DNA from: Pseudarthrobacter sp. IC2-21
GTDB lineage: Bacteria; Actinomycetota; Actinomycetes; Actinomycetales; Micrococcaceae
Direction of reading: 5' to 3'
Assembly: GCF_034048115.1 (NCBI RefSeq)
Contig: NZ_CP139145.1
Coordinates: 124,001-188,000 of the forward strand
Length of the DNA stretch: 64,000 nt
Within the stretch, counting starts at the first letter, position 1. Every line of letters starts with the position of its first letter. Made by a program: the position numbers and the translations under genes. The notes under the pieces are model-generated. The model did not search any database. It was not told the origin of the DNA and saw nothing but the letters and a program-made list of their open reading frames with translations. Shown piece after piece: positions 1-64,000 of this stretch.

Positions 1-2
1 AA

Positions 3-581
3 TCAATCGCGGACCTGGCGGGATGCCGGTTTGCGGTGGACGCCCCCGACAATGGGTTCGCGCTCATCGCCAAGCGCCTGTTACGGGACGTCGACGTCGA
101 CTACGTGGTGGTCGGCGGCGTGCGCGAACGACTCGACGCACTCCTTGGCGGTCAAGTGGACGCGACTCTGCTCGGACCGCCGTTCGACCAACTCGCCGAA
201 CTGGCCGGGATGAAGCGCGTGCTGGATGTCAACGCCCTGCTGCCGGAACTGCCCGGCCAAGGCCTGGTGGTCCGCGCCGGGGTTCTCGAATCCGAGGAGC
301 TGGAACGCTACCTTCGCGCCATGGTCCTAGGAGTAGGGGCCGGAGTGTCGATGGAAGATGAGCAGGGCATCGAGTTGCTCGAACGCTGCGGTTACCAAGA
401 CGCGGCCGCAAGAGCCTGGGGTTCACGGGCCCGCACCCTTGCGGTGGATCACCGGGGACTGGCGTTGCTGACCGAGATCCGCCGAAGCCTGGACATGCTT
501 CCGCCAAACGTCCGTTTGGAAGAGCTATACGACGGCGAACCGCTCGTGAGGGCCGCACGGTCCGCCACCATCCATAACTGA
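3..581 (+). CDS. ABC transporter substrate-binding protein (3' part)
   Basis: The reading frame is open to the first base of the window, so the N-terminus and signal peptide lie outside. The visible 192 residues contain the pattern DLAGCRFAVDAPDNGFALI followed by a GGVRERLDALLGGQVDATLLGPP stretch. This resembles the hinge region of NMT1/SsuA-type periplasmic binding proteins (inference from pattern). An internal GTG at 36 could be mistaken for a start, but coding sense continues upstream of it. It would bind a small organic solute outside the membrane for an importer whose other genes are not in view. It ends 86 bases before the FAH operon on the same strand, so it may supply substrate to those enzymes. 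Confidence 0.6.
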   Translation, partial: SIADLAGCRFAVDAPDNGFALIAKRLLRDVDVDYVVVGGVRERLDALLGGQVDATLLGPPFDQLAELAGMKRVLDVNALLPELPGQGLVVRAGVLESEELERYLRAMVLGVGAGVSMEDEQGIELLERCGYQDAAARAWGSRARTLAVDHRGLALLTEIRRSLDMLPPNVRLEELYDGEPLVRAARSATIHN

Positions 582-625
582 GCGTCACCCACGAAGTTGC
601 CTATTGCAACTCCATAAACCCGATG

Positions 626-642
626 CGATACTGTACGTATCG
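626..642. promoter_or_regulatory. Inverted repeat upstream of the FAH operon
   Basis: CGATAC-TGTAC-GTATCG, with perfect 6-base arms and a 5-base spacer, lies 25 bases before the FAH start in an AT-richer leader. The size suits a dimeric GntR- or TetR-type regulator. No regulator gene is adjacent in the window, so the role as operator is inference. Confidence 0.4.
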
Positions 643-667
643 TATGTAGAATAGCTAAGGAGCAGCC

Positions 668-1684
668 ATGAAACTTGGAAGAATTGCCGTCCCAACGCCC
701 GACGGCGAACAGATCCGACTCGTCGCGGCCCAGCCCGAACAGGGCCGGGTCATTGACCTCGCCCGCGCCTACGCCCTGACACTTCAGCGCAAAGCGGCTG
801 ATCCGGAACGAGCCCGGGCGTTGGCCCTTGCGATTCTCCCTGGCAGCCTGGCCGCAGGAATTGGCGGCGGTTCCATTTTCCTGGACGCTGCCCATGACGC
901 TCTTGGCGCGGCTGATGACGCATCCCACAGTATCGACGAGGTCTCATGGCGCGCGGCTGTCGACTCTCCGGTCATACGCGACGGGCTGACGTTCGAACAG
1001 CACATCCAAAACTTCCACCGCATTGTCGCCAAGGCCCAGCCGGCACGCTCGATCTACGATCGTCCGGGCTATTTCAAGGGCACCACTGCCATGTCCTATG
1101 GACACAACCAAGAGCTGCCCTACCCCGACTTCACCGAGGCCCTCGACTGGGAACTCGAAATCGGCTACATCGTTGGCAAGTCCGGAAGCGACCTGACCCC
1201 GGACACGGCACTGGACCACCTCTTTGGCATCACCGTCTTCAACGACTTCAGCGCACGCGATATCCAAGGCGCGGAAATGGCGATCGGTATGGGCCCGCAG
1301 AAGTGCAAAGACTTCGGCTACGGCATCGGGCCCTGGGTTACCACCATGGACGAAATTGACTCCATCGAGGGTTTGCGCGGCCAAGTCCGCGTCAACGGCG
1401 AGGTGCTCTCCGACACCAAGGTCGAGGACTTCGTCTACACCCCCGCAGAGTTGCTGGCCTACGTCTCCATCTCCGACCGCCTGCAGCCGGGCGACCTCAT
1501 CGGTTCGGGCACCATGGGCTTCGGCGCCGGCGTTGAAATCGGCAAATTCCTGCAACCCGGCGACGTCATTGAGCTGGAACTGGAAGGAGTTGGCACTTTG
1601 CGCACACCGATTTCGACGGAACGCCAAAAGGCCCCATGGTGGCCCGAGCCACGCACCTACCCGCACGAAGAATGGGTAGCATAA
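668..1684 (+). CDS. Fumarylacetoacetate hydrolase family protein
   Basis: This 338-residue protein has the FAH fold pattern: an acidic metal-binding cluster around residues 160-164 (DWELE), NDFSARDIQ near 192 and a GSGTMGFGAG loop near the C-terminus. The family hydrolyses or decarboxylates C-C bonds of 2,4-diketo acids using Mg2+. An AAGGAG ribosome site precedes the ATG. The stop overlaps the next ATG by one base (TAATG), so it is translationally coupled to a cupin protein and then to acetoacetyl-CoA synthetase. That partner suggests the product is acetoacetate, as in true fumarylacetoacetate cleavage, but the exact substrate cannot be read from sequence. Confidence 0.85.
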   Translation: MKLGRIAVPTPDGEQIRLVAAQPEQGRVIDLARAYALTLQRKAADPERARALALAILPGSLAAGIGGGSIFLDAAHDALGAADDASHSIDEVSWRAAVDSPVIRDGLTFEQHIQNFHRIVAKAQPARSIYDRPGYFKGTTAMSYGHNQELPYPDFTEALDWELEIGYIVGKSGSDLTPDTALDHLFGITVFNDFSARDIQGAEMAIGMGPQKCKDFGYGIGPWVTTMDEIDSIEGLRGQVRVNGEVLSDTKVEDFVYTPAELLAYVSISDRLQPGDLIGSGTMGFGAGVEIGKFLQPGDVIELELEGVGTLRTPISTERQKAPWWPEPRTYPHEEWVA

Positions 1685-2292
1685 TGACCCGGCCCCCAGT
1701 TCGCCGCATCGTCACCGGGCACGATGATCAGGGACGCGCCATCATCCTCTCGGACGGGGCCGCGCCCAACCACTGGTCTTCGGACATGATTCCCGGATTC
1801 GGTGCCACCGTGCCCTGGCTGACCGCAGCCGGACCCATCGACCACGTCACCGACGCCGACCCGGCCACGGCGGACGCTGAGATACCCAGCTTCCCCGCCG
1901 CCGGCGAGACTATCCTGCGCATTGCCGACTTCCCGCCGGACTCCGTCTACCCGGATGAGGCCGGCTCGGTGATCTTCAGTGAGCTCGACGGGCACGACGA
2001 GGCCGAAGCAGGCGCCGAGCACAGCGGATCCAAGCACTTCTGGTTCCACCGCACCGACTCGTTGGACTACGCCGTGGTTCTCGAGGGTGAAATCACGTTG
2101 CTGGTCGATGAGGGTGAGGCGACCATGCGCGCCGGCGACGTGGCCGTGCAACGCGCCACCAGCCACGCATGGTCCAACCGCACCGACACCACCGCCCGGG
2201 TCCTCTTCGTGCTGATCGGGACCGAACCGCTCACGGCAGCCCAGATCGCCGAACGGCGCAGGGAGGCTTCCCTGCCCTTGGAGAGAGCATGA
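1684..2292 (+). CDS. Cupin domain protein
   Basis: This is a 202-residue single-cupin protein. The barrel motif lies around residues 115-175: FHRTDSLDYAVVLEGE, then LLVDEGEATMRAGDVAVQR and a conserved H in SHAW. Homologous cupins often sit in aromatic or side-chain catabolic operons with FAH-family enzymes. Whether this one is an enzyme or a sensor is not evident. The start at 1684 overlaps the FAH stop by one base, and its own stop overlaps the next start as ATGA. An upstream in-frame ATG at 1672 would overlap FAH further and is less likely. Confidence 0.8.
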   Translation: MTRPPVRRIVTGHDDQGRAIILSDGAAPNHWSSDMIPGFGATVPWLTAAGPIDHVTDADPATADAEIPSFPAAGETILRIADFPPDSVYPDEAGSVIFSELDGHDEAEAGAEHSGSKHFWFHRTDSLDYAVVLEGEITLLVDEGEATMRAGDVAVQRATSHAWSNRTDTTARVLFVLIGTEPLTAAQIAERRREASLPLERA

Positions 2293-4259
2293 TCCTCAAC
2301 GCCCATGCCGCCGATGGCGACGTGATCTGGGAGCCGGATCTCGAACACGGCGCGGAGACCGGCGTGGGACGTTTCTCCGCCTTCCTGGGCGGGCAGGGCA
2401 TCGACGTCGGTACGGGCTATGACGAGCTGTGGCAGTGGTCGGTGGATGAGGCGGAGCAGTTCTGGGAACACTTTGCCCGGTTTGCGGGGGTCGAGTTCGG
2501 CGGGATTCCAGGGCCCGTCTGCACCACGGATCCCATGCCGCACACGAGCTGGTTCCCTGGACGCACCCTCAACTTCGCCCGGCACCTGCTGCAGGGCCAC
2601 GAGGGCACCGCGCTGATCGGCATCGCCGAGGACGGAACGCGCGAAGAGGTCACCTGGAATGCGCTGCGGCGCGAGGTGGCTTCCCTGGCCGCGCACCTTC
2701 GTGCCCGCGGCGTGGGCCACGGAGACCGGGTGGTAGCGATCCTCCCGAATGTTGCCGAGGCCGTCGTCGGGCTCCTCGCCGCCGCCTCGATCGGCGCCGT
2801 CTGGTCCGTCTGTGCCCCTGAGTTTGGTCCAGGTGCAATCGTTTCGCGGTTCGCCCAGCTCCGTCCCAAGGTGGTCATCGCCGCCCCGGGCTACATGCTC
2901 GGCGGGAAGGACCGGGACCGCCGCGCGGAGCTGGCAGAAGTCTTCGCCCAGCTCCCCACCCTCGAGCACGTGATTTGGGTGGGACGGCATACCTCCGTCC
3001 CGAGTATCCCGACCCGGACCCCGGCTGTCGCCTGGGCTCAGGCCGTGGCCGAACCGTCGGAGCTCGTCTTCGAGGACGTCGAGTTCAGTCACCCCCTGTG
3101 GGTCCTATTCTCCTCGGGGACAACGGGCATTCCCAAAGGCATCGTGCATGGCCACGGCGGGGCGCTGCTTGAGGAAATGAAAATGCTCCTCATCCACTCC
3201 GACCTGCGGCCCGGGGACCGCTACCTCAATGTGGCATCGACGAGCTGGGTGCTGTGGAACGCACTCGTATGCGCGCTGGGCGTGGGGGCAACGGCTGTGC
3301 TCGTCGACGGAAATCCCACTTTCCCGTCGATCGACCGGGTATGGCAGATTGCCGCAGCCGAGCGGGTCGCCGTCCTGGGTGTGGGTGCAGGATTCGTCCA
3401 TTCCTGCGCGAAGGCCGGCCTCGTGCCGATGCAGGATCACGACCTGGGTGCCCTGAAATCCCTTCAGGTCACGGGATCGCCGCTGTCGGCCGACGGCTAT
3501 CGCTGGGTCTACGGCAGTGTGGGTGACATCTGGCTGGCCTCCATGAGTGGCGGTACAGATATCGCCTCCATCTTCGTGGGGGGATCCCCGACTCTTCCCG
3601 TGCATGTCGGTTACATCCAGGCTCCGGCACTCGGAGTGCGCGTGGAGTCGTGGGATGAAGCCGGCGATCCCACCCGGCGAAAGGGTGAACTGGTGGTGAC
3701 TCAGGCAATGCCCTCGATGCCGCTGAGCTTCTGGGGAGATGACGGCAGCCGCTACCACGAGAGCTACTTCGCCATGTATCCGGGAGTGTGGCGGCATGGG
3801 GACTACATAGAGTTCACAGACCGTGGCATCCTCATCCACGGCCGTTCCGACTCGACCCTCAACCGCAACGGGTTGCGTCTCGGTTCGGCAGATATCTACG
3901 CGGTGGTTGAATCGCTGCCGGCGGTGGCCGAGGCGCTGGTTGTCGGCGCGGAGCTGGGCACTGATTACTACATGCCGCTGTTCGTCCACCTCGCCGACGG
4001 GATCAATCCGGATGTGGCCAAGGAAGCGATCACTAGGTCCATCCGTGAGAACCTCTCCGTCCGGTACCTGCCCGACGAGATTATCTTCATGCCCGGAATC
4101 CCGCATACCCGCACCGGAAAGAAGCTGGAGGTGCCTGTCAAGAAGCTACTCCAAGGGGCCCCGCTGGAAGCGGTTGCCGATCTAGGGTCGGTAGATGATC
4201 CGGAGCTGTTGAAAGAATATGCGCAGTTTGCCCTTGAACGGCAGACCGTATCACCCTAA
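2289..4259 (+). CDS. Acetoacetate-CoA ligase (acetoacetyl-CoA synthetase)
   Basis: This 656-residue ANL-superfamily enzyme activates acetoacetate with ATP and CoA through an acyl-AMP. The AMP-binding signature SSGTTGIPKG lies near residue 275, WFPGRTLNFARHLL near 95, and the C-terminal lysine region HTRTGKKLEVPVKK near 605. GGTDIASIFVGG and ASTSWVLWNALV are typical of AACS rather than plain acetyl-CoA synthetase. The ATG shares four bases with the cupin stop. It probably salvages acetoacetate released by the FAH enzyme into acetoacetyl-CoA. A propionyl- or acetyl-CoA synthetase is less likely. Confidence 0.88.
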   Translation: MILNAHAADGDVIWEPDLEHGAETGVGRFSAFLGGQGIDVGTGYDELWQWSVDEAEQFWEHFARFAGVEFGGIPGPVCTTDPMPHTSWFPGRTLNFARHLLQGHEGTALIGIAEDGTREEVTWNALRREVASLAAHLRARGVGHGDRVVAILPNVAEAVVGLLAAASIGAVWSVCAPEFGPGAIVSRFAQLRPKVVIAAPGYMLGGKDRDRRAELAEVFAQLPTLEHVIWVGRHTSVPSIPTRTPAVAWAQAVAEPSELVFEDVEFSHPLWVLFSSGTTGIPKGIVHGHGGALLEEMKMLLIHSDLRPGDRYLNVASTSWVLWNALVCALGVGATAVLVDGNPTFPSIDRVWQIAAAERVAVLGVGAGFVHSCAKAGLVPMQDHDLGALKSLQVTGSPLSADGYRWVYGSVGDIWLASMSGGTDIASIFVGGSPTLPVHVGYIQAPALGVRVESWDEAGDPTRRKGELVVTQAMPSMPLSFWGDDGSRYHESYFAMYPGVWRHGDYIEFTDRGILIHGRSDSTLNRNGLRLGSADIYAVVESLPAVAEALVVGAELGTDYYMPLFVHLADGINPDVAKEAITRSIRENLSVRYLPDEIIFMPGIPHTRTGKKLEVPVKKLLQGAPLEAVADLGSVDDPELLKEYAQFALERQTVSP

Positions 4260-4263
4260 GCGG

Positions 4264-4313
4264 AACCCGTTCCGACCCGCCGTATCCAGGCATACCGCGG
4301 GTCGGACCGGGTT
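4264..4313 (+). terminator. Strong hairpin after the FAH-cupin-AACS operon
   Basis: A 17-base arm (4264-4280) pairs with 4297-4313 with a single mismatch, starting four bases after the synthetase stop. No T run follows, so it is either a factor-assisted terminator or a 3' stabilising structure. Confidence 0.5.
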
Positions 4314-4662
4314 CGGCCAGGTCAAGCCCGTCCTCGTGGTGGATGAATGCGCCCCTCTCTGGTCCTCTTTCCCCCAACTCCTGGCCGGGACCGCAATTCA
4401 AGGGCGCCAAGCAGCGAACGGGGTGTCTTGCCCAACCCGCCAGATGCCTTAAGAACGGCGGCGTCGGCGCCATCGAAGGATCAAGCGGGCCTTCATGAAG
4501 GCATCATCGCGAAAGCGGATTCAAGGGGTTGCAGTGGTCGTTGTACAGGACTGGGAATACCTTTTCTGGGGCTCTCCCCCGCCAGCATTCGTTCGCCGAT
4601 AAGGGACCTTTCGTCAGCTAACTGACAGCTGGGCCTGACTGCAGAGGCTGTTGAGGCGTGCC
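4314..4662. other. Non-coding gap
   Basis: I see no supported gene here. Short open frames lack ribosome sites and recognisable composition. The right end abuts the 3' end of the convergent RES toxin gene. Confidence 0.5.
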
Positions 4663-5370
4663 CTACTCTTCACGCCGCCACTTGAGCTTGAGAATTTCGA
4701 ATGCTTCCTTGATAGCTGCAGCTTCATGGTGGACGTCGACTATCTGGGTTCGGCCAAGTTTGGGGCTGACTGGGGGATCCCCGGGCCGCTCAAAAACGGC
4801 CCACACGCGAAGGTCATCGCCGTGCCGGGAGGCGAAGGTAACCCCGTCGACCGCTGTTGTTTCGTAGAGCCATGCTGCGATGGCCTGGGTCAGCTGCCGA
4901 GGTCTGGCATCCTTCAACGCCGCGGTATCAAAGTCAGCGAGCCCGAGACTCAAAGCCGTGGCGATGAAATGCGGATACAGGGCGGCCACGGTTTGCGAGG
5001 CGGTGACGGCGCAGTAACGCCCGGAGAGCTCGGCGCGGGTCGCGGCGCGTGCCTCCAGCCATTCACGCGGAACTTCGCCTGGTGGGATGGTCGGGTACAG
5101 TACCTGGTCTTCATCGTCCTCGACGATTTCGTCCACTTCCGCAGCGAGCCGGGCATCGCGCCGGAAACCGGCCAGAACCTCTAGTAGGCATGCTTTCAGG
5201 CTTGAGCCGGCGTAGACAGTGCGGAAGTTGCCGTGCAGGTCGTCCCAACGGCCGGGGAAGCGGCCGTCCGTGGCCCATTCCCAGCCGCTCCACGCCCAGG
5301 GTTCGGGGCGGAACCCGATGCGCCATACAGTGCCGGCCGCCGGAATGATGGCTAGTTCGTTCTGCTCCAT
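4663..5370 (-). CDS. RES domain toxin
   Basis: This 235-residue protein has the RES pattern: WRIGF near residue 16, GRWD near 41, YAGSSLKACLLEVL near 55 and DGVTFASRHGDD near 185. RES toxins of the MbcT/ParT group act on NAD+ (phosphorolysis) or ADP-ribosylate targets in the cytoplasm. The gene follows its Xre-type antitoxin with a three-base gap, the usual antitoxin-first order, and expression is presumably autorepressed by the pair. No truncation is seen, so the toxin looks intact. The precise biochemical activity is inference from family. Confidence 0.85.
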   Translation of the reverse strand: MEQNELAIIPAAGTVWRIGFRPEPWAWSGWEWATDGRFPGRWDDLHGNFRTVYAGSSLKACLLEVLAGFRRDARLAAEVDEIVEDDEDQVLYPTIPPGEVPREWLEARAATRAELSGRYCAVTASQTVAALYPHFIATALSLGLADFDTAALKDARPRQLTQAIAAWLYETTAVDGVTFASRHGDDLRVWAVFERPGDPPVSPKLGRTQIVDVHHEAAAIKEAFEILKLKWRREE

Positions 5371-5373
5371 CCG

Positions 5374-5766
5374 TCAGCCGGCGGCCGCGAAGGCCCGGGC
5401 AGAGGCAAGGACAGATTGTGCGGCTTCGTCGATAAGGCCTTCACGCAGCAGCCTCGCCGGCGGTACGTCGTCAAGCTGAGGATTCATGCCCTGGAACCAG
5501 GCCTGAACCACGGTCCGGGAGTCGCGCTCGGCCAGCAACGCCGCGACATGATACGCGTGCCGCAGCCGGGTCATGACTTCTGCGGAGGGCTTCCGCTGAC
5601 CGTCGGCCCACTGGCGTACGGCGCGGGTTTCTTTCACTGAGCCGATGTAGGCGACAAGTTTCGCTCCCAGGATGTCCCTGAGGTCGCGGACCAGCTCAGC
5701 CTCGGGCAACCTGATGGAATCCTGGTGGGCTTTCAGACCTCCGCGGGCTCCTGCAACTGCTGTCAT
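5374..5766 (-). CDS. Xre/MbcA/ParS-type antitoxin of the RES toxin
   Basis: About 130 residues. A helix-turn-helix-like N-terminal half (KLVAYIGSVKETRAVRQWADGQRKP) is followed by the toxin-binding domain ending FQGMNPQLDD..PARLLREG and AARAF-like residues, which is characteristic of antitoxins of RES toxins. I chose ATG 5766. A farther in-frame start at 5820 would add 18 atypical residues (Cys/Leu-rich, then PWQHGD). It likely neutralises the downstream toxin and represses the operon promoter just upstream of 5766. Confidence 0.8.
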   Translation of the reverse strand: MTAVAGARGGLKAHQDSIRLPEAELVRDLRDILGAKLVAYIGSVKETRAVRQWADGQRKPSAEVMTRLRHAYHVAALLAERDSRTVVQAWFQGMNPQLDDVPPARLLREGLIDEAAQSVLASARAFAAAG

Positions 5767-5920
5767 GTCTCCATGCTGCCACGGATGACACAGTATTTCA
5801 ACGGTTAGAACACACAACAAATCACACCCGAAATAACAGGTGGCAGAACGCCGATAATGGAGAATTCGTCAAACTGCCCAAGCCTCAGTCCTGTAGGTAT
5901 TTGAGGACAGCAAGGAAAAG

Positions 5921-6571
5921 CTAGTGGGCGGGTCCGAGGGCCAGTTTCACGCCGAAACCTACGAGGACAGATCCGTGATGCTGTTGATGATGCGGATGTT
6001 TCGGGCGACCTCGAGCCAGCGGGCGGCGCAGCCCGTGCCGGATTAGCAATGTGAACCAGGCCATGGACAGCAGGCAGTGGACGCCGGCGAGCAGCACGCC
6101 CATCAGCAGTGGTGACGTGCCTGCGGGTATGAACTGGGGGAAGGTGGCGATGTAAAAGACACCCACCTAGGGATTGAGCAGGTTTGTTCCGGTTTGTTCC
6201 GGTACCGGTCAGCCAGCCTTTGAACAAATGATTGCTTCCGGAGGTGAATTCAGCCGCTTTACCTGCCGGCTTGGCAGGAACTTTGTCTTTTCGCAGACTC
6301 TTCCGCAGGAGAGTCGCTCCCAGCCAGACCATGTAGGCCGCTCCGGCGAGCGGAAGCACACGGTAGGCCTACTCCGAAGCGGCGAGCAGCGCTGATACGC
6401 CCACGGCTACGCCCCAGATCATCGCGCCGGTGCTGATCCCCAGGGCGGTGGCGAAGGCGAAGCTTCGCGACCGGGAAATGGATGACCGCAGGACTAACGC
6501 TGTGTCCAGGCCGGGCCGGGGACCAGTGTCAGAAGTCAGGCAACAAGCGCGAAGGAAAGAACAGCTGACAT
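5921..6571 (-). pseudogene. LysE-family amino acid exporter, decayed
   Basis: Pieces of one LysE/RhtB translocator (about 210 residues when intact) lie in order but in different frames. They include MSAVLSFALVA, PGLDTALVLRSS, GAAYMVWLGATLLRKSLR, LFKGWLTGT, VGVFYIATFPQFIPAG, LLAGVHCLLSMAWF and VLVGFGVKLAL. Lesions visible on the coding strand are a TGA after the first eleven codons, a frameshift at the PGPG region, an in-frame TAG at 6369-6371, a frameshift caused by a perfect 10-base tandem duplication at 6181-6200, a TAG at 6167-6169, and further compensating shifts near 5960-6010. Multiple independent hits argue for true decay rather than one sequencing error. Confidence 0.85.
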
Positions 6572-6943
6572 GAGAGTCACCGTTCAAGAATAGGTGGGGG
6601 AGAGCTGTAGCGTTCGAAAAAGGAGTCTGTTGCGACGATGGTTGAAAACCTCCCCTCATAAGTTGGAATGCATCAAGCAGCCGCGCGCAGTTCAGAAATC
6701 CCCCCGGGCAAGCCCACTGCGGACGGAACCTTGAACGGTGGACAGGCAGGCAAGCACTTCGGCACTCGGGGGCTGAAAGTCACTTATCCCGCGGGAGTCC
6801 GGCGCCGAACCTACCCGGCGGACGGGGGAGCGGCGGTCCCGGCCAATCACTGTTTCGCAGCTCAGAAAACCCTTCCCCTCCCTAAGACATGCCTTGCAGT
6901 GCCGCCTCGCCATCGTCGCAGGGGCAATGGTGTGGGCCGCTGG
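6572..6943. other. Non-coding gap
   Basis: Nothing here is supported as a gene. It lies between the dead exporter's 5' end and the 3' end of the MHS transporter. Short open frames on both strands look like composition artefacts. Confidence 0.4.
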
Positions 6944-8305
6944 CTAGCGGGTGCTGAGGTCGATGCCGCGGCTTTCGCGTAGCGAGAGCGCTGTGGCAGC
7001 GCCGATCAGCAGCAGGACGATCGTGTACACCCCGAAAACGGTGGGGCCGCCGGGGCCGAACCAGATGCTGAACCCGGCCTGGAGGTATGCGGCGGTGCCG
7101 CCGAAGGCTGCCACGCAGAGTGCGTACGGGATTGCCACTCCGATGGTGCGGACGGCAGTGGGAAAGAGTTCCGAGTAGACGGCTGGCATGATGGAGGCGG
7201 ATGCGGCGATGAAGACCAGCATGGCAGACATGGCGAGTCCCAGTTGCATGGCCGAGTTTTGGACGAACCAGGTGGCGGGGAAGAAGGTCAGCGCGCTGCC
7301 TATGCCGCTGATCAGGAGGACCGGTTTCCGGCCTATCCGGTCTGAGAGCCGGCCCCACAAGGGCAGGGCCACGATGAAGACCAGGTTGGCTGCCACGCCG
7401 GCCCAGAGGGCTTCCGTTGCGTCGATCTTCAGGACGTTGATCGCGTAGGCCGGGGTTGAGACGCCCCAGACATAGTAGGCGACAGTCAGGCCCACGGTAA
7501 GGCCGATGACCTGCAGGGCCTGGCGCCAGTGCCGGGCCAGATCGGTGAACAGGCTGCTGTGGGGTGGGGTGGGGTTGCCGGGGACGACAGCGTCATGGGT
7601 GGCGGTCCCGGATTCGAAGAGTTCGGACTCTTCCATGCGGGCTCGCATGACCAGAGCGACCAGCCCGAAGACTGCGCCGAGGAGGAAGGGGATGCGCCAG
7701 CCGTAGGCGGCCATGGTCGATTCCGGCATGGCAGTGGAGAGGACTGCGCCCAGCAGGGTCCCGAACAGGATGCCGACTGTGCCCGAAGCGTAGATCAGCG
7801 ATGCCCAGTAGCCGCGGCGGGACGGTGGTGCCATTTCCGAGAGGTAGGTTTGGGCGCTCGGAAGCTCCCCGCCATGCGCGAGGCCCTGGATCAGCCGTGC
7901 GATAAGCAGCATGACCGACGCGCCCGCGCCGATCGAGTCGTAGGTGGGGGTCAGTCCGATCACCAGGGAGCCGAGCGAGGCCAGACCGACGCAGAGCGTC
8001 AGTGAGGCCTTGCGGCCTACCTTGTCGCCGATCCAGCCGAAGATAAAACCTCCGAGCGGGCGCGCGACAAACCCGACGGCGAAGATCGCGAGGGTTGCGA
8101 GGAAGGCGCTTGAAGTGTCCTGCTTGCTGAACAGTTGGGAGGCAATGAAGGAGGCGAACGTGGCGTAGATGGCCCAGTCGTACCATTCGACGGCGTTCCC
8201 GGCGCCGGTGCCAATCAGCGTCTTGAGGATTCGGGACCGCTGGGGCGGGCTCATGCGGGTGGACCCATCGGCCTGCGTGGCCATCTTGGGGCGGGGAGTG
8301 GACAT
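6944..8305 (-). CDS. MFS transporter, metabolite:H+ symporter (MHS) type
   Basis: 453 residues with about twelve hydrophobic segments. The MHS signatures are GAGNAVEWYDWAIYATFASF near residue 33, ARPLGGFIFGWIGDKVGRK near 80 and GLAHGGELPSAQTYLSE near 145. Relatives import small carboxylates such as shikimate, proline or 2-oxoglutarate with protons. AGGAG sits at proper distance before ATG 8305. It follows the M20 amidohydrolase by 39 bases on the same strand, so the two form an uptake-plus-hydrolysis operon. The actual substrate is unknown but is likely the N-acylated compound cleaved by that enzyme. Confidence 0.88.
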   Translation of the reverse strand: MSTPRPKMATQADGSTRMSPPQRSRILKTLIGTGAGNAVEWYDWAIYATFASFIASQLFSKQDTSSAFLATLAIFAVGFVARPLGGFIFGWIGDKVGRKASLTLCVGLASLGSLVIGLTPTYDSIGAGASVMLLIARLIQGLAHGGELPSAQTYLSEMAPPSRRGYWASLIYASGTVGILFGTLLGAVLSTAMPESTMAAYGWRIPFLLGAVFGLVALVMRARMEESELFESGTATHDAVVPGNPTPPHSSLFTDLARHWRQALQVIGLTVGLTVAYYVWGVSTPAYAINVLKIDATEALWAGVAANLVFIVALPLWGRLSDRIGRKPVLLISGIGSALTFFPATWFVQNSAMQLGLAMSAMLVFIAASASIMPAVYSELFPTAVRTIGVAIPYALCVAAFGGTAAYLQAGFSIWFGPGGPTVFGVYTIVLLLIGAATALSLRESRGIDLSTR

Positions 8306-8344
8306 GGAAGTCTCCTGGGAAGGGGCGGGGAAGGTAAGCCAGGC

Positions 8345-9592
8345 TCAGGCGGAGGCGAGGCGATCGAGGGCAAGACGTGCGTAAAGTGCGGCTCCGTCGG
8401 CCAGTACGGCGTCGTCGAAGACGGCAAACGGTGAGTGATTGTAGGCCGCTGTGGCGGCGTCGGTGCCGTCGGGGACGGCGGAGAGGAACAGGAATGCGCC
8501 CGGCACTTCGGCCAGGACGCGGGAGAAGTCCTCGGAACCTGCCAGCGGGTGGGCCAGCTCGCTGTAGCGCCCGGGGCCGAACAGTTCGTCGACAGTGTGT
8601 CGCGCGAAGGCGGACTCGGCTCCGTCGTTGAGGGTCACCGGGTACTCCTCGATGTAGTCGACCGAGACCTCCAGCCCGTGGCCTGCTGCGATGGCTCCCA
8701 GTAGCCGCGGAATTGAGGTTTTTAGCCGTGTCTTGGCTTGGGCGGAGAAGGAACGGATGGTGGCTTCGAAGCGGGCCGTGTCAGGGATGACATTGCGCTT
8801 GGTGCCGGCCTGCAGCATGCCGACGGAAATCACGACAGGGTCGAACACGTCGAACTGGCGGGTGACCATGGACTGCAGCGCCAGCACCATTTCGGCGGCG
8901 ACCGTGACCGGGTCTTTGGCAGCGAACGGTGCCGAGCCGTGCCCGCCTGCCCCGTGGACGGTCACGACCAGCCCGTCCGAGGAGCTCATTACCGGGCCCG
9001 GACGGGAAAGGAAGGCCCCGCTGTCGCCGAGGGCGCTCATGACGTGCAGTGCGTAGGCGGCGTCCGGGCGGTGTCCGGCGGCATCCAGGACGCCCTCGCG
9101 GATCATGACTCCAGCGCCGTCGAAGCCTTCTTCGCCGGGCTGGAACATCAGGACGACGTCGCCGGAGAGGTGGTCCCGCCGGGACGCGAGCAGGTTCGCC
9201 GCGCCCACCAGCATCGCTGTGTGCAGGTCGTGGCCACAGCCGTGCATTGCGCCGGGAACCTCGGAGGCATACGCAAGACCTGTCTTCTCCTGTACCGGCA
9301 AGGCGTCCATATCACCACGCAGCAACACCACCGGACGCACCGATTCTCCGGCGTTCGATCCCGCTGCTCCCCGCAGCACGGCCGTCACTGACGTGGTGTC
9401 CGTGCCCGTGGTGATCTCATAGCCCAGCCCATCGAGGGCGGCGAGGATTTTTTCCTGGCTGCGCGGAAGGTCCAGCCCGACCTCCGGCTCGCGGTGCAGG
9501 CGGTGGCGAAGGTCGGCAATCTGGCCGGCCAGGGCGGCAGCATCATCGCGCAGGGCGATGGTCAGGTCGGCGGAGGAAGCGGGACGTGCCAC
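8345..9592 (-). CDS. M20 family amidohydrolase
   Basis: 415 residues from a GTG start at 9592, preceded by GAAAGGG. Upstream in-frame sequence is not protein-like and overlaps the divergent regulator, so the much longer open frame is rejected. M20/hippurate hydrolase motifs are present: LRHRLHREPEVG near residue 25, GDMDALPVQEKTG near 88, HGCGHDLHTAMLVGAA near 112, FQPGEEGFDGAG near 148 and HPLAGSEDFS near 355. These are zinc or Mn2+ enzymes that remove N-acyl groups from amino acids or related amides. It is the first gene of an operon with an MHS transporter and diverges from an Lrp-like regulator. Confidence 0.88.
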   Translation of the reverse strand: MARPASSADLTIALRDDAAALAGQIADLRHRLHREPEVGLDLPRSQEKILAALDGLGYEITTGTDTTSVTAVLRGAAGSNAGESVRPVVLLRGDMDALPVQEKTGLAYASEVPGAMHGCGHDLHTAMLVGAANLLASRRDHLSGDVVLMFQPGEEGFDGAGVMIREGVLDAAGHRPDAAYALHVMSALGDSGAFLSRPGPVMSSSDGLVVTVHGAGGHGSAPFAAKDPVTVAAEMVLALQSMVTRQFDVFDPVVISVGMLQAGTKRNVIPDTARFEATIRSFSAQAKTRLKTSIPRLLGAIAAGHGLEVSVDYIEEYPVTLNDGAESAFARHTVDELFGPGRYSELAHPLAGSEDFSRVLAEVPGAFLFLSAVPDGTDAATAAYNHSPFAVFDDAVLADGAALYARLALDRLASA

Positions 9593-9706
9593 GGCGGGCC
9601 CTTTCGCAGGAAAATTGGATCCCTTGAGTGTGAAGGTCTCACCCGTACACACGCTCGATATCGTGAGAAAATTGCAGCCAACCATCTGAAAACCGAAGGA
9701 TCCTGC
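9593..9706. promoter_or_regulatory. Divergent promoter region of M20 operon and Lrp-like gene
   Basis: This 114-base divergent region separates two GTG/ATG starts and holds an AT-richer core with a CGATATCG palindrome near 9657-9664. It is the natural binding region for the adjacent Lrp-like regulator. No clear promoter hexamers were identified. Confidence 0.35.
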
Positions 9707-10741
9707 ATGGAGCTTCCTCCTGATGACCTCGAACTGATTCACGCTCTTCAGCTCGCTCCCCGCGCCACGTGGACCCAGCTCGGATCCGTGCTCCGCCGGC
9801 ATCCGGCAACCCTTGCCGCCCGCTGGGAACGGCTCCGCGCGGACGGACAGGCTTGGATCACCGGTCATATCGGCACCGCCGACGGCCAGGGGTGTGTCAC
9901 TTTCATCGGCCTCGAATGCCGTTCCGGGCACCGGGCGGAAGTACTCGAACGCCTGTGCGCTGTCCCCGAGATCGGAACCGTGGAGGAAGCGGCCCGGGCC
10001 TGGGACCTCCGGCTGACCGTCCTCACCCGCAATTGGGAACAGGTGGCCAGGGGCGTGCTGCCAATAGTGCGCACCGATCCCGACATTATGCGCAGCCAAG
10101 TGACGCTCGCGACCAGGCTCTACTCGGCCGGAAACAACTGGCGCCTGGACGTGCTGTCCCCTGAGCAGCAACGACGCATAGCTGCCCTGCATCCCGGCGT
10201 GACACGTCCGCCCGGCGCCACTCCTCCAACCTTGCCGCAATTAATGACCGTACTGGCACGGGACGGGCGAGCCTCCGCGGTCGAGATCGCAGCCGAAACG
10301 GGCACCCATCCGACCACCGTAACAAGACACTTGCGCCAGGCATGTGAGACCGGCCTGCTGGCGTTGCGTTGTGAACTAGCCCAGGACTGGTCCGGTTACC
10401 CCATAGGTTGCCAATGGTACGTGCGCGTACCGCCCGCCCAGCTGGAGGCGGCAGTAAGTTATCTTCGCTCCTACCGAACCTTAAGGCTTTGTGCCGCCAC
10501 AACCGGAGACGCCAATCTGACGTTCTATCTCTGGCTACGCACACCAGGTGCCATCGCCGACGTGGAAGCCGGCCTCCAACAGGCTGCACCTGCGGTGCAA
10601 GTCATCGAGTCCGACGTCGGGGTCAGAACGCACAAACGTACGGGATGGATGCTGAACGAGGATTCCACCGCCACCGGCGAAGTAATTGTCACCCCGGTCC
10701 TGCCCCCAGCACCACCGCTGCACGACCACCGCCGCCACTGA
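9707..10741 (+). CDS. Lrp/AsnC-family regulator, double-length
   Basis: 344 residues, about twice a classical Lrp. It carries two helix-turn-helix segments, one at the N-terminus (ATWTQLGSVLRRHPATLAARW) and one near residue 180 (ASAVEIAAETGTHPTTVTRHLR). Each is followed by a ligand-sensing-like alpha/beta half, the second with DANLTFYLWLRTPG. GAAGG lies seven bases before ATG 9707. It probably senses a small molecule and controls the divergent M20-transporter operon. A paralogue of nearly identical length lies at 14119. Upstream in-frame codons overlap the M20 gene and were not used. Confidence 0.82.
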   Translation: MELPPDDLELIHALQLAPRATWTQLGSVLRRHPATLAARWERLRADGQAWITGHIGTADGQGCVTFIGLECRSGHRAEVLERLCAVPEIGTVEEAARAWDLRLTVLTRNWEQVARGVLPIVRTDPDIMRSQVTLATRLYSAGNNWRLDVLSPEQQRRIAALHPGVTRPPGATPPTLPQLMTVLARDGRASAVEIAAETGTHPTTVTRHLRQACETGLLALRCELAQDWSGYPIGCQWYVRVPPAQLEAAVSYLRSYRTLRLCAATTGDANLTFYLWLRTPGAIADVEAGLQQAAPAVQVIESDVGVRTHKRTGWMLNEDSTATGEVIVTPVLPPAPPLHDHRRH

Positions 10742-10830
10742 GAGGCGCGGCCCCACCATTAGACGGAGCACCACCCCGACTAGTGGCGGGACGTTTTTGC
10801 CGCAGCAAAGACCGCCGCGGCCAGTAACGG

Positions 10831-10850
10831 GGCCGGTCCGGTGACCGGCC
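10831..10850. terminator. Perfect hairpin between convergent genes
   Basis: GGCCGGTC pairs with GACCGGCC across a CGGT loop. A second GC hairpin (CGAGG/CCTCG type) follows directly to about 10875. It lies between the 3' ends of the Lrp-like gene and the convergent amidohydrolase gene. There is no T run on either strand. Confidence 0.4.
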
Positions 10851-10982
10851 GAGGGGCGCAGTAAGTGCGCCTCGTGGGAGCCCGGTGTCCGGTCCCTGCG
10901 GTGATTGTCGTCGATCCATGGAGTTGGTCTATAAGTGTTTCGATGAGGGCCTGTCCAGTCCGTCGAGGTGGTTCCCTGAGTT

Positions 10983-12284
10983 TCAGGAGGCGTTGAACGT
11001 CGAGGCGGCGGGCATGGGGAGCCATCCTTTGAGGTCCTTCACGCATCGTCCGCCTTGGATGATGGCGCCGATGGTGGTCGGGTCTGAGAGCAGGCTGATG
11101 TCCGTTAGCGGGTCAATCTCTGTTATGACCAGGTCGGCGAGCTTGCCGGCCTGCAGGGTGCCAAGGTGGTCGTCCAATCTCATCAGTTCCGCCGCGTTTT
11201 TGGTGGCTGCGACGATGGCGTCCATGGGGGACAGGCCCAGTTCAACCATGTACGCGAGCTCTTTCAAATTCTCGCCGTGGGGACAAACGCCGGCGTCTGT
11301 GCCCATGGCGACCTTCACCCCTGCTTTGAGAGCCGCGCCGAGATGTTCGCGGGCGATCCCGGACCACAGCACTTTTTTCTCGTACAGGTAGGCCGGGACC
11401 TTCGCGGGGTCCGGGACGCGCAGGGCGGAGCTTAGGGTCGGGACCAGGAAAGCGTCCTGCTCCTGCAGGAGCGCGATAGCTTCAGCATCGATCTCATATC
11501 CGTGTTCGATGCTCGTAACCCCTCCACGCAGTGCTTCGAGGATGCCGGCGGCTCCCTGGGCGTGTGCCGCGACAGGCTGGCCGCTGCGGCGGGCGGTCTC
11601 GTTCTTTATCAGCCGGATCTGGTGTTCAGGAACGCCAAGATCGTGGGGTGTGTCCGAAGGGCTGGATACGCCGCCTGTGGTGCAGATCTTGATGACGTCG
11701 GCCTCGGAGCGAATCAGCGTCCGAACGGCGCGTCGCATTTCGTCGTCAGAATCTACGGTCATCAAGGCCGTCAGTGACATGCTCCTTTCGCCGTTGGGCA
11801 TGCACGTGTCGGCGTGTCCCCCGGTGGGGGAGAGCACAGCAACCGCCAAATGAAGTCGCGGGCCGAGGATGGCGCCGCCCGCTATCGCTCTGCGGTAGCC
11901 GGCGTCGAGACCGCCGAGGTCCCTGGCTGTGGTGATGCCGGCCATGAGGGTGTCGTGGATGATCCCTGCGGCGGCCAGGACGTGTTCGGACTCGAACCGT
12001 GCGGCGCGCTGTGCCGGGGGCGTTTCCAACGATAGCGACAGGTGGACGTGAGTATCGATGAACCCGGGCAGGAGCGTTTTTCCTTTGAGGTCCACGGTCG
12101 TTGCTTCAGGATGGTCATCGGGGCCGCGCCGTGGGCCGGCATAGAGGATGCGGTCACCGTCGATAATAACTTCTGCGTCATCGACAGGTGCTGCGCCGGT
12201 GCCGTCGATCAGTCTGGCTCCCGTGAGCCTCAGAACGGCCCCGGTGGGGGAGGGGGTCAGGGGAAGTCGTGCTTCGTGCATCAC
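10983..12284 (-). CDS. Metal-dependent amidohydrolase (imidazolonepropionase/Xaa-Pro dipeptidase-like)
   Basis: 433 residues with the amidohydrolase-superfamily metal sites in order: GFIDTHVHL near residue 77, the candidate carboxylated lysine in DVIKICTTGG near 198, HAQG near 240, IEHG near 260 and MGTDAG near 327. Relatives hydrolyse aminoacyl or peptidyl amide bonds, often prolidase-like, and imidazolone rings. It starts GTG-ATG (12284/12281). It is the second gene behind the AbgT transporter (68-base gap), so it probably cleaves the imported compound inside the cell. The exact substrate cannot be named. Confidence 0.85.
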   Translation of the reverse strand: MMHEARLPLTPSPTGAVLRLTGARLIDGTGAAPVDDAEVIIDGDRILYAGPRRGPDDHPEATTVDLKGKTLLPGFIDTHVHLSLSLETPPAQRAARFESEHVLAAAGIIHDTLMAGITTARDLGGLDAGYRRAIAGGAILGPRLHLAVAVLSPTGGHADTCMPNGERSMSLTALMTVDSDDEMRRAVRTLIRSEADVIKICTTGGVSSPSDTPHDLGVPEHQIRLIKNETARRSGQPVAAHAQGAAGILEALRGGVTSIEHGYEIDAEAIALLQEQDAFLVPTLSSALRVPDPAKVPAYLYEKKVLWSGIAREHLGAALKAGVKVAMGTDAGVCPHGENLKELAYMVELGLSPMDAIVAATKNAAELMRLDDHLGTLQAGKLADLVITEIDPLTDISLLSDPTTIGAIIQGGRCVKDLKGWLPMPAASTFNAS

Positions 12285-12352
12285 AGTACTGCCTTACGTC
12301 GCATCATTATGGTTGGTGTTCTTGGCGTCAGGGGCGCAGTCTTTTGTTTCGG

Positions 12353-13915
12353 TCAGCGGACCAGGATTCCCATGCCCGGCCCGGTTCCGGTGCCGGTGAA
12401 GAAGAATGCGCTGAGCACGAGTACCCAGAGGATCCAGAACACGATGGTGAAGGGGAGCATCCGGCCGATTATCGAACCAATGCCGGCGTCGGGCTCATAT
12501 TTTCGGAGGAACGCGAGGATGATGACGAGGTAGGGGTTGAGTGGAGTGAGGGCCTGGGTGGCGGAGTCTCCGACGCGGAAGGCGGCTTGGATGAATCCGG
12601 CTTCGTAGCCGATCAGGGCGAACATCGGAATGAATACTGCGGCGATGAGGGTCCACAGCGAGGAACCCGACGCGATGAGCAGGTTCAGCAACGAGACCAC
12701 CACAATGAATGCGATCACGGCACCGAAGCCGGTGAAGTTGACGTCCTGCAGAGTGCGGGCGCCGTTGACAGCGACCCAGGAGGCCAGACCGCTCCAGGTA
12801 AACAGGGCCAGGAACTGAGCCATGACGAAAGCCACCACGATGAAGGAAACGGCGTCCTTGACGGACTGGCCCATCATCTCAACCACGGATTGGATCCCCG
12901 TGATCTTGCGCAATCGGGCCCCGTACACGATGGAGGGAACGATCAGGACGGTGAACACGAGGAAGATGACTGAACTCAGCAGAGGGGATTTTGGCAGGAA
13001 CCCGCCTTGCTCGTTGCGCAGCGGGGAGCCTTCGGGCAGGGTCAGGGCCAGCACGCCGGCGACTACGAGCACCAGCGCCAGCCCGGCCCAGCGCAGGGCG
13101 CTGCGTTCGGGTGCGGTGACTGCTGCGGATGCCGCCGCATCACTGTCGTGCTCGGCTGCCTTGCCGGTACCGACGCCCATCCGGTTCAGGCGTGGCTCAA
13201 GGATCTTGTCAATGACAAGGCCGCCGGCCACTGTCAGAACGACCGATAGCACCACGTTCAGTGCCAGGTTGGACACCGCCGTCACGGGAAGGACCACCCC
13301 GGCCACTGGTACGGCAGCAGCGTTCGAGATGCCGGCCAGCAGGGCGTCGGTCGACGTGACGAAAGGCGTGCAGCTGAACGCGGCAATGCCGATCGCGTAG
13401 GATCCCAGCAGCCCGGCCACCGGGTTGCGTCCTGCAGCTTTGAACACCAGCGCCGCGATCGGCGGAATTACCAGGATCGAGGCGTCAGACATGATGTGTG
13501 CGCACAAGGCCACGAGCGCGATCACGTACGGCAGGGCCCATCGCGGTGCCCGGCCCAGCGTCGACTTCACGAGAGTGAGCAGCAGGCCCGTGCGTTCTGC
13601 CACGCCGACGGCAAGCAACAGGGTGACCACTACGCCGAGAGGGGGAAAGGAGATGAAGTTATCGACCGCTGTGGTCATCAGCCAGGCGATGCCCTCGCCG
13701 GTGAACAGTCCCTTGACGGGAGTCAACTTGCTGCTGCCGGGAACCTGCGTGTTGACGCCGAACCATGACACAACCGTAGAGACAATGCCGACCCCCAACA
13801 GCAAGTAGAGGAACAAGGCGAAAGGCTCAGGCAGCTTGTTGCCGGCGCGTTCTACACCGTCGATAATCCGGGCCCCAAGTCTGCGGCGCGGCTCCGTGGG
13901 AGTCTTCAGAGCCAT
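12353..13915 (-). CDS. AbgT family transporter
   Basis: 520 residues, strongly hydrophobic along its length. The AbgT features are RIIDGVERAGNKLPEPFALFLYLLLGV at the N-terminus, a SDASILVIPPIAALVF segment, and SGSSLWTLIAAVFIPMF and LTPLNPYLVIILAF towards the C-terminus. The family was first described for p-aminobenzoyl-glutamate uptake, and some members export sulfonamides. I chose ATG 13915 over TTG 13945, because the extra residues do not look like part of the family. It is first in an operon with an amidohydrolase and diverges from an Lrp-like regulator, so import of an amide or dipeptide-like nutrient is the likely role. Confidence 0.88.
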   Translation of the reverse strand: MALKTPTEPRRRLGARIIDGVERAGNKLPEPFALFLYLLLGVGIVSTVVSWFGVNTQVPGSSKLTPVKGLFTGEGIAWLMTTAVDNFISFPPLGVVVTLLLAVGVAERTGLLLTLVKSTLGRAPRWALPYVIALVALCAHIMSDASILVIPPIAALVFKAAGRNPVAGLLGSYAIGIAAFSCTPFVTSTDALLAGISNAAAVPVAGVVLPVTAVSNLALNVVLSVVLTVAGGLVIDKILEPRLNRMGVGTGKAAEHDSDAAASAAVTAPERSALRWAGLALVLVVAGVLALTLPEGSPLRNEQGGFLPKSPLLSSVIFLVFTVLIVPSIVYGARLRKITGIQSVVEMMGQSVKDAVSFIVVAFVMAQFLALFTWSGLASWVAVNGARTLQDVNFTGFGAVIAFIVVVSLLNLLIASGSSLWTLIAAVFIPMFALIGYEAGFIQAAFRVGDSATQALTPLNPYLVIILAFLRKYEPDAGIGSIIGRMLPFTIVFWILWVLVLSAFFFTGTGTGPGMGILVR

Positions 13916-14118
13916 CACAACGCTGACCCTGCATTCGGGAGGCAAAAGGCGACCTGGCCTGCCCGGCGTATCACTGCAACCTGCTTGTCCGCTTTTGCGA
14001 CGGACTGGAATGATGAGGGGGATCCCATTGGTTCTCCGATGTGGCGTGGGTCATATGGACGAAGGCAAACTCTACGGTCCACGAGAAAATGCGTCCCAAA
14101 ATGCAGGAAAATAATCCC

Positions 14119-15150
14119 ATGGAAGAAATAGTGCAGCATAGTTCTCCCTTGGCGGAACGGGACATTGAGTTGGTCAACGCCCTCCAAGTGGCACCGCGTG
14201 CGCCATGGGAAGACCTGGCTGAGGTCCTGAACGTTCACCCCACGACGCTTTCGCGACGATGGGCGCGGTTGACCGGTGCTGGACTCGCCCGTGTCTCGAT
14301 CACACCGGGGCCAGAACTTTTGCGGGTCATGGACGTGGCGTTCGTCGAACTGACCTGCCAGAACAACCGCGTCCTGGACGTTGTCGAGAAACTCATTCCG
14401 GACCAGCGGCTCATGTCCATCCAGTTCATCGCCGGCCCGGCACATCTTTTGTTGACGATCGCTGCGGCAGAGCACAGCATCTCCACTTTCCTGCTCACTA
14501 CCATCGGCAGTCTTGACGGGGTGCTGCACTACTCGGTGCGTTCCGTCACCAGCCAGATCCTCGACGCCGGCCGGTGGCACTTCCACGCACTGCCGGCAGC
14601 AAAACTGCGCAGCCTGTCCCAACTCCATAAGCAAGCATTTAATGCCGGCGAAGGAGCCGCGGTAAAAATGGATACCGCCAACCAGGCTCTGATGCGTGAG
14701 CTCAGTGCTGATGGCCGCGCCAGTCTTCGCGAACTCGCTGCCGTCGCCGGCATATCCCCGGTGGCCGCCGCACGGCGCGTTACCCGCCTGGTCGGTGGAA
14801 AATACATCACCGTGCGCTGCGACGTCGCCCGACGAGGATCAGGACGCAGCTACAGCGCCATCCTGTGGGGCTCAATACCGCCTGACCGGGTCCCGACCCT
14901 GGGTGAAGGACTCCCCGCCCGGGTACCGGCCCTGCGCCTAATGTCATCGGTCACCGGGGCCAACAACATCCACATGGTCGTCTGGCTAAACAACCCCATG
15001 GACCTACTCCACGTCGAGCGGCAGCTCCTCCAGTCCGTTGACGGCCTGGCGATCGAGGACCGCCGTATAGTGCTCCGCACCTTTAAATACAACGGCGTAA
15101 GACTCAACGACGACGGAACATTTGGCCAGATAGTCCCCATGGCCTACTAG
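14119..15150 (+). CDS. Lrp/AsnC-family regulator, double-length, paralogue
   Basis: 343 residues, built like the regulator at 9707. The first HTH is APWEDLAEVLNVHPTTLSRRWARL, with a second near residue 200 (ASLRELAAVAGISPVAAARRVTRL). Both have a VNALQVAPRA or IHALQLAPRA lead-in. Start 14119 has CAGGAAA upstream and gives a length within one residue of the paralogue; in-frame ATG 14101 is the alternative. It diverges from the AbgT-amidohydrolase operon across about 200 bases, which contain an inverted pair GCAAAAGGCG/CGCTTTTGC. It is likely the operon's regulator. Confidence 0.82.
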   Translation: MEEIVQHSSPLAERDIELVNALQVAPRAPWEDLAEVLNVHPTTLSRRWARLTGAGLARVSITPGPELLRVMDVAFVELTCQNNRVLDVVEKLIPDQRLMSIQFIAGPAHLLLTIAAAEHSISTFLLTTIGSLDGVLHYSVRSVTSQILDAGRWHFHALPAAKLRSLSQLHKQAFNAGEGAAVKMDTANQALMRELSADGRASLRELAAVAGISPVAAARRVTRLVGGKYITVRCDVARRGSGRSYSAILWGSIPPDRVPTLGEGLPARVPALRLMSSVTGANNIHMVVWLNNPMDLLHVERQLLQSVDGLAIEDRRIVLRTFKYNGVRLNDDGTFGQIVPMAY

Positions 15151-15224
15151 CCATGAAAACGAGAATGCTGGCCCGCTCAGGACTTGCTTGGAACGAACAC
15201 CCTGATGAACAAGCGGATGTCCGC

Positions 15225-15455
15225 CGGCGACCATTGGAGTTCGCACGCGAGCTCGTCTCCGAACGCACCATCGCCGGCCTCGCGTCAGCCTGCGCCCGTG
15301 GCCGGAATGGGGAAGGCCCGACAAAATGACCGCGGCGAAACTCCGGCTCGCTTTGGCGTCCATGGGCAAGCCCGGAACCAAGTCAGCACCCTCTGCACCG
15401 AACTCGGGATCACCCGCCAGACCCTGACCGGCATGTATCCCCGACCGGGGAACCC
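15225..15455 (+). pseudogene. Serine recombinase C-terminal remnant
   Basis: Conceptual translation gives RRRPLEFARELVSERTIAGLASACARGRN, then, after a frameshift, MTAAKLRLALASMGKP, and after another shift VSTLCTELGITRQTL. This is the end of the catalytic domain and the DNA-binding HTH of a resolvase/invertase. The N-terminal catalytic part with the active serine is absent, and at least two frameshifts are present. It is not a piece of the intact recombinase at 16854, whose HTH sequence differs. It marks an older mobile-element insertion. Confidence 0.75.
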
Positions 15456-15461
15456 CAGCCC

Positions 15462-16087
15462 GGGCTGCTGGAGGGAATCGCCGGTACCCTTCAGGTACCC
15501 CTCGACGCCACCTTCGAGCTCGTGTCGGCGATCGGAGACGAGATGCCCCTGCTGCAAAGTTTCCTCGAGCGTCAGCGAGAGAGGGATGCGATCTTCGACT
15601 ACGAATCGGGAGGCGTATTCGTGATCTTCCGACGCCAGTATGCCGAAGGCGACATCGCCTTCTATACCGGTGTCCATGGAGGGTACATCGGGGCCATCAA
15701 GGGGCTGTCGAGCGTACCGGCGCACTTCGCCGCTGCCGTGGCTCTCGCTCGGATGGGAAGAAAAGACCGCTGTCTGGTCGACGCGCGGATCGCTTGGCCG
15801 AGACTTGCTTTGGACCACCTGTCGAGCCGCTCCCGGGATGGGCGGAACAATTTACGCAGGGATTGAAGACCATCCCCTTCCAGGAGAGGACAAGAGTCAT
15901 TGAGACCGCAACCATGTTTCTAGAGAGCGGATCCATCAAGGCTGCGGCGGAGTCCCTCTATTGCCATCGGAATACGGTGGTCAATCGGTTGGCGAGTCTT
16001 CGCGTAGCAACTGGACTGGATCTTCACGTACCGCGGGACGCGGCGCTGGCAGCGGTCTTACTCGCGGACGTGGCACCAGAAGCTTAG
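15462..16087 (+). pseudogene. PucR/CdaR-type regulator, truncated and frameshifted
   Basis: An open stretch in one frame (GLLEGIAGTLQVPLDATFELV onward to about 15820) has the look of the middle region of a PucR-like regulator. The sequence then continues in another frame with EPLPGWAEQF and the C-terminal HTH of the family: ETATMFLESGSIKAAAESLYCHRNTVVNRL, then GLDLHVPRDAALAAVLLADV. The frameshift lies near 15818. The 5' part is missing, having been replaced by recombinase debris that abuts it directly. It is non-functional unless the C-terminal HTH piece (15794-16087) is made alone. Confidence 0.75.
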
Positions 16088-16853
16088 CCACACGATCAGG
16101 CGCTTGGCAGCCACCATGCCCCGGGGCGCAGAGGAAATAACCGATCAGGCAAAGCCAGGACGGTCTCGGTGCTTTGCAACAGCTGTCCTAGTCCAATATC
16201 AGGTTCCACTTTCTGTTCCTCAGTACATTCATTGCCAGTCGCCTTTGCTCTGGCAAGTTCGCCCCCGCGTTCGCATCAGACGTTCACCGCAGCCCGCTGG
16301 CTGTTGTCCAGAAGCTATCCCTCGCTACGGAGCTTTTCTAGTCACAGAAGACGTACGGTGATCGGGTGCCAATTTCCACTGGCAACGGTCAGAAATGTGG
16401 CTTGTCAGGATAGATGGCGAAATTGCCAGTTAGTTGGCGAGCTGAGGAGCTTGGCCTAGCGGGGAAATCGCACTGTCCCTTGCTGGCAACGGTGCAGGCG
16501 AGCGGACCGAAGTATGCGCCCGTACGAACAGAGCGCCGCCAGCTCGCGTTGCCATCGGAGTTGGCGAAAGGCTCGGCTTCAGGGTCGTTCGGGCTTGGTC
16601 TCCGGCGCCGATGCCAAGCGACGACCCGATCCAGAGCTGACTATGTGCAAGTTTTCGGGCGATCTCACCAGCGCTCCGCCAACTCGCTGGCAAGATTCGC
16701 CAGATCGTTTGGCAATTCGCCAACAAGTCTGGCAAGCCACAAGAAATGCTACGAACAGTGCCTACCAGGGTGTCCTCAACGCCGATAATAAAGATTCCGT
16801 CAAGCTACGGCGGCGTCCGGATATGGCATAACGCCCGCCCCGGACGGGAAAGC
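16088..16853. other. Gene-poor stretch with palindrome cluster
   Basis: No convincing gene in 766 bases. A 101-codon open frame on the minus strand (16430-16735) lacks a ribosome site and resembles no family I know. The notable content is repeated TGGCAA/TTGCCA and TGGCGA words, described separately. Confidence 0.6.
16415..16723. repeat. Cluster of TTGGCRAATTYGCCAA-like palindromes
   Basis: Copies seen: TGGCGAAATTGCCA (16415-16428), CTGGCAAGATTCGCCAG (16687-16703) and TTGGCAATTCGCCAA (16709-16723). A half copy TGGCAAGTTCGCC lies at 16251, and TGCCA/TGGCA arms at 16367-16384. The last two palindromes are spaced 22 bases apart, about two helical turns. They lie just downstream of an intact serine recombinase and could be protein-binding or recombination subsites. 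Confidence 0.55.
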
Positions 16854-17438
16854 TCATTCCAGGTTGGCGTGGCGCAGGTACTGGTAGACGGTCTCCCTGC
16901 TGATCCCGTAGTCACGGGCAAGGAGGGCTTTGGGAACGCCTGTGCTGGCGCGCTGAACGAGTTCGGCGGCTCGTTCGGGTGTGAGGGTCTTTTTCCGTCC
17001 TTTGTAGGCGCCGCGCTGCTTGGCGAGGGCGATGCCTTCCCTTTGGCGTTCCCTGATGAGGGAACGTTCGAATTCGGCGAAGGCGCCCATGACGGAGAGC
17101 ATGAGGTTAGCCATGGGGGAGTCCTCGCCAGTGAAGACCAGGCTCTCCTTGACGAATTCCACCCGCACACCTTTGCGTGTCAGCCCTTGGACGAGGGCGC
17201 GCAGGTCATCGAGGTTCCGGGCGAGCCGGTCCATGCTGTGCACGACCACGGTGTCCCCGTCCCGGGCGAACCGCAGCAATTCCGTAAGTTCTGGTCTGGC
17301 CGTGTCCCTGCCGGAGGCCTTGTCGGTGAAGACCCTGTCCAGAACTTGGCCTTCGAGCTGGCGTTTCTCGTTCTGGTCCAGCGTGCTCACGCGTACGTAC
17401 CCGATCCGCTGTCCAGTCACCGGTGCCTCCAACCTCAT
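16854..17438 (-). CDS. Serine recombinase (resolvase/invertase family)
   Basis: 194 residues, full family length. The N-terminal catalytic domain starts IGYVRVSTLDQN with the nucleophile serine in RVST. MDRLARNLDDLR follows near residue 80, then FTGEDSPMANLMLSVMGAFAEFERSLI, and a C-terminal HTH (LLARDYGISRETVYQYL). It should catalyse site-specific inversion or resolution. I chose ATG 17438; an earlier in-frame start at 17507 adds unrelated residues. No transposase or phage genes flank it, so it may be a solitary remnant of a transposon or the switch of the neighbouring palindromic region. Confidence 0.9.
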   Translation of the reverse strand: MRLEAPVTGQRIGYVRVSTLDQNEKRQLEGQVLDRVFTDKASGRDTARPELTELLRFARDGDTVVVHSMDRLARNLDDLRALVQGLTRKGVRVEFVKESLVFTGEDSPMANLMLSVMGAFAEFERSLIRERQREGIALAKQRGAYKGRKKTLTPERAAELVQRASTGVPKALLARDYGISRETVYQYLRHANLE

Positions 17439-17474
17439 CCTGTCAGGTTGAGTTCTAGGCCCTTCCCCGGAGAA

Positions 17475-17550
17475 AGTCAAGACATAGGCGCCTCGTTTCG
17501 TCAGCACGGGCGTCGTTCAATCTAACTTGAACATAAGGCGCCGTTGAGCA
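17475..17550. other. Candidate recombinase site and promoter
   Basis: GTTCAA-TCTAAC-TTGAAC (17515-17532) is a perfect inverted repeat. Near-repeats ACATAGGCGCC (about 17482) and ACATAAGGCGCC (about 17531) flank it. The region is upstream of the recombinase, where res or inversion sites usually lie. Its role is inference from position and symmetry. Confidence 0.4.
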
Positions 17551-17617
17551 AGGTCTGCAGCCCGGACCGAATTCAGTTATTGGCCACGGGATCACCGGCA
17601 TGAACGTTCGCTCAGCC

Positions 17618-18814
17618 CTAACGAAGCTCGCGGCGGTGTAGCAGCGAAACCACTTGCGCCTTTTGTGGCTTGCCCTCAGGTGTTTGCACGGAGTCTTGCG
17701 CCGTTAGGGTCAACTCAGGGGTGCGCGACGTCATGACGCGAAAAAGCTCGGCGGGCACTCCGCACTCGTGTATGAGTGCCTGCTCACTCACGCCTTCTGC
17801 GGTCAACAACTCGACTGAACGAGCAAGTAGCGAGGGTGTCTCGACGGTTGAAATTAGGCCTGGTTCAGCCCGGCGCCAACCCTTCGCGGAGACGGTCATC
17901 ATGGCGTTTCTGTACGAGACATCTGATAGCCGCCCGAGCTGACGCGCCCTGAACAGAAGCGACTGAAGGCTCACGCGCCATTCCTCCTTTAGTCGCCCAA
18001 ATGTCCTCCAGGCGGCGGCGTTTATAGCCGTCGGTAGCTCATCCTTAATCTCGGCTTCGGGAGCAAGAAATTCGGATGCGAACCTGTTTGCTTGCTCTTC
18101 AACAAGACGGCCACCTGGTTCCGAATCTCCGTGCATAACTAGATGGCCCAGTTCATGTGCGGCATCGAAGCGCTGGCGATAATAGTCGCGCTTTACTGGA
18201 TTCAAAACAATGGCAGGGCGAACGGCGGTAGAGAACGAGTACGCGTCGACGGAAGCAGTCTGCTCAGGACTGAAGACCACCAGGACGCCGTTGTTCTCGA
18301 GCAGGCGGATCATGTTCCGGATGGGGCCCGCTGGCAGGCTCCAACCGTCCCGAACATGCTTGGCGGCCAGCTCGGGACCGTTGCCTTCCAAACCACTTTC
18401 GTCGACGGGGTAGACCGGTACGTTGACAGCGGGAAGCTCTACGCGAGATTCCAGCGCCGAGGCTACATCAACGGCCAGCAGCCCGTATGCGTCCGCTTGG
18501 TCCCGAGCAATCTGAGTGGTCGATCGGAGAGACCTGAAATGTGGAGTGCTCTTCGCTGACGTGAGAGAGCCCGGCCGCGAAGAAAAGAAGCTAGGGTCCA
18601 CTTGCAGTGTGAGCGCCAGTTGAGCTATGGCGGCCGGGCTAGGACGCTTATCTCCAAACTCCCATGAGCTAACTGCTGCAGGACTCATTCCGATTGCCGT
18701 AGCTAGGCTGCTCTTCCGCCAACCGGCTAGTTTGCGCGCAATTGTAAGACGGGAACCGTCGAAAAAAGCGGCGACGTCGGCTGCTCGGCTGGGACCATCA
18801 ATGGTGCTGTTCAT
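17618..18814 (-). CDS. Xre regulator fused to ImmA/IrrE (M78) metallopeptidase
   Basis: 398 residues. The N-terminal helix-turn-helix at about 23-75 (IARKLAGWRKSSLATAIGMS, then AVSSWEFGDKRPSP) is joined to a zinc peptidase domain with HELGH at 220-224 and a second acidic segment VEEQANRFASEFLAPE. In related ImmA/IrrE systems the peptidase cleaves a repressor or toxin partner. Its ATG overlaps the stop of the upstream 272-residue gene (ATGA), so the two are coupled and probably work together. Flanking recombinases and visibly lower GC suggest transfer. Confidence 0.88.
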   Translation of the reverse strand: MNSTIDGPSRAADVAAFFDGSRLTIARKLAGWRKSSLATAIGMSPAAVSSWEFGDKRPSPAAIAQLALTLQVDPSFFSSRPGSLTSAKSTPHFRSLRSTTQIARDQADAYGLLAVDVASALESRVELPAVNVPVYPVDESGLEGNGPELAAKHVRDGWSLPAGPIRNMIRLLENNGVLVVFSPEQTASVDAYSFSTAVRPAIVLNPVKRDYYRQRFDAAHELGHLVMHGDSEPGGRLVEEQANRFASEFLAPEAEIKDELPTAINAAAWRTFGRLKEEWRVSLQSLLFRARQLGRLSDVSYRNAMMTVSAKGWRRAEPGLISTVETPSLLARSVELLTAEGVSEQALIHECGVPAELFRVMTSRTPELTLTAQDSVQTPEGKPQKAQVVSLLHRRELR

Positions 18815-19629
18815 GGATTAATAGCGTTCTTCTGAAGTCGGTTGCTGGCAGCGTTCCTGCTGCGGAGCTTGACGGGCGCGTCGGGCTCGTTCAAATGGTC
18901 GTCATTCGAAGCAGCCTGGACAACCAGACGAGAATTTGTCCTGACAGGAGGTGCGGCGAGGAGGTTTGAGAACCAGTTCCATGCCGATCCGTCCCCTTGA
19001 CTTAGCCTGGGCATCCCGATCCCCAGTTCACCAAGCCAAGACACGACGTCTTGCGAATGAGCAACAACAAGGGTCAGACGATCCAAATCCTCAAAATCGG
19101 GGGATGTCGTGGCGTCGAACAACGCTGCTGTTTCGACTTCGGGAAGAGCCTCGAACAGCGAGGCCTGGTCCGGATTGAAATTTCGCTGTTGCGCGACTAG
19201 CTTTTTAGTTTGACTTTTTCTGTCCCACCGAATGGCGTCCAGCTTCCGGTATGGACCGGATGCCAACAACCACCGGATATCTTCAAAGGACCAGCCGACG
19301 CTTTTATTCAAGTTTGAACGTTGGACAACGTCCGCTTCGATTGCGGGCATCGAGTCGACTTCAGCCTGAGGCAGTGTTGCTGTTACGACATCTCTACCTT
19401 CACCAGGCAATGCGTCCGCAGCGAGTGAGTAGCGGCCGCAGGAGAACACCCGGTCTAGCCGATCGCGAAACAGGGTATAACGCGTCTGTCCCACCCACGC
19501 CACGTCGTGCCCTGATTCCTCGGAATAATCTTCCGCCACTTGCCGCGCAGCGGAGCGGTATGCCCAGCTAATCGCACCAAGAATGCCTGCGTGTTCAAGT
19601 CTGCGGAGAAGATCTTCTCGTTCGGTCAT
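18811..19629 (-). CDS. Unknown protein paired with Xre-ImmA/IrrE
   Basis: 272 residues from ATG 19629 (an earlier ATG at 19647 is six codons upstream). I do not recognise the family. It is soluble with no signal peptide or membrane segment. The N-terminus is charged and alpha-helical in look (EDLLRRLEHAGILGAISWAYRSAARQVAEDY), followed by VGQTRYTLFRDRLDRVF. The middle has KKLVAQQRNFNPDQASLFE, and the tail is Asn/Arg-rich. Tight coupling to the metallopeptidase-regulator suggests a toxin, a protected partner or a proteolysis target. No catalytic motif is evident. Confidence 0.65.
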   Translation of the reverse strand: MTEREDLLRRLEHAGILGAISWAYRSAARQVAEDYSEESGHDVAWVGQTRYTLFRDRLDRVFSCGRYSLAADALPGEGRDVVTATLPQAEVDSMPAIEADVVQRSNLNKSVGWSFEDIRWLLASGPYRKLDAIRWDRKSQTKKLVAQQRNFNPDQASLFEALPEVETAALFDATTSPDFEDLDRLTLVVAHSQDVVSWLGELGIGMPRLSQGDGSAWNWFSNLLAAPPVRTNSRLVVQAASNDDHLNEPDAPVKLRSRNAASNRLQKNAINP

Positions 19630-19881
19630 GGTTCCACCGTATACCATTTGCAGTAATTGCGTACGGAAACAACACCTTGAATAGATATCTTGCGGAAATC
19701 TTGATCAATGGCCGGCATAAAAGAAGCCAGTCTCTTCTCGGTGGGCCACATCTTGCAGACGGGCGCCGAGGGTTTCGGTAGTGGGGCGGTCTTTCCTTGG
19801 GAGTTCATCGTTCGGGCCCCCTACAGAACTCCGCGGGAGAGGGCCCTGATGATTCATCTGATGAGATACGCAGAGTACAAC

Positions 19882-19912
19882 TTGACATAACGTCCGTTAT
19901 CGGCCATATACA
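19882..19912 (+). promoter_or_regulatory. Promoter with overlapping operator for the glycosyltransferase
   Basis: TTGACA at 19882-19887 is followed after 17 bases by CATATA (19905-19910). The spacer carries a perfect inverted repeat ATAACG-TC-CGTTAT (19887-19900), in place for a repressor. Transcription would begin about 100 bases before the gene. The remaining intergenic DNA from 19630 shows no supported gene. Confidence 0.55.
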
Positions 19913-20018
19913 ACAGGCGGGAGTAGCCCCAAAGGGATCCCAGGGTCTCCGCGGCCGTAGAAAGGGCCTAAAATTCTGACCATCGGTCCGTAGCCTTGCT
20001 GATGGCAGGAGAATGCGC

Positions 20019-21128
20019 GTGTCGTACTTCCTTTTTGCAACCCTCGACGCCGGAGGGAATTTGCCACCCGCGCTCGGCATTGCACGCGAGCTGGTGAACC
20101 TTGGTCACAGGGTGCGCTTTTTGGGTCATTCTCGTCAGGCCGCTGCAATTGGGACTTCAGGTGCGGAGTTTCGGCCCTACAGCCATTCGCCAAGGATGAC
20201 GCCGGCAGAGCAGATGCCAACACTGCGCCAGGTCTCCATGATGGTATCCGTGTTCGCGGACGCTGGCATCGCACAGGACCTTCTGGAAGAAGCCAGGAAG
20301 GAGCCCCCGGATGTGGTGATCGTGGACTGCCTGCTGCTGGGCGCCATGGACGCCGCCGTCAAGGCTGGGTTCCGCACCGTGGCCCTGGTCCACAGCCTTT
20401 ATGCGTTCTTCGATGGCCCGTTCCGGCGTAGTCCGATTGCGGCCATCCTGGCCGTGCGCGGATTGGGCCCGGGCAAGGTGATGAGAAGTGCACACCGGGT
20501 GCTGGTGTGCGCAGATCAGCAGCTTGACCCGGCCGGCAAGCCGAGCCGGGATGGGAAAGTGGTCTGGTCCGGGGCGGTAATCGACATTGACAGGCCGGCG
20601 GAGGCGCTCCGGCCTGGCACCAGGCCACGTGTCCTCATCAGTTTGTCCACCACAGCATTCAGCGGGCAGGAGGCATTCTTGCAGAAGGCGTTGAATGCAG
20701 TGAACGATCTTCCTGTGGAGGTGATTCTGACAACCGGGCCCGCTATCAGTCCGACGTCAATACAGGCACCCCGGAACACGACCGTTTACCGGTACCTTCC
20801 GCACAAGGAGGTAATGCCAGAGTGCGTTGCGGTGCTCGGGCATGGCGGGCATGCAACAACGATGCTCGCCTTGGCGCACGGTCTGCCTCTGGTGATAGCC
20901 CCCATGCACCCCCTCCTTGATCAGCGAATGGTGGGTCAGGCGGTGCAGGACGCTGGAGCCGGACTGCTGATCAAATCTTCAGCGTCACGAGATAAGATCG
21001 CCCACGCTCTCGGAGACGTCATTAACCTGCCAGCTTTCAGTCTGGCCGCGGCCGCCGTGGGGCAACGCCTGCGGGAGTCTGACGGCGCCCGGGCCGGCGC
21101 CCGGCTACTGATAGAAACCGTCAGCTGA
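20019..21128 (+). CDS. MGT-type glycosyltransferase (GT1-like)
   Basis: About 369 residues with the GT-B two-domain layout. The N-terminal FLFATLDAGGNLPPALGIARELVNLGH resembles the acceptor domain, and the C-terminal donor site has YLPHKEVMPECVAVLGHGGHATTMLALAHGLPLVIAPMHPLLDQ. The family moves a sugar from a nucleotide sugar to small hydrophobic acceptors such as macrolides. Start choice: AGGAG at 20007-20011 abuts ATG 20013 but is seven bases from in-frame GTG 20019, so GTG is preferred. A second member of the family lies at 62736. Confidence 0.82.
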   Translation: MSYFLFATLDAGGNLPPALGIARELVNLGHRVRFLGHSRQAAAIGTSGAEFRPYSHSPRMTPAEQMPTLRQVSMMVSVFADAGIAQDLLEEARKEPPDVVIVDCLLLGAMDAAVKAGFRTVALVHSLYAFFDGPFRRSPIAAILAVRGLGPGKVMRSAHRVLVCADQQLDPAGKPSRDGKVVWSGAVIDIDRPAEALRPGTRPRVLISLSTTAFSGQEAFLQKALNAVNDLPVEVILTTGPAISPTSIQAPRNTTVYRYLPHKEVMPECVAVLGHGGHATTMLALAHGLPLVIAPMHPLLDQRMVGQAVQDAGAGLLIKSSASRDKIAHALGDVINLPAFSLAAAAVGQRLRESDGARAGARLLIETVS

Positions 21129-21298
21129 CTTCGGGCCGATCATCACACGTTCTGGACGCCCGATGGCACGTGGCCCGGGGTTCCGCCGCGGACCTCGCGT
21201 ATCCGGCCGCAGATCTTAAGGTCCGTTAGCAGCACCAAAGCGCGAGTAGACACAGCTCCCGGAACTACCGCGTGCTGCGCGGCAAACGCCGCGAACAC

Positions 21299-21634
21299 CT
21301 ACGCCCCGCAAGCCTCCCTTAGCGCGTCGACGGAATCAGCCGGCACCTTGTCACCGGCGTCGGCGATCCGGCCCAGCGGCGTCGTAATTTCCGCAGGCAC
21401 CCCGGCCGCGTCCGCGGCGGAGACGAGTCCGCCCAGCGCCGCCCTGTCCGAGGCGCTGACCAGTCCGTCCTCCACCACCGTGCAGACCTGCTTGCGAACC
21501 TCATCCGTGGCGGCGGTGGCTACCTTGGAAGCGGCGTCATTCGCGGCGTTTCCGGCCGCTTCCTGCACCGAACCACAGCCGGCAATAACGAGGAGCAGGG
21601 GAACTGCGGACAGGACGGCAAGTCGGCGTTTCAT
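21299..21634 (-). CDS. Small predicted lipoprotein
   Basis: 111 residues. The signal peptide is MKRRLAVLSAVPLLLVIAGC with a lipobox ending at Cys 20, so the mature protein should be lipid-anchored outside the cell. The mature part is Ala-rich and helical (AAGNAANDAASKVATAATDEV) with two further cysteines (CTVVEDG and the C-terminal EACGA), which could form a disulfide. I do not recognise a function. It stands alone, convergent with the glycosyltransferase and divergent from the LacI-type regulator. Confidence 0.75.
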   Translation of the reverse strand: MKRRLAVLSAVPLLLVIAGCGSVQEAAGNAANDAASKVATAATDEVRKQVCTVVEDGLVSASDRAALGGLVSAADAAGVPAEITTPLGRIADAGDKVPADSVDALREACGA

Positions 21635-21749
21635 CCGTCCAGCCTAGCCGGGAGCTGTGGTCACGCTCGGCCGGAGCGCCCAATAGGGGCACCTCCCTGC
21701 GGTAACTTGATGTCACGCACGTGCCGCAAACGGAGGAAGGGCAACTCGT

Positions 21750-22772
21750 ATGGGAAGCAATCATGACCGGCGCCTGCCGCGGCTTGAAGACGTGGCAGCG
21801 CGGGCCAATGTTTCCCACCAGACGGTCTCGCGGGTGATCAACAACCACCCCAATGTCAGTGCAGCGACGCGGGGTCGCGTAGAAGCGGCGATTGCCGAGC
21901 TTGGCTACCGGCGCAACACCGCCGCGCGGAGTCTGGTGACCCGCCGTACCCAGACCATCGGCGTCGTCGCCTCCGAGCTGGGACAGTACGGGCCGGCGAA
22001 TACACTCCTGGGCGTCCAGCAGGCCGCCCGGGAGGCAGGCTATTTCGTGAGCATTGCCGCGATCAAGGGGGCCGGGTCCGAGGCGATTTCCGATGCCGTG
22101 CGCCACCTGACGGACCAGGGCACGGACGGTTTGATTGTGATCGCCCCGCACGACGGGACCCTGGAGGTGCTGGAGCGCCTGAAACTGAACGTGCCGGTGA
22201 TCGTGGTGGGCGCAGCCGGCCAGGGGAACCTGTGCGGGGTGATGCTGGACCAGAAGCTCGGCGCACGCCTGGCGGTGGCCCACCTGATCAGCCTTGGCCA
22301 CCGGCGCATCGGCCACGTCTCCGGACCGCTGGACTGGATCGACGGCCAGGCCCGTGTTGACGGCTGGCGCGAGGAACTGGCGGAAGCCGGCCTCAGTGAC
22401 GACCTGCTGGTCGAGGGCGACTGGAGTGCGGGCAGCGGGTACCGGATCGGGCAGCAGCTGGCCGAGCAGCGCACCGCCACAGCAGTGTTCGTCAGCAACG
22501 ACCAAATGGCCCTGGGCCTGCTGCGGGCCTTCGGCGAGAAGGGCGTCCGCGTACCCGAGGACGTGTCCGTGGTCGGCTTCGACGACCAGCCTGAATCGGC
22601 CTACTTCATGCCCCCGCTGACCACTGTCCGCCAGGACTTCGAGGAACTCGGCAAGCGCTGCATGGACCTGATGCGCGCCCAGATCGAGGAGGGTGCCGCC
22701 GGCGGCACCCTGGTAGTCGGCCCCGAGCTGGTGGTGCGGGCCAGCACCGCCGCCCGGCCGCCCCAACCCTGA
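21750..22772 (+). CDS. LacI-family regulator of the L-arabinose regulon
   Basis: 340 residues. The N-terminal LacI HTH is RLEDVAARANVSHQTVSRVINNHPNVS at about 10-36, with the hinge helix near 55-62, then a periplasmic-binding-protein-like sensor domain ending VVGFDDQPESAYFMPPLTTVRQD. GGAGGAAGGG lies upstream. It is adjacent to araB, and matching 16-base LacI-type palindromes lie before araB and before the ABC importer, so it very likely represses both and is released by L-arabinose or a derivative. It is a different family from E. coli AraC and from the GntR-type Bacillus AraR. Confidence 0.88.
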   Translation: MGSNHDRRLPRLEDVAARANVSHQTVSRVINNHPNVSAATRGRVEAAIAELGYRRNTAARSLVTRRTQTIGVVASELGQYGPANTLLGVQQAAREAGYFVSIAAIKGAGSEAISDAVRHLTDQGTDGLIVIAPHDGTLEVLERLKLNVPVIVVGAAGQGNLCGVMLDQKLGARLAVAHLISLGHRRIGHVSGPLDWIDGQARVDGWREELAEAGLSDDLLVEGDWSAGSGYRIGQQLAEQRTATAVFVSNDQMALGLLRAFGEKGVRVPEDVSVVGFDDQPESAYFMPPLTTVRQDFEELGKRCMDLMRAQIEEGAAGGTLVVGPELVVRASTAARPPQP

Positions 22773-22812
22773 CGCCGGGAGCCCACTCGAATCACCCGAA
22801 CGCATCATTTCC

Positions 22813-22841
22813 TTGACACCTTCTTTGTTAGCGCTAACAAT
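22813..22841 (+). promoter_or_regulatory. araB promoter with LacI-type operator
   Basis: TTGACA (22813-22818) is followed by a perfect 16-base palindrome TTGTTAGCGCTAACAA (22825-22840) that covers the spacer and the expected -10 region, so a bound regulator would block polymerase. The regulator gene ends about 50 bases upstream. The matching operator lies at 27906. Confidence 0.85.
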
Positions 22842-22882
22842 GGTGGGGTTCGCAATGCTGCGAAATTACCTTGGAGGATTTG

Positions 22883-24607
22883 ATGGACGTCTCAGTGGAC
22901 GGAACCGAAAACTTTGTCATTGGCGTGGACTACGGCACGCTCTCCGGGCGCGCTGTGGTGGTCCGGGTCCGTGACGGCAAGGAGCTGGGCAGCGGCGTCT
23001 TCGACTACCCGCATGCGGTGGTGACGGACACCCTGCCGCCCGATGTCGCGGGTGTAGCGGACGACGGCGCCGCCCGGCTTCCCGGGGAATGGGCCCTGCA
23101 GGTGCCTAACGACTACCGCGACGTCCTTCGCAACGCGGTCCCTGCGGCGATCGCCGACGCCGGGATCGACCCCGCCGCCGTCGTCGGGATTGCCACCGAC
23201 TTCACCGCCTGCACCATGGTGCCGGTCAAGGCCGACGGGACGCCACTGAATGAGGTCGGCGGCTTTGCCAACCGGCCGCACGCCTACGTGAAACTGTGGC
23301 GCCACCACGCGGCGCAGCCGCAGGCGGACCGCATCAACGCGTTGGCCGCCGAGCGCAAAGAAAACTGGCTCCCGCGCTACGGCGGCCTCATCTCGTCCGA
23401 ATGGGAATTCGCCAAGGGACTGCAGCTCCTGGAGGAAGACCCGGAGACCTATGCCGCGATGGACCACTGGGTGGAGGCCGCCGACTGGATCGTCTGGCAG
23501 CTCTGCGGCAACTACGTCCGCAACGCCTGCACCGCCGGCTACAAGGGCATCTACCAGGACGGCCGCTACCCCTCCGAGGATTTCCTGGCGGCCCTCAACC
23601 CACAGTTCAAGGACTTCGTCAGGACCAAACTGGCGCACACCATCGGCCGTCTGGGCGACGCCGCGGGCTACCTCACGGCCGAGGCGGCCGCCTGGACCGG
23701 GCTGCCGGAGGGGATCGCGGTGGCGGTAGGCAATGTGGATGCCCACGTCACCGTCCCGGCGGCAAAAGCGGTGGAACCCGGACAGCTGGTGGCCATCATG
23801 GGCACCTCAACCTGCCACGTCATGAACGGCGCCGAACTGCACGAAGTCCCGGGCATGTGCGGCGTGGTGGACGGCGGCATTGTGGACGGCCTGTGGGGCT
23901 ACGAAGCCGGACAGTCCGGCGTCGGCGACATCTTCGGCTGGTTCACCAAGAACGGCGTCCCGCCGGAGTACCACCACGCCGCCGCTGCCCGCGGCTTGGG
24001 CATCCACGAATATCTCACCGAACTCGCCGCAAACCAGGCCATCGGCGAACACGGCCTGATCGCCCTGGACTGGCATTCCGGCAACCGGTCGGTGCTGGTG
24101 GACCATGAACTCTCCGGCCTCGTGGTGGGGCAGACCCTCGCCACCCGGCCGGAAGACACCTACCGCGCCCTGCTGGAAGCCACCGCCTTCGGCACCCGGA
24201 CCATCGTGGACGCCTTCCGCGATTCCGGTGTGCCCGTCAAGGAATTCATCGTGGCCGGCGGGCTGGTAAAAAACACGCTCCTGATGCAGATCTACGCCGA
24301 CGTCACGGGCCTGCAGCTCTCCACCATCGGCTCAACCCAGGGTCCCGCCCTCGGTTCAGCCATCCACGCGGCCGTGGCCGCGGACCGATACCCCGACATC
24401 CGCGCGGCAGCCGAGGCCATGGGCTCCGAGCCTGGCGCGGTCTTCACCCCCATCCCGGCGAACGTTGCCGCCTACGAGGACCTATTCCAGGAGTACCGGA
24501 CGCTGCACGACTACTTCGGCCGCGGCACCAACGACGTCATGCACCGGCTCAAGGCCATCCAGCGCCGCGCCGTCCGCCCCCTCGTCACGGCCGCGGTTTC
24601 CGCATGA
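22883..24607 (+). CDS. araB: Ribulokinase
   Basis: 574 residues, normal for the family. It is an FGGY kinase: N-terminal VIGVDYGTLSGRAVVVRV, substrate-side DFTACTMVPV and LWRHHAAQPQADRINALA, and C-terminal ATP-site FIVAGGLVKNTLLMQIYADVTG. It phosphorylates L-ribulose to L-ribulose 5-phosphate in the cytoplasm, the second step of arabinose catabolism. TTGGAGGA at 22871-22878 sets the ATG at 22883 rather than the TTG-initiated open frame four codons earlier. It shares ATGA with araD. It is repressible through the palindrome at 22825. Confidence 0.93.
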   Translation: MDVSVDGTENFVIGVDYGTLSGRAVVVRVRDGKELGSGVFDYPHAVVTDTLPPDVAGVADDGAARLPGEWALQVPNDYRDVLRNAVPAAIADAGIDPAAVVGIATDFTACTMVPVKADGTPLNEVGGFANRPHAYVKLWRHHAAQPQADRINALAAERKENWLPRYGGLISSEWEFAKGLQLLEEDPETYAAMDHWVEAADWIVWQLCGNYVRNACTAGYKGIYQDGRYPSEDFLAALNPQFKDFVRTKLAHTIGRLGDAAGYLTAEAAAWTGLPEGIAVAVGNVDAHVTVPAAKAVEPGQLVAIMGTSTCHVMNGAELHEVPGMCGVVDGGIVDGLWGYEAGQSGVGDIFGWFTKNGVPPEYHHAAAARGLGIHEYLTELAANQAIGEHGLIALDWHSGNRSVLVDHELSGLVVGQTLATRPEDTYRALLEATAFGTRTIVDAFRDSGVPVKEFIVAGGLVKNTLLMQIYADVTGLQLSTIGSTQGPALGSAIHAAVAADRYPDIRAAAEAMGSEPGAVFTPIPANVAAYEDLFQEYRTLHDYFGRGTNDVMHRLKAIQRRAVRPLVTAAVSA

Positions 24608-25311
24608 GCGCGCTGCAGGAATCCATCGCCCAACTGCGGGCCGAGGTGTGCGCCCTGCATGCCGAACTCACCCGCTACGGGCTGGTGGTGTGGACCGCAG
24701 GCAACGTGTCCGCCCGGGTGCCCGGGCACGATCTGATGGTCATCAAACCGTCCGGGGTTTCCTACGATGACCTGCGTCCCGAGCTTCTGGTGGTCACGGA
24801 CCTCTACGGCACTCCGGTCAGCGGCGCCAACATCGGCAGCGGCGGCACCGTCCACTGGGGCAACCCGCCGTTGTCGCCCTCGTCGGATACCGCGGCGCAC
24901 GCGTACGTCTACCGCAACATGCCCGACGTCGGCGGTGTTGTCCACACGCATTCCACCTACGCCACCGCCTGGGCCGCACGCGGCGAGGCGATCCCGTGCG
25001 TGCTCACCATGATGGGCGATGAGTTCGGCGGCCCCATCCCGGTTGGCCCCTTCGCGCTGATCGGGGACGACTCGATCGGCCAGGGCATCGTGGAGGCGCT
25101 CAAGAACTCCAATTCGCCGGCCGTCCTGATGCAGAACCACGGGCCGTTCACGATCGGCAAGGACGCCCGGGCGGCAGTGAAAGCCGCGGTCATGTGCGAG
25201 GAAGTGGCCCGGACCGTCCATATTTCCCGCCAGCTTGGCGAGCCCCTGCCCATCGATCCGGCGCAGATCGGCTCCCTGTACGACCGCTACCAGAACGTCT
25301 ACGGCCGCTAG
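24604..25311 (+). CDS. araD: L-ribulose-5-phosphate 4-epimerase
   Basis: 235 residues, class II aldolase/adducin fold. NVSARVPGHDLMVIKPSG near residue 36 binds phosphate. HTHSTYATAWAARG near 114 gives zinc-binding histidines, with another His in QNHGPFTIG near 178. It converts L-ribulose 5-phosphate to D-xylulose 5-phosphate, feeding the pentose phosphate pathway. Start and stop of araB overlap by four bases. A class II aldolase of other specificity is excluded mainly by the araB-araA context. Confidence 0.93.
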   Translation: MSALQESIAQLRAEVCALHAELTRYGLVVWTAGNVSARVPGHDLMVIKPSGVSYDDLRPELLVVTDLYGTPVSGANIGSGGTVHWGNPPLSPSSDTAAHAYVYRNMPDVGGVVHTHSTYATAWAARGEAIPCVLTMMGDEFGGPIPVGPFALIGDDSIGQGIVEALKNSNSPAVLMQNHGPFTIGKDARAAVKAAVMCEEVARTVHISRQLGEPLPIDPAQIGSLYDRYQNVYGR

Positions 25312-25374
25312 GCCACTCACCAGGCCACCAGGCCACCCACCGCCGTCGCCCCTTTTACTTCAGCAGGAGAATCC

Positions 25375-26910
25375 ATGCCCAACACCATCAACACCTCCGC
25401 AAACAGAACTTCGCTCGAGCAGTACGAAGTCTGGTTCCTCACCGGCAGCCAGCACCTCTACGGCGAGGACGTCCTCAAACAGGTGGCTGCACAGTCCCAG
25501 GAGATAGCCGCCGCCCTCAACGAGTCCTCGGATGTCCCGGTCAAGCTCGTCTGGAAGCCCGTGCTCACCGATTCGGACGCCATCCGCCGCACCGCCCTGG
25601 AAGCGAACTCGGACGACGCCGTGATTGGCGTGACCGCCTGGATGCACACTTTCTCCCCGGCCAAGATGTGGATCCGGGGCCTGGACCTGCTCCGCAAGCC
25701 GCTCCTGCACCTGCACACCCAAGCGAACGTTGAACTGCCGTGGGCGGACATCGACTTCGATTTCATGAACCTGAACCAGGCCGCGCACGGCGACCGGGAG
25801 TTCGGCTACATCCAGTCGCGCCTCGGCATTCCGCGCAAGACAGTGGTGGGGCACGTATCCAACCCCGACGTGTCCCGTCAGGTGGGATCCTGGCAGCGCG
25901 CCTCGGCCGGCTGGGCGGCCGTCCGGACCCTGAAGCTCACCCGCTTCGGCGACAACATGCGCAACGTCGCCGTCACCGAAGGTGACAAGACCGAAGCCGA
26001 GCTCCGCTTCGGCGTCTCCGTCAACACCTGGTCCGTCAACGAACTCGCCGAAGCGGTGCACGGCGCCGCAGAGTCCGACGTCGACACCTTGGTTGCGGAG
26101 TACGAGGACCTCTACGAGGTGGCCCCCGAACTCCGCGCCGGGGGAGCGCGGCATGAGTCGCTGCGCTACAGCGCGCGGATCGAACTGGGCCTGCGCAGCT
26201 TCCTGGAGGCCAACGGCTCCGCCGCTTTCACCACCTCCTTCGAGGACCTCGGCGCCTTGCGCCAGCTGCCCGGCATGGCCGTCCAGCGGCTCATGGCCGA
26301 CGGTTACGGCTTCGGCGCCGAGGGCGACTGGAAGACAGCCATCCTGGTCCGGGCGGCCAAGGTGATGGGCGCGGGCCTCCCCGGCGGCGCCTCGCTGATG
26401 GAGGACTACACGTACCACCTCGTCCCGGGCCAGGAAAAGATCCTGGGCGCCCACATGCTGGAGGTCTGCCCCTCCCTGACCGCTACCAAGCCGCGCGTCG
26501 AAATCCACCCCCTCGGTATCGGCGGCAAGGAAGACCCGGTACGGATGGTCTTCGACACTGACGCCGGCCCCGGCGTTGTGGTTGCCCTGTCCGACATGCG
26601 TGACCGGTTCCGCCTCGTGGCGAACGCGGTGGACGTCGTGGACCTGGACGAGCCGCTGCCCAACCTTCCGGTGGCCCGCGCGCTGTGGGCGCCGAAACCG
26701 GACTTCGCGACCTCGGCCGCGGCCTGGCTGACCGCCGGGGCGGCCCACCACACCGTGCTCTCCACCGCCGTCGGAATGGACGTGTTCGAGGACTTCGCCG
26801 AGATCGCCCAGACCGAGCTGCTCACCATCGACGAGGGCACCACCATCCGGGGCTTCAAGAAGGAACTCGCCTGGAACGCCGCCTACTACAAGCTGGCCGG
26901 CGGCCTGTGA
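25375..26910 (+). CDS. araA: L-arabinose isomerase
   Basis: 511 residues, typical length. N-terminal [20 protein letters not shown], then [15 protein letters not shown] and [15 protein letters not shown]. The C-terminal half has [16 protein letters not shown] and [20 protein letters not shown], which carry the catalytic acids and metal-binding histidines. It isomerises L-arabinose to L-ribulose using Mn2+. AGCAGGAG precedes ATG 25375. The 63-base gap after araD holds a small ACCAGGCC repeat. The next gene begins as GTGA inside its stop. Confidence 0.95.
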
Positions 26911-27809
26911 CCGGACCCGAATACGGGCTTCGGCACGGGCAGTACACCGCGCAGATCACTGCGCGCGGAGCGGCCGTCCGCGTGTTGCAGCACGGGGGAC
27001 GGGACCTCGTGGTCCCGTTCCCGGCCGACGGGCCCAACCCATCCTTCCGCGGCGTGATCGTTGCGCCCTGGCCGAACCGGATCCCGGACGGAAAGTACAC
27101 GTTTGACGGTGTGGACTACCAGGTGCCGGTGAACGAACCGGCCCGGCAGTGCGCCCTGCACGGCTTCACCCCGGAGCTCGACTGGACACTGGAAACGCGC
27201 AGCGAGTCCGCGCTCACGCTGTGCTGCAGCATCGGGCCGACGCCGGGCTACCCGTTCGCGTTGACTATCACCGCCAAGTACCGGCTGGACAGCGACGGCC
27301 TGCACACCACCGTGACTGCAACCAACGCGGGGGAGCAGGCCGCACCGTACGGCGTGTGCCCGCACCCCTATCTGCTGGCGGGACCGGCGCCCCTGGACGA
27401 ATGGAGCCTGGAAATTCCCGCAGGTACATTCCTGGGAGTGACGGCCGACAGGCTGCTGCCGCTGACCGCCCATTCGGTGGCCGGGCACAACTACGACTTC
27501 CGCGCTGCCCGCGCCATCGGCTCCATGGCAATCGACCACGCCTTCACCGACATAGCGTTCGACGGCGGTGGGCAGGCGTGCGTGGTGGTCCGGGCCCCGG
27601 GCGGGACCGGCGCCGGGATGGCGTGGGACCGAAGCTGCGCCTGGGTGCAGCTCTACACCGGGGACGCGGAACCGCCGCTGCCCACCCGGCTGGGGCTCGC
27701 CGTCGAACCGATGACCTGCCCGCCGGACGCGTTCAACAGCGGCACCGACCTCGTGCGGCTTGAACCGGGAGCCTCCCACCGCGCTGCGTGGCGCATCTTT
27801 GCCGCGTGA
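26907..27809 (+). CDS. Aldose 1-epimerase (mutarotase-like)
   Basis: 300 residues from GTG 26907, which overlaps the araA stop by three bases. GalM-like motifs are [16 protein letters not shown] near 53, the substrate histidine in [13 protein letters not shown] near 86, CPHPYL near 151 and the catalytic glutamate region [16 protein letters not shown] near 265. It interconverts alpha and beta anomers of the sugar, giving the isomerase the correct form. It is the last gene of the araBDA operon. The specific substrate is presumably L-arabinose by context. Confidence 0.87.
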
Positions 27810-27810
27810 T

Positions 27811-27833
27811 GCATCCGTCAACGGGGCGGATGC
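27811..27833 (+). terminator. Hairpin after the araBDA-epimerase operon
   Basis: GCATCCG (27811-27817) pairs with CGGATGC (27827-27833) directly after the epimerase stop. It is short and lacks a T run, so it is a weak terminator candidate. Confidence 0.35.
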
Positions 27834-27869
27834 GTTGCGGATCCGGTCTAAGATAAACGCCGATGTGCG

Positions 27870-27921
27870 TTGACTCACATGCACTGAGAAGCTATGTTTG
27901 ACGCATTGTTAGCGATAACAA
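27870..27921 (+). promoter_or_regulatory. Sugar ABC importer promoter with LacI-type operator
   Basis: TTGACT (27870-27875), a 17-base spacer and TATGTT (27893-27898) form a promoter. The operator TTGTTAGCGATAACAA (27906-27921) sits at the expected start site and differs from the araB operator by one base. It ties the importer to the arabinose regulator. Confidence 0.8.
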
Positions 27922-28068
27922 TTTGCCGGCGATCGTTCACCGGCCGCATTCCGTTCCATCCAGACCTACGCATTCCTTCCGCTGTTACCCGCCCCGCAGG
28001 GGGCACAACGACGTGCAGGGCTGCGATCAGCAACTTCGCGGGCCACGTGCCCGCGAAAGGAGAAAATT

Positions 28069-29193
28069 GTGAAGATCAGGAAACTCCTGGGCACCGTTGC
28101 GGTTGTCCTCGCTGTGACTGTCGGAGCCACTGGCTGCGGCAGCCGCGGCGGCGCGTCGGCTGAGCCCGCCGCCAGCGGTGCCGCCGGCGCCCTGGTGGGA
28201 ATCTCAATGCCGACGCAGACGTCGGAGCGGTGGATCGCGGACGGCAAGAACGTCTCCGACTCCGTCGCCAAGCTTGGCTACAAGGCCGATCTGCAGTACG
28301 CCAACGATGATATCCCCACGCAGGTGGCGCAGATTGAGAACATGCTCACCAAGGGCGCCAAGGCCTTGATTGTGGCGGCCATTGACGGCACCACGCTGAC
28401 CGACGTCCTTGCCAAGGCCAAGGAACAGAACGTCAAGGTCATCGCCTACGACCGGCTCATCAACGGCACGCCGAACGTCGATTTCTACACCACCTTCGAC
28501 AACTACACCGTCGGCGTGCAGCAGGCCACATCGCTGCTGACCGGCCTGGGCCTGGTCGATGCGGCCGGCAAGAAGGTGGACGGCAAGGGGCCCTTCAACG
28601 TGGAACTCTTCGCCGGGAGCCCGGACGACAACAACGCCAACTTCTTCTGGTCAGGCGCCATGGACACCCTCAAGCCGTACATGGATGCCGGCACCCTGAA
28701 GGTGCCCAGCGGACAGACCAAGTTCGAGCAGGCAGCCATCCTGCGCTGGCAGGCCCCCGTGGCCCAGAAGCGCATGGAAGACATCCTCACCGCCGCCTAC
28801 AGCTCCGGCACCAAGCTCAACGGCGTCCTCTCACCGTATGACGGCCTCTCCATCGGCATCATCTCCGCCCTGACCAGCACCGGCGGCTACGCCAAGGGAA
28901 GCCTGCCGATCGTTACCGGGCAGGACGCCGAAAAGGGTTCCGTCAAGTCCATCACCGCCGGTGAGCAGTACTCAACGATCTTCAAGGACACCCGCCAGCT
29001 GGGCGCCCAGGCCGTGAAGATGGTGGATGCCCTCCTGAAGGGCCAGGAGCCCGAGGTCAACGACACCAAGACCTACAACAATAAGGTCAAGGTTGTCCCG
29101 GCGTACCTGCTGAAGTCCGTCATCATCACCAAGGACAACTACCAGAAGGAACTCATCGACTCCGGCTACTACACGGCGGCCGACGTCAAGTAG
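28069..29193 (+). CDS. Sugar ABC transporter substrate-binding lipoprotein (ChvE-like)
   Basis: 374 residues from GTG 28069 with AGGAG upstream. The signal peptide ends at a lipobox (VGATGC), so the protein is membrane-anchored outside. The mature fold matches multiple-monosaccharide binding proteins: [56 protein letters not shown] and [15 protein letters not shown]. It should capture L-arabinose and similar sugars for the importer encoded by the next two genes. A LacI-type operator precedes it. It is followed by a strong intercistronic hairpin that may raise its relative yield. Confidence 0.9.
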
Positions 29194-29200
29194 CGATCTC

Positions 29201-29242
29201 GAAGGGCGGCGGCCCGCCGTCGGGTCCTGGCCGCCGCCCTTC
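29201..29242 (+). terminator. Intercistronic hairpin between binding protein and ATPase
   Basis: A perfect 14-base stem: 29201-29214 (GAAGGGCGGCGGCC) pairs with 29229-29242. It lies in the 107-base gap within the importer operon. It probably attenuates or protects the upstream message, giving more binding protein than ATPase and permease. Confidence 0.6.
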
Positions 29243-29300
29243 CCGTAGACCCCTGCAGCCGCAGGCGGTCCCAGATACAACCAGTCAGTGAGAATTGGCG

Positions 29301-30830
29301 ATGAACACACCCATTCTTCAAATGCGCGGAATCACGAAGACCTTCCCGGGCGTGAAAGCGCTCCAGGACGTCACCCTGCAGGTGAACCGCGGCGAGGTCC
29401 ATGCCATCTGCGGCGAGAACGGTGCCGGAAAATCCACCCTGATGAAGGTGCTGTCCGGTGTCTACCCCCACAGCTCCTTCGACGGCGACATCCTGTTCGA
29501 AAACGAGCCCTGCAACTTCGCCAGCATCGGCGACAGCGAGAAGCGCGGAATCGTGATCATCCACCAGGAACTGGCACTGAGCCCCTACCTGTCGATCGCG
29601 GAGAACATCTACCTTGGCAACGAACAGGCCACGCGGGGCTGGGTGGACTGGCGCAAGACCAACCTGGAGGCCGCGAAGCTCCTGGCACGGGTGGGGCTGA
29701 GCGAAAACCCTGTCACTCCTGTGCAGCAGATCAGCGTGGGCAAGCAGCAGCTGGTGGAAATCGCCAAGGCGCTGTCCAAGCAGGTCAAGCTCCTTATCCT
29801 CGACGAACCGACGGCCGCCCTCAACGACGAGGACTCGGGCCACCTGCTGGACCTGATCCTGCATCTCAAAGGCCAGGGCGTCACATCCATCATCATCAGC
29901 CACAAGCTCAACGAGATCCGCAAGGTTGCGGACGCCGTCACCATCATCCGTGACGGCAAGACCATCGAAACGCTCCGCCTCGGCGACGGCGGGATCACGC
30001 AGGAACGCATCATCCGCGGAATGGTCGGCCGCGACCTTGAGAGTCTCTACCCGGACCGCACTCCCCGGATCGGTGAGGAAGTCCTGCGGATCGAGGACTG
30101 GTCCGTGCGGCACCCGCAGGACCACAGCAGGATGGTGGTCACCAACGCCAGCCTCAACGTCCGCAAGGGCGAGGTGGTAGGGCTGGCCGGGCTGATGGGT
30201 GCCGGCAGGACAGAGCTGGCCATGAGCGTGTTTGGCCGCAGTTACGGCACCGCAACGTCAGGCAAGGTCTTCAAGCACGGCGTGGAAATCAACACCGGCA
30301 CTGTTTCCGCCGCCATCAAGCACGGGATCGCCTACGCCACCGAGGACCGCAAACGCTATGGGCTGAACCTCATTGAGGACATCAAGCGGAACGTGTCCAT
30401 GGCCGCGCTTCCCAAGCTGGTCAAGCGGGGCTGGGTGGATAAGAACCAGGAAACCGTGGTGGCCAACCAATACCGCAAGAGCATGAACATCAAGGCCCCG
30501 TCCGTTGCGGCCATCACGGGCAAACTGTCCGGCGGCAACCAGCAGAAGGTGGTGCTGAGCAAGTGGATGTTCTCCGACCCGGACGTGCTGATCCTTGACG
30601 AGCCCACTCGCGGAATCGACGTCGGCGCCAAGTTTGAGATTTACACGATCATCGCGAAGCTGGCCGCTGAAGGTAAGGCAGTCATCGTGATTTCCTCCGA
30701 ACTGCCCGAGCTGCTGGGCATCTGCGACCGGATCTACACCCTGTCCGCCGGGCACATCACCGGCGAGGTTCCCATCGCCGACGCATCGCAGGAAACCCTT
30801 ATGCACTTCATGACCCAAGAGAAGGAATAG
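29301..30830 (+). CDS. Sugar ABC transporter ATP-binding protein (MmsA/GguA-like)
   Basis: 509 residues with two fused ABC domains. The first has Walker [10 protein letters not shown] near 36, signature [15 protein letters not shown] and Walker [12 protein letters not shown]. The second has a degenerate Walker A ([10 protein letters not shown]), signature [15 protein letters not shown] and [13 protein letters not shown]. This arrangement is that of CUT2 monosaccharide importers. An in-frame TTG two codons upstream is the alternative start. The permease gene follows after five bases. Confidence 0.9.
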
Positions 30831-30835
30831 CGAAC

Positions 30836-32125
30836 ATGTCCGCCCTCCGAGAATCCCTGGGCTTTCTGACAAGCCGCCTCCGCCAGGTTGGCATCTTTGT
30901 TGCCCTGATCCTGATTGTCCTGCTGTTCCAAGTCCTGACTGACGGGATCCTGCTGGAGCCGCAGAACGTCACCAACCTGGTGGTCCAGAACAGCTACATC
31001 CTGATCCTGGCCATCGGTATGGTGATGGTCATCATCGCCGGACACATCGACCTTTCGGTCGGCTCCATTGCCGGTTTCATCGGCGCGGTGGCCGGTGTCA
31101 TGATCGTGCACTGGGGCTGGGCCTGGTGGATTGCCATCCCTGCCTGCCTGCTGGTCGGTGCGTTGGTGGGCGCCTGGCAGGGCTACTGGATTGCGTACAT
31201 TGGGATCCCCGCGTTCATCGTCACCCTCGCCGGGATGCTGATCTTCCGAGGCCTGACCCTGATCACCCTCAAGAACCAGCAGATCACCCCCTTCCCGGCC
31301 GAGCTGCGGGCTCTTGGCGGCGGCTTCCTGCCGGACATTTCCGGCGGCACCTCCGTCCTGGAATGGCTGACGGTCATTCTCGGCGTGGGCGCCACGGTGG
31401 CACTGGTGATCCAGGCAGTCAAAGAACGCAGGGTCCGGAAGAAGTTCGATCTTGAGAATGAACCGATGGCCTGGTTCGCCATAAAGACGGTGTTCATCGC
31501 CCTGCTCATGCTGATCATCACGTTCCTTCTCGCCAGCTACCGGGGCACCCCGATCGTCCTGATCGTTCTCGCTGTCCTGGTGATTGTTTACACGGCACTG
31601 ATGAACAACAGCGTCTTTGGCCGCCACACCTACGCGATCGGTGGCAACCTCCATGCCGCAGAGCTGTCCGGCATCAAGACGAAAGCGGTCACCTTCCGGC
31701 TTTTCGTGAACATGGGTGTCCTCGCAGCACTGGCCGGCCTCGTGTTCACCGCCCGGCTCAACTCCGCACAACCGGCCGGCGGCACAGGCTTTGAACTGGA
31801 CTCCATCGCCGCCGCGTTTATCGGTGGCGCGGCTGTCCAGGGCGGCGTCGGCACTGTGGCCGGCGCCATGATCGGCGGCCTGATCATGGGCGTCCTGAAC
31901 AACGGTATGTCCATCCTCGGCCTCGGCACTGACTACCAGCAGCTCATCAAGGGCCTGGTGCTGCTGATCGCCGTCGGCTTCGACATTTTCAACAAGAACC
32001 GCAGCGGCAAGGGCGGCGGCGCGGCCTTCGGCAAGCGCCTGAAGGTCAAGCCGGACACCGGTGCCGCAGCGGACGCCGGCATACCCGCGGGTGAGGTTCC
32101 CGCTCCGGCGGCCGCCGCCAAGTAG
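30836..32125 (+). CDS. Sugar ABC transporter permease (MmsB/GguB-like)
   Basis: 429 residues with about ten hydrophobic segments. The CUT2 permease signature is AGHIDLSVGSIAGFIGAVAGVMIV near 62. TYAIGGNLHAAELSGIKTKAV near 263 is the coupling-loop region, and AAAFIGGAAVQGGVGTVAGAMIGG near 323. It forms the membrane channel for the ChvE-like binding protein. The C-terminus carries a low-complexity Ala/Pro/Gly tail. It is the last gene of the importer operon and convergent with the GntR regulator. Confidence 0.9.
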   Translation: MSALRESLGFLTSRLRQVGIFVALILIVLLFQVLTDGILLEPQNVTNLVVQNSYILILAIGMVMVIIAGHIDLSVGSIAGFIGAVAGVMIVHWGWAWWIAIPACLLVGALVGAWQGYWIAYIGIPAFIVTLAGMLIFRGLTLITLKNQQITPFPAELRALGGGFLPDISGGTSVLEWLTVILGVGATVALVIQAVKERRVRKKFDLENEPMAWFAIKTVFIALLMLIITFLLASYRGTPIVLIVLAVLVIVYTALMNNSVFGRHTYAIGGNLHAAELSGIKTKAVTFRLFVNMGVLAALAGLVFTARLNSAQPAGGTGFELDSIAAAFIGGAAVQGGVGTVAGAMIGGLIMGVLNNGMSILGLGTDYQQLIKGLVLLIAVGFDIFNKNRSGKGGGAAFGKRLKVKPDTGAAADAGIPAGEVPAPAAAAK

Positions 32126-32160
32126 CGGGCGGCAGTGCACAGCTTCACGTAGCGTGCCGC

Positions 32161-32198
32161 GGACGCGGCCGGCGGCTCAGTCAGCGTCGGCCGCGTCC
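32161..32198. terminator. Hairpin at the convergent ends of permease and GntR genes
   Basis: GGACGCGGCCG (32161-32171) pairs perfectly with CGGCCGCGTCC (32188-32198). The right arm lies within the last codons of the gntR gene. It could act in either direction, but there is no T run. Confidence 0.4.
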
Positions 32199-32872
32199 CC
32201 GTGCACGTCGGCCAGGTTGTCCTCGGAGCGGTCCAGGTAGGCCAGCAGGAGGTCGGCCGCGCGGTCCGGTTCGCCGGCCTCCAGCGCCTCGCAGATCGCC
32301 TCGTTCTCGCGCAGGTAGTGGTGGTAGAACTGCCCGTCCATGGTGGCCTTATGGAAAAACAGCCGCATCTCGGCCAGCACCTGCGCCATCATGCTGTTCA
32401 GCCGCCTGCTTCCCGCCAGCGCCACAATGGCGCCGTGGAAATGCTGGTTGGCGCTGCCCAGGGCTTCCTCGTCGCCGGCGGCCGCGGCCCGCTTGCCCTC
32501 CTCGACGGCGGCGCGCACGGCGGCCACGCCCTCCGCTGATCCCCCGCCGCGCAGGGCGCTGACTTCAATGGCTCGCCGGACCGTGTAGACGTCGTGGATG
32601 TCGCCCACGCCGAGGCTCGCCACAAACACGCCGCGGTTGGGCTGCCGGACCACGAGCCGCTCGCTGGCCAGTTCGGCGAAGGCCTCGCGCACCGTGTTCC
32701 GGGAGACGCCCAGGTCCTCGGCGATGGTGGATTCGGTGAGGCGTGCGCCGGGAAGCAGGGCTCCCTCGGCCAACTGGCTGCGAAGTTCATCCGCCACCCG
32801 CTCCGCGACGGAGGGAACGGCCACGCGGAGGCGGCCTGCGGTGGATCTGACGGCGGAGCTTGGAGTGGCCAT
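32177..32872 (-). CDS. GntR-family (FCD) regulator of the 5-oxoprolinase operon
   Basis: 231 residues. The N-terminal winged HTH at about 20-88 is VAERVADELRSQLAEGALLPGARLTESTIAEDLGVSRNTVREAF. The FCD sensor has metal-ligand-like histidines in NQHFHGAIVALAGS and FYHHYLRENEAI. It diverges from pxpA, and a perfect palindrome sits between them, so it likely represses that operon. The inducer is presumably 5-oxoproline or a related acid (inference from context). Confidence 0.85.
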   Translation of the reverse strand: MATPSSAVRSTAGRLRVAVPSVAERVADELRSQLAEGALLPGARLTESTIAEDLGVSRNTVREAFAELASERLVVRQPNRGVFVASLGVGDIHDVYTVRRAIEVSALRGGGSAEGVAAVRAAVEEGKRAAAAGDEEALGSANQHFHGAIVALAGSRRLNSMMAQVLAEMRLFFHKATMDGQFYHHYLRENEAICEALEAGEPDRAADLLLAYLDRSEDNLADVHGDAADAD

Positions 32873-32912
32873 ACCTGAAAATTTACATGATCGTCACATC
32901 GTTGAATCGAAG

Positions 32913-32927
32913 GATTGTTGAACAATC
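32913..32927. promoter_or_regulatory. Palindromic operator between gntR and pxpA
   Basis: GATTGTT-G-AACAATC is a perfect 15-base palindrome of the kind bound by FCD-type GntR regulators. It overlaps a possible -35 (TTGAAC, 32918-32923) reading toward pxpA. Confidence 0.7.
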
Positions 32928-32978
32928 GCTAAATTTAGTGCATCCTAGTTAGACCACTCAATGAGACGGGGATCACAC

Positions 32979-33737
32979 ATGACAACCATCGACCTGAACA
33001 GCGACGTCGGCGAGTCCTTCGGACGCTGGACCCTGGGTGATGACGCCGCGATGTTTGCCTCTGTTTCCAGTGCGAACGTGGCCTGCGGCTTCCACGCCGG
33101 CGATCCCGGCGTTATCCGCCGGACCTGCCGTGACGCCGCTGCCGCCGGCGTCGTCATCGGCGCCCATGTCAGCTACCGGGACCTCGCCGGTTTCGGCCGC
33201 CGCTTCCTGGACATCAGCCCCGGCGAACTGGCCGACGACGTCGTCTACCAGATCGGGGCACTGCAGGCTCTCGCAGCAGTTGAGGGAGCGCGGGTCCGGT
33301 ATGTGAAGCCGCACGGCGGCCTCTACAACGCCATTGTCACCCACAGCGCCCAGGCGCAGGCTGTCGTCGATGCCGTGAAATCGGTGGACCCCGGCCTGCC
33401 GATCATGGGCCTGCCCGGTTCTGAAGTCCTGCGGCTGGCAGAGAAGGCCGGACTGCGGGCGGTAACCGAAGCCTTCGCTGACCGGGCCTACAACCCGGAC
33501 GGAACGCTCGTCTCCCGCTCGGCCCCGGGCGCGGTGCTTCACGACACGGCCGAAGTGGCGGAGCATGTATTAAGGATGGCAACCGAGGGATCGGTCAGGA
33601 CCATCGACGGTTCCATCCTGAAGCTCCGCGCGGAAAGCATCTGCGTGCATGGTGACTCACCCGGGGCCGTAGCCATGGCCTCGGCCGTGAAGTCCGCACT
33701 CGGCGACGCCGGCATCGGCATCAGCCCGTTCGCCTAA
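32979..33737 (+). CDS. pxpA: 5-oxoprolinase subunit A (LamB/YcsF family)
   Basis: 252 residues. Conserved family blocks are [17 protein letters not shown] at the N-terminus, [15 protein letters not shown]-like [12 protein letters not shown] near 27, [15 protein letters not shown] near 56 and VKPHGGLYN near 108. With PxpB and PxpC it cleaves 5-oxo-L-proline to glutamate with ATP. ATG 32979 follows CGGGGA; an upstream ATG at 32961 lacks a site. A tandem repeat and an MHS transporter gene come between it and pxpBC, which is consistent with uptake of the substrate. Confidence 0.92.
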
Positions 33738-33748
33738 CCCGAAACGTC

Positions 33749-33784
33749 CAGCCTGAACCGCACAGCCTGAACCACACAGCCTGG
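33749..33784 (+). repeat. Short tandem repeat
   Basis: A 14-base unit CAGCCTGAACCRCA occurs about 2.5 times in the gap between pxpA and the transporter gene. No function is evident; it could vary in copy number between strains. Confidence 0.7.
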
Positions 33785-33829
33785 CAGTCACCGCATCAAC
33801 CAAGCCACCCTCACCCCCGGAGGAACCCC

Positions 33830-35182
33830 ATGACCAGCACCAACAAGGCAGCGAAGCCCGCGTCCAGGAAACCGCCGCGCGGCGCCCTCAAGGCGTACGT
33901 CGCCAGCCTCACCGGCACCTCGCTCGAGTACTACGATTTCGCCATCTACTCGGTCGCATCCGCCCTCGTGTTCCCCAAGATCTTCTTTCCCTCCAACGAC
34001 GAATTCGTGGGGCTCCTGCTGTCCTTCTCCGCCTTCGCAGTGGGCTACCTGGCCCGCCCGATCGGCGGCGTCATCTTCGGCCGCCTCGGCGACAAAGTGG
34101 GCCGCAAGTACGTCCTGGTCTTCACCCTGGTGCTGATCGGCCTCGCCACCGTCCTGATCGGTGCGCTGCCTGACTACTCCGTCATCGGCGTCGCGGCCCC
34201 CGTCATCCTGGTTCTGCTGCGCCTTGCCCAGGGCATCGGCGTCGGCGGCGAATGGGGCGGCGCGGTACTGCTGTCCAGCGAATTCGGCGACCCCAACAAG
34301 CGCGGCTTCTGGTCCTCCGCGGCCCAGATCGGGCCGCCCGCCGGCAACCTGATGGCCAATGGTGTCCTGGCCGTCCTGGCGGCATCGCTCAGCAATGAGG
34401 CCTTCCTGTCCTGGGGCTGGCGCGTGGCCTTCCTCGCCTCGGCAATCCTGGTGGGCTTTGGCCTGCTGATCCGTCTCCGGCTCGAGGAAACCCCGGTCTT
34501 CAAGGCCATCCAGGCACACGGTGAGCGCCCCAAGGCGCCCATCAAGGAGGTCTTCACCACCGAACCCAAGGCCCTGATCTCCGCCGCACTTTCCCGCCTC
34601 TGCCCGGACGTCCTCTATGCCCTGTTCACCGTGTTCGTGGCCGTCTACGCCACCAAGGAACTGGGCATGACCACCGGCAACGTGCTGGCCGCCATCCTTA
34701 TCGGTTCCGCGTTCCAGCTCTTCCTGATCCCGGCCGCCGGCGCCCTCACCGACCGCTTCAACCGCCGCTGGGTCTACGGCATTGCCGCCGCGGCAACGGC
34801 AGTCTACATTCCGCTGTTCTTCCTGATGATCGCGGGCAGGTCCGTGCTGATGCTGACCCTGGGTGTGGTGATCGGCCTGGCCCTTCACGCCTTTATGTAC
34901 GGCCCGCAGGCAGCCTTCATCACCGAACAGTTCCCGGCCCGTCTGCGCTACGCCGGCAGTTCATTGGCCTACACCCTGGCCGGCGTGATCGGCGGCGCCG
35001 TGGCTCCGCTGATCTTCACCGCCCTCTACGGCGCGGCCAACGGCGGCTGGTACCTGATCGCCGGCTACATCGCGCTCACCGCCGTCGTCACCATCGTGGG
35101 GATGCGCCTCGGCCGTGACCCGCAGCCGGAAGCGGACCTCCGCCTGCTCCACACTGACAACGCCCACGGCAGCCACGCCTGA
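33830..35182 (+). CDS. MFS transporter (MHS type) in the 5-oxoprolinase operon
   Basis: 450 residues, about twelve membrane segments. The MHS motifs are SLTGTSLEYYDFAIYSVASALVF near 25, ARPIGGVIFGRLGDKVGRK near 77 and GIGVGGEWGGAVLLSSEF near 140. GGAGG precedes ATG 33830. Its place between pxpA and pxpBC suggests proton-coupled uptake of 5-oxoproline or a glutamate-related acid, but that substrate is inference. It resembles the MHS transporter at 6944 in family only. Confidence 0.88.
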   Translation: MTSTNKAAKPASRKPPRGALKAYVASLTGTSLEYYDFAIYSVASALVFPKIFFPSNDEFVGLLLSFSAFAVGYLARPIGGVIFGRLGDKVGRKYVLVFTLVLIGLATVLIGALPDYSVIGVAAPVILVLLRLAQGIGVGGEWGGAVLLSSEFGDPNKRGFWSSAAQIGPPAGNLMANGVLAVLAASLSNEAFLSWGWRVAFLASAILVGFGLLIRLRLEETPVFKAIQAHGERPKAPIKEVFTTEPKALISAALSRLCPDVLYALFTVFVAVYATKELGMTTGNVLAAILIGSAFQLFLIPAAGALTDRFNRRWVYGIAAAATAVYIPLFFLMIAGRSVLMLTLGVVIGLALHAFMYGPQAAFITEQFPARLRYAGSSLAYTLAGVIGGAVAPLIFTALYGAANGGWYLIAGYIALTAVVTIVGMRLGRDPQPEADLRLLHTDNAHGSHA

Positions 35183-35201
35183 GCGGCGCGGCCGGATTCC
35201 C

Positions 35202-36947
35202 ATGGAAACAGTCAGCAACCCCGCCACGGCAGCCCGCGTGCTCGCCGCCCGCGTTTTGTCCGTAAGGACGGTAGGTACGACGGCGGTGCTCGCCGAACTC
35301 TCCGGGCTCCACGATGTGCTGGCCCTGCAGGCCCTCCTGCTGGAGCAGCCGCTGCCGGGCCAGGTGGACGTCCTGGCCGCCGCTGAAACGGTGATGGTCA
35401 GGGCGGACTCACCGGCCGCTGCGCGCCGGATGGCTTCGCTGCTGCTGGAGCTGGACCTGACGGCCCAGTCCCATGCGGAGGGAAAGCTGGTCACCATCGA
35501 TACCGTGTACGACGGCGAGGACCTCGCCGAAGTCGGCCGCCTCACCGGCCTGGGCGCGGAGGGAGTGGTGGCCGCCCACACCGGGCAGGTCTGGACCGTT
35601 GCCTTCGGCGGCTTCGCCCCCGGGTTCGGCTACATGGTGGGGGAGAACCAGTCACTGGAAGTCCCGCGCCGCAGCTCCCCCCGGACGGAAGTGCCCGCCG
35701 GTGCCGTGGCCCTGGCCGGCAACTATTCCGCCGTCTACCCGCGGAAATCCCCGGGCGGCTGGCAGCTGATCGGCCGCACCGCGGCACGGATGTGGGACCT
35801 CGGCCGCGAGCAGCCGGCGCTGGCCGCGCCGGGTGACCGGGTGCAGTTCCGGGCCGTCCGGGAACTCGTGGAAGTTCCGGATCCTGAGGCTCCGTCTGGC
35901 TCGGAAGGGCCCGCGGTTACCGATCCTTCGCTTCAGTCCGGCCTCCGGATCCTGTCCCCGGGCCTGCAGAGCCTGATCGAGGACCTGGGCCGCCCCGGCC
36001 ACGCCGGTCTGGGCGTATCCGCCGCCGGCGCGCTGGACCGGTCCTCCCTGCGCCGCGCGAACCGGATGGTGGGCAACCAGCCCCATGCCGCCGTCGTCGA
36101 AACCGTTGCCGGCGGGCTGCGCGTGCAGGCTGCGGGGGACCAGGTGCTGGCCGTCACCGGCGCACCATCGGCACTGACTGTTCTGACGCCGTCGAACGTT
36201 TCCGATGCGAACGGCACTGACAACCAGCCCGCGGAACAGGTGCGCGAGGTGCCCATGGCCACCGCTTTCGCCCTGCTGGACGGCGAAATCCTCACAGTGG
36301 GGCCGCCGGAGCGCGGCTTCCGCAGCTACCTCGCCATCCGCGGCGGTGTGGTTGCCGAGGCGGTGCTCGGCAGCCGGTCCACGGACACCATGTCCGGGAT
36401 TGGTCCCGCACCGCTGGCCGCCGGGCAGCTGCTGGCAGCCGGTGCCGCCACGTCCTCCAACGTGGTGGGCAATCCCGAACTGCAGCCCGACTTTCCGGAC
36501 GCCGGCGTGACGGTGCTGGACCTCGTCCCCGGACCCCGGGACGACTGGTTCGACACCGCCGCGCTCGAATCACTCTGCGCCCAGGACTGGGAAGTGACGC
36601 CCCGCTCCAACCGGGTGGGCATGCGCCTGAACGGTGAGCCGCTGCGCCGGAGCCGGGAGGGGGAGCTGGCCAGTGAAGGAACCGTGGCCGGCGCCGTCCA
36701 GATTCCGCCCGAAGGCCAGCCCGTGCTGTTCCTGGCCGACCACCCCATCACCGGCGGCTACCCCGTGATCGGTGTGGTGGTGGACCACCAGCTGGATCTC
36801 GCCGCGCAGATTCCCATCGGGGGCCGGATCCGGTTCCGCTGGGCTCCCGGCCACGGACCGGCCGCCGATGCCTCCTCCGAACGGGCCAACGCTTCGCAGA
36901 CAACAGATTCCCCCTCAACAGATTCCCCAGACAAAGTGAGCAACTGA
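35202..36947 (+). CDS. 5-oxoprolinase subunits B and C, fused
   Basis: 581 residues. The N-terminal PxpB/KipI part is about 10-230 ([49 protein letters not shown]). A linker near 230-245 follows, then the C-terminal PxpC/KipA part ([35 protein letters not shown] and [16 protein letters not shown]). These are usually separate genes; the fusion fixes a 1:1 ratio. I chose ATG 35202 since the longer open frame overlaps the transporter gene. The stop overlaps the next ATG by one base. It could instead be labelled urea amidolyase-like, but pxpA context decides. Confidence 0.88.
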
Positions 36948-38707
36948 TGCGTAAGGTCCTGATCGCCAACCGCGGAGAAATCGCCGTCCGCATTGCCCGT
37001 GCCTGCGAGGACGCCGGGCTCGAATCCGTGGCCGTCTACGCGGACGTGGACGCCGACGCCATGCACGTCTCCGCCGCCACGGAGGCCTACAGCCTGGGCG
37101 GCAACGCGCCGTCGGACACCTATCTGAGCATCCCCAACCTCCTGCGCGTGGCGGCGAAGTCCGGCGCGGACGCCGTGCACCCCGGCTACGGCTTCCTGTC
37201 CGAGAACGCGGATTTCGCCCAAGCGGTCCTGGACGCCGGCCTGACCTGGATCGGCCCCGGCCCGGAGGCCATCCGGCAGCTGGGCAACAAGATCACGGCC
37301 CGCGAGATCGCCGTCCGCGCCGGCGCCCCGCTGGTTGCCGGCAGCGACGGTCCGGTGGCCTCCGCCGCGGAAGCGCGGGCCTTCGCCGAAGAACACGGCC
37401 TGCCCGTCGCCATCAAAGCAGCCTTCGGCGGCGGCGGCCGCGGGCTGAAAGTAGTCCGCGAAATGGACCAGATCGAGGAGTCCTTCGACTCCGCGGTCCG
37501 GGAAGCCGTGGTGGCTTTCGGCCGCGGCGAATGCTTCGTGGAGCGTTACCTGGACCGGCCGCGGCACGTGGAAGCACAGGTGCTGGCGGACCAGCACGGC
37601 AACGTGATGGTGGTGGGTACGCGCGACTGCTCGCTGCAGCGCCGGCACCAGAAGCTGGTGGAGGAGGCGCCCGCGCCGTTCCTATCCGGGGAACAGACCC
37701 GGCAAATTTACGACGCCGCCAAGGCAGTGTGCCGCGAAGCCGGCTACACGGGGGCCGGGACGGTCGAATTCCTGGTGGCCGCCGATGGCACCGTCGCGTT
37801 CCTTGAGGTGAACACCCGGCTGCAGGTGGAACACCCCATCACCGAGGAGACCACCGGCGTGGACCTGGTGCAGGAGCAGGTCCGGATCGCTGCGGGCGAG
37901 CCCCTTCGCCTCACCACTGATCCGGAACCGCGCGGCCATTCATTCGAATTCCGGCTCAACGCAGAGGATGTGGGCCGCGGCTTCCTGCCCTCGCCCGGAA
38001 CCATCGCCACGTTCAGCGGCCCCACCGGTCCCGGCATCCGGCTGGATTCCGGCGTCCGGTCCGGATCCATCGTGGCGCCGCAGTTCGATTCGCTGCTGGC
38101 CAAGCTGATCGTCACCGGCGCGGACAGGCCGCAGGCGCTCCGCCGGGCCCGCCGGGCCCTCGCAGAAATGGAAATCACCGGCGTGGCCACCGTCCTGCCC
38201 TTTCACCGCGCCGTGGTGGCGGCGCCGGACTTCACGTCGGAAACCGCTTTGGGGATCCACACGCGCTGGATCGAGACGGACTTCGCGGACTCCATCGCGG
38301 CGGATCCGGAGTTCGGCACGTCCGTCCCGGACGGTGCGCGGCGCACCATCACCGTTGACGTCGATGGCCGGCGCCTCGCCGTCGGGCTTCCCGCCGCCCT
38401 GTTGGACGGCTGGGCGCGGTCCGGTGCGCGCGTTCCGGCCGGGGTTTCCATGGAAGACGAGCACGACGGCGGCGCCGAGGCGGGTGCCGCCCAGCCCGGC
38501 GAGCTGCGGGCGGGCATGGCCGGAACGGTCGTGAAGTGGCTGGTGGAGCCGGGCGCCGAAGTGGCTGCCGGGGATCCGGTGGTGGTGCTGGAGGCCATGA
38601 AAATGGAGACCCAGGTTGCCGCGCACAGGGACGGGACCCTGACGGACGTGCGGGCTCTAGCCGGCGGAGTTGTCGGCGCGGGGGCCGTGTTGGCGCTGAT
38701 CGAATAG
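36947..38707 (+). CDS. Biotin carboxylase fused to biotin carboxyl carrier domain
   Basis: 586 residues. The biotin carboxylase part (1-450) has [32 protein letters not shown], an ATP-grasp glycine loop [11 protein letters not shown] and [18 protein letters not shown]. The C-terminal carrier domain has EAMKMETQ, where the lysine takes biotin. It is coupled to pxpBC by a one-base overlap. Carboxylase subunits commonly accompany pxp genes, though their part in oxoproline breakdown is unclear to me. No carboxyltransferase subunit is nearby, so it must borrow one or act with PxpBC. Confidence 0.88.
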
Positions 38708-38756
38708 ACAGGTTCCCGCGCTCATCGGAAATTCCCGCGCCAAGCGGAGAAAGGAA

Positions 38757-38786
38757 AGTCCGGCCGGGAGAAATTCCGGCCGGACT
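38757..38786 (+). terminator. Terminator of the pxp operon
   Basis: AGTCCGGCCGG (38757-38767) pairs perfectly with CCGGCCGGACT (38776-38786) around an 8-base loop. It lies 50 bases after the carboxylase stop and before the convergent small gene. Confidence 0.7.
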
Positions 38787-38808
38787 CCTGCTGATGCTGT
38801 GAAAAGTC

Positions 38809-39030
38809 TTAGTCGGTGTGGTTGGACAATGCCACCAGGACACCGGCAAGGGCAAAGTACTTGTTGCTGCCGAGGTCCTTGACGGTCTTGATGCCCATTC
38901 CGGCGAGGAGTTCGTCGTGCTTCTCCGTCAGGCCGGCCAGCGCCGACGGCGGGGCATCAAGGATTTCCTTCAGGCTCTTGCCCTCGTAGTCCTTGTCGAG
39001 TTTCTTGCCCAGTTCAATTGATACGGCCAT
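38809..39030 (-). CDS. Small conserved-looking hypothetical protein
   Basis: 73 residues from ATG 39030, which has AAAGGA at good distance. The farther start at 39105 gives an implausible Arg/Cys leader. The C-terminal half, ALAGLTEKHDELLAGMGIKTVKDLGSNKYFALAGVLVALS, resembles a helix-hairpin-helix or small helical bundle. It is soluble with no membrane segment, monocistronic and convergent with the pxp operon. I cannot assign a function; DNA or protein binding is possible. Confidence 0.65.
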   Translation of the reverse strand: MAVSIELGKKLDKDYEGKSLKEILDAPPSALAGLTEKHDELLAGMGIKTVKDLGSNKYFALAGVLVALSNHTD

Positions 39031-39258
39031 GATCATCCTTTGCTCGAACGAACCTTGAAGTCGGCAATCCAGGCGCGGAATGCTCCGGATTGCCATGCCG
39101 CCCACAGTGCCCCGGCGCCATAGTGGCTACGCTATCCCAGCTGTGGGCGCGCGGGGAGTTTTTGGGACTGGTTTTTTGTGGCCGGAATGGGGGCAGAATG
39201 CTTCCGCTGAGTGGGAGCTTAGGTTGCCACCGGCGCCGTGACGGAACAAGGTTGCAGC

Positions 39259-40005
39259 ATGACCAAGTTGCAGGCAACGGCCAACCACTTTGGAACGGAT
39301 GTCACGGCAGGAATCGAGGCGGAGCCCGATGGTGTCATCACCCTGGCTCCTCATCTTGCTGCCCTGTGGGAGCTGGCGGCGCCATTTCTTGACGTGCGGA
39401 ACAATGACGCCCACACGCTGTACGCCTTCGGCCTGGCCAGCGCACTGCTGGACGCGCACCCCGAAGCGGATGCCGCCGTCGTGCTTCCCGCGATCATGCT
39501 GCACGACATCGGCTGGTCCCAGGTGCCGCCGTCGGAGGTCCTGGCGGCGATCGCGCCGGGAGGCGGCAGGCCGGACCTCGTGCTGCTGCATGAGAAAGAG
39601 GGCGCCAGGCTCGGGGCGGAGCTTCTCGGGAAGTCCGGCTACGATGCCGCGAAAATCCCGGCGATTCTGGACATCATTGACGGCCACGACTCCCGCCGTG
39701 AAGCACTCTCCATCGAGGACGCCATCGTCAAGGACGCCGACAAAACGTGGCGGCTCAGTCCACACGGCATCGACACGGTGATGGACTGGTTCGGCCTGGA
39801 CCGGGGGCAGGCGCTCCGGCTGTGCAGCCAACGCGTGCACGGCCACCTGTTCACGGACGAGGCGAAAGCCATGGCACGGGCGCTGTCGGCGCTGGAATCG
39901 GTCACCGCGTGGCCGCAGCGCCAACAACTGCTCAAGGCCGGACCGAACGCCGGACAGAACGCCGGCACGAACTCCGGCGGGGACGACGGCCCCGCCTCCA
40001 TCTAG
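39259..40005 (+). CDS. HD-domain hydrolase, paralogue of the CreD-like protein
   Basis: 248 residues. ATG 39259 has AAGG seven bases upstream. HD-superfamily metal motifs are MLHDIGW near 82 and IIDGHDSRREALSIEDAIVKDADKTWR near 140-166. The same blocks occur in the HD protein at 52209 (LLHDTGW; IIDGHDTRPVARSLEDALMRDADRLWR), so the two are paralogues. By that likeness it may be a phosphohydrolase acting on an aryl phosphate. An IclR regulator follows after 48 bases, forming a probable operon. Confidence 0.8.
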   Translation: MTKLQATANHFGTDVTAGIEAEPDGVITLAPHLAALWELAAPFLDVRNNDAHTLYAFGLASALLDAHPEADAAVVLPAIMLHDIGWSQVPPSEVLAAIAPGGGRPDLVLLHEKEGARLGAELLGKSGYDAAKIPAILDIIDGHDSRREALSIEDAIVKDADKTWRLSPHGIDTVMDWFGLDRGQALRLCSQRVHGHLFTDEAKAMARALSALESVTAWPQRQQLLKAGPNAGQNAGTNSGGDDGPASI

Positions 40006-40053
40006 ACTCGAATCCGGACACTGGCAGGCGCGTCCGGAAACGAGGAGGTCCCC

Positions 40054-40848
40054 ATGGCCGGCGGCAGCCGCGAGCCCGGACGCACAGTGACGTCCAAGGT
40101 GCTGGCCATACTGGAGGCCTTTGAGACCTCCCGCGGCGCCCTGAGCCTGACCGATATCGCGGAGAAATCCGGGTTGCCGCTCAGCACGACGCACCGGCTG
40201 GTCAATGAACTGACGGACTGGGGCTTCCTCTCACGGGAGCCAAACGGACGCTACCAGCTCGGCATCCGGCTGTGGGAACTCGCCCAGAACACCGGACGCC
40301 AGTTGCGTGACGCCGCCCAGCCCTACGTGCAGGACCTGTTTTCCCTCACGGGCGAGACCGCACACCTGGCGGTACGGGCCGGCCATGAAGTCCTCTACAT
40401 TGACCGCGTTTACGGCTCGAAACGCGTGCCCCGGGCCTCCCGCGTGGGAGGCCGTCTCCCGATGCACGCGACCGCCGTCGGGAAGGTCATTCTGGCATTC
40501 GAGGACGACTGGGTCCGCGACGCCTATCTGAACCGGGACCTCGAACGGCCTACCGCGCACACGCATATCGACCCGCGGCGGTTCGCCGAAGAGCTCACCC
40601 AGATCCGGGCGCAGGGTTACGCCACCACCCTGGAGGAAGTGCGGCTGGGCTCATGCTCCATCGCCGTCCCCGTGTTCCATACGGGCCGGATCGGTGCCGG
40701 TCTCGGCCTGGTGCTGCCCAGCTCGCACGCGTCCACCATGACCCGGCATCTTCCGGTCCTGAAGGGGATCTCCGCTCAGATTGAGCGGGCCACCGCACGG
40801 ATTCCGCTGGAGACGCTGATCGGCGTGCACCGCGGCCCGCGGACCTGA
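40054..40848 (+). CDS. IclR-family regulator
   Basis: 264 residues. N-terminal winged HTH at about 8-70: TVTSKVLAILEAFETSRGALSLTDIAEKSGLPLSTTHRLV. The IclR effector domain has LPMHATAVGKVILAF near 135 and SIAVPVFHTGRIGAGLGLVLP near 205. GAGGAGG precedes the ATG. IclR proteins usually control aromatic or acid catabolism. The upstream HD gene, like that of the cre operon, makes it a candidate regulator of the cre cluster, but no shared operator was established. Confidence 0.85.
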   Translation: MAGGSREPGRTVTSKVLAILEAFETSRGALSLTDIAEKSGLPLSTTHRLVNELTDWGFLSREPNGRYQLGIRLWELAQNTGRQLRDAAQPYVQDLFSLTGETAHLAVRAGHEVLYIDRVYGSKRVPRASRVGGRLPMHATAVGKVILAFEDDWVRDAYLNRDLERPTAHTHIDPRRFAEELTQIRAQGYATTLEEVRLGSCSIAVPVFHTGRIGAGLGLVLPSSHASTMTRHLPVLKGISAQIERATARIPLETLIGVHRGPRT

Positions 40849-40875
40849 ACCGCTTGCAGGCGGTGCCAGTTAACC

Positions 40876-40910
40876 CAGGCAGCCCCAGGATGTGGTCCCG
40901 GGGCTGCCTG
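40876..40910. terminator. Bidirectional terminator between iclR and adh genes
   Basis: CAGGCAGCCCC (40876-40886) pairs with GGGGCTGCCTG (40900-40910), an 11-base perfect stem between two convergent genes. Confidence 0.75.
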
Positions 40911-40934
40911 TATTAAGCGGTGAAACTTCGTCGA

Positions 40935-41978
40935 TTACGAGAGCGTCGACGTATCAATCACGAAGCGGTAGCGGACGTCCGAAGCGAGGACTCGTTCGTA
41001 CGCTTCGTTGATCTTGCCGGCCGGGATGACCTCGATCTCGGCGCCCAGGTGGTGCTCGGCGCAGAAGTCGAGCATTTCCTGGGTCTCGCGGATGCCGCCG
41101 ATCATGGAACCGGCGAAGGAGCGGCGGCCGCCGATGAGGGCAAATGCGTTCACGGGAAGCGGCTCGGCCGGGGCGCCGACGTTCACCATGGCACCGTCGA
41201 GGGACAGCAGCTGCAGGTAGGAGCTGATGTCGATCGAGGCGCTGACCGTGTTGATGATCAGGTCGAAGCTGCCCGCCAGGTCCGTGAAAGTGGCCTCGTC
41301 GCTGGTGGCGTAGTAGTGGTCCGCTCCCAGCTTCAGTCCGTCCTCCTGCTTTTTCAGCGACTGCGACAGGACACTGACCTCAGCGCCCATGGCGTGCGCG
41401 AGCTTGACGGCCATGTGGCCGAGCCCGCCGAGGCCGACGACGGCGACCTTCTTGCCGGGACCGGCACCCCAGTGCCGCAAGGGGGAGTACGTGGTGACGC
41501 CCGCGCACAAAAGGGGAGCGGCGACGTCGAGCTCTATGCCTTCGGGGATGCTGACCACGAAGTTTTCGGTGACGACGACGTGGGTGGAGTAGCCGCCCTG
41601 GGTGATGGTGCCGTCGCGGTCCACGGCGCCGTAGGTGCCGGTGTTTCCGGCGAGGCAGTACTGCTCCTCGCCCTTCTTGCAGTTGACGCATTCGCCGCAG
41701 GAATTGACCATGCAGCCGACGCCGACGCGGTCGCCGACGGAGTGCTTGGTGACGGCGGTGCCGACCTCGGTGACGATGCCGGCAATCTCGTGGCCGGGAA
41801 CCAGCGGGTACTGCTGGGGTCCCCACTCACCGCGGACGGTGTGGATGTCCGAGTGGCAGATGCCGGCAAATTTGATCTCGATCAGAACATCGTGCGGGCC
41901 GACGTCGCGGCGTTCGATGGTGGTGGGGACGAGATCTCCGTCAGCGGACGGGGCAGCGTAGGCATGAGCGATAAGCAA
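40935..41978 (-). CDS. Zinc-dependent NAD(P) alcohol dehydrogenase
   Basis: 347 residues of the cinnamyl-alcohol-dehydrogenase-like MDR group. Catalytic zinc motif [15 protein letters not shown] near 40 and GHEIAG near 63. Structural zinc cysteines are in [15 protein letters not shown] near 96-110, with the nucleotide loop [13 protein letters not shown] near 174. It oxidises alcohols or reduces aldehydes. Start choice: AGGAG lies five bases before TTG 41978, giving [14 protein letters not shown]. The longer frame to 42074 begins with a non-family Pro/Arg leader. It is a single gene; broad substrate range is typical. Confidence 0.87.
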
Positions 41979-42098
41979 TATTTCTCCTATTGAGAGGGGC
42001 AGACAGCTTTCGGATGGAGCTGCTGGAGTTCGTGGCCGCGGGCGGGTGGCGCCGAGCGGGCACTCTTCCATCAAAGCGCATCCGGCAGTTCTGAGGGA

Positions 42099-42128
42099 GG
42101 CCCTGCCTTGAGGGGTACTGGCAGGGCC
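42099..42128 (-). terminator. Terminator of the MmyB-like regulator gene
   Basis: GGCCCTGCC (42099-42107) pairs with GGCAGGGCC (42120-42128), just past the regulator's stop in its reading direction. Confidence 0.6.
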
Positions 42129-42155
42129 CCCCTCGGTGAACCCGTACCTGGCGCC

Positions 42156-43046
42156 TTACAGGTTCCGGGCTGGCATCTTTGCGGTCTGCACGATGTTTTC
42201 CGTGGCGGCCCAGGAGGCGAGGAGTTTGAGGGCTTCCTCCGAGGGGCTGCCGGGCACGGCGGGGTAGACCGTCAGGGTGTGGCCGGGGTCCTCGTCCAGT
42301 TCCAGGACCTGGTAGTCCAGTTCCAGGAGCCCCACCACCGGGTGCTGAAACAACTTGGTGCCGGAGTAGTGGCGTCTGACATTGTGCGCTGCCCAGCGGG
42401 TGCGGAAGTCGTCGCTGCGCATGGAGAGTTCGCCCACGAGTTCGGCGATTCCCTTGTCATGCGGATTGCGGCCTGCTTCGCGGCGGAGGATGGCCACATT
42501 GGCGCTGGCGGCGCTGTTCCAGTCGGTATAGAAGTTGTGCGACCGCGGGTCCAGGAAGATGAACCGCGAGTGGTTCCCCGGCCGCGTCGCACCGCGGTAC
42601 ATGTCAGCGTAGAGGGCGTAGCACAGGGTGTTGGCGGCCACGATGTCCAGCCGGTTGTTGCCGATGAACGCGGGTGCGCCGGTGATGGCATCCAGCAGGT
42701 GCTGCAGCACGGGACGGACCCCGCGGCCTGTGGTGTTTGCCGGGCTGCGCTTGCGGCCGGAGGTCGCGGCCGCGCGTGCCAGGTCGTAGAGGTGATCATG
42801 CTCGGCGCGGTCCAGTTCCAGCGCGCCGGCGATCGAGTCGAGGACGCTGTCCGAGACGCCCGCGAGGTTCCCCCGTTCGAGGCGGGTGTAGTACTCCACG
42901 CTGACGCCCGCGAGGCGTGCGACTTCTTCGCGCCGCAGTCCGGGGACGCGGCGCCGGCCGCCGTAGGGTTCCAGGCCTGCCTGTTCCGGGGTGATGCGGG
43001 CACGGCGCGAGGACAGGAACTGCCGTACCTCTGCTCGGTTATCCAT
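42156..43046 (-). CDS. Xre-family regulator with MmyB-like ligand domain
   Basis: 296 residues. The N-terminal HTH (RVPGLRREEVARLAGVSVEYYTRLERGN) is at about 33-60. The C-terminal MmyB-type PAS-like domain follows (NRLDIVAANTLCYALYADM, then RFIFLDPRSHNFYTDW). This group, common in actinobacteria, is thought to bind fatty-acid-like ligands. It lies upstream of, and in the same direction as, the alcohol dehydrogenase, separated by a terminator. It may control that dehydrogenase, which is the usual neighbour type (inference). Confidence 0.85.
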   Translation of the reverse strand: MDNRAEVRQFLSSRRARITPEQAGLEPYGGRRRVPGLRREEVARLAGVSVEYYTRLERGNLAGVSDSVLDSIAGALELDRAEHDHLYDLARAAATSGRKRSPANTTGRGVRPVLQHLLDAITGAPAFIGNNRLDIVAANTLCYALYADMYRGATRPGNHSRFIFLDPRSHNFYTDWNSAASANVAILRREAGRNPHDKGIAELVGELSMRSDDFRTRWAAHNVRRHYSGTKLFQHPVVGLLELDYQVLELDEDPGHTLTVYPAVPGSPSEEALKLLASWAATENIVQTAKMPARNL

Positions 43047-43151
43047 GGGACTTCGTTACGGGGAACCCTGATCGGCGTGGGAGGTTCTGCTGGTGCCTTG
43101 TTGCGGGCTTCCGTGGTCCGGGGCCCGCAACGGCGAAACGAGGATTCGCAG

Positions 43152-43298
43152 TCAGACCCGGGACCTGCCTTGAATGAAATGGAAGATCAGCACAACCACT
43201 GCAACAACCAGAAGTATGTGAATAAGGCCGCCGCCGATATTGGCGAGCAGGCCCAAAAGCCAGAGAACTGCGATGATGATGGCTATCCAAAGCAACAT
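43152..43298 (-). CDS. Small lmo0937-like membrane protein
   Basis: 48 residues from ATG 43298 with AAGGAG six bases upstream. Two hydrophobic helices (MLLWIAIIIAVLWLLGLLANIGG and HILLVVAVVVLIFHFIQG) make up nearly the whole protein. It matches the small lmo0937-type family of unknown function, often stress-induced in Gram-positives. The longer frame to 43346 is not supported. Confidence 0.8.
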   Translation of the reverse strand: MLLWIAIIIAVLWLLGLLANIGGGLIHILLVVAVVVLIFHFIQGRSRV

Positions 43299-43438
43299 GG
43301 GACTCTCCTTGGTTTCGCTTGGCCGGGCACTGACCCGGCCTAACACCCACTCGGTATCGCGTGGTGATAATCACCATATTTCAGAAAATGGCTACTGGAT
43401 ACGGCGAAACACTAAGTAGGCTACATAAAATTTATGAG

Positions 43439-44644
43439 TCAAACCCGCCCGCTGATCACCCGGTCACGCCCGGCAAGAATGCCCATCACGGCGAGTACCG
43501 CCATGAGGCCCGCAGTGACAAGGAGCGGAAGCGTCCAGTCTCCGCTGACATCCCGAAGGCCGCCGAACATCACCGGCCCCGCCGCCGCGAGGGCGTAGCC
43601 AACGGACTGTGCCATGCCGGACAAAGACGCTGCCTGCGGGTAATTCACGGTCCGGAGGCTGAACAGCGACAGCGCAATGACAATGAGGCTGCCGCAGCCG
43701 ATTGCCCCCAGCAGGACCCACAGCAGAATGAGGTCCGGCGCAATGGCCAGCCCGAGGAACGTGACGAACGTCAGGGCGCCGCTGACAAAGGACACGAGCC
43801 GCTGGTCCGAACCCCGGTGGAGGATTCCGCCTGCGGCGAGGCTGGCAAAGACGCTGATGAGCAGGAAGATGGACAGATGGATACCGGCAGTCGTGGCCGG
43901 GACGCCGCGGCTTTGTTCGATGGTGGGCAGCCACGCCATGAGGACGTAGAAGGCGATCGACTGCAGCCCCATGAAGGCTGTCACCTGCCAGCCCAGGGCT
44001 GACGCCCAGGGCGACCGGTAGGAGACCTCCTGCCGGGCGGCGTGCGCGGCGCCCGTCGTGTGCCGGCGCAGCCACGGCAAAAGCACCGCCATGGCAAGGA
44101 GGGCCAGTCCCACCCAGATTCCGAGGGCAAGCCGCCAACCTGCCGGGGACGTCTGCGCGACAGGGACGACGACGGCGGCCCCGATTGCGGCGAAGGCCGC
44201 CTGGGTGGCGGTGTAGCTGCCCGTGACCTGGCTGACCCGCATCGGGAAGTCCCGCTTAACGAGCGAGGGCACCAGGACGTTGAGAAAGGCAATGGCCAGG
44301 CCGATCAGTGCGGTGCCTGCCCAGATGAAGCCGGGCACCGGCAAGGAGCGGAGCACGATGCCCGCGGCGAGGAACAGCAGGGAAAGCCACAGTGCCCGGT
44401 CCAGTCCCAGGCGGGAAGCGAAGGCGGGCGCCACCGGCGAAAAGACTGCAAACGCAATGAGCGGCAGGCCTGTGAGGAACCCTGCTGCGGCGCCGGATAA
44501 CTGCAGGTCGCTGCTGATGTTTGCGAGGACCGGTCCCACGCTGACAAAGGACACCCGAAGGTTGACTGCGATGAGCAGAAGGCCGATGAAGGCGAAACCG
44601 AACCTGACAGAGCGGTCCGACGCCTTCCTGGTTGCACCGGTCAT
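43439..44644 (-). CDS. MFS transporter, CynX/NimT type
   Basis: 401 residues, about twelve hydrophobic segments. The beginning FAFIGLLLIAVNLRVSFVSVGPVL and the LTGLPLIAFAVFSPVAP segment are typical of the cyanate permease/2-nitroimidazole transporter group, with NVLVPSLVKRDFP and GSYTATQAAFAAIGAAV further on. The substrate cannot be deduced. It stands alone, with about 205 non-coding bases separating it from the divergent small membrane gene. Confidence 0.83.
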   Translation of the reverse strand: MTGATRKASDRSVRFGFAFIGLLLIAVNLRVSFVSVGPVLANISSDLQLSGAAAGFLTGLPLIAFAVFSPVAPAFASRLGLDRALWLSLLFLAAGIVLRSLPVPGFIWAGTALIGLAIAFLNVLVPSLVKRDFPMRVSQVTGSYTATQAAFAAIGAAVVVPVAQTSPAGWRLALGIWVGLALLAMAVLLPWLRRHTTGAAHAARQEVSYRSPWASALGWQVTAFMGLQSIAFYVLMAWLPTIEQSRGVPATTAGIHLSIFLLISVFASLAAGGILHRGSDQRLVSFVSGALTFVTFLGLAIAPDLILLWVLLGAIGCGSLIVIALSLFSLRTVNYPQAASLSGMAQSVGYALAAAGPVMFGGLRDVSGDWTLPLLVTAGLMAVLAVMGILAGRDRVISGRV

Positions 44645-44849
44645 CGTGCGTTTCTTCCATCCTTTGGGGGTAGGGCGCCCATTGCACCCGTCCGATTCCG
44701 CCCGGTCAGATCAAAGCAGATCAGGCTTTTCGATTTGCCGCCAACATACCGCAAGTCGTCCCGAACTCCCCGTTCCCCGGTGCCGGAGGCGGGGGAGCCC
44801 CGTGGCCACGCCTATGCTTTTCTCAGCACGCGCCACATCTGGGAGACAC

Positions 44850-45239
44850 ATGGATAACAAGACAGCGGTCCTGCTCGTAGCGGACCGGGAGCAGTGGCAG
44901 CGGCAGTTTGCGCGCTACGCCACGATCCGCAAACGCGGAAATGGTTGCATTGGATACCTGCTCGGCGGTCCGCTGGCAGTTACTGCCCTGTACTTAGCCG
45001 GGCGCGTCCTGCCGTTGATCCAGGGAGACATCGCGCCGGGCCATCCCCGCTATGCCGATTACCGCTCCGGAACGGACGCCGGGATCCTGGTCTTTGCTGT
45101 TTTCTTTGTCCTGTACTGCGTTGCGGGCTTCATCTTCGGCCGCTGGCTGCGCAAGACCCACCTCGCGCTGGGCTTCAACGCGGATGGCTCCTTCCGGGAG
45201 GTGCAGCAGGACGTGGCCCGCCACGGCACAACTCCTTAG
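44850..45239 (+). CDS. Small membrane protein, unknown
   Basis: 129 residues from ATG 44850 with GGGAGA upstream. Two membrane segments are evident: GYLLGGPLAVTALYLAGRVLPL near 38 and AGILVFAVFFVLYCVAGFIFGRWL near 85. They are separated by a short polar loop, with charged ends inside. No family is recognised. It lies upstream of the cre-like operon but separated by about 145 bases, so it is probably independent. Confidence 0.65.
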   Translation: MDNKTAVLLVADREQWQRQFARYATIRKRGNGCIGYLLGGPLAVTALYLAGRVLPLIQGDIAPGHPRYADYRSGTDAGILVFAVFFVLYCVAGFIFGRWLRKTHLALGFNADGSFREVQQDVARHGTTP

Positions 45240-45308
45240 GGGGAGAAGTTTCCGCCGGGTCAGGTCACTTCCGTCCAGTGGAAGGCGAGTGTATCCACGC
45301 CGCGGTGA

Positions 45309-45319
45309 TGTGGACCACA
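45309..45319. promoter_or_regulatory. Palindrome upstream of the cre-like operon
   Basis: TGTGG-A-CCACA lies within a wider GTGA...TCAC frame (45305-45326), about 65 bases before the P450 start. It could be an operator for a CRP/GlxR- or IclR-type regulator. No clear promoter hexamers were fixed. Confidence 0.35.
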
Positions 45320-45384
45320 CTGGTCACTAAGAACCCCCGGCCACCCTGACGGTGCCGGGCGGAGCCAAGTCACCAGGAGTCAAG

Positions 45385-46662
45385 ATGTCATCGTCGACAG
45401 AAACGGCTGGCCGCTGTCCCTTCCGGTACGGCGCCGAAGCCCCCGCCGGGCACCACGGCTACGAGCCGTTCCAGATGAAGGATCCCTTCACCGCCTACGC
45501 TGAACTGCGGGCAGAACAGCCTGTCATGTTCGATGAACGCGTTGGCCTGTACGTTGTTTCCCGCTACGACGACATCAAGGCCGTATTCGAAGACTGGGAA
45601 ACCTTCTCCAGTGAAAACGCCCAGGCCCCCATCCGTGAACGCGGAGCCGCTGCCAGGAAGATCATGGAGGACGGCGGCTTCACCGCCTACTCGGGCCTCT
45701 CCGCGCGCCGTCCGCCGGAGCACACCCGCATCCGCGCCGTGGTCCAGAAAGCCTTCACGCCGCGCCGTTACAAGGCGCTGGAACCGTTCATCCGCGAAAA
45801 CGTCGTCACACTCATCGAGAAGATGCTCGCCCGCCCCGAACGCCGCGGCGATCTCGTCAAGGACCTCGCCTACGACGTCCCCACCATCACCATCCTGACC
45901 CTTATCGGCGCGGACGTCTCCCAGGTTGACACTTTTAAGCGCTGGTCCGATTCCCGGGCCGCCATGACCTGGGGCGACCTGACCGATGAGGAACAGATCC
46001 CGCACGCCCACAACCTGGTGGAGTACTGGCAGGAATGCCTCCGCCTGGTCCGCGTGGCACACGAGCAGGGCGGCGACAACCTCACCGGCGACCTGGTCAA
46101 AGCGCAGCAGGAAGGCGCTGAAATCTCGGACCATGAGATCGCGTCCGTCCTTTACAGCCTGCTCTTCGCCGGCCACGAAACCACCACCACCCTGATCTCC
46201 AACGCCCTGCGTGAACTGCTGGCGCGCCCGGAGCAGTGGCAGCAGCTGGTGGCGGACCCCAAGAAGATCCCCGCCGCCATCGACGAGGTCCTCCGCTACG
46301 CGGGCTCCATCGTCGGCTGGCGCCGCAAGGCCCTGAAGGACACCGAAGTGGGCGGCGTCGCCATCCAGGAAGGCTCCCAGTTGCTGCTCCTGATGGGCTC
46401 GGCCAACCGGGACGAAAGCAAGTTCGAAGCCGGCGAGGACTTCGACATCACCCGCCGCAACGCCCGCGAGCACCTCTCGTTCGGCTTCGGCATCCACTAC
46501 TGCCTGGGCAACATGCTCGCCAAGCTCCAGGCCAAGATCGCGCTTGAGGAAGTGGCCCGGCTTGCCCCGGACCTGCAGCTCGACAATCCGGACGGCATCC
46601 CCTTCCGCGAGAACCTCTCCTTCCGCGTCCCCGAGACCGTTCCTGTCAGTTGGAAGGCCTAA
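45385..46662 (+). CDS. creJ: Cytochrome P450 (CreJ-like alkylphenyl-phosphate oxidase)
   Basis: 425 residues. I-helix AGHETT at 262-267, K-helix EVLR at 301-304 and heme loop FGFGIHYCLG at 366-375 with ligand Cys 373. AGGAG lies five bases before ATG 45385. In the C. glutamicum cre pathway CreJ oxidises the methyl group of 4-methylphenyl phosphate, using ferredoxin CreF and reductase CreE. Both are encoded downstream here, and the phosphorylating enzymes follow directly (gap five bases). The assignment rests on the whole operon; a lone P450 would not be assignable. Confidence 0.82.
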   Translation: MSSSTETAGRCPFRYGAEAPAGHHGYEPFQMKDPFTAYAELRAEQPVMFDERVGLYVVSRYDDIKAVFEDWETFSSENAQAPIRERGAAARKIMEDGGFTAYSGLSARRPPEHTRIRAVVQKAFTPRRYKALEPFIRENVVTLIEKMLARPERRGDLVKDLAYDVPTITILTLIGADVSQVDTFKRWSDSRAAMTWGDLTDEEQIPHAHNLVEYWQECLRLVRVAHEQGGDNLTGDLVKAQQEGAEISDHEIASVLYSLLFAGHETTTTLISNALRELLARPEQWQQLVADPKKIPAAIDEVLRYAGSIVGWRRKALKDTEVGGVAIQEGSQLLLLMGSANRDESKFEAGEDFDITRRNAREHLSFGFGIHYCLGNMLAKLQAKIALEEVARLAPDLQLDNPDGIPFRENLSFRVPETVPVSWKA

Positions 46663-46667
46663 CCACC

Positions 46668-47747
46668 ATGCACAGCAATGAATACATCCAGTTTTTCGAC
46701 GGCGGCATTGAGCCGAAACTCGAAAACCTCGGCGGCAAGGGCGCATCCCTGGTCACCATGACCTCGGCCGGCATGCCCGTCCCGCCCGGCTTCGTCGTCA
46801 CCACCGCACAGTTCGATGCGTTTATGGACGAAGCCGGCATCACCGAGGAGACCCACCGGCTCCTTGCCGGCCTCGATCCCGAGGACATGGCCCAGGTGGA
46901 CAAGGTATCCGCCACCATCCGCGAGGACATCTGCTCCCGGCCCGTCCCGCCGGCCATGCGTGAGCTGACCATCAGTGCCTACGAATCCCTGATGAACCGC
47001 TTCGACGCGCCCGTTCCGGTGGCAGTCCGTTCCAGCGCGACCGCCGAGGACCTGCCCGACGCTTCCTTCGCCGGGCAGCAGGACACCTACCTGTGGCTCG
47101 ACGGCGTCAAGGCAGTCACCGAGCACATTCGCCAGTGCTGGGCCTCACTGTTCACCTCCCGGGCCATCATTTACCGGCTGAAGAACGACATCCCGAACGA
47201 GGGCCTGTCCATGGCCGTCGTCGTCCAGAAGATGGTCAACTCCCGGGTTTCCGGCGTCGCGATCACCATGGATCCCACCAACGGGGACCGCTCCAAGATC
47301 ACCATCGATTCCTCCTACGGGGTGGGCGAAATGGTGGTCTCCGGCCAGGTCACGCCGGACAACATCGTGCTGGACAAGGTCACGCTCGCCGTCGTCACCG
47401 AACACCTCGGTGACAAGCACGCCGAGCTGGTTCCGGACACGGGCGCCAAGCGCCTCGTGGAACGCGAGGTCGACGACGAACGCCGCGGCCGCCGCAGCCT
47501 CACCGATGGGGAACTCACCGCCGTCGCGCAGATGGCCAAGCGCGCCGAGAAGCACTACAAGTGCCCGCAGGACATCGAATGGGCCCTCGACGCGGACCTC
47601 CCCGACGGCGAGAACCTGCTGCTGCTCCAGTCCCGCCCCGAGACCGTCCACTCCTCCAAGCCGGCACCGCAAACCGCCCCGCAGCCCGTGGTCTCCGGCG
47701 GCTACTTCAGCGGAATCAGCGCCGGCAGCCTCAAGCCGTCAGCCTAA
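46668..47747 (+). CDS. creI: PEP-synthase-like ATP-binding subunit of an alkylphenyl phosphate synthase
   Basis: 359 residues corresponding only to the N-terminal nucleotide-binding half of PEP synthase. It has LENLGGKGASLVTMTSAGMPVPPGFVVTT, then [17 protein letters not shown] near 125 and the ending DIEWALDADLPDGENLLLLQSRPET. The mobile phosphohistidine domain is on the next gene. A split enzyme of this type phosphorylates phenols with ATP (phenylphosphate synthase in Thauera, CreHI in Corynebacterium). The symbol letter is assigned by collinearity with the cre order, so creI and creH could be swapped. Confidence 0.78.
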   Translation: MHSNEYIQFFDGGIEPKLENLGGKGASLVTMTSAGMPVPPGFVVTTAQFDAFMDEAGITEETHRLLAGLDPEDMAQVDKVSATIREDICSRPVPPAMRELTISAYESLMNRFDAPVPVAVRSSATAEDLPDASFAGQQDTYLWLDGVKAVTEHIRQCWASLFTSRAIIYRLKNDIPNEGLSMAVVVQKMVNSRVSGVAITMDPTNGDRSKITIDSSYGVGEMVVSGQVTPDNIVLDKVTLAVVTEHLGDKHAELVPDTGAKRLVEREVDDERRGRRSLTDGELTAVAQMAKRAEKHYKCPQDIEWALDADLPDGENLLLLQSRPETVHSSKPAPQTAPQPVVSGGYFSGISAGSLKPSA

Positions 47748-47812
47748 ACGCAGCAAAACAGCAAGGCTTCACCCACCCAGGCTCACTGCCGAGCCCTCCT
47801 GAAAGGACCGCC

Positions 47813-49681
47813 ATGTCCCTGAAGTCCTTCCCCAAACCCTCCGAGCTCGCGGTTCCCGCCGGCGCCGAGGGCTGGGAAAAGATCTACCCCTATTACCTCG
47901 TGTTCCAGGACAAGCTGAAGGAGCAGGAGGACGCCAAATTCTGGTTCTGCGACAGCCAGCACTGGCCCACTGTCTACAAGCCCTTCGAAACCATCGGCGG
48001 CGAGTTCGCGGTCAAGTGCCTGGGCCAGTACAACGCCCGGCACCTGATGATCCCCAACGCCAACGGCATCGAGTTCCGCGTCCACCTCGGCTACCTCTAC
48101 ATGTCACCCATCCCGGTGCCGGAGGACCAGATCGCCGCCCGGGTGCCTTTGTTCGAAGAGCGCGTGGGCTACTACTTCCAGAACTGGGACCGGCTCCTGA
48201 GGGAATGGCACGTCAAGGTCAAGGGCACCATCGCGGAGATGGAAACCATCTCCTTCCCGAAGCTCCCGGACATCGTGCCCATGGAGGACATCACCTCCGG
48301 CAAGGGCAAGGACGGTTCCGAAAAGCTGCTGGAAAGCTATGACCGCCTCATCCAGCTGGCCTACCAGAACTGGCAGTACCACTTCGAGTTCCTGAACCTG
48401 GGCTACATCGCGTACCTGGACTTTTTCAACTTCTGCAAGCAGGTCTTCCCCAACGTCCCTGACCAGTCCATCGCCACCATGGTGCAGGGCGTGGACATGG
48501 AACTGTTCCGCCCGGATGACGAGCTGAAGGCCCTGGCGAAGCTTGCCGTGGAACTCGGGCTGCAGGCTCACTTCAACAACACGGACGACGTCGACGCCAC
48601 CCTGGGTGCCATCGCTTCCGCTTCCGGCGGGGACCGCTGGATCGCCCAGTACGAAGCCGCCAAGGACCCGTGGTTCAACTTCACCGTGGGCAACGGCTTC
48701 TACGGCCACGACAAGTACTGGAACGAGCATCAGGAAATCCCGCTGGGCTACATCGCGGACTATATCCGCCGGGTGGACGAGGGCCAGGACATCATGCGCC
48801 CCGTCGAAGCCCTGATCGCCGAACGCGACCGCATCATCGAGGAATACCGGGACTTGCTCGAAGGCGAAAACCAGGCGCTCTTCGACGCCAAGCGCGGCCT
48901 CGCCGCCACCGCCTACCCCTACGTCGAAAACCACAACTTCTACATCGAGCACTGGACCATGGGCGTCTTCTGGCGCAAGATCCGCGAGCTCTCCCGCATG
49001 ATGCACGCTGAGGGCTTCTGGACAGAACCGGACGATCTGCTCTACCTGGGCCGCAACGAGGTCCGCGATGCACTCTTTGACCTGGTCACGGGCTGGGGCG
49101 TCGGCGCCAAGCCCATCGGCCCCGACTACTGGCCGGAGGAAATCGAACGCCGCCGCGGCATCGTGGACGCGCTCAAGACCGCCCGTCCCGCGCCCGCCCT
49201 GAACACTCCGCCGGAAATCATCACCGAACCCTTCACCCGCATGCTCTGGGGCATCACCACCGAGCAGGTCCAGCAGTGGCTGGGTGCCGGCGAAGCGGTG
49301 GAAGGCGGCGGACTGCGCGGCATGGCCGCATCCCCCGGAGTGGTGGAAGGACTGGCCCGCGTGGTCACCGACGCGGACCAGCTCTCCGAGGTCCAGCAGG
49401 GCGAGATCCTGGTGGCCACCGTGACCGCACCGTCCTGGGGACCGATCTTCGGCAAGATCAAGGCCACGGTCACCGACATCGGCGGCATGATGAGCCACGC
49501 CGCCATCGTCTGCCGGGAGTACGGCCTGCCGGCCGTGACCGGGACGGGCTCGGCCTCCACCACCATCAAGACCGGGCAGCGGCTGCGCGTCGACGGGACG
49601 AAGGGCACCGTCCAGATCCTCGACGCCGAGGACGACCTGCTGGTCACCGGCCCCGGCGCCCACAGCCACAGCCATGTCTGA
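47813..49681 (+). CDS. creH: Phosphohistidine/acceptor subunit of an alkylphenyl phosphate synthase
   Basis: 622 residues. The large N-terminal part (to about 480) is not found in PEP synthase and has many aromatic residues (WFCDSQHWPTVYKPF, YVENHNFYIEHWTMGVFWRK), suited to binding a phenol. The C-terminal swivelling domain has the phospho-carrier histidine in GGMMSHAAIVCREYGLPAV, around residue 562. AAAGGA lies before ATG 47813. It should pass phosphate from the ATP-binding subunit to the phenol. The stop overlaps the SDR start by eight bases. Confidence 0.8.
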   Translation: MSLKSFPKPSELAVPAGAEGWEKIYPYYLVFQDKLKEQEDAKFWFCDSQHWPTVYKPFETIGGEFAVKCLGQYNARHLMIPNANGIEFRVHLGYLYMSPIPVPEDQIAARVPLFEERVGYYFQNWDRLLREWHVKVKGTIAEMETISFPKLPDIVPMEDITSGKGKDGSEKLLESYDRLIQLAYQNWQYHFEFLNLGYIAYLDFFNFCKQVFPNVPDQSIATMVQGVDMELFRPDDELKALAKLAVELGLQAHFNNTDDVDATLGAIASASGGDRWIAQYEAAKDPWFNFTVGNGFYGHDKYWNEHQEIPLGYIADYIRRVDEGQDIMRPVEALIAERDRIIEEYRDLLEGENQALFDAKRGLAATAYPYVENHNFYIEHWTMGVFWRKIRELSRMMHAEGFWTEPDDLLYLGRNEVRDALFDLVTGWGVGAKPIGPDYWPEEIERRRGIVDALKTARPAPALNTPPEIITEPFTRMLWGITTEQVQQWLGAGEAVEGGGLRGMAASPGVVEGLARVVTDADQLSEVQQGEILVATVTAPSWGPIFGKIKATVTDIGGMMSHAAIVCREYGLPAVTGTGSASTTIKTGQRLRVDGTKGTVQILDAEDDLLVTGPGAHSHSHV

Positions 49682-50471
49682 TCTCAATATGCCTCATCCG
49701 GAATATGCCGAGCCGGGCATGGACGCGGAGTCGGGACGCACTGTGCTGATCACCGGTGCCGCTGGCGGGCTGGGCCGGGCGTTCGCGCTCGGCTTCGCCG
49801 GCCGGGGGTACCGCGTGGCGGTGGCGGACATCAACCTCGAAGGTGCCGAACAGACGGCCAAGCTCGTCCGCGAACTGGGCGCGGAAGCGGCGGCATTCGC
49901 CGCGGACGTCACCGGCGTGGACTCCACGGAGAACCTCGCGAAAAGCTGCGCGGACTTCGGCAACGGAAGCATCGACGTCGTGATCAACAACGCCGCGGTG
50001 TACGCCACGGTGACCCGCACCCGGTTCGAGGACATTGATCCGGCCGAATGGGACCTGGTGATGAACGTCAACCTCAAGGGCCCCTGGCTCATGACCCGTG
50101 CCGCGAGCCCCTACCTGCCCGAAGGCGGGCGCGTCATCAACCTCTCCAGTGCCACGATCTTCAGCGGCTCCGAACAATGGCTGCACTACGTCGCCTCCAA
50201 GGGCGGCGTAGTGGCCCTGACCCGGGTCATGGCCAAGGAACTGGGCCGCCGGGGGATCACGGTCAACGCGATCGCCCCCGGCTTCACCCTCACCGAGGCC
50301 AGCTACGGACTGATGGAAAACGCCGAAAACTACGGCGTGGACCGCGGCGCCATCAAACGGGCCAGCCAGCCGGAGGACATTGTGGGAGCTGCGCTGTTCC
50401 TCGCCGGGCCGGACAGTTCGTACTACACCGGCCAGACCATGGTGGTGGACGGCGGCCGGCAGTTCATCTGA
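49674..50471 (+). CDS. creG: Short-chain dehydrogenase (CreG-like)
   Basis: 265 residues, classical SDR. NAD(P) motif TGAAGGLGRA near 27, NNAAVYATV near 103, catalytic Ser in NLSSATIF, YxxxK as YVASKGG near 168 and terminal VVDGGRQFI. In the cre scheme an alcohol dehydrogenase oxidises 4-hydroxybenzyl alcohol, or its phosphate, to the aldehyde. It starts inside the end of creH, so it is coupled. An internal ATG at 49719 (before DAESGR) is a possible shorter start. Confidence 0.82.
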   Translation: MSDLNMPHPEYAEPGMDAESGRTVLITGAAGGLGRAFALGFAGRGYRVAVADINLEGAEQTAKLVRELGAEAAAFAADVTGVDSTENLAKSCADFGNGSIDVVINNAAVYATVTRTRFEDIDPAEWDLVMNVNLKGPWLMTRAASPYLPEGGRVINLSSATIFSGSEQWLHYVASKGGVVALTRVMAKELGRRGITVNAIAPGFTLTEASYGLMENAENYGVDRGAIKRASQPEDIVGAALFLAGPDSSYYTGQTMVVDGGRQFI

Positions 50472-50529
50472 CGCTGCCTGGCTGACCGTCCACTCCACCC
50501 CAACCAACTTCAACCCCCAAGGAGGACCA

Positions 50530-50850
50530 ATGCCAACGGTTCACTTCACCGATGCAGAAGGCGCTGTCCGCGACGTCGAAGGCAACGTGGGCGACTCGGT
50601 CATGGAAACCGCGGTGCGCAACGGCGTTCCCGGCATCGTGGCCGAGTGCGGCGGCTCGCTGTCCTGCGCCACCTGCCACGTCTTTGTCCGGGAAGACTGC
50701 GTTTCGCAGCTTCCGCCCATGGAGGACATGGAGGATGAGATGCTTTACGGCACCGCCGTGGACCGCGAGGACAACTCCCGGCTCTCCTGCCAGCTGCGCC
50801 TCACCGAGGAGCTCGAACTATTCGTCACCACCCCGGAAACCCAGGTGTAG
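50530..50850 (+). CDS. creF: 2Fe-2S ferredoxin (CreF-like, putidaredoxin type)
   Basis: 106 residues, a full-length adrenodoxin/putidaredoxin-type ferredoxin. Cluster cysteines are C40, C46, C49 and C87 (CGGSLSCATC and LSCQL). An AAGGAGG site gives a strong start at 50530. It carries electrons from the FAD reductase encoded two bases downstream to the P450 at the head of the operon. The P450, ferredoxin and reductase together make a complete class I system. Confidence 0.9.
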   Translation: MPTVHFTDAEGAVRDVEGNVGDSVMETAVRNGVPGIVAECGGSLSCATCHVFVREDCVSQLPPMEDMEDEMLYGTAVDREDNSRLSCQLRLTEELELFVTTPETQV

Positions 50851-50852
50851 CC

Positions 50853-52169
50853 GTGGGTGCGCAAGCAGTTGAACAGGCGGCAGAGGCCCCCGGCCAGGTC
50901 CCCACGCGGACCGGGCTCCTGATCATCGGTGCGAGCCAGTCGGGCGTCCAGCTCGCGGTCTCGCTCCGGGCCCTGGGTTTTGACGAACACATCACGCTTC
51001 TCGGCGACGAGGACCACCGCCCCTACCAGCGGCCGGCGCTGTCCAAGGAGTTCCTGCAGGGCACGGTGGAGAGCGAATCCCTCATTTTCCGCTCCAACGA
51101 CTACTGGGCCGAGCACAACGTGGAGCTGGTCAAAGGCGAATTCATTGTCCGGATCGACAAGGAGCCGGATGGTTCCGGGGTGGCGCACGCCTCCTCCGGC
51201 CGGGAATTCCCCTTCAAACGGCTGGCCCTTACCGTGGGTGCCCGCGCCCGGAAGCTGGACATCGAGGGCGGGGACCTGGACGGGGTGCTCTACCTGCGCA
51301 ACGCCGACGACGCCCTGGCGCTGAAGGCCCGGGTAGGCGATGCCACGGATGTGGTGGTGATCGGCGGCGGGTTCATCGGGCTCGAGGCCGCATCAAGCCT
51401 GCAGAAAATGGGGAAGAACGTCACCGTGCTCGAATTCGGGCCGCGGCTGGTGGGCCGGGCCGTGGGGGAGGAGACGGCCGAGTATTTCCTGCAGGCGCAC
51501 CGCGCCCGGGGTTTGGACATCCGCCTTAACACTAGTGCGGCGCGCTTTCTGCCAACCACCGCCGCAGGCAAGGAACAGACGTCAGTTGCCGCCGTCGAGC
51601 TTCAGGACGGCACGGTACTGCCGGCGCAGATTGTGCTGGTCGGCATCGGCGTCATCCCCAACACCCAGCTGGCCGAACAGCTTGGCCTGGCCGTGGACAA
51701 TGGCGTGGTGGTGGACCGCTTCGCGCTGGCCTCGGACGGCACCACCGTGGCCGTGGGGGACGTGGCCAACATGCCCAACCCGGTTCCCGGCTCGGAGCCC
51801 GGGGAGCGGATCCGGCTGGAAAGCGTCAACAACGCCATCGAGCATGCCAAAGTGGCCGCCTACTCGCTCACCGGCCGGCGCGAGGAATACGCCGGCATCC
51901 CGTGGTTCTGGTCCAACCAGGCGGACCTCAAGCTGCAGATCGCGGGCCTGTGCAACGGCTATGACCAGACGGTGATCCGGCGCGATGAGGAACGCGGAAA
52001 ATTCAGCGTCCTCTACTACCGCCAGGGCCGGATCATCGCCGCGGACTGCGTCAATGCCCCGCTGGATTTTATGGCCGTGAAGAACGCGCTGGCGAAGGGC
52101 CGGAACATCCCGGCGGACGCTGCGGCGGATCCCGCCACCCAACTTAAGACCATCACCACGGACAGCTGA
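50853..52169 (+). CDS. creE: NAD(P)H-dependent ferredoxin reductase (CreE-like)
   Basis: 438 residues from GTG 50853, two bases after the ferredoxin stop. FAD-binding site LLIIGASQSGVQLAVSLRALG near 23 and NAD(P) site VVVIGGGFIGLEAASSLQKMG near 165. The second FAD motif TTVAVGDVANMPNPVPG is near 295, with a C-terminal reductase domain containing IPWFWSNQADLKLQIAG. It resembles putidaredoxin and rhodocoxin reductases and should supply electrons to the P450. Confidence 0.9.
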   Translation: MGAQAVEQAAEAPGQVPTRTGLLIIGASQSGVQLAVSLRALGFDEHITLLGDEDHRPYQRPALSKEFLQGTVESESLIFRSNDYWAEHNVELVKGEFIVRIDKEPDGSGVAHASSGREFPFKRLALTVGARARKLDIEGGDLDGVLYLRNADDALALKARVGDATDVVVIGGGFIGLEAASSLQKMGKNVTVLEFGPRLVGRAVGEETAEYFLQAHRARGLDIRLNTSAARFLPTTAAGKEQTSVAAVELQDGTVLPAQIVLVGIGVIPNTQLAEQLGLAVDNGVVVDRFALASDGTTVAVGDVANMPNPVPGSEPGERIRLESVNNAIEHAKVAAYSLTGRREEYAGIPWFWSNQADLKLQIAGLCNGYDQTVIRRDEERGKFSVLYYRQGRIIAADCVNAPLDFMAVKNALAKGRNIPADAAADPATQLKTITTDS

Positions 52170-52208
52170 CTGCCTTAGACAGTAGGTTGGCCCACCCGAA
52201 GGAGCATT

Positions 52209-52979
52209 ATGAGCACCCCCAAGACTCCGGTCGCCGCGGTGGACCCCGCCCCAGGCGCGGATATCGGCGCCGTTACCGCCACGGAACCCGCGGACGCACT
52301 GGGCGACGCGTTCGCCGCTGAGTACAGCATCCGCCCCATCCCGGCGCCGGGCCCGGTGGACACCGCGCCCATCAGCACCACGCCGGCAGCCGTTGAGGAG
52401 CTGGACGCGCTGTGGAAGGCCGTGGTCCACGAGACACGGACCCGCGGCAATGACATTCACCTGCCCATTTCGCTGGCTTTCGCCGAGCGCCTGTGCCGGG
52501 CCTACCCGGACGCCGACGCTGACCTGGTGCGGGTAGCCACGCTGCTGCATGACACCGGCTGGGCGCACGTTGACGAATCCAGGATCATCTCGGAAGGGTT
52601 TGCCGGGGACTGGCGCAAAGCGGCCATCCGCTTTGAACATGAGCTCCAGGGCTGCAACGTGGCGCGCCGGGTGCTGCCCGGGCTGGGCTATTCGGCGGAG
52701 TTCGTGGAACGGGTCTGCGAGATCATCGACGGGCACGACACCCGGCCCGTGGCCCGCTCGCTGGAGGATGCCCTGATGCGCGACGCCGACCGGCTGTGGC
52801 GTTTTGACCAGGCCGGAATCGCACTGGCTTCGTCGTGGTTCGGCATGGACCCGGCCACGTACACCGACCGGCTGGCCACCGAGATTGTGCCCGAGCTCAT
52901 CACCCAGGCCGCGGCGGACATGGCCGAGGCCGACCTGAGCCGCTCCAACGCCCTGCTCAAGACGGCGGTGATCCGATGA
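52209..52979 (+). CDS. creD: HD-domain phosphohydrolase (CreD-like)
   Basis: 256 residues with AAGGAG before ATG 52209. Metal-binding motifs are LLHDTGW near 115 and CEIIDGHDTRPVARSLEDALMRDADRLWRF near 172-200. A histidine in NDIHLPISLAFAERL may be the first ligand. In the cre pathway the matching enzyme removes the phosphate from the oxidised aryl phosphate, giving free 4-hydroxybenzyl products. The N-terminal 50 residues are low-complexity Ala/Pro. It overlaps the aldehyde dehydrogenase start as ATGA. A paralogue lies at 39259. Confidence 0.82.
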   Translation: MSTPKTPVAAVDPAPGADIGAVTATEPADALGDAFAAEYSIRPIPAPGPVDTAPISTTPAAVEELDALWKAVVHETRTRGNDIHLPISLAFAERLCRAYPDADADLVRVATLLHDTGWAHVDESRIISEGFAGDWRKAAIRFEHELQGCNVARRVLPGLGYSAEFVERVCEIIDGHDTRPVARSLEDALMRDADRLWRFDQAGIALASSWFGMDPATYTDRLATEIVPELITQAAADMAEADLSRSNALLKTAVIR

Positions 52980-54490
52980 CCTCCACCACGCACTCTCCGT
53001 CGCTGGCCGCACGGGCCGAACTCTCGCTGCCGCACACGCACGTGGACACCATCTTCGTCGACGGCGCCTGGCAGCCGTCGCACGGAAAGGGCCGGAACCC
53101 GGTGACCGACCCCGCCACAGGCGAAGTCTGGGGCTCGGTGCCGGACGGAACTCCGGAGGACGTGGATGCCGCCGTCGGCTCTGCCCGGCGCGCGTTTTCC
53201 AGCACCGACAGCGGGGCGTGGCCCCGGCTGACCCCGTCCGAGCGGGCCGCGTACCTGCTCCGGATTGCCGACGAAGTGGAGAAGCGGGCTGAGGAGCTGT
53301 CCCTGACCAACTCACGCGAAAACGGCTCACCCGTGGCCGAATCCGCCGGTGCGGCGGCCAACGCGGCCGGCATCTTCCGCTATTTCGCCACCCTCGCCGA
53401 GTACCTCGAACGGGAAGACGTCCGCCCGTTCCCGCGCGGCGGCGGCGAGTCCGTGGTGCGGCGCGAACCGCTTGGAGTCTGCGCGCTGATCGCGCCGTGG
53501 AACTTCCCCATCAACCTCGTGATCATCAAGCTGGCACCCGCACTGCTCGCCGGCTGCACCGTGGTGATCAAACCGGCGTCGCCCACGCCGCTGTCCATCC
53601 GCGTGATCATCGACGCCGTGGCCGCGGCAGGTGTCCCGGCCGGCGTCGTGAACCTGGTGACGGGTTCCGGCCGGCTGGGGGACGTGCTGGTCAAGCACCC
53701 GGGCGTGGCCAAGGTAGCCTTCACGGGTTCGACGCCGGTGGGCCGCAAAATCGCCGCGGCCTGCGGCGAGCTGCTGCGCCCGGTCACCCTCGAGCTGGGC
53801 GGAAAGTCCAGCGCCATTGTGCTGCCCGACGCCGACCTGGATGCCATGTCCAAAGTGTTGATCAAGTCTTCCATGCGCAACACCGGGCAGACCTGCTACA
53901 TCTCCACCCGGATCCTTGCGCCCGTCAGTCGCTACGACGAGGTGGTGGACATGGTCACCGCCACCATCGCCGCCGGGAAGCAGGGCGACCCGCTGGAGCC
54001 GGACACGGTCTTTGGCCCGTGCGCCACGGAGTCGCAGTACCGGACCGTGCTGGAGTACGTGGAGTCGGGGCTGGCCGAAGGCGCCCGGGCCACCACCGGC
54101 GGGCGGGCTGCATCGTTGGCCGGCGGACTGGAGAACGGCTACTTCGTGGAGCCCACCGTGTTCGCGGACGTCACCCCGGACATGCGGATCGCCCGCGAGG
54201 AGATCTTCGGGCCGGTGATCACCATCCTGAAATACGAAACCGTTGACGAAGCGGTGGCCCTGGCCAACAACACCGAGTTCGGCCTGGGCGGCCTGGTGTT
54301 TGGGGCCGATCCCGAGGCCGCGCTCGCGGTGGCTGACCGCATGGACACGGGTTCGGTGGGCCTGAACTTCTTCGCCTCCAACCACGCCGCACCGTTCGGC
54401 GGCCGGCACGATTCCGGCCTCGGCACGGAGTACGGGATCGAGGGGCTGAACGCCTACCTGAGCTACAAGTCGATCCACCGGAAGGTGTAG
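52976..54490 (+). CDS. creC: Aldehyde dehydrogenase (CreC-like)
   Basis: 504 residues, NAD(P)+-dependent ALDH superfamily. IAPWNFPINLVIIKLAPALLAG near 168, catalytic Glu in TLELGGKSSA near 277, nucleophile Cys in NTGQTCYISTRIL near 307 and EEIFGPVITILKY near 408. It should oxidise 4-hydroxybenzaldehyde, or the phosphorylated form, to the acid, completing the side-chain pathway toward 4-hydroxybenzoate. It is the last gene of the operon, followed by a strong hairpin. Confidence 0.87.
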   Translation: MTSTTHSPSLAARAELSLPHTHVDTIFVDGAWQPSHGKGRNPVTDPATGEVWGSVPDGTPEDVDAAVGSARRAFSSTDSGAWPRLTPSERAAYLLRIADEVEKRAEELSLTNSRENGSPVAESAGAAANAAGIFRYFATLAEYLEREDVRPFPRGGGESVVRREPLGVCALIAPWNFPINLVIIKLAPALLAGCTVVIKPASPTPLSIRVIIDAVAAAGVPAGVVNLVTGSGRLGDVLVKHPGVAKVAFTGSTPVGRKIAAACGELLRPVTLELGGKSSAIVLPDADLDAMSKVLIKSSMRNTGQTCYISTRILAPVSRYDEVVDMVTATIAAGKQGDPLEPDTVFGPCATESQYRTVLEYVESGLAEGARATTGGRAASLAGGLENGYFVEPTVFADVTPDMRIAREEIFGPVITILKYETVDEAVALANNTEFGLGGLVFGADPEAALAVADRMDTGSVGLNFFASNHAAPFGGRHDSGLGTEYGIEGLNAYLSYKSIHRKV

Positions 54491-54551
54491 GGCCGGCCGC
54501 CGGGGTGCCGGAAGCCCGGCATCTGGAAAGCCTCCCGGGACCGAAGGCGAA

Positions 54552-54584
54552 AACGACGGCGGCCGCCAAGCGAACGCCGTCGTT
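54552..54584. terminator. Terminator between cre-like operon and protease gene
   Basis: AACGACGGCG (54552-54561) pairs with CGCCGTCGTT (54575-54584), extended by GCGAA-type ends. It serves two convergent transcripts and is followed by GTTT on the plus strand. Confidence 0.7.
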
Positions 54585-54590
54585 CGCTGT

Positions 54591-55574
54591 TTACGGGGCG
54601 GAAGACGCCGTGTTGTAGGCCTGCTGGATCACTGAACCCCAGTACGGGCCGTACATCGTGGTGGACTTGCTGCCGTAGCCGTAGCTGTTGATCGAGTTCT
54701 GGTAGCCGCCGGAGCCGGTGCCGATGAACCACGGACCGCCGGAGGAGCCGCCGGTCATGTTGCAGGGAATGCCCTGGGTGTTGAACTGCGGGTTGTACGT
54801 ATCGTTGGTGGCCGTGCCGGAACAGCTCTTCAGGGACTCACCGTTGAACGGCGAGGCTGCCGGGTATCCGAATGCTTTGTAAGCGAGGCCGCGGGCGGCG
54901 TTAAAGCTGACGCCGGAGGCCCCCACGACGTCGGCAAGGTTGCGGCCGTTGAGCTGGCTCATCACGGCAAAACCGGTGTCATACTGCATGCTGCCTGACG
55001 AGCTCCACTGGGTGGGGGCATAAAGCGCCTTGGCAGTCCATTTCCCGTAGGGTGCTGAACCGTTGAGGTAGGCGGGGACAAACGTGAACTTTGTGGCGAA
55101 GGCTCCGGGGCCTTCATTAACGCAGTGGCCGGCGGTGGAGACGGTGTTCCGGTTGGTGGATGCCACCGAGTTGGCCGAACAGACGTAGTTGGTTCCGCCC
55201 AGGGTGAAGAAGACCTTGCCGATGTGGGACACGGGATTTTCGCTGGCGTTGGCCTTCTGCTGGAGCTGCGGGGCGGAGCCGTCGATCTTGCTCTCGGCCC
55301 CCTTTGCCTGCGCCGGCAGTTCTGCCTTCCGGGCCTTCTGCCGGTCCATGGCCTTCTTCGCCAGGACGTCGCCCGGTATCGCCGCGCGCATGCGTTCGGC
55401 CGTCCAGTAGTCGGCTCCGGTGGAATCGGTGACGGCTGCGCTGCTCACGCCGGCAGCGTCCTTGTCCGATGTCGGTGCAGGTGCCGCTGTGGCTTGCCCT
55501 GCCGAGCAAAGGGCGAACAGTGCTGCTGTTGTAAGGCTGATGAGGCTTGTGGCCAGAGTCCTGGTTGATGTCAT
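54591..55574 (-). CDS. Secreted trypsin-like serine protease
   Basis: 327 residues from ATG 55574 (GAGGA six bases upstream). A Sec signal peptide ends near SAGQATAAPA. A propeptide-like, Lys/Gln-rich region extends to about 110. The chymotrypsin-fold domain follows: His in STAGHC, Asp in QYDTGFAV and Ser in MTGGSSGGPW. Two cysteine pairs are likely. It is exported and probably nutritional. The longer frame to 55649 adds a charged leader before the signal and is rejected. Confidence 0.87.
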   Translation of the reverse strand: MTSTRTLATSLISLTTAALFALCSAGQATAAPAPTSDKDAAGVSSAAVTDSTGADYWTAERMRAAIPGDVLAKKAMDRQKARKAELPAQAKGAESKIDGSAPQLQQKANASENPVSHIGKVFFTLGGTNYVCSANSVASTNRNTVSTAGHCVNEGPGAFATKFTFVPAYLNGSAPYGKWTAKALYAPTQWSSSGSMQYDTGFAVMSQLNGRNLADVVGASGVSFNAARGLAYKAFGYPAASPFNGESLKSCSGTATNDTYNPQFNTQGIPCNMTGGSSGGPWFIGTGSGGYQNSINSYGYGSKSTTMYGPYWGSVIQQAYNTASSAP

Positions 55575-55781
55575 AGCTGTCCTCGATAGGTTCGGTGAGG
55601 CGGACCTTGGTGTGGGTTCGCTGGGGATGAACCTATCCCGGTATGACAAAACTGTAAATAACTATCTATATCCTGTTAATCAATAAACGGGGAACGTAAT
55701 TGGCTGGCGGCCCCGCCGGCTGCAAGGTGCTCCCCGCTGCCGCGGAGCACATATCCGGGCCCGCGGTGGCAGAATGCGTTT

Positions 55782-56600
55782 ATGACCAACGACGCTCTTC
55801 GGCCTGTCTACTTCCTTTCGGACAGTACCGGCATCACCGCCGAAACCCTCGGCAATACGCTGCTGACCCAGTTTCCGGCGAACAACTTTGACCGCATCAC
55901 GGTCCCCTTCATCACCACGGTGGACCAGGCCAGGTCCGTGGTGGGCACCATTGACCGCCTGGCCGCCACCGGCCCGCGGCCCATCGTTTTTTCGACGGCC
56001 GTCAGCGGCGATATCCGCCAGACTCTCGCCACCTGCCAGGGGATCGTCGTTGATCTCATCGGAACCCATGTGGGGCAGCTGGAGCAGGCCCTCGGCTCTC
56101 CGGCCAGCGCCGTGCCCGGGCGGGCCCATGGCCTGGGGAACGCCGAGCGGTACCAGTCGCGGATGGCCGCCGTCGAGTACGCCATGGAGCACGACGACGG
56201 CCAGAGCCTGCGGGCGCTGGAGAAGGCGCAGGTCATCCTGGTGGCGCCGTCACGCTGCGGAAAAACCCCCACCACGATGTACCTGGCGCTGCAGCACGGC
56301 ATCTTCGCAGCGAACTTCCCCCTGGTGGACGAGGACTTCCAGCGGGAAGGGCTGCCCAAGCCGCTGCGGCCTTTTGTTGAGAAGTGTTTCGGGCTGTCCT
56401 CCAACCCGCTGCGGCTAAGTCAGATCCGGACGGAACGGCGGCGCGGGTCATCCTACGCGTCGCTGCGGCAGTGCGGCTTTGAGCTGCGCAGTGCCGAGCA
56501 GTTGTACGTCTCGCACCGGATTCCGTACCTGAACTCAGCGTCGGTGTCGGTCGAGGAAATGGCCGCCACCATCCTGCAGCGCATGAACCTCAAGCATTAG
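55782..56600 (+). CDS. ppsR: Phosphoenolpyruvate synthase regulatory protein (kinase/pyrophosphorylase, DUF299)
   Basis: 272 residues. N-terminal VYFLSDSTGITAETLGNTLLTQFP, central P-loop-like VAPSRCGKTPTTMYLALQHG near 152, and IRTERRRGSSYASLRQC near 210. The family uses ADP to phosphorylate, and phosphate to dephosphorylate, PEP synthase or PPDK, turning the enzyme off and on. The ppsA gene follows 153 bases downstream, which supports PEP synthase as the target. It might also act on the related CreI/CreH proteins, though that is speculation. Confidence 0.9.
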   Translation: MTNDALRPVYFLSDSTGITAETLGNTLLTQFPANNFDRITVPFITTVDQARSVVGTIDRLAATGPRPIVFSTAVSGDIRQTLATCQGIVVDLIGTHVGQLEQALGSPASAVPGRAHGLGNAERYQSRMAAVEYAMEHDDGQSLRALEKAQVILVAPSRCGKTPTTMYLALQHGIFAANFPLVDEDFQREGLPKPLRPFVEKCFGLSSNPLRLSQIRTERRRGSSYASLRQCGFELRSAEQLYVSHRIPYLNSASVSVEEMAATILQRMNLKH

Positions 56601-56753
56601 GGAAAATTTTCACAAACTGAGTGTGGCAGACATCATGTTGGAAACAGGGCCCCGGACCTGTCACTGTAGACAGGATTCGCGCCCACCGAACGGCTACAGC
56701 CCGCGACCGGGGCGGCACCACCGCATGCCATCATCTGCAAAGGAGCAGCAACC

Positions 56754-59165
56754 ATGACTACAGACATCCTGTGGTTCTCAGAACTCGGCCTCAAAGACCT
56801 GGACAAGGTGGGCGGCAAGAACGCCTCCCTCGGCGAGATGGTGCAGAACCTCACGTCTGCCGGCGTCCAGGTCCCGGACGGCTTCGCGACCACCGCCGAC
56901 GCCTACCGCAGCTTCCTCGCAGACTCCGGCCTGGACCAGCGCATCGCGGACCGCATGCTGGGCCTGGACACCGATGACGTGACGGCCCTCGCCGCGGCCG
57001 GCCAGGAAATCCGGACCATGATGCGTGAGACGCCCTTCCTGCCGGACTTTGAAGCGCAGATCCGCGACTCCTACCAGCAGTTGGTGGACAAGCACGGCGG
57101 GTCCGAGGACCTGTCCTGGGCGGTCCGCTCGAGTGCGACCGCGGAAGACCTGCCGGACGCCTCCTTCGCGGGGCAGCAGGAGACCTTCCTGAACGTCCGC
57201 GGCATCGACAACATCCTGCTCGCCATCAAGGATGTCTTCGCCTCCCTCTATAACGACCGGGCCATCGCCTACCGTGTGCACCACAAGTTCGAGCACGCCG
57301 ATGTTGCGCTGTCGGCGGGCGTCCAGCGCATGGTGCGCTCCGACGTCGGGGCTTCCGGCGTCATGTTCACCATGGACACCGAATCCGGGTTCCAGGACGC
57401 CGTGTTCGTCACCTCCTCCTACGGCCTCGGCGAGGCCGTGGTCCAGGGTGCCGTGAACCCCGACGAGTTCTACGTGTACAAGCCCGCACTGCAGGCCGGC
57501 CGTCCCGCCATCCTCAAGCGGGGACTGGGCGAGAAGGCCCTCCAGATGACCTACACGAACAGCCAGGAGATCGGCCGGACCATCGACTTCGTCCCGGTTG
57601 AGGCTTCGCTCCGGAACCGTTTCAGCCTGACGGACGACGACGTCGAGCAGCTCGCGCGCCATGCCGTCGCCATTGAAAACCATTACGGCCGTCCCATGGA
57701 CATCGAGTGGGGCAAGGACGGGATCGACGGCGGGCTGTACATCCTGCAGGCCCGCCCGGAGACCGTGCAGTCCCGCCGTGCCGCGGGCAGCCTGAGCCGC
57801 TTCCGCCTCAACGGCACCAGCCGGGTGCTTGCCGAAGGCCGCGCCATCGGCCAGCGCATCGGCGCCGGCAGCGTCCGCATCCTGACCTCGATCGACCAGA
57901 TGGCCGCGTTCAAGACCGGCGACGTCCTGGTTGCGGACATGACCGATCCTGACTGGGAACCGATCATGAAGCGCGCCTCCGCCATCGTCACGAACCGCGG
58001 CGGACGCACGTGCCACGCGGCCATCATCGCCCGCGAACTGGGGATTCCCGCCGTCGTCGGCACCGGGGACGCCACCCAGGCGCTCTCCGACGGCATGGAC
58101 GTGACGGTCACCTGCGCCGACGGTGAGGCCGGCCTGATCTACGAAGGGCTCCTGGACTTCACGGTCGAGGAAACCGCGGTCACCCAGCTGCCCGAAGCCC
58201 CGGTCAAGGTCATGATGAACGTCGGCACCCCGGAGCAGGCGTTCACTTTTGCGCAGCTGCCCAACCATGGCGTGGGCCTGGCGCGGCTGGAATTCATCAT
58301 CAACCGCCAGATCGGCATCCACCCCAAGGCGCTGCTGAACCTGGACGACCAGCCGGCGGAGGTGGCCGCGGAAATCCGCGAACGGATCGCCGCGTACGCC
58401 AACCCGCGCGAGTACTACATCAAGCGCCTGGCCGAGGGTGTGGCCACCATCGCCGCGGCCTTCGCGCCGAATCCGGTGATTGTGCGCATGTCCGACTTCA
58501 AGTCCAACGAGTACGCCAACCTCATCGGCGGGCCCGCTTACGAGCCGCACGAAGAGAACCCGATGCTTGGCTTCCGCGGCGCGTCGCGCTACCTGGACCC
58601 GTCCTTCCGCGACTGCTTCGACCTCGAATGCGAAGCACTGTCCTTTGTCCGCAACGAGATGGGCCTGACCAACGTCAAGCTGATGATCCCGTTCGTCCGC
58701 ACCCTGGACGAGGCCCGCGGTGTCATTGACCTGCTGGCGGAGAACGGCCTCAGGCGCGGCGAGAACGGCCTCGAAGTCATCATGATGTGCGAGATCCCGT
58801 CCAACGCGCTGCTCGCCGATGAGTTCCTGGACTACTTCGACGGCTTCTCCATCGGCTCCAACGACATGACCCAGCTGTCCCTCGGCCTGGACCGGGATTC
58901 GGCCACGGTCGCCGCCGGTTTCGACGAGCGCGACCCGGCCGTCAAGAAGCTCCTCAGCATGGCCATCAAAGCCTGCAAGGAGCGCGGCAAATACGTGGGC
59001 ATCTGCGGCCAGGGCCCCAGCGACCACGCGGACTTCGCCGAATGGCTCGTCGGGGAAGGCATTGATTCCGTCTCCCTGAACCCGGACACCGTGGTGGACA
59101 CCTGGCTCCGCCTCGCCGGCGGGGGTGTTGGCGCCGGGGTTGGCGCCGGCGCGTCAGCGAACTGA
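56754..59165 (+). CDS. ppsA: Phosphoenolpyruvate synthase
   Basis: 803 residues, full length. N-terminal ATP-binding domain ([36 protein letters not shown]), swivelling phosphohistidine domain ([22 protein letters not shown], His near 422) and a C-terminal PEP/pyruvate barrel ([37 protein letters not shown]). It makes PEP, AMP and phosphate from pyruvate and ATP for gluconeogenesis. AGGAGCAGC precedes ATG 56754. It is regulated by the upstream ppsR product and ends at a strong terminator. Its N-terminal and swivelling domains are homologous to creI and the creH C-terminus. Confidence 0.95.
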
Positions 59166-59178
59166 CCTAACGTCACTG

Positions 59179-59220
59179 AAAAGGGCGTGGCCGGCGGATA
59201 TCGCCGGCCGCGCCCTTTTT
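59179..59220. terminator. Rho-independent terminator after ppsA
   Basis: A long GC stem (GGCCGGCG/CGCCGGCC inside AAAAGGGCG/CGCCCTTTTT) ends in a T run on the plus strand and an A run at the left, so it can serve both ppsA and the convergent dehydrogenase gene. Confidence 0.92.
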
Positions 59221-59235
59221 GCACCTCCGAGCTGA

Positions 59236-60396
59236 TCAGCGGAACGCGGGCACGCCGGTCAGCTTGTTGCCCAGAATGAGGGTGTGGACTTCGTCGGTGC
59301 CCTCGTAGGTGCGCACGGATTCGAGGTTATTGGCGTGGCGCAGGGGTGAGTAGTCCAGGGTGATGCCGTTGCCGCCGAGGATGGTGCGGGCCTCGCGGCA
59401 GATTTTGATGGCCTCGCGGCAGTTGTTGAGTTTGCCCACCGAGATCGCCTCGATCTGGAGGCGGCCGGCGTCCTTGAGCCGGCCCAGGTGCAGCGCAAGC
59501 AGGAAGCCCTTGTTGATTTCCAGTGCCATGTCCACCAGCTTCTGCTGGGTCAGCTGGTATCCGGCCAGCGGTTTGTCGAACTGCATGCGCCCCTTGGAAT
59601 AGTCCAGGGCTGCCTCGAACGCGTCACGCGCGGCGCCCATCGCACCCCAGATAATGCCGTAGCGTGCTTCGTTGAGGCAGGAGAACGGGCCCTTAAGCCC
59701 GACGACGTTGGGCAGCACCGCGGATCCGGGCAGGCGCACGTCGGTCAGTTCAATGTCGCACTGGATGGAAGCGCGCATGGACAGCTTCGGTTCGATCGGC
59801 GTCGCGGTGAAGCCGGCGGTGGAGGTGGGGACCACAAACCCGCGGACACCCTCGTCGGTCTGGGCCCAAATCACGGCGACCTGGGCGACGGAGGCCAAAC
59901 CGATCCAGCGCTTGGTGCCGTTGAGGACCCAGTCGCTGCCGTCGCGGCGGGCGTAGGTGGTCATGCTGCCCGGGTCCGAGCCGGCGCTGGGTTCGGTCAG
60001 GCCGAAGCAGCCGATGGCCTCGCCTGCGGCCATGGCCGGCAGCCACTCCTGCTTCTGTTCCTCGGAGCCGTGCTTGTGGATCGCGCTCATCGCCAGGGAA
60101 CCCTGGACCGAGACGAACGTCCGCAGCCCGGAGTCGCCGGCTTCGAGTTCCGCACCGGCAAGGCCGTATTCGACGGCGGACCGGCCGGCGCAGCCGTAGC
60201 CTTTCAGGTGCATGCCGAGTACGCCCAGCCTGGCCAGTTCGGGCACGATCTCCAGCGGGAAAACGGCTTTCTCATACCAGCCGGCGATGTTCGGCTTGAT
60301 TTCACTGTCCACAAAGGCCCGCACGGAATCCCGCAGGGCCACCTCGTCCGCCGTGAGCAGGGAATCAAAGTCAATGAGGTCGCTGACATCAGACAT
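59236..60396 (-). CDS. Acyl-CoA dehydrogenase, glutaryl-CoA dehydrogenase-like
   Basis: 386 residues. FAD-binding blocks CFGLTEPSAGSDPGSM near 130 and WVLNGTKRWIGLASVAQVAVIWAQ near 157. The substrate and catalytic region is MQFDKPLAGYQLTQQKLVDMAL, and the catalytic glutamate lies in VRTYEGTDEVHTLILGN near 368. This spacing and the N-terminal FDSLLTADEVALRDSVRAFV are those of GcdH, which oxidatively decarboxylates glutaryl-CoA to crotonyl-CoA. Decarboxylation cannot be proven from sequence alone. GAAAGG precedes ATG 60396. It is monocistronic. Confidence 0.87.
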   Translation of the reverse strand: MSDVSDLIDFDSLLTADEVALRDSVRAFVDSEIKPNIAGWYEKAVFPLEIVPELARLGVLGMHLKGYGCAGRSAVEYGLAGAELEAGDSGLRTFVSVQGSLAMSAIHKHGSEEQKQEWLPAMAAGEAIGCFGLTEPSAGSDPGSMTTYARRDGSDWVLNGTKRWIGLASVAQVAVIWAQTDEGVRGFVVPTSTAGFTATPIEPKLSMRASIQCDIELTDVRLPGSAVLPNVVGLKGPFSCLNEARYGIIWGAMGAARDAFEAALDYSKGRMQFDKPLAGYQLTQQKLVDMALEINKGFLLALHLGRLKDAGRLQIEAISVGKLNNCREAIKICREARTILGGNGITLDYSPLRHANNLESVRTYEGTDEVHTLILGNKLTGVPAFR

Positions 60397-60627
60397 GGGT
60401 GGGGCCTTTCATGGTGCTGGTGGGTCACTACGCCGGTGGCAGCGGCAGGGGGACGTATTCCTGTAGGCCATTCTTACGCGGTGCAGAGGAGGGCGCACGT
60501 TAAGAAAACGTAAAGGATTCTTCCGTATCGGACCAAAACGCGGAGTCGCGTTATCCCGCGGGATAACCTTTTCCAAGGTGCTGTCCCGGCCCGGTTTCCC
60601 CCAATACCTCGCCGGGAGGGCACCCGC

Positions 60628-60663
60628 AAAACCCCCGTCAGGCATAGCCATTGGCGGGGGTTT
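60628..60663. terminator. Terminator near the 3' end of the alpha/beta hydrolase gene
   Basis: AAACCCCCG (60629-60637) pairs with CGGGGGTTT (60655-60663), with A/T ends on both sides. It serves the minus-strand hydrolase gene that ends at 60705. Confidence 0.8.
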
Positions 60664-60704
60664 CTGCCTGCGGCGTCCGAGCCGGAACTTAAGCTCCAGG
60701 CCGT

Positions 60705-61424
60705 TCAGCCGTGCGTCGCCGCCGCCGTCCGTTCCACCGCCGCCAGTATCGCCTGTCCCAGCTCAGCAGGCTTGGTGAACTGCGGCCAGTGACCGGTGGG
60801 AAGGTCCACATACTCGACGTCGCGGATGCGGGCCAGCTCCGTGGTGAGGGGGTGTCCGGCGTCGATCCACTCAGTGAGGAGCGACGACGGAAACTGGCAT
60901 GTGATCACAGTCGCCGGTACGTCGTAGCGCCGAACGTCATGCAGGCGCTGCTTGCCGTACGCCACGCCCTTGGGCTCAGGGACGGCCCGCGCCCTGAACT
61001 GCCGGCGCAGGTCATCCGTGAGGTCCACCAGGTCAGCATCCTCAAAGCCGTCCCATGGCGGCAGCGGCACGTCGTCCCCCGTGGCGGGCAGTTCATTGTT
61101 GATGACGCCGCCCTCACCAAGCGGCCCGCTGTCCACAAAAATGTTCCGGGCAACGCGGTCAGGCCGGGCGTCCGCCACCCCGTGGATCACCGCGCCGCCG
61201 CCGGAGTGCCCCACCAGGACCACCTTGCCCTCGAGACCGTCCACGACGTCCACGACGGCGGCGATGTGGTCTTTCAGGGTAATGCCGGCGCGCCGGGCGT
61301 CCACGGATTCAAGGCCGGGCAGTGTCAGCGGGTGCGTGGTGTGCCCTGCAGCCTCCAGCGGAGGCGTCACCTCCTCCCACGATGACGCGTCCAACCAGAA
61401 TCCGGGTACCAGGATGATGTCCAT
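60705..61424 (-). CDS. Alpha/beta hydrolase
   Basis: 239 residues. N-terminal strand IILVPGFWLDASSWEEV with the oxyanion segment, nucleophile elbow VGHSGGGAVIHG near 73-84, and a late histidine in DLPTGHWPQFTKPAEL near 222. It resembles the EstC/methylesterase-like group. It is cytoplasmic with no signal peptide. It stands alone, so its substrate cannot be inferred. The catalytic triad appears complete. Confidence 0.82.
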   Translation of the reverse strand: MDIILVPGFWLDASSWEEVTPPLEAAGHTTHPLTLPGLESVDARRAGITLKDHIAAVVDVVDGLEGKVVLVGHSGGGAVIHGVADARPDRVARNIFVDSGPLGEGGVINNELPATGDDVPLPPWDGFEDADLVDLTDDLRRQFRARAVPEPKGVAYGKQRLHDVRRYDVPATVITCQFPSSLLTEWIDAGHPLTTELARIRDVEYVDLPTGHWPQFTKPAELGQAILAAVERTAAATHG

Positions 61425-61470
61425 GACGGAACCCTACTCCGGGGTGCCGACATAGAGGAGACCGGTTGAG

Positions 61471-61842
61471 TCACCAGGTGCGGTGGTGCACCTTGTACTC
61501 GTGCCGGTGCCCGTTGTGATCCCACCATCCGTACCGGTCATGCCGGCAACCGTCATGGCCCGTCCACGACCCGTTGTGGTCGTCGTCGGCCCGCCAATTG
61601 CCGTTGTCGTCCCGCCAACCCGATCCGTCGCCCCACTCGTGCCAGCGGTCCTCTTGGTCAAACCAGCCGTGCTGGGTGTCGTGCCTGGTGTGGTCCCGGA
61701 TGTTGTGCCTGTTCTGGTACGAAGCCTGGTTCCAGGAAGTGGTGGAGGAGCTTACGGCTGCGCTCGCAGGAAGGGCGCTGCCTCCCAGCCCGATAGCAGC
61801 AGTCGCGGTCGCCGAGGCGATGACGCGAAGTGCTTTATTCAT
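61471..61842 (-). CDS. Secreted His/Asp/Trp-rich small protein
   Basis: 123 residues from ATG 61842 (AAAGGA upstream; ATG 61848 is two codons earlier). The signal peptide ends near LPASAAVSS. The mature part is strikingly rich in His, Asp, Trp, Arg and Gly (WHEWGDGSGWRDDNGNW, CRHDRYGWWDHNGHRHEY). It has a single Cys and almost no aliphatic residues, so it is probably unfolded or metal-binding. I recognise no family. It could chelate metals or coat the cell surface. Confidence 0.7.
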   Translation of the reverse strand: MNKALRVIASATATAAIGLGGSALPASAAVSSSTTSWNQASYQNRHNIRDHTRHDTQHGWFDQEDRWHEWGDGSGWRDDNGNWRADDDHNGSWTGHDGCRHDRYGWWDHNGHRHEYKVHHRTW

Positions 61843-61848
61843 GTGCAT

Positions 61849-62283
61849 ATATCCTTTGCAGAAGTCCCCGGCTTCCCCGTCCTGAATTCACAGACTGCCC
61901 GGCATCCCATGAGTGGAGGCCCCGGGAAGTCGCTGAACGCGTGGAGGAGAGGCGTCGGACGATGTGTGTGGAATTTCTTCTGGTGATTGCCTCGCCGGTT
62001 TTCCGGGCGGGCAATGGATCCGGTTCTTCAGGACCCGCGTTACTCCGGGGAAGGTTGCCCCGGGCACTTATTAATTCCACGCCCGCGACCACGCCCCAAG
62101 TAGGGACTTATGCCTCTACTCCGGCTTGCGGTTTGGCCGTATGGTTCCTGCACCTTTAGGTCCGTTCCTACAGCGCCTTCCGCTTCATCACCGGAAACCC
62201 CTCACCGGCGAGGTTGCTTCCTGAGCTGCGGATTGTTCACATGAGGCGCGGGACTGCGTTGACAACATGAAAGGACCGGTTCA
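61849..62283. other. Non-coding divergent region
   Basis: About 435 bases between the divergent secreted-protein gene and the DoxX-like gene. It should hold both promoters. I found no gene and no strong repeat. Confidence 0.4.
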
Positions 62284-62712
62284 ATGCGACTCAGCCATAT
62301 TCCTCTCCGCCTGACCACCGGTGCGTTTATTTTCAATGCGGGGTGGGGAAAACGCCACCTCGACGAGGACGCCGCCGCCCAGCTGCAGGGCATGGCCACC
62401 ACCGTGATCCCGCCCATGGGCAGGCTCGATCCTGCAAAGTTCGGGAAGTTGCTCAGCTATGCGGAAATGACGCTGGGTGCGGCGCTCCTGATGCCTTTTG
62501 TGCCCAGCCGTTTGGCCGGCCTCGGGCTGGGAACCTTTTCCGGGTGCCTGGTCACCCTGTACCTGAAGACGCCGGGCATGACCCTGGAAGACGGCATCCG
62601 GCCCAGCCAGCAGGGCACAGCGCTGGCCAAGGACATCTGGATGCTCGGCATTGCTGCGTCCCTTATCCTGGACCGCAAACGGCCGGCCAAGGCGATCGCG
62701 GCCCTTATGTAA
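62284..62712 (+). CDS. DoxX-like membrane protein
   Basis: 142 residues with three or four hydrophobic segments: LRLTTGAFIFNAGWGK at the start, MTLGAALLMPFVPSRLAGLGLGTFSGCLVTLYL in the middle and IWMLGIAASLILDRK at the end. The short polar links and length suit the DoxX/DUF417-like group of unknown function. AAAGGA precedes ATG 62284. The MGT glycosyltransferase starts 24 bases after its stop, so they form an operon. Confidence 0.7.
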   Translation: MRLSHIPLRLTTGAFIFNAGWGKRHLDEDAAAQLQGMATTVIPPMGRLDPAKFGKLLSYAEMTLGAALLMPFVPSRLAGLGLGTFSGCLVTLYLKTPGMTLEDGIRPSQQGTALAKDIWMLGIAASLILDRKRPAKAIAALM

Positions 62713-62735
62713 GCACCGCGGTCCGGAGGGAGAGC

Positions 62736-63953
62736 ATGCATTTTGCCTTTGTTTGCCTGCCGGCCGCGGGGCATGTAAATCCCACTCTGCCGGTGGTGGC
62801 CGAGCTCGTCCGCCGTGGCCACCGGGTCACGTATGCAGCGGCCGCCGGGTATGCACAGGCTGTTGAATCCGCCGGCGCCACCTTCTTTGAGAGCGGCGAG
62901 GACTTCGCCGCGAAGCTTCCCCGGCGCAACCGATCGGCCGACGCCGAAGGGTCGCCCCGGCTGGGCCTGCTGGCGGGGCTCGGATCCGGCCTGCTGGAAC
63001 GGCTGTTGGAGCGGGCCAGGGTGGAGTTCCCGGCCCTGCTGGCCCGGTTGACGAGTGACCCGCCAGACGCGGTGTGCTATGACGCCATGACCGTGGCGGG
63101 GAAGATGGCCGCCCTGAAGCTCGGGCTGCCGGACATCGCCCTGCTGCCCACCTATGCCACCAACGAACACTTCCCGCTGCGGGAACTGATGCCGGCCCGT
63201 CCACCGGCGGAGATGCTCGAAGCGTGGAACCACGCCCGCCGGCTCATCAGTGACTTCGCTGCCGAACAGGGCCTGAGCAATTTCACTTTCATGGAGGGGC
63301 CGCCGGCCGCGTTGAACATCTGCTTCATTCCCCGGGAATTCCAGCCCGCGGGTGAAACCTTCGGCGCCAGCTTCCACTTTGTGGGACCGACCCCCGCCCG
63401 GCGGCCCTCCGGGGAACCGTGGCAGCCGCGCGTGGAGGCCGGGCCCCTGGTCTTCATTTCGCTGGGAACAACCCCTTTGAACGACCGCCCGGACTTCTTC
63501 CGGATGTGTGTGCAAGCATTCGCCGGCACGCCATGGCAGGTGGCCATGGCCATCGGTGACCGCATCGGGGTGCCCGAGTTGGGCCCGGTGCCGGACAACG
63601 TTGAGGTGCGTCCGTACTTCCCGCAAATCGATGTCCTGCGCCACACGGAGGTATTCCTCTCGCACACGGGGATGAACTCCACCATGGAGGCGCTGTATTT
63701 CGAGGTCCCGGTTGTGGCCTTTCCGCTGCAGCCCGAACAGGAAGCCAATGCCCGCCGCCTGGAGGAACTGGGACTTGGACGCCGCCTCCCTGCGGCAGCG
63801 CTCTCACCCCACGTGATCCGCACTGTCGTTGCCGAGGTGGGCGGCGACCAGGAAATCCGGCGCAACCTGGCGGCCATGGGCCAGCGCATCCGGTCAGCCG
63901 GGGGCGCCAAAGCAGCGGTTGATGCCATCGAAGCATTTATGGCTGAACGGTGA
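62736..63953 (+). CDS. MGT-type macrolide-like glycosyltransferase
   Basis: 405 residues with GGAGGGAG before ATG 62736. GT-B fold: N-terminal FAFVCLPAAGHVNPTLPVVAELVRRGH, donor-binding C-terminal PYFPQIDVLRHTEVFLSHTGMNSTMEALYFEVPVVAFPLQPEQEANARRL. It transfers a sugar from UDP- or similar donors to small acceptors, as in macrolide inactivation or glycolipid synthesis. It is more complete than the member at 20019. It is second in an operon with a DoxX-like membrane protein. Confidence 0.87.
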   Translation: MHFAFVCLPAAGHVNPTLPVVAELVRRGHRVTYAAAAGYAQAVESAGATFFESGEDFAAKLPRRNRSADAEGSPRLGLLAGLGSGLLERLLERARVEFPALLARLTSDPPDAVCYDAMTVAGKMAALKLGLPDIALLPTYATNEHFPLRELMPARPPAEMLEAWNHARRLISDFAAEQGLSNFTFMEGPPAALNICFIPREFQPAGETFGASFHFVGPTPARRPSGEPWQPRVEAGPLVFISLGTTPLNDRPDFFRMCVQAFAGTPWQVAMAIGDRIGVPELGPVPDNVEVRPYFPQIDVLRHTEVFLSHTGMNSTMEALYFEVPVVAFPLQPEQEANARRLEELGLGRRLPAAALSPHVIRTVVAEVGGDQEIRRNLAAMGQRIRSAGGAKAAVDAIEAFMAER

Positions 63954-64000
63954 AACCCCGCCACTGGAACCGGACCCGGAACCGGAACTCCAACTAAACG

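Follow-up and report, generated by a model that had tools for sequence, protein, structure and literature searches.

Several described systems begin the catabolism of a phenol by phosphorylating it. The closest to the locus described here is creC-creJ of Corynebacterium glutamicum (cg0637-cg0645), which serves p-cresol catabolism. In the Hpe pathway of Rhodococcus rhodochrous GD02, the phenol is likewise phosphorylated first by a two-component dikinase, HpeHI (PMC12167813), but this is followed by carboxylation by HpeCBA and by a NagD-like phosphatase (PMC9618137). The phenylphosphate synthase PpsAB of Thauera and Aromatoleum is also a two-component dikinase, with a Ser before the catalytic His (PMC12167813). 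However, it starts anaerobic phenol catabolism. HpeH, CreH, and PpsA share about 45% pairwise identity, and the residue before the catalytic His is Ser in CreH and PpsA and Cys in HpeH (PMC12167813). To phosphorylate a phenol ahead of its C-H oxidation is unusual, and a biocatalyst for the oxidation of alkylphenols has been constructed on this principle (PMC9549646).

Results

An eight-gene cre cluster and its protein families

We found that the window (the whole 64,000-nucleotide stretch of Pseudarthrobacter DNA analyzed) contains eight tightly packed cre genes, all on the + strand, in the order J-I-H-G-F-E-D-C (45385-54490; Table 1). ORF coordinates and domain matches confirmed this set and order, as given in the original prediction. 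The genes had also been described as mostly coupled, and the gap sizes from the ORF coordinates show that this was correct (5, 65, -8, 58, 2, 39, and -4 bp from J to C). The predicted unit was right in its eight genes and stopped too early, missing a gene for an IclR-family regulator and a gene that we call HD2. The unit exceeds eight genes: the IclR gene, HD2, and two operator-like palindromes belong to it too.

Table 1. Features of the cre region and of the lower route. Positions are those of the window, except for the last two rows. Identities are to the C. glutamicum-type cluster.
Feature	Position	Strand	Description and evidence
Operator-like palindrome	39202-39216		TTCCGCTGAGTGGGA; 42 bp before the HD2 ATG
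HD2	39238-40005	+	Second HD-domain hydrolase; likely ATG 39259; Pfam HD 5.1e-08
IclR-family gene	40054-40848	+	IclR_C, HTH_IclR; probable regulator of the cre regulon
Intervening block	40935-44644	-	Zinc alcohol dehydrogenase, MmyB-like regulator, MFS transporter
Operator-like palindrome	45269-45283		TTCCGTCCAGTGGAA; upstream of creJ
creJ	45385-46662	+	Cytochrome P450; 76.2% over 400 aa to the P450 of L146
creI	46668-47747	+	ATP-binding subunit, aryl-phosphate synthase; PPDK_N 7.4e-109; 69.7%
creH	47813-49681	+	Substrate-binding and phosphohistidine (swivel) subunit; PEP-utilizers mobile domain; 77.6%
creG	49674-50471	+	SDR alcohol dehydrogenase; adh_short_C2 8e-59; 72.3%
creF	50530-50850	+	2Fe-2S ferredoxin; Fer2 1.6e-07; 71.7%
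creE	50853-52169	+	FAD ferredoxin reductase; Pyr_redox_2 and Reductase_C; 68.4%
creD	52209-52979	+	HD phosphohydrolase; HD 1.2e-08; 64.5%
creC	52976-54490	+	Aldehyde dehydrogenase; Aldedh 5.5e-157; 70.6%
PobA-like	contig 4127533-4128690		NF006091, 534.9 bits (cut-off 351); TIGR02360, 417 bits, below 538.7
PcaH	contig 4142556-4143212		TIGR02422, 351.3 bits (cut-off 296.4)

The cluster has the same eight genes in the same order as that of C. glutamicum, and all eight proteins were 64-78% identical to their counterparts in pairwise alignments. Identity to the Cre proteins was thus not low and, on sequence, no other pathway gave a closer match, in agreement with the predicted assignment. The genome used for comparison (L146) is of the C. 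glutamicum type. Its P450 is identical over 400 residues to PDB 5gwe, which we take to be C. glutamicum CreJ; the structure match is labelled only 'Cytochrome P450'. The best solved match of the window P450 was PDB 5xjn/5gwe (711 bits), and the next scored 245 bits. Docking residues Thr81 and Arg193 of 5GWE are given in PMC10879549, and no single numbering offset placed T and R at both positions of the PDB chain. When solved structures were searched, neither CreD nor HD2 had an informative match. Beside creC, the C. glutamicum-type record has a 121-aa ORF for which neither the window nor 91 other loci gave a match.

CreH of the window scored 1295.9 bits against NCBIfam NF006150 (cut-off 650). 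In a tree built with 21 chosen cre loci, it fell in a 24-row clade (support 100/100) with the C. glutamicum-type CreH, and 19 other dikinase rows lay outside; the program warned that some of the long outer branches may be falsely joined. The catalytic motif is MMSH, and Ser561-His562 is nearly invariant over 80 loci (the best 80 of 508 relatives). The Cre identities, the CreH clade, and the Ser-His motif support the predicted activation of a phenol as a phosphate ester before C-H oxidation, as far as sequence can indicate it.

Conservation of the cluster among relatives

Relatives were loci from a scan with an alignment of H, of which the best 80 of 508 were kept, so that counts out of 80 describe the closest relatives. 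The eight genes were present in identical order and on the same strand in 74/80 of these loci. This recurrence argues that the grouping of the cre genes is not due to chance. Among loci that were not collinear, a contig end interrupts the cluster in three (L040, L061, and L084). One (L081) had neither J nor I within 7.4 kb upstream of H, one (L082) was without F and E, and one (L086) was without F and E and interrupted at H.

In 63 of the best 80 of 508 relatives, creJ is preceded by an IclR relative that ends less than 500 bp away, and in the sister Corynebacterium loci an IclR gene adjoins creJ. In contrast, the IclR gene of the window is separated from creJ by a 4.5-kb block. All three genes of this block occurred in only two of 85 loci (L029 and L030), and the first two in one more (L036). 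We do not at present count the alcohol dehydrogenase, MmyB-like, and MFS genes as pathway parts, as they are not generally conserved with cre. In P. oxydans, where HD2 lies away from cre, an MmyB-like regulator gene and an alcohol dehydrogenase gene adjoin it. Upstream of HD2 in the window are genes for a biotin carboxylase and a carboxyltransferase (35115-38707), alongside a LamB/YcsF gene; together these are presumably a 5-oxoprolinase set.

HD2, a second HD-domain hydrolase

We found that HD2 did not group with CreD. A tree of 27 HD2 rows (with HD2 rows L029 and L058 left out) and 23 CreD rows (22 chosen rows and that of the window), with no outgroup, had a single 100/100 split between the two, and the window creD product was on the CreD side. 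HD2 and CreD were 29-33% identical over the alignment. HD-domain metal hydrolases have the ligand set H...HD...H...H...D. Residues H59, H89, D90, H118, H150, D166, and D168 were invariant in 24 HD2 and 6 CreD rows, and by these conserved residues HD2 is predicted to carry the ligand set.

HD2 was linked to cre at >45% identity in 39/80 loci (the best 80 of 508 relatives). Two further matches before the IclR gene, one in L053 (39%) and a short one in L034 (38%), were closer to HD2 than to CreD and fell under the 45% limit. Proteins of the HD2/CreD family (E up to 1e-20) were found in 4 of 394 genomes of the class, and all 4 have cre genes. One genome (G027) contains J, G, F, E, C, and HD2 and lacks CreD; HD2 is its only CreD-like protein. 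None of 15 Corynebacterium genomes that encode a close CreH had HD2 (16 have the dikinase; G527, with H at 46%, was left out), and 19 of 27 further cre genomes in which no HD2 copy is linked lacked it as well. The core pathway is therefore independent of HD2. Its presence in the window is an addition to the C. glutamicum system.

The IclR-family regulator and operator-like palindromes

Among NCBIfam models, the IclR protein matched TIGR02431 (the PcaR/PcaU/PobR family) best, at 146 bits, which is under the cut-off of 284.75. In the same genome, the region between pobA and an IclR gene contains a palindrome similar to those in Table 1. What sets the IclR gene of the window apart from regulators of the PobR/PcaR type is its linkage to HD2 and, among relatives, to creJ.

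We found the palindrome, with at most 2 mismatches, before creJ in 56/72 and before HD2 in 15/24 testable loci, by a consensus derived from creJ sites, some of which were later counted with it; random stretches, drawn from the same loci and possibly overlapping true sites, had 34/1600. At 2 mismatches the site was absent from 9/24 HD2 and 16/72 creJ upstream regions. (The HD2 set came from 39 matches at >45%, of which 26 were clean ORFs and 24 had enough upstream sequence; the creJ set was 72 of 80.) The creJ site was present in L037. With at most 3 mismatches, the palindrome preceded 9/9 HD2 genes located away from cre, in nine genomes (random stretches from the same loci, 218/1800; these loci are short, and the stretches overlap the true sites).

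A narrow pattern with an AG core, broadened at one base to admit the HD2 site, had exactly two sites in the genome and none in the control. A looser pattern found nine places, one of them before pobA (one match in the control), so the count of two holds only for the narrow pattern. Mismatch-free sites of the looser pattern also preceded near-cre pobA in 5/14 loci and near-cre pcaH in 3/12, counted without a matched control. Because related palindromes adjoin other IclR genes (at pobA and within a P450 cluster in this genome, and at pcaH in L071), the pobA and pcaH sites may belong to paralogous regulators. The presence of this palindrome at some near-cre pobA and pcaH genes points to 4-hydroxybenzoate. 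Profile matches to a PobA-like protein and to PcaH (Table 1) suggest that the host could take 4-hydroxybenzoate to ring cleavage; a weaker match neighbouring PcaH may be PcaG.

Discussion

Our results are most consistent with a cre-type catabolic regulon, most likely for p-cresol, that is regulated by the IclR-family protein and includes HD2 (probability roughly 0.88). From the homology, gene order, conservation, tree splits, palindromes, and co-occurrence described above, we infer the reactions, the substrate, the action and inducer of the regulator, and the role of HD2. By homology to C. glutamicum, CreI would bind ATP, and a para-alkylphenol, most likely p-cresol, would be phosphorylated on its hydroxyl group by way of the phosphohistidine on the swivelling domain of CreH. 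The P450 CreJ, with electrons from CreE and CreF, would then oxidize the methyl group of the resulting aryl phosphate, and CreD would take the phosphate off. CreG and CreC would convert the alcohol and aldehyde to 4-hydroxybenzoate, which the PobA-like protein and PcaH encoded elsewhere in the genome would carry to ring cleavage. The upstream IclR protein would act on the palindromic operators before creJ and before HD2, and HD2 may be able to do the job of CreD or serve another aryl phosphate. The pathway is thus a known one, here probably in a variant with a second aryl-phosphate phosphohydrolase.

The kinase might instead act on a different phenol (unsubstituted phenol or, as for the Hpe pathway, hydroxyphenylethanones), and the cluster would then not be an alkylphenol route. 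HpeHI and PpsAB are homologues of CreHI with the same two-subunit chemistry (PMC12167813, PMC9618137), and carboxylase genes are found at 35-38.7 kb of the window. However, those genes accompany the LamB/YcsF gene, and domain and family profiles found no HpeCBA-type carboxylase or HpeD-like NagD-type phosphatase among the eight cre genes. HpeH shares 46% identity with CreH, and HpeI 40% with CreI (PMC9618137), against 77.6% and 69.7% for the window proteins, and the window P450 has a CreJ partner at 76%. We consider this reading very improbable, and we rejected a route of the Hpe or phenylphosphate-synthase type, for which the kinase is too distant and the eight genes lack the carboxylase and phosphatase. 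A closer variant is that the locus is cre-type and its natural substrate is another para-alkylphenol, such as 4-ethylphenol, 4-methylguaiacol, or one with a longer chain. The C. glutamicum system oxidizes a range of p- and m-alkylphenols (PMC9549646), and a second phosphohydrolase could be there to act on an additional substrate. On the other hand, the window shares conserved G and C genes with the p-cresol system, and the palindrome type at near-cre pobA and pcaH in some relatives indicates a one-carbon side chain ending as 4-hydroxybenzoate. We regard p-cresol as the better candidate and another alkylphenol as unlikely.

Our results might also indicate that HD2 is a neighbour with some other role, for example in nucleotide metabolism. 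The HD domain is general, the structure searches were uninformative, and many cre genomes lack HD2. However, HD2 occurred only with cre in the 394-genome sample, is linked in 39 of the best 80 of 508 relatives, is accompanied by the palindrome whether linked or moved, and is the sole CreD-like protein of G027. An unrelated role therefore seems rather doubtful to us, and we favor HD2 as a second, probably active aryl-phosphate phosphohydrolase of the cre regulon. We also lean, with some reserve, towards the view that CreD and HD2 are interchangeable phosphohydrolase clades of actinobacterial cre regulons. HD2 would be a dedicated second aryl-phosphate phosphatase under the same IclR-type operator, move through the genome with it, be absent from Corynebacterium, and replace CreD in G027, where the kinase is swapped for a distant HI pair.

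By this comparison, the cre genes form a compact module that is conserved in actinobacteria far outside Corynebacterium, and the module gains a candidate regulator with a defined palindrome. The phosphatase step sets the timing of phosphate removal, and for this step the module gains a candidate second enzyme. If CreD and HD2 are indeed two such clades, they would divide the phosphorylated intermediates between them or broaden the range of usable phenols. The reason why such catabolism begins with phosphorylation has been stated as unclear (PMC12167813), and genomes that carry CreD, HD2, or both make this question accessible to genetics.

The cre core of the window

The original prediction had read window 45385-54490 as eight ORFs of a cre-type aryl-phosphate route for alkylphenols. 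We found all eight there with the domains named for them, on the + strand of a genome (G000) consisting of one 4.27 Mb contig, of which the window covers positions 124001-188000 (G000:C1). Adjoining ORFs overlap or are separated by 2-65 bp.

The genus of Corynebacterium gallinarum (L060) was searched (242 genomes, 16 matching at E <= 1e-100). In one of the 16, G461, the P450 is identical to PDB 5gwe across 400 residues. The best solved matches of the window P450 were PDB 5xjn/7ccf and 5gwe (711 bits; the next solved P450 scored 245). We take these structures, whose entries are labelled just "Cytochrome P450", to be CreJ. All eight window proteins aligned to CreC-J of G461 with 64.5-77.6% identity (Table). 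In a maximum-likelihood tree, H, G461 CreH and other cre-locus proteins formed a clade of 24 rows (100/100), with 19 rows of other dikinases outside it; the program warned of long outer branches in this tree. The catalytic-His motif of H is MMSH. Ser is reported to precede this His in CreH and PpsA, and Cys in HpeH (PMC12167813). In this the window protein is like the former and unlike HpeH. The identities, the CreH clade and the motif bear out the cre-type reading, and the eight-gene core is a pathway already known, here in a host that does not belong to Corynebacterium.

The C. glutamicum names and functions run from cg0637 (creC) to cg0645 (creJ) in PMC7764795. By homology, CreHI would transfer phosphate onto the phenol via a phosphohistidine, CreJ, E and F would oxidize the aryl phosphate at its methyl group, CreD would remove the phosphate, and CreG and CreC would carry out the last oxidations to 4-hydroxybenzoate.

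Features in and around the cre region, with pairwise identity to the C. glutamicum-type reference cluster of G461
Feature	Window position	Identity (%)
LamB/YcsF, carboxyltransferase (CT_A_B, CT_C_D) and biotin carboxylase genes, 5' of HD2	32961-38707	
Operator-like palindrome 5' of HD2	39202-39216	
HD2, second HD-domain hydrolase gene	39238-40005	
IclR, regulator gene	40054-40848	
Zinc alcohol dehydrogenase, MmyB-like regulator and MFS genes, minus strand, between IclR and creJ		
Operator-like palindrome 5' of creJ	45269-45283	
creJ to creC	45385-54490	
creJ		76.2
creI		69.7
creH		77.6
creG		72.3
creF		71.7
creE		68.4
creD		64.5
creC		70.6
Kinase-PPPase (kinase/pyrophosphorylase) and PEP-synthase/PPDK-type genes, 3' of cre	55782-59165	

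The genes 5' of HD2, presumably a 5-oxoprolinase set, were left out of the pathway. The two genes 3' of cre probably belong to central metabolism; the PEP-synthase/PPDK-type gene is 38% identical to creI over the ATP-binding part.

Conservation of cre

A scan with a CreH-type alignment gave at least 508 relatives, of which the best 80 loci were analyzed. J-I-H-G-F-E-D-C was complete, in order and on a single strand in 74 of these 80; L040, L061 and L084 were incomplete because they are cut. Streptomyces sp. SID13031 (L081) has H-G-F-E-D-C at 7412-12269, with J and I undetected in the 7.4 kb before H. F and E are absent between G and D in Microbacterium lacus (L082) and in L086, itself cut at H, so the P450 of such clusters would need other redox partners. 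Genera among the best 80 include Arthrobacter, Pseudarthrobacter, Sinomonas, Paeniglutamicibacter, Georgenia, Rhodococcus, Nocardioides, Microtetraspora, Streptomyces, Cryobacterium and Microbacterium. The trait is scattered, since 21 of 394 genomes of the class hold an H-type dikinase (E <= 1e-50). The window H and the H of Pseudarthrobacter sp. H3Y2-7 (L029) are 100% identical, and the two strains are therefore probably closely related. Arthrobacter sp. C2 (CP042428.1) carries two complete clusters on one chromosome (L052 and L059), with H proteins 81 and 79% identical to that of the window.

A linked IclR gene and a shared palindrome

The original prediction held for the eight cre genes and missed IclR and HD2. 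In 63 of the best 80 loci, <500 bp separate creJ from the end of an upstream IclR gene like that of the window. In 9 others creJ is absent or lies at the end of a contig; the distance is 0.5-4.5 kb in 4, and no close IclR turned up in the remaining 4. The IclR genes of the window and of L029 lie 4.5 kb upstream of creJ with three minus-strand genes between.

Aligning creJ upstream regions revealed a palindrome with the consensus TTCCRCTNAGYGGAA. With <=2 mismatches, it was found 5' of creJ in 56 of the 72 loci that could be tested and 5' of HD2 in 15 of 24, compared to 34 of 1600 random stretches from the same loci. A similar pattern (<=3 mismatches) matched the window 7 times, a number reached by 2 of 100 shuffles (mean 2.36). 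Genome-wide, a narrow pattern, widened at one base to admit the HD2 site, matched just the creJ and HD2 sites (control zero). Linkage and palindromes together suggest that IclR regulates the cre genes.

A looser pattern matched nine places in the genome (control one), one between pobA and an IclR gene and three in a P450 cluster that has an IclR gene of its own. This suggests that the binding sites of paralogous regulators are related. The region G000:C1:803500-818500 (L176), with a P450, a Fer2-type reductase, dehydrogenase-like ORFs, its own IclR and three palindromes of the type TTCC..GGAA, resembles a further catabolic cluster whose regulator is related. In one cre locus (L064:16698-18706), a related palindrome lies immediately 5' of a phenol 2-monooxygenase gene (NF006144, 866 bits).

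HD2, a putative second phosphohydrolase

HD2 sits just 5' of IclR in the window. HD2-like genes (>45% identity) are cre-linked in 39 of the best 80 loci, usually directly before IclR; they are divergent in L094, L097, L101, L102 and L107, downstream of C in L051 and L058, and between IclR and creJ in L062. Among 27 cre genomes without a linked copy, HD2 is elsewhere in 8 (61-88% identity) and absent altogether in 19; P. oxydans is a ninth genome with a distant HD2 (83%). These nine genes are 22-131 kb from cre or on another contig. The palindrome precedes all nine at <=3 mismatches and 6 of 9 at <=2 (controls 218/1800 and 100/1800, in which random stretches from short loci overlap true sites), and the operator seems to travel with the gene.

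A tree parted 27 HD2 rows from 23 CreD rows by one 100/100 split. H59, H89, D90, H118, H150, D166 and D168 (HD2 numbering; 30 rows) are invariant in both. Proteins of the CreD/HD2 family (E <= 1e-20) occur in 4 of 394 genomes, all holding cre genes: G000 and G029 have both, G195 has CreD alone and G027 has HD2 alone. G027 (L157, 1-12313) has J, G, F, E and C (61-69% identical), HD2 and two IclR matches; CreD was not found in this genome, where HD2 is the sole family member detected. Its kinase pair H-I is distant (46 and 41%) and on the opposite strand. In contrast to the window, none of 15 Corynebacterium genomes with CreH at 73-79% identity (C. gallinarum and 14 others) has HD2; a single CreD-like match (35-39%) was obtained in each. 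Based on co-occurrence, the common palindrome, the conserved residues and the CreD-less genome, we suggest that HD2 is a second phosphohydrolase acting on aryl phosphates.

Probable end product and significance

A zero-mismatch looser-pattern site lies upstream of the pobA gene near cre (named by NCBIfam) in 5 of 14 loci (L034, L066, L070, L071 and L080) and of pcaH near cre in 3 of 12 (L066, L069 and L071). G000 encodes a PobA-like protein and PcaH. In L071 such a site is also found next to a different IclR gene, and the pobA and pcaH sites may thus belong to paralogous regulators. Even so, they suggest that the end product is 4-hydroxybenzoate, and therefore that the substrate is a para-alkylphenol whose side chain has one carbon.

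Among the titles and abstract openings covered, which included few subscription papers and took in HD2-like proteins under the general name of phosphohydrolases, none dealt with HD2, with the operator or with the cre genes of Arthrobacter relatives; all three may be unpublished. HD2, IclR and their palindromes would make this a variant of the known pathway with a testable new component.
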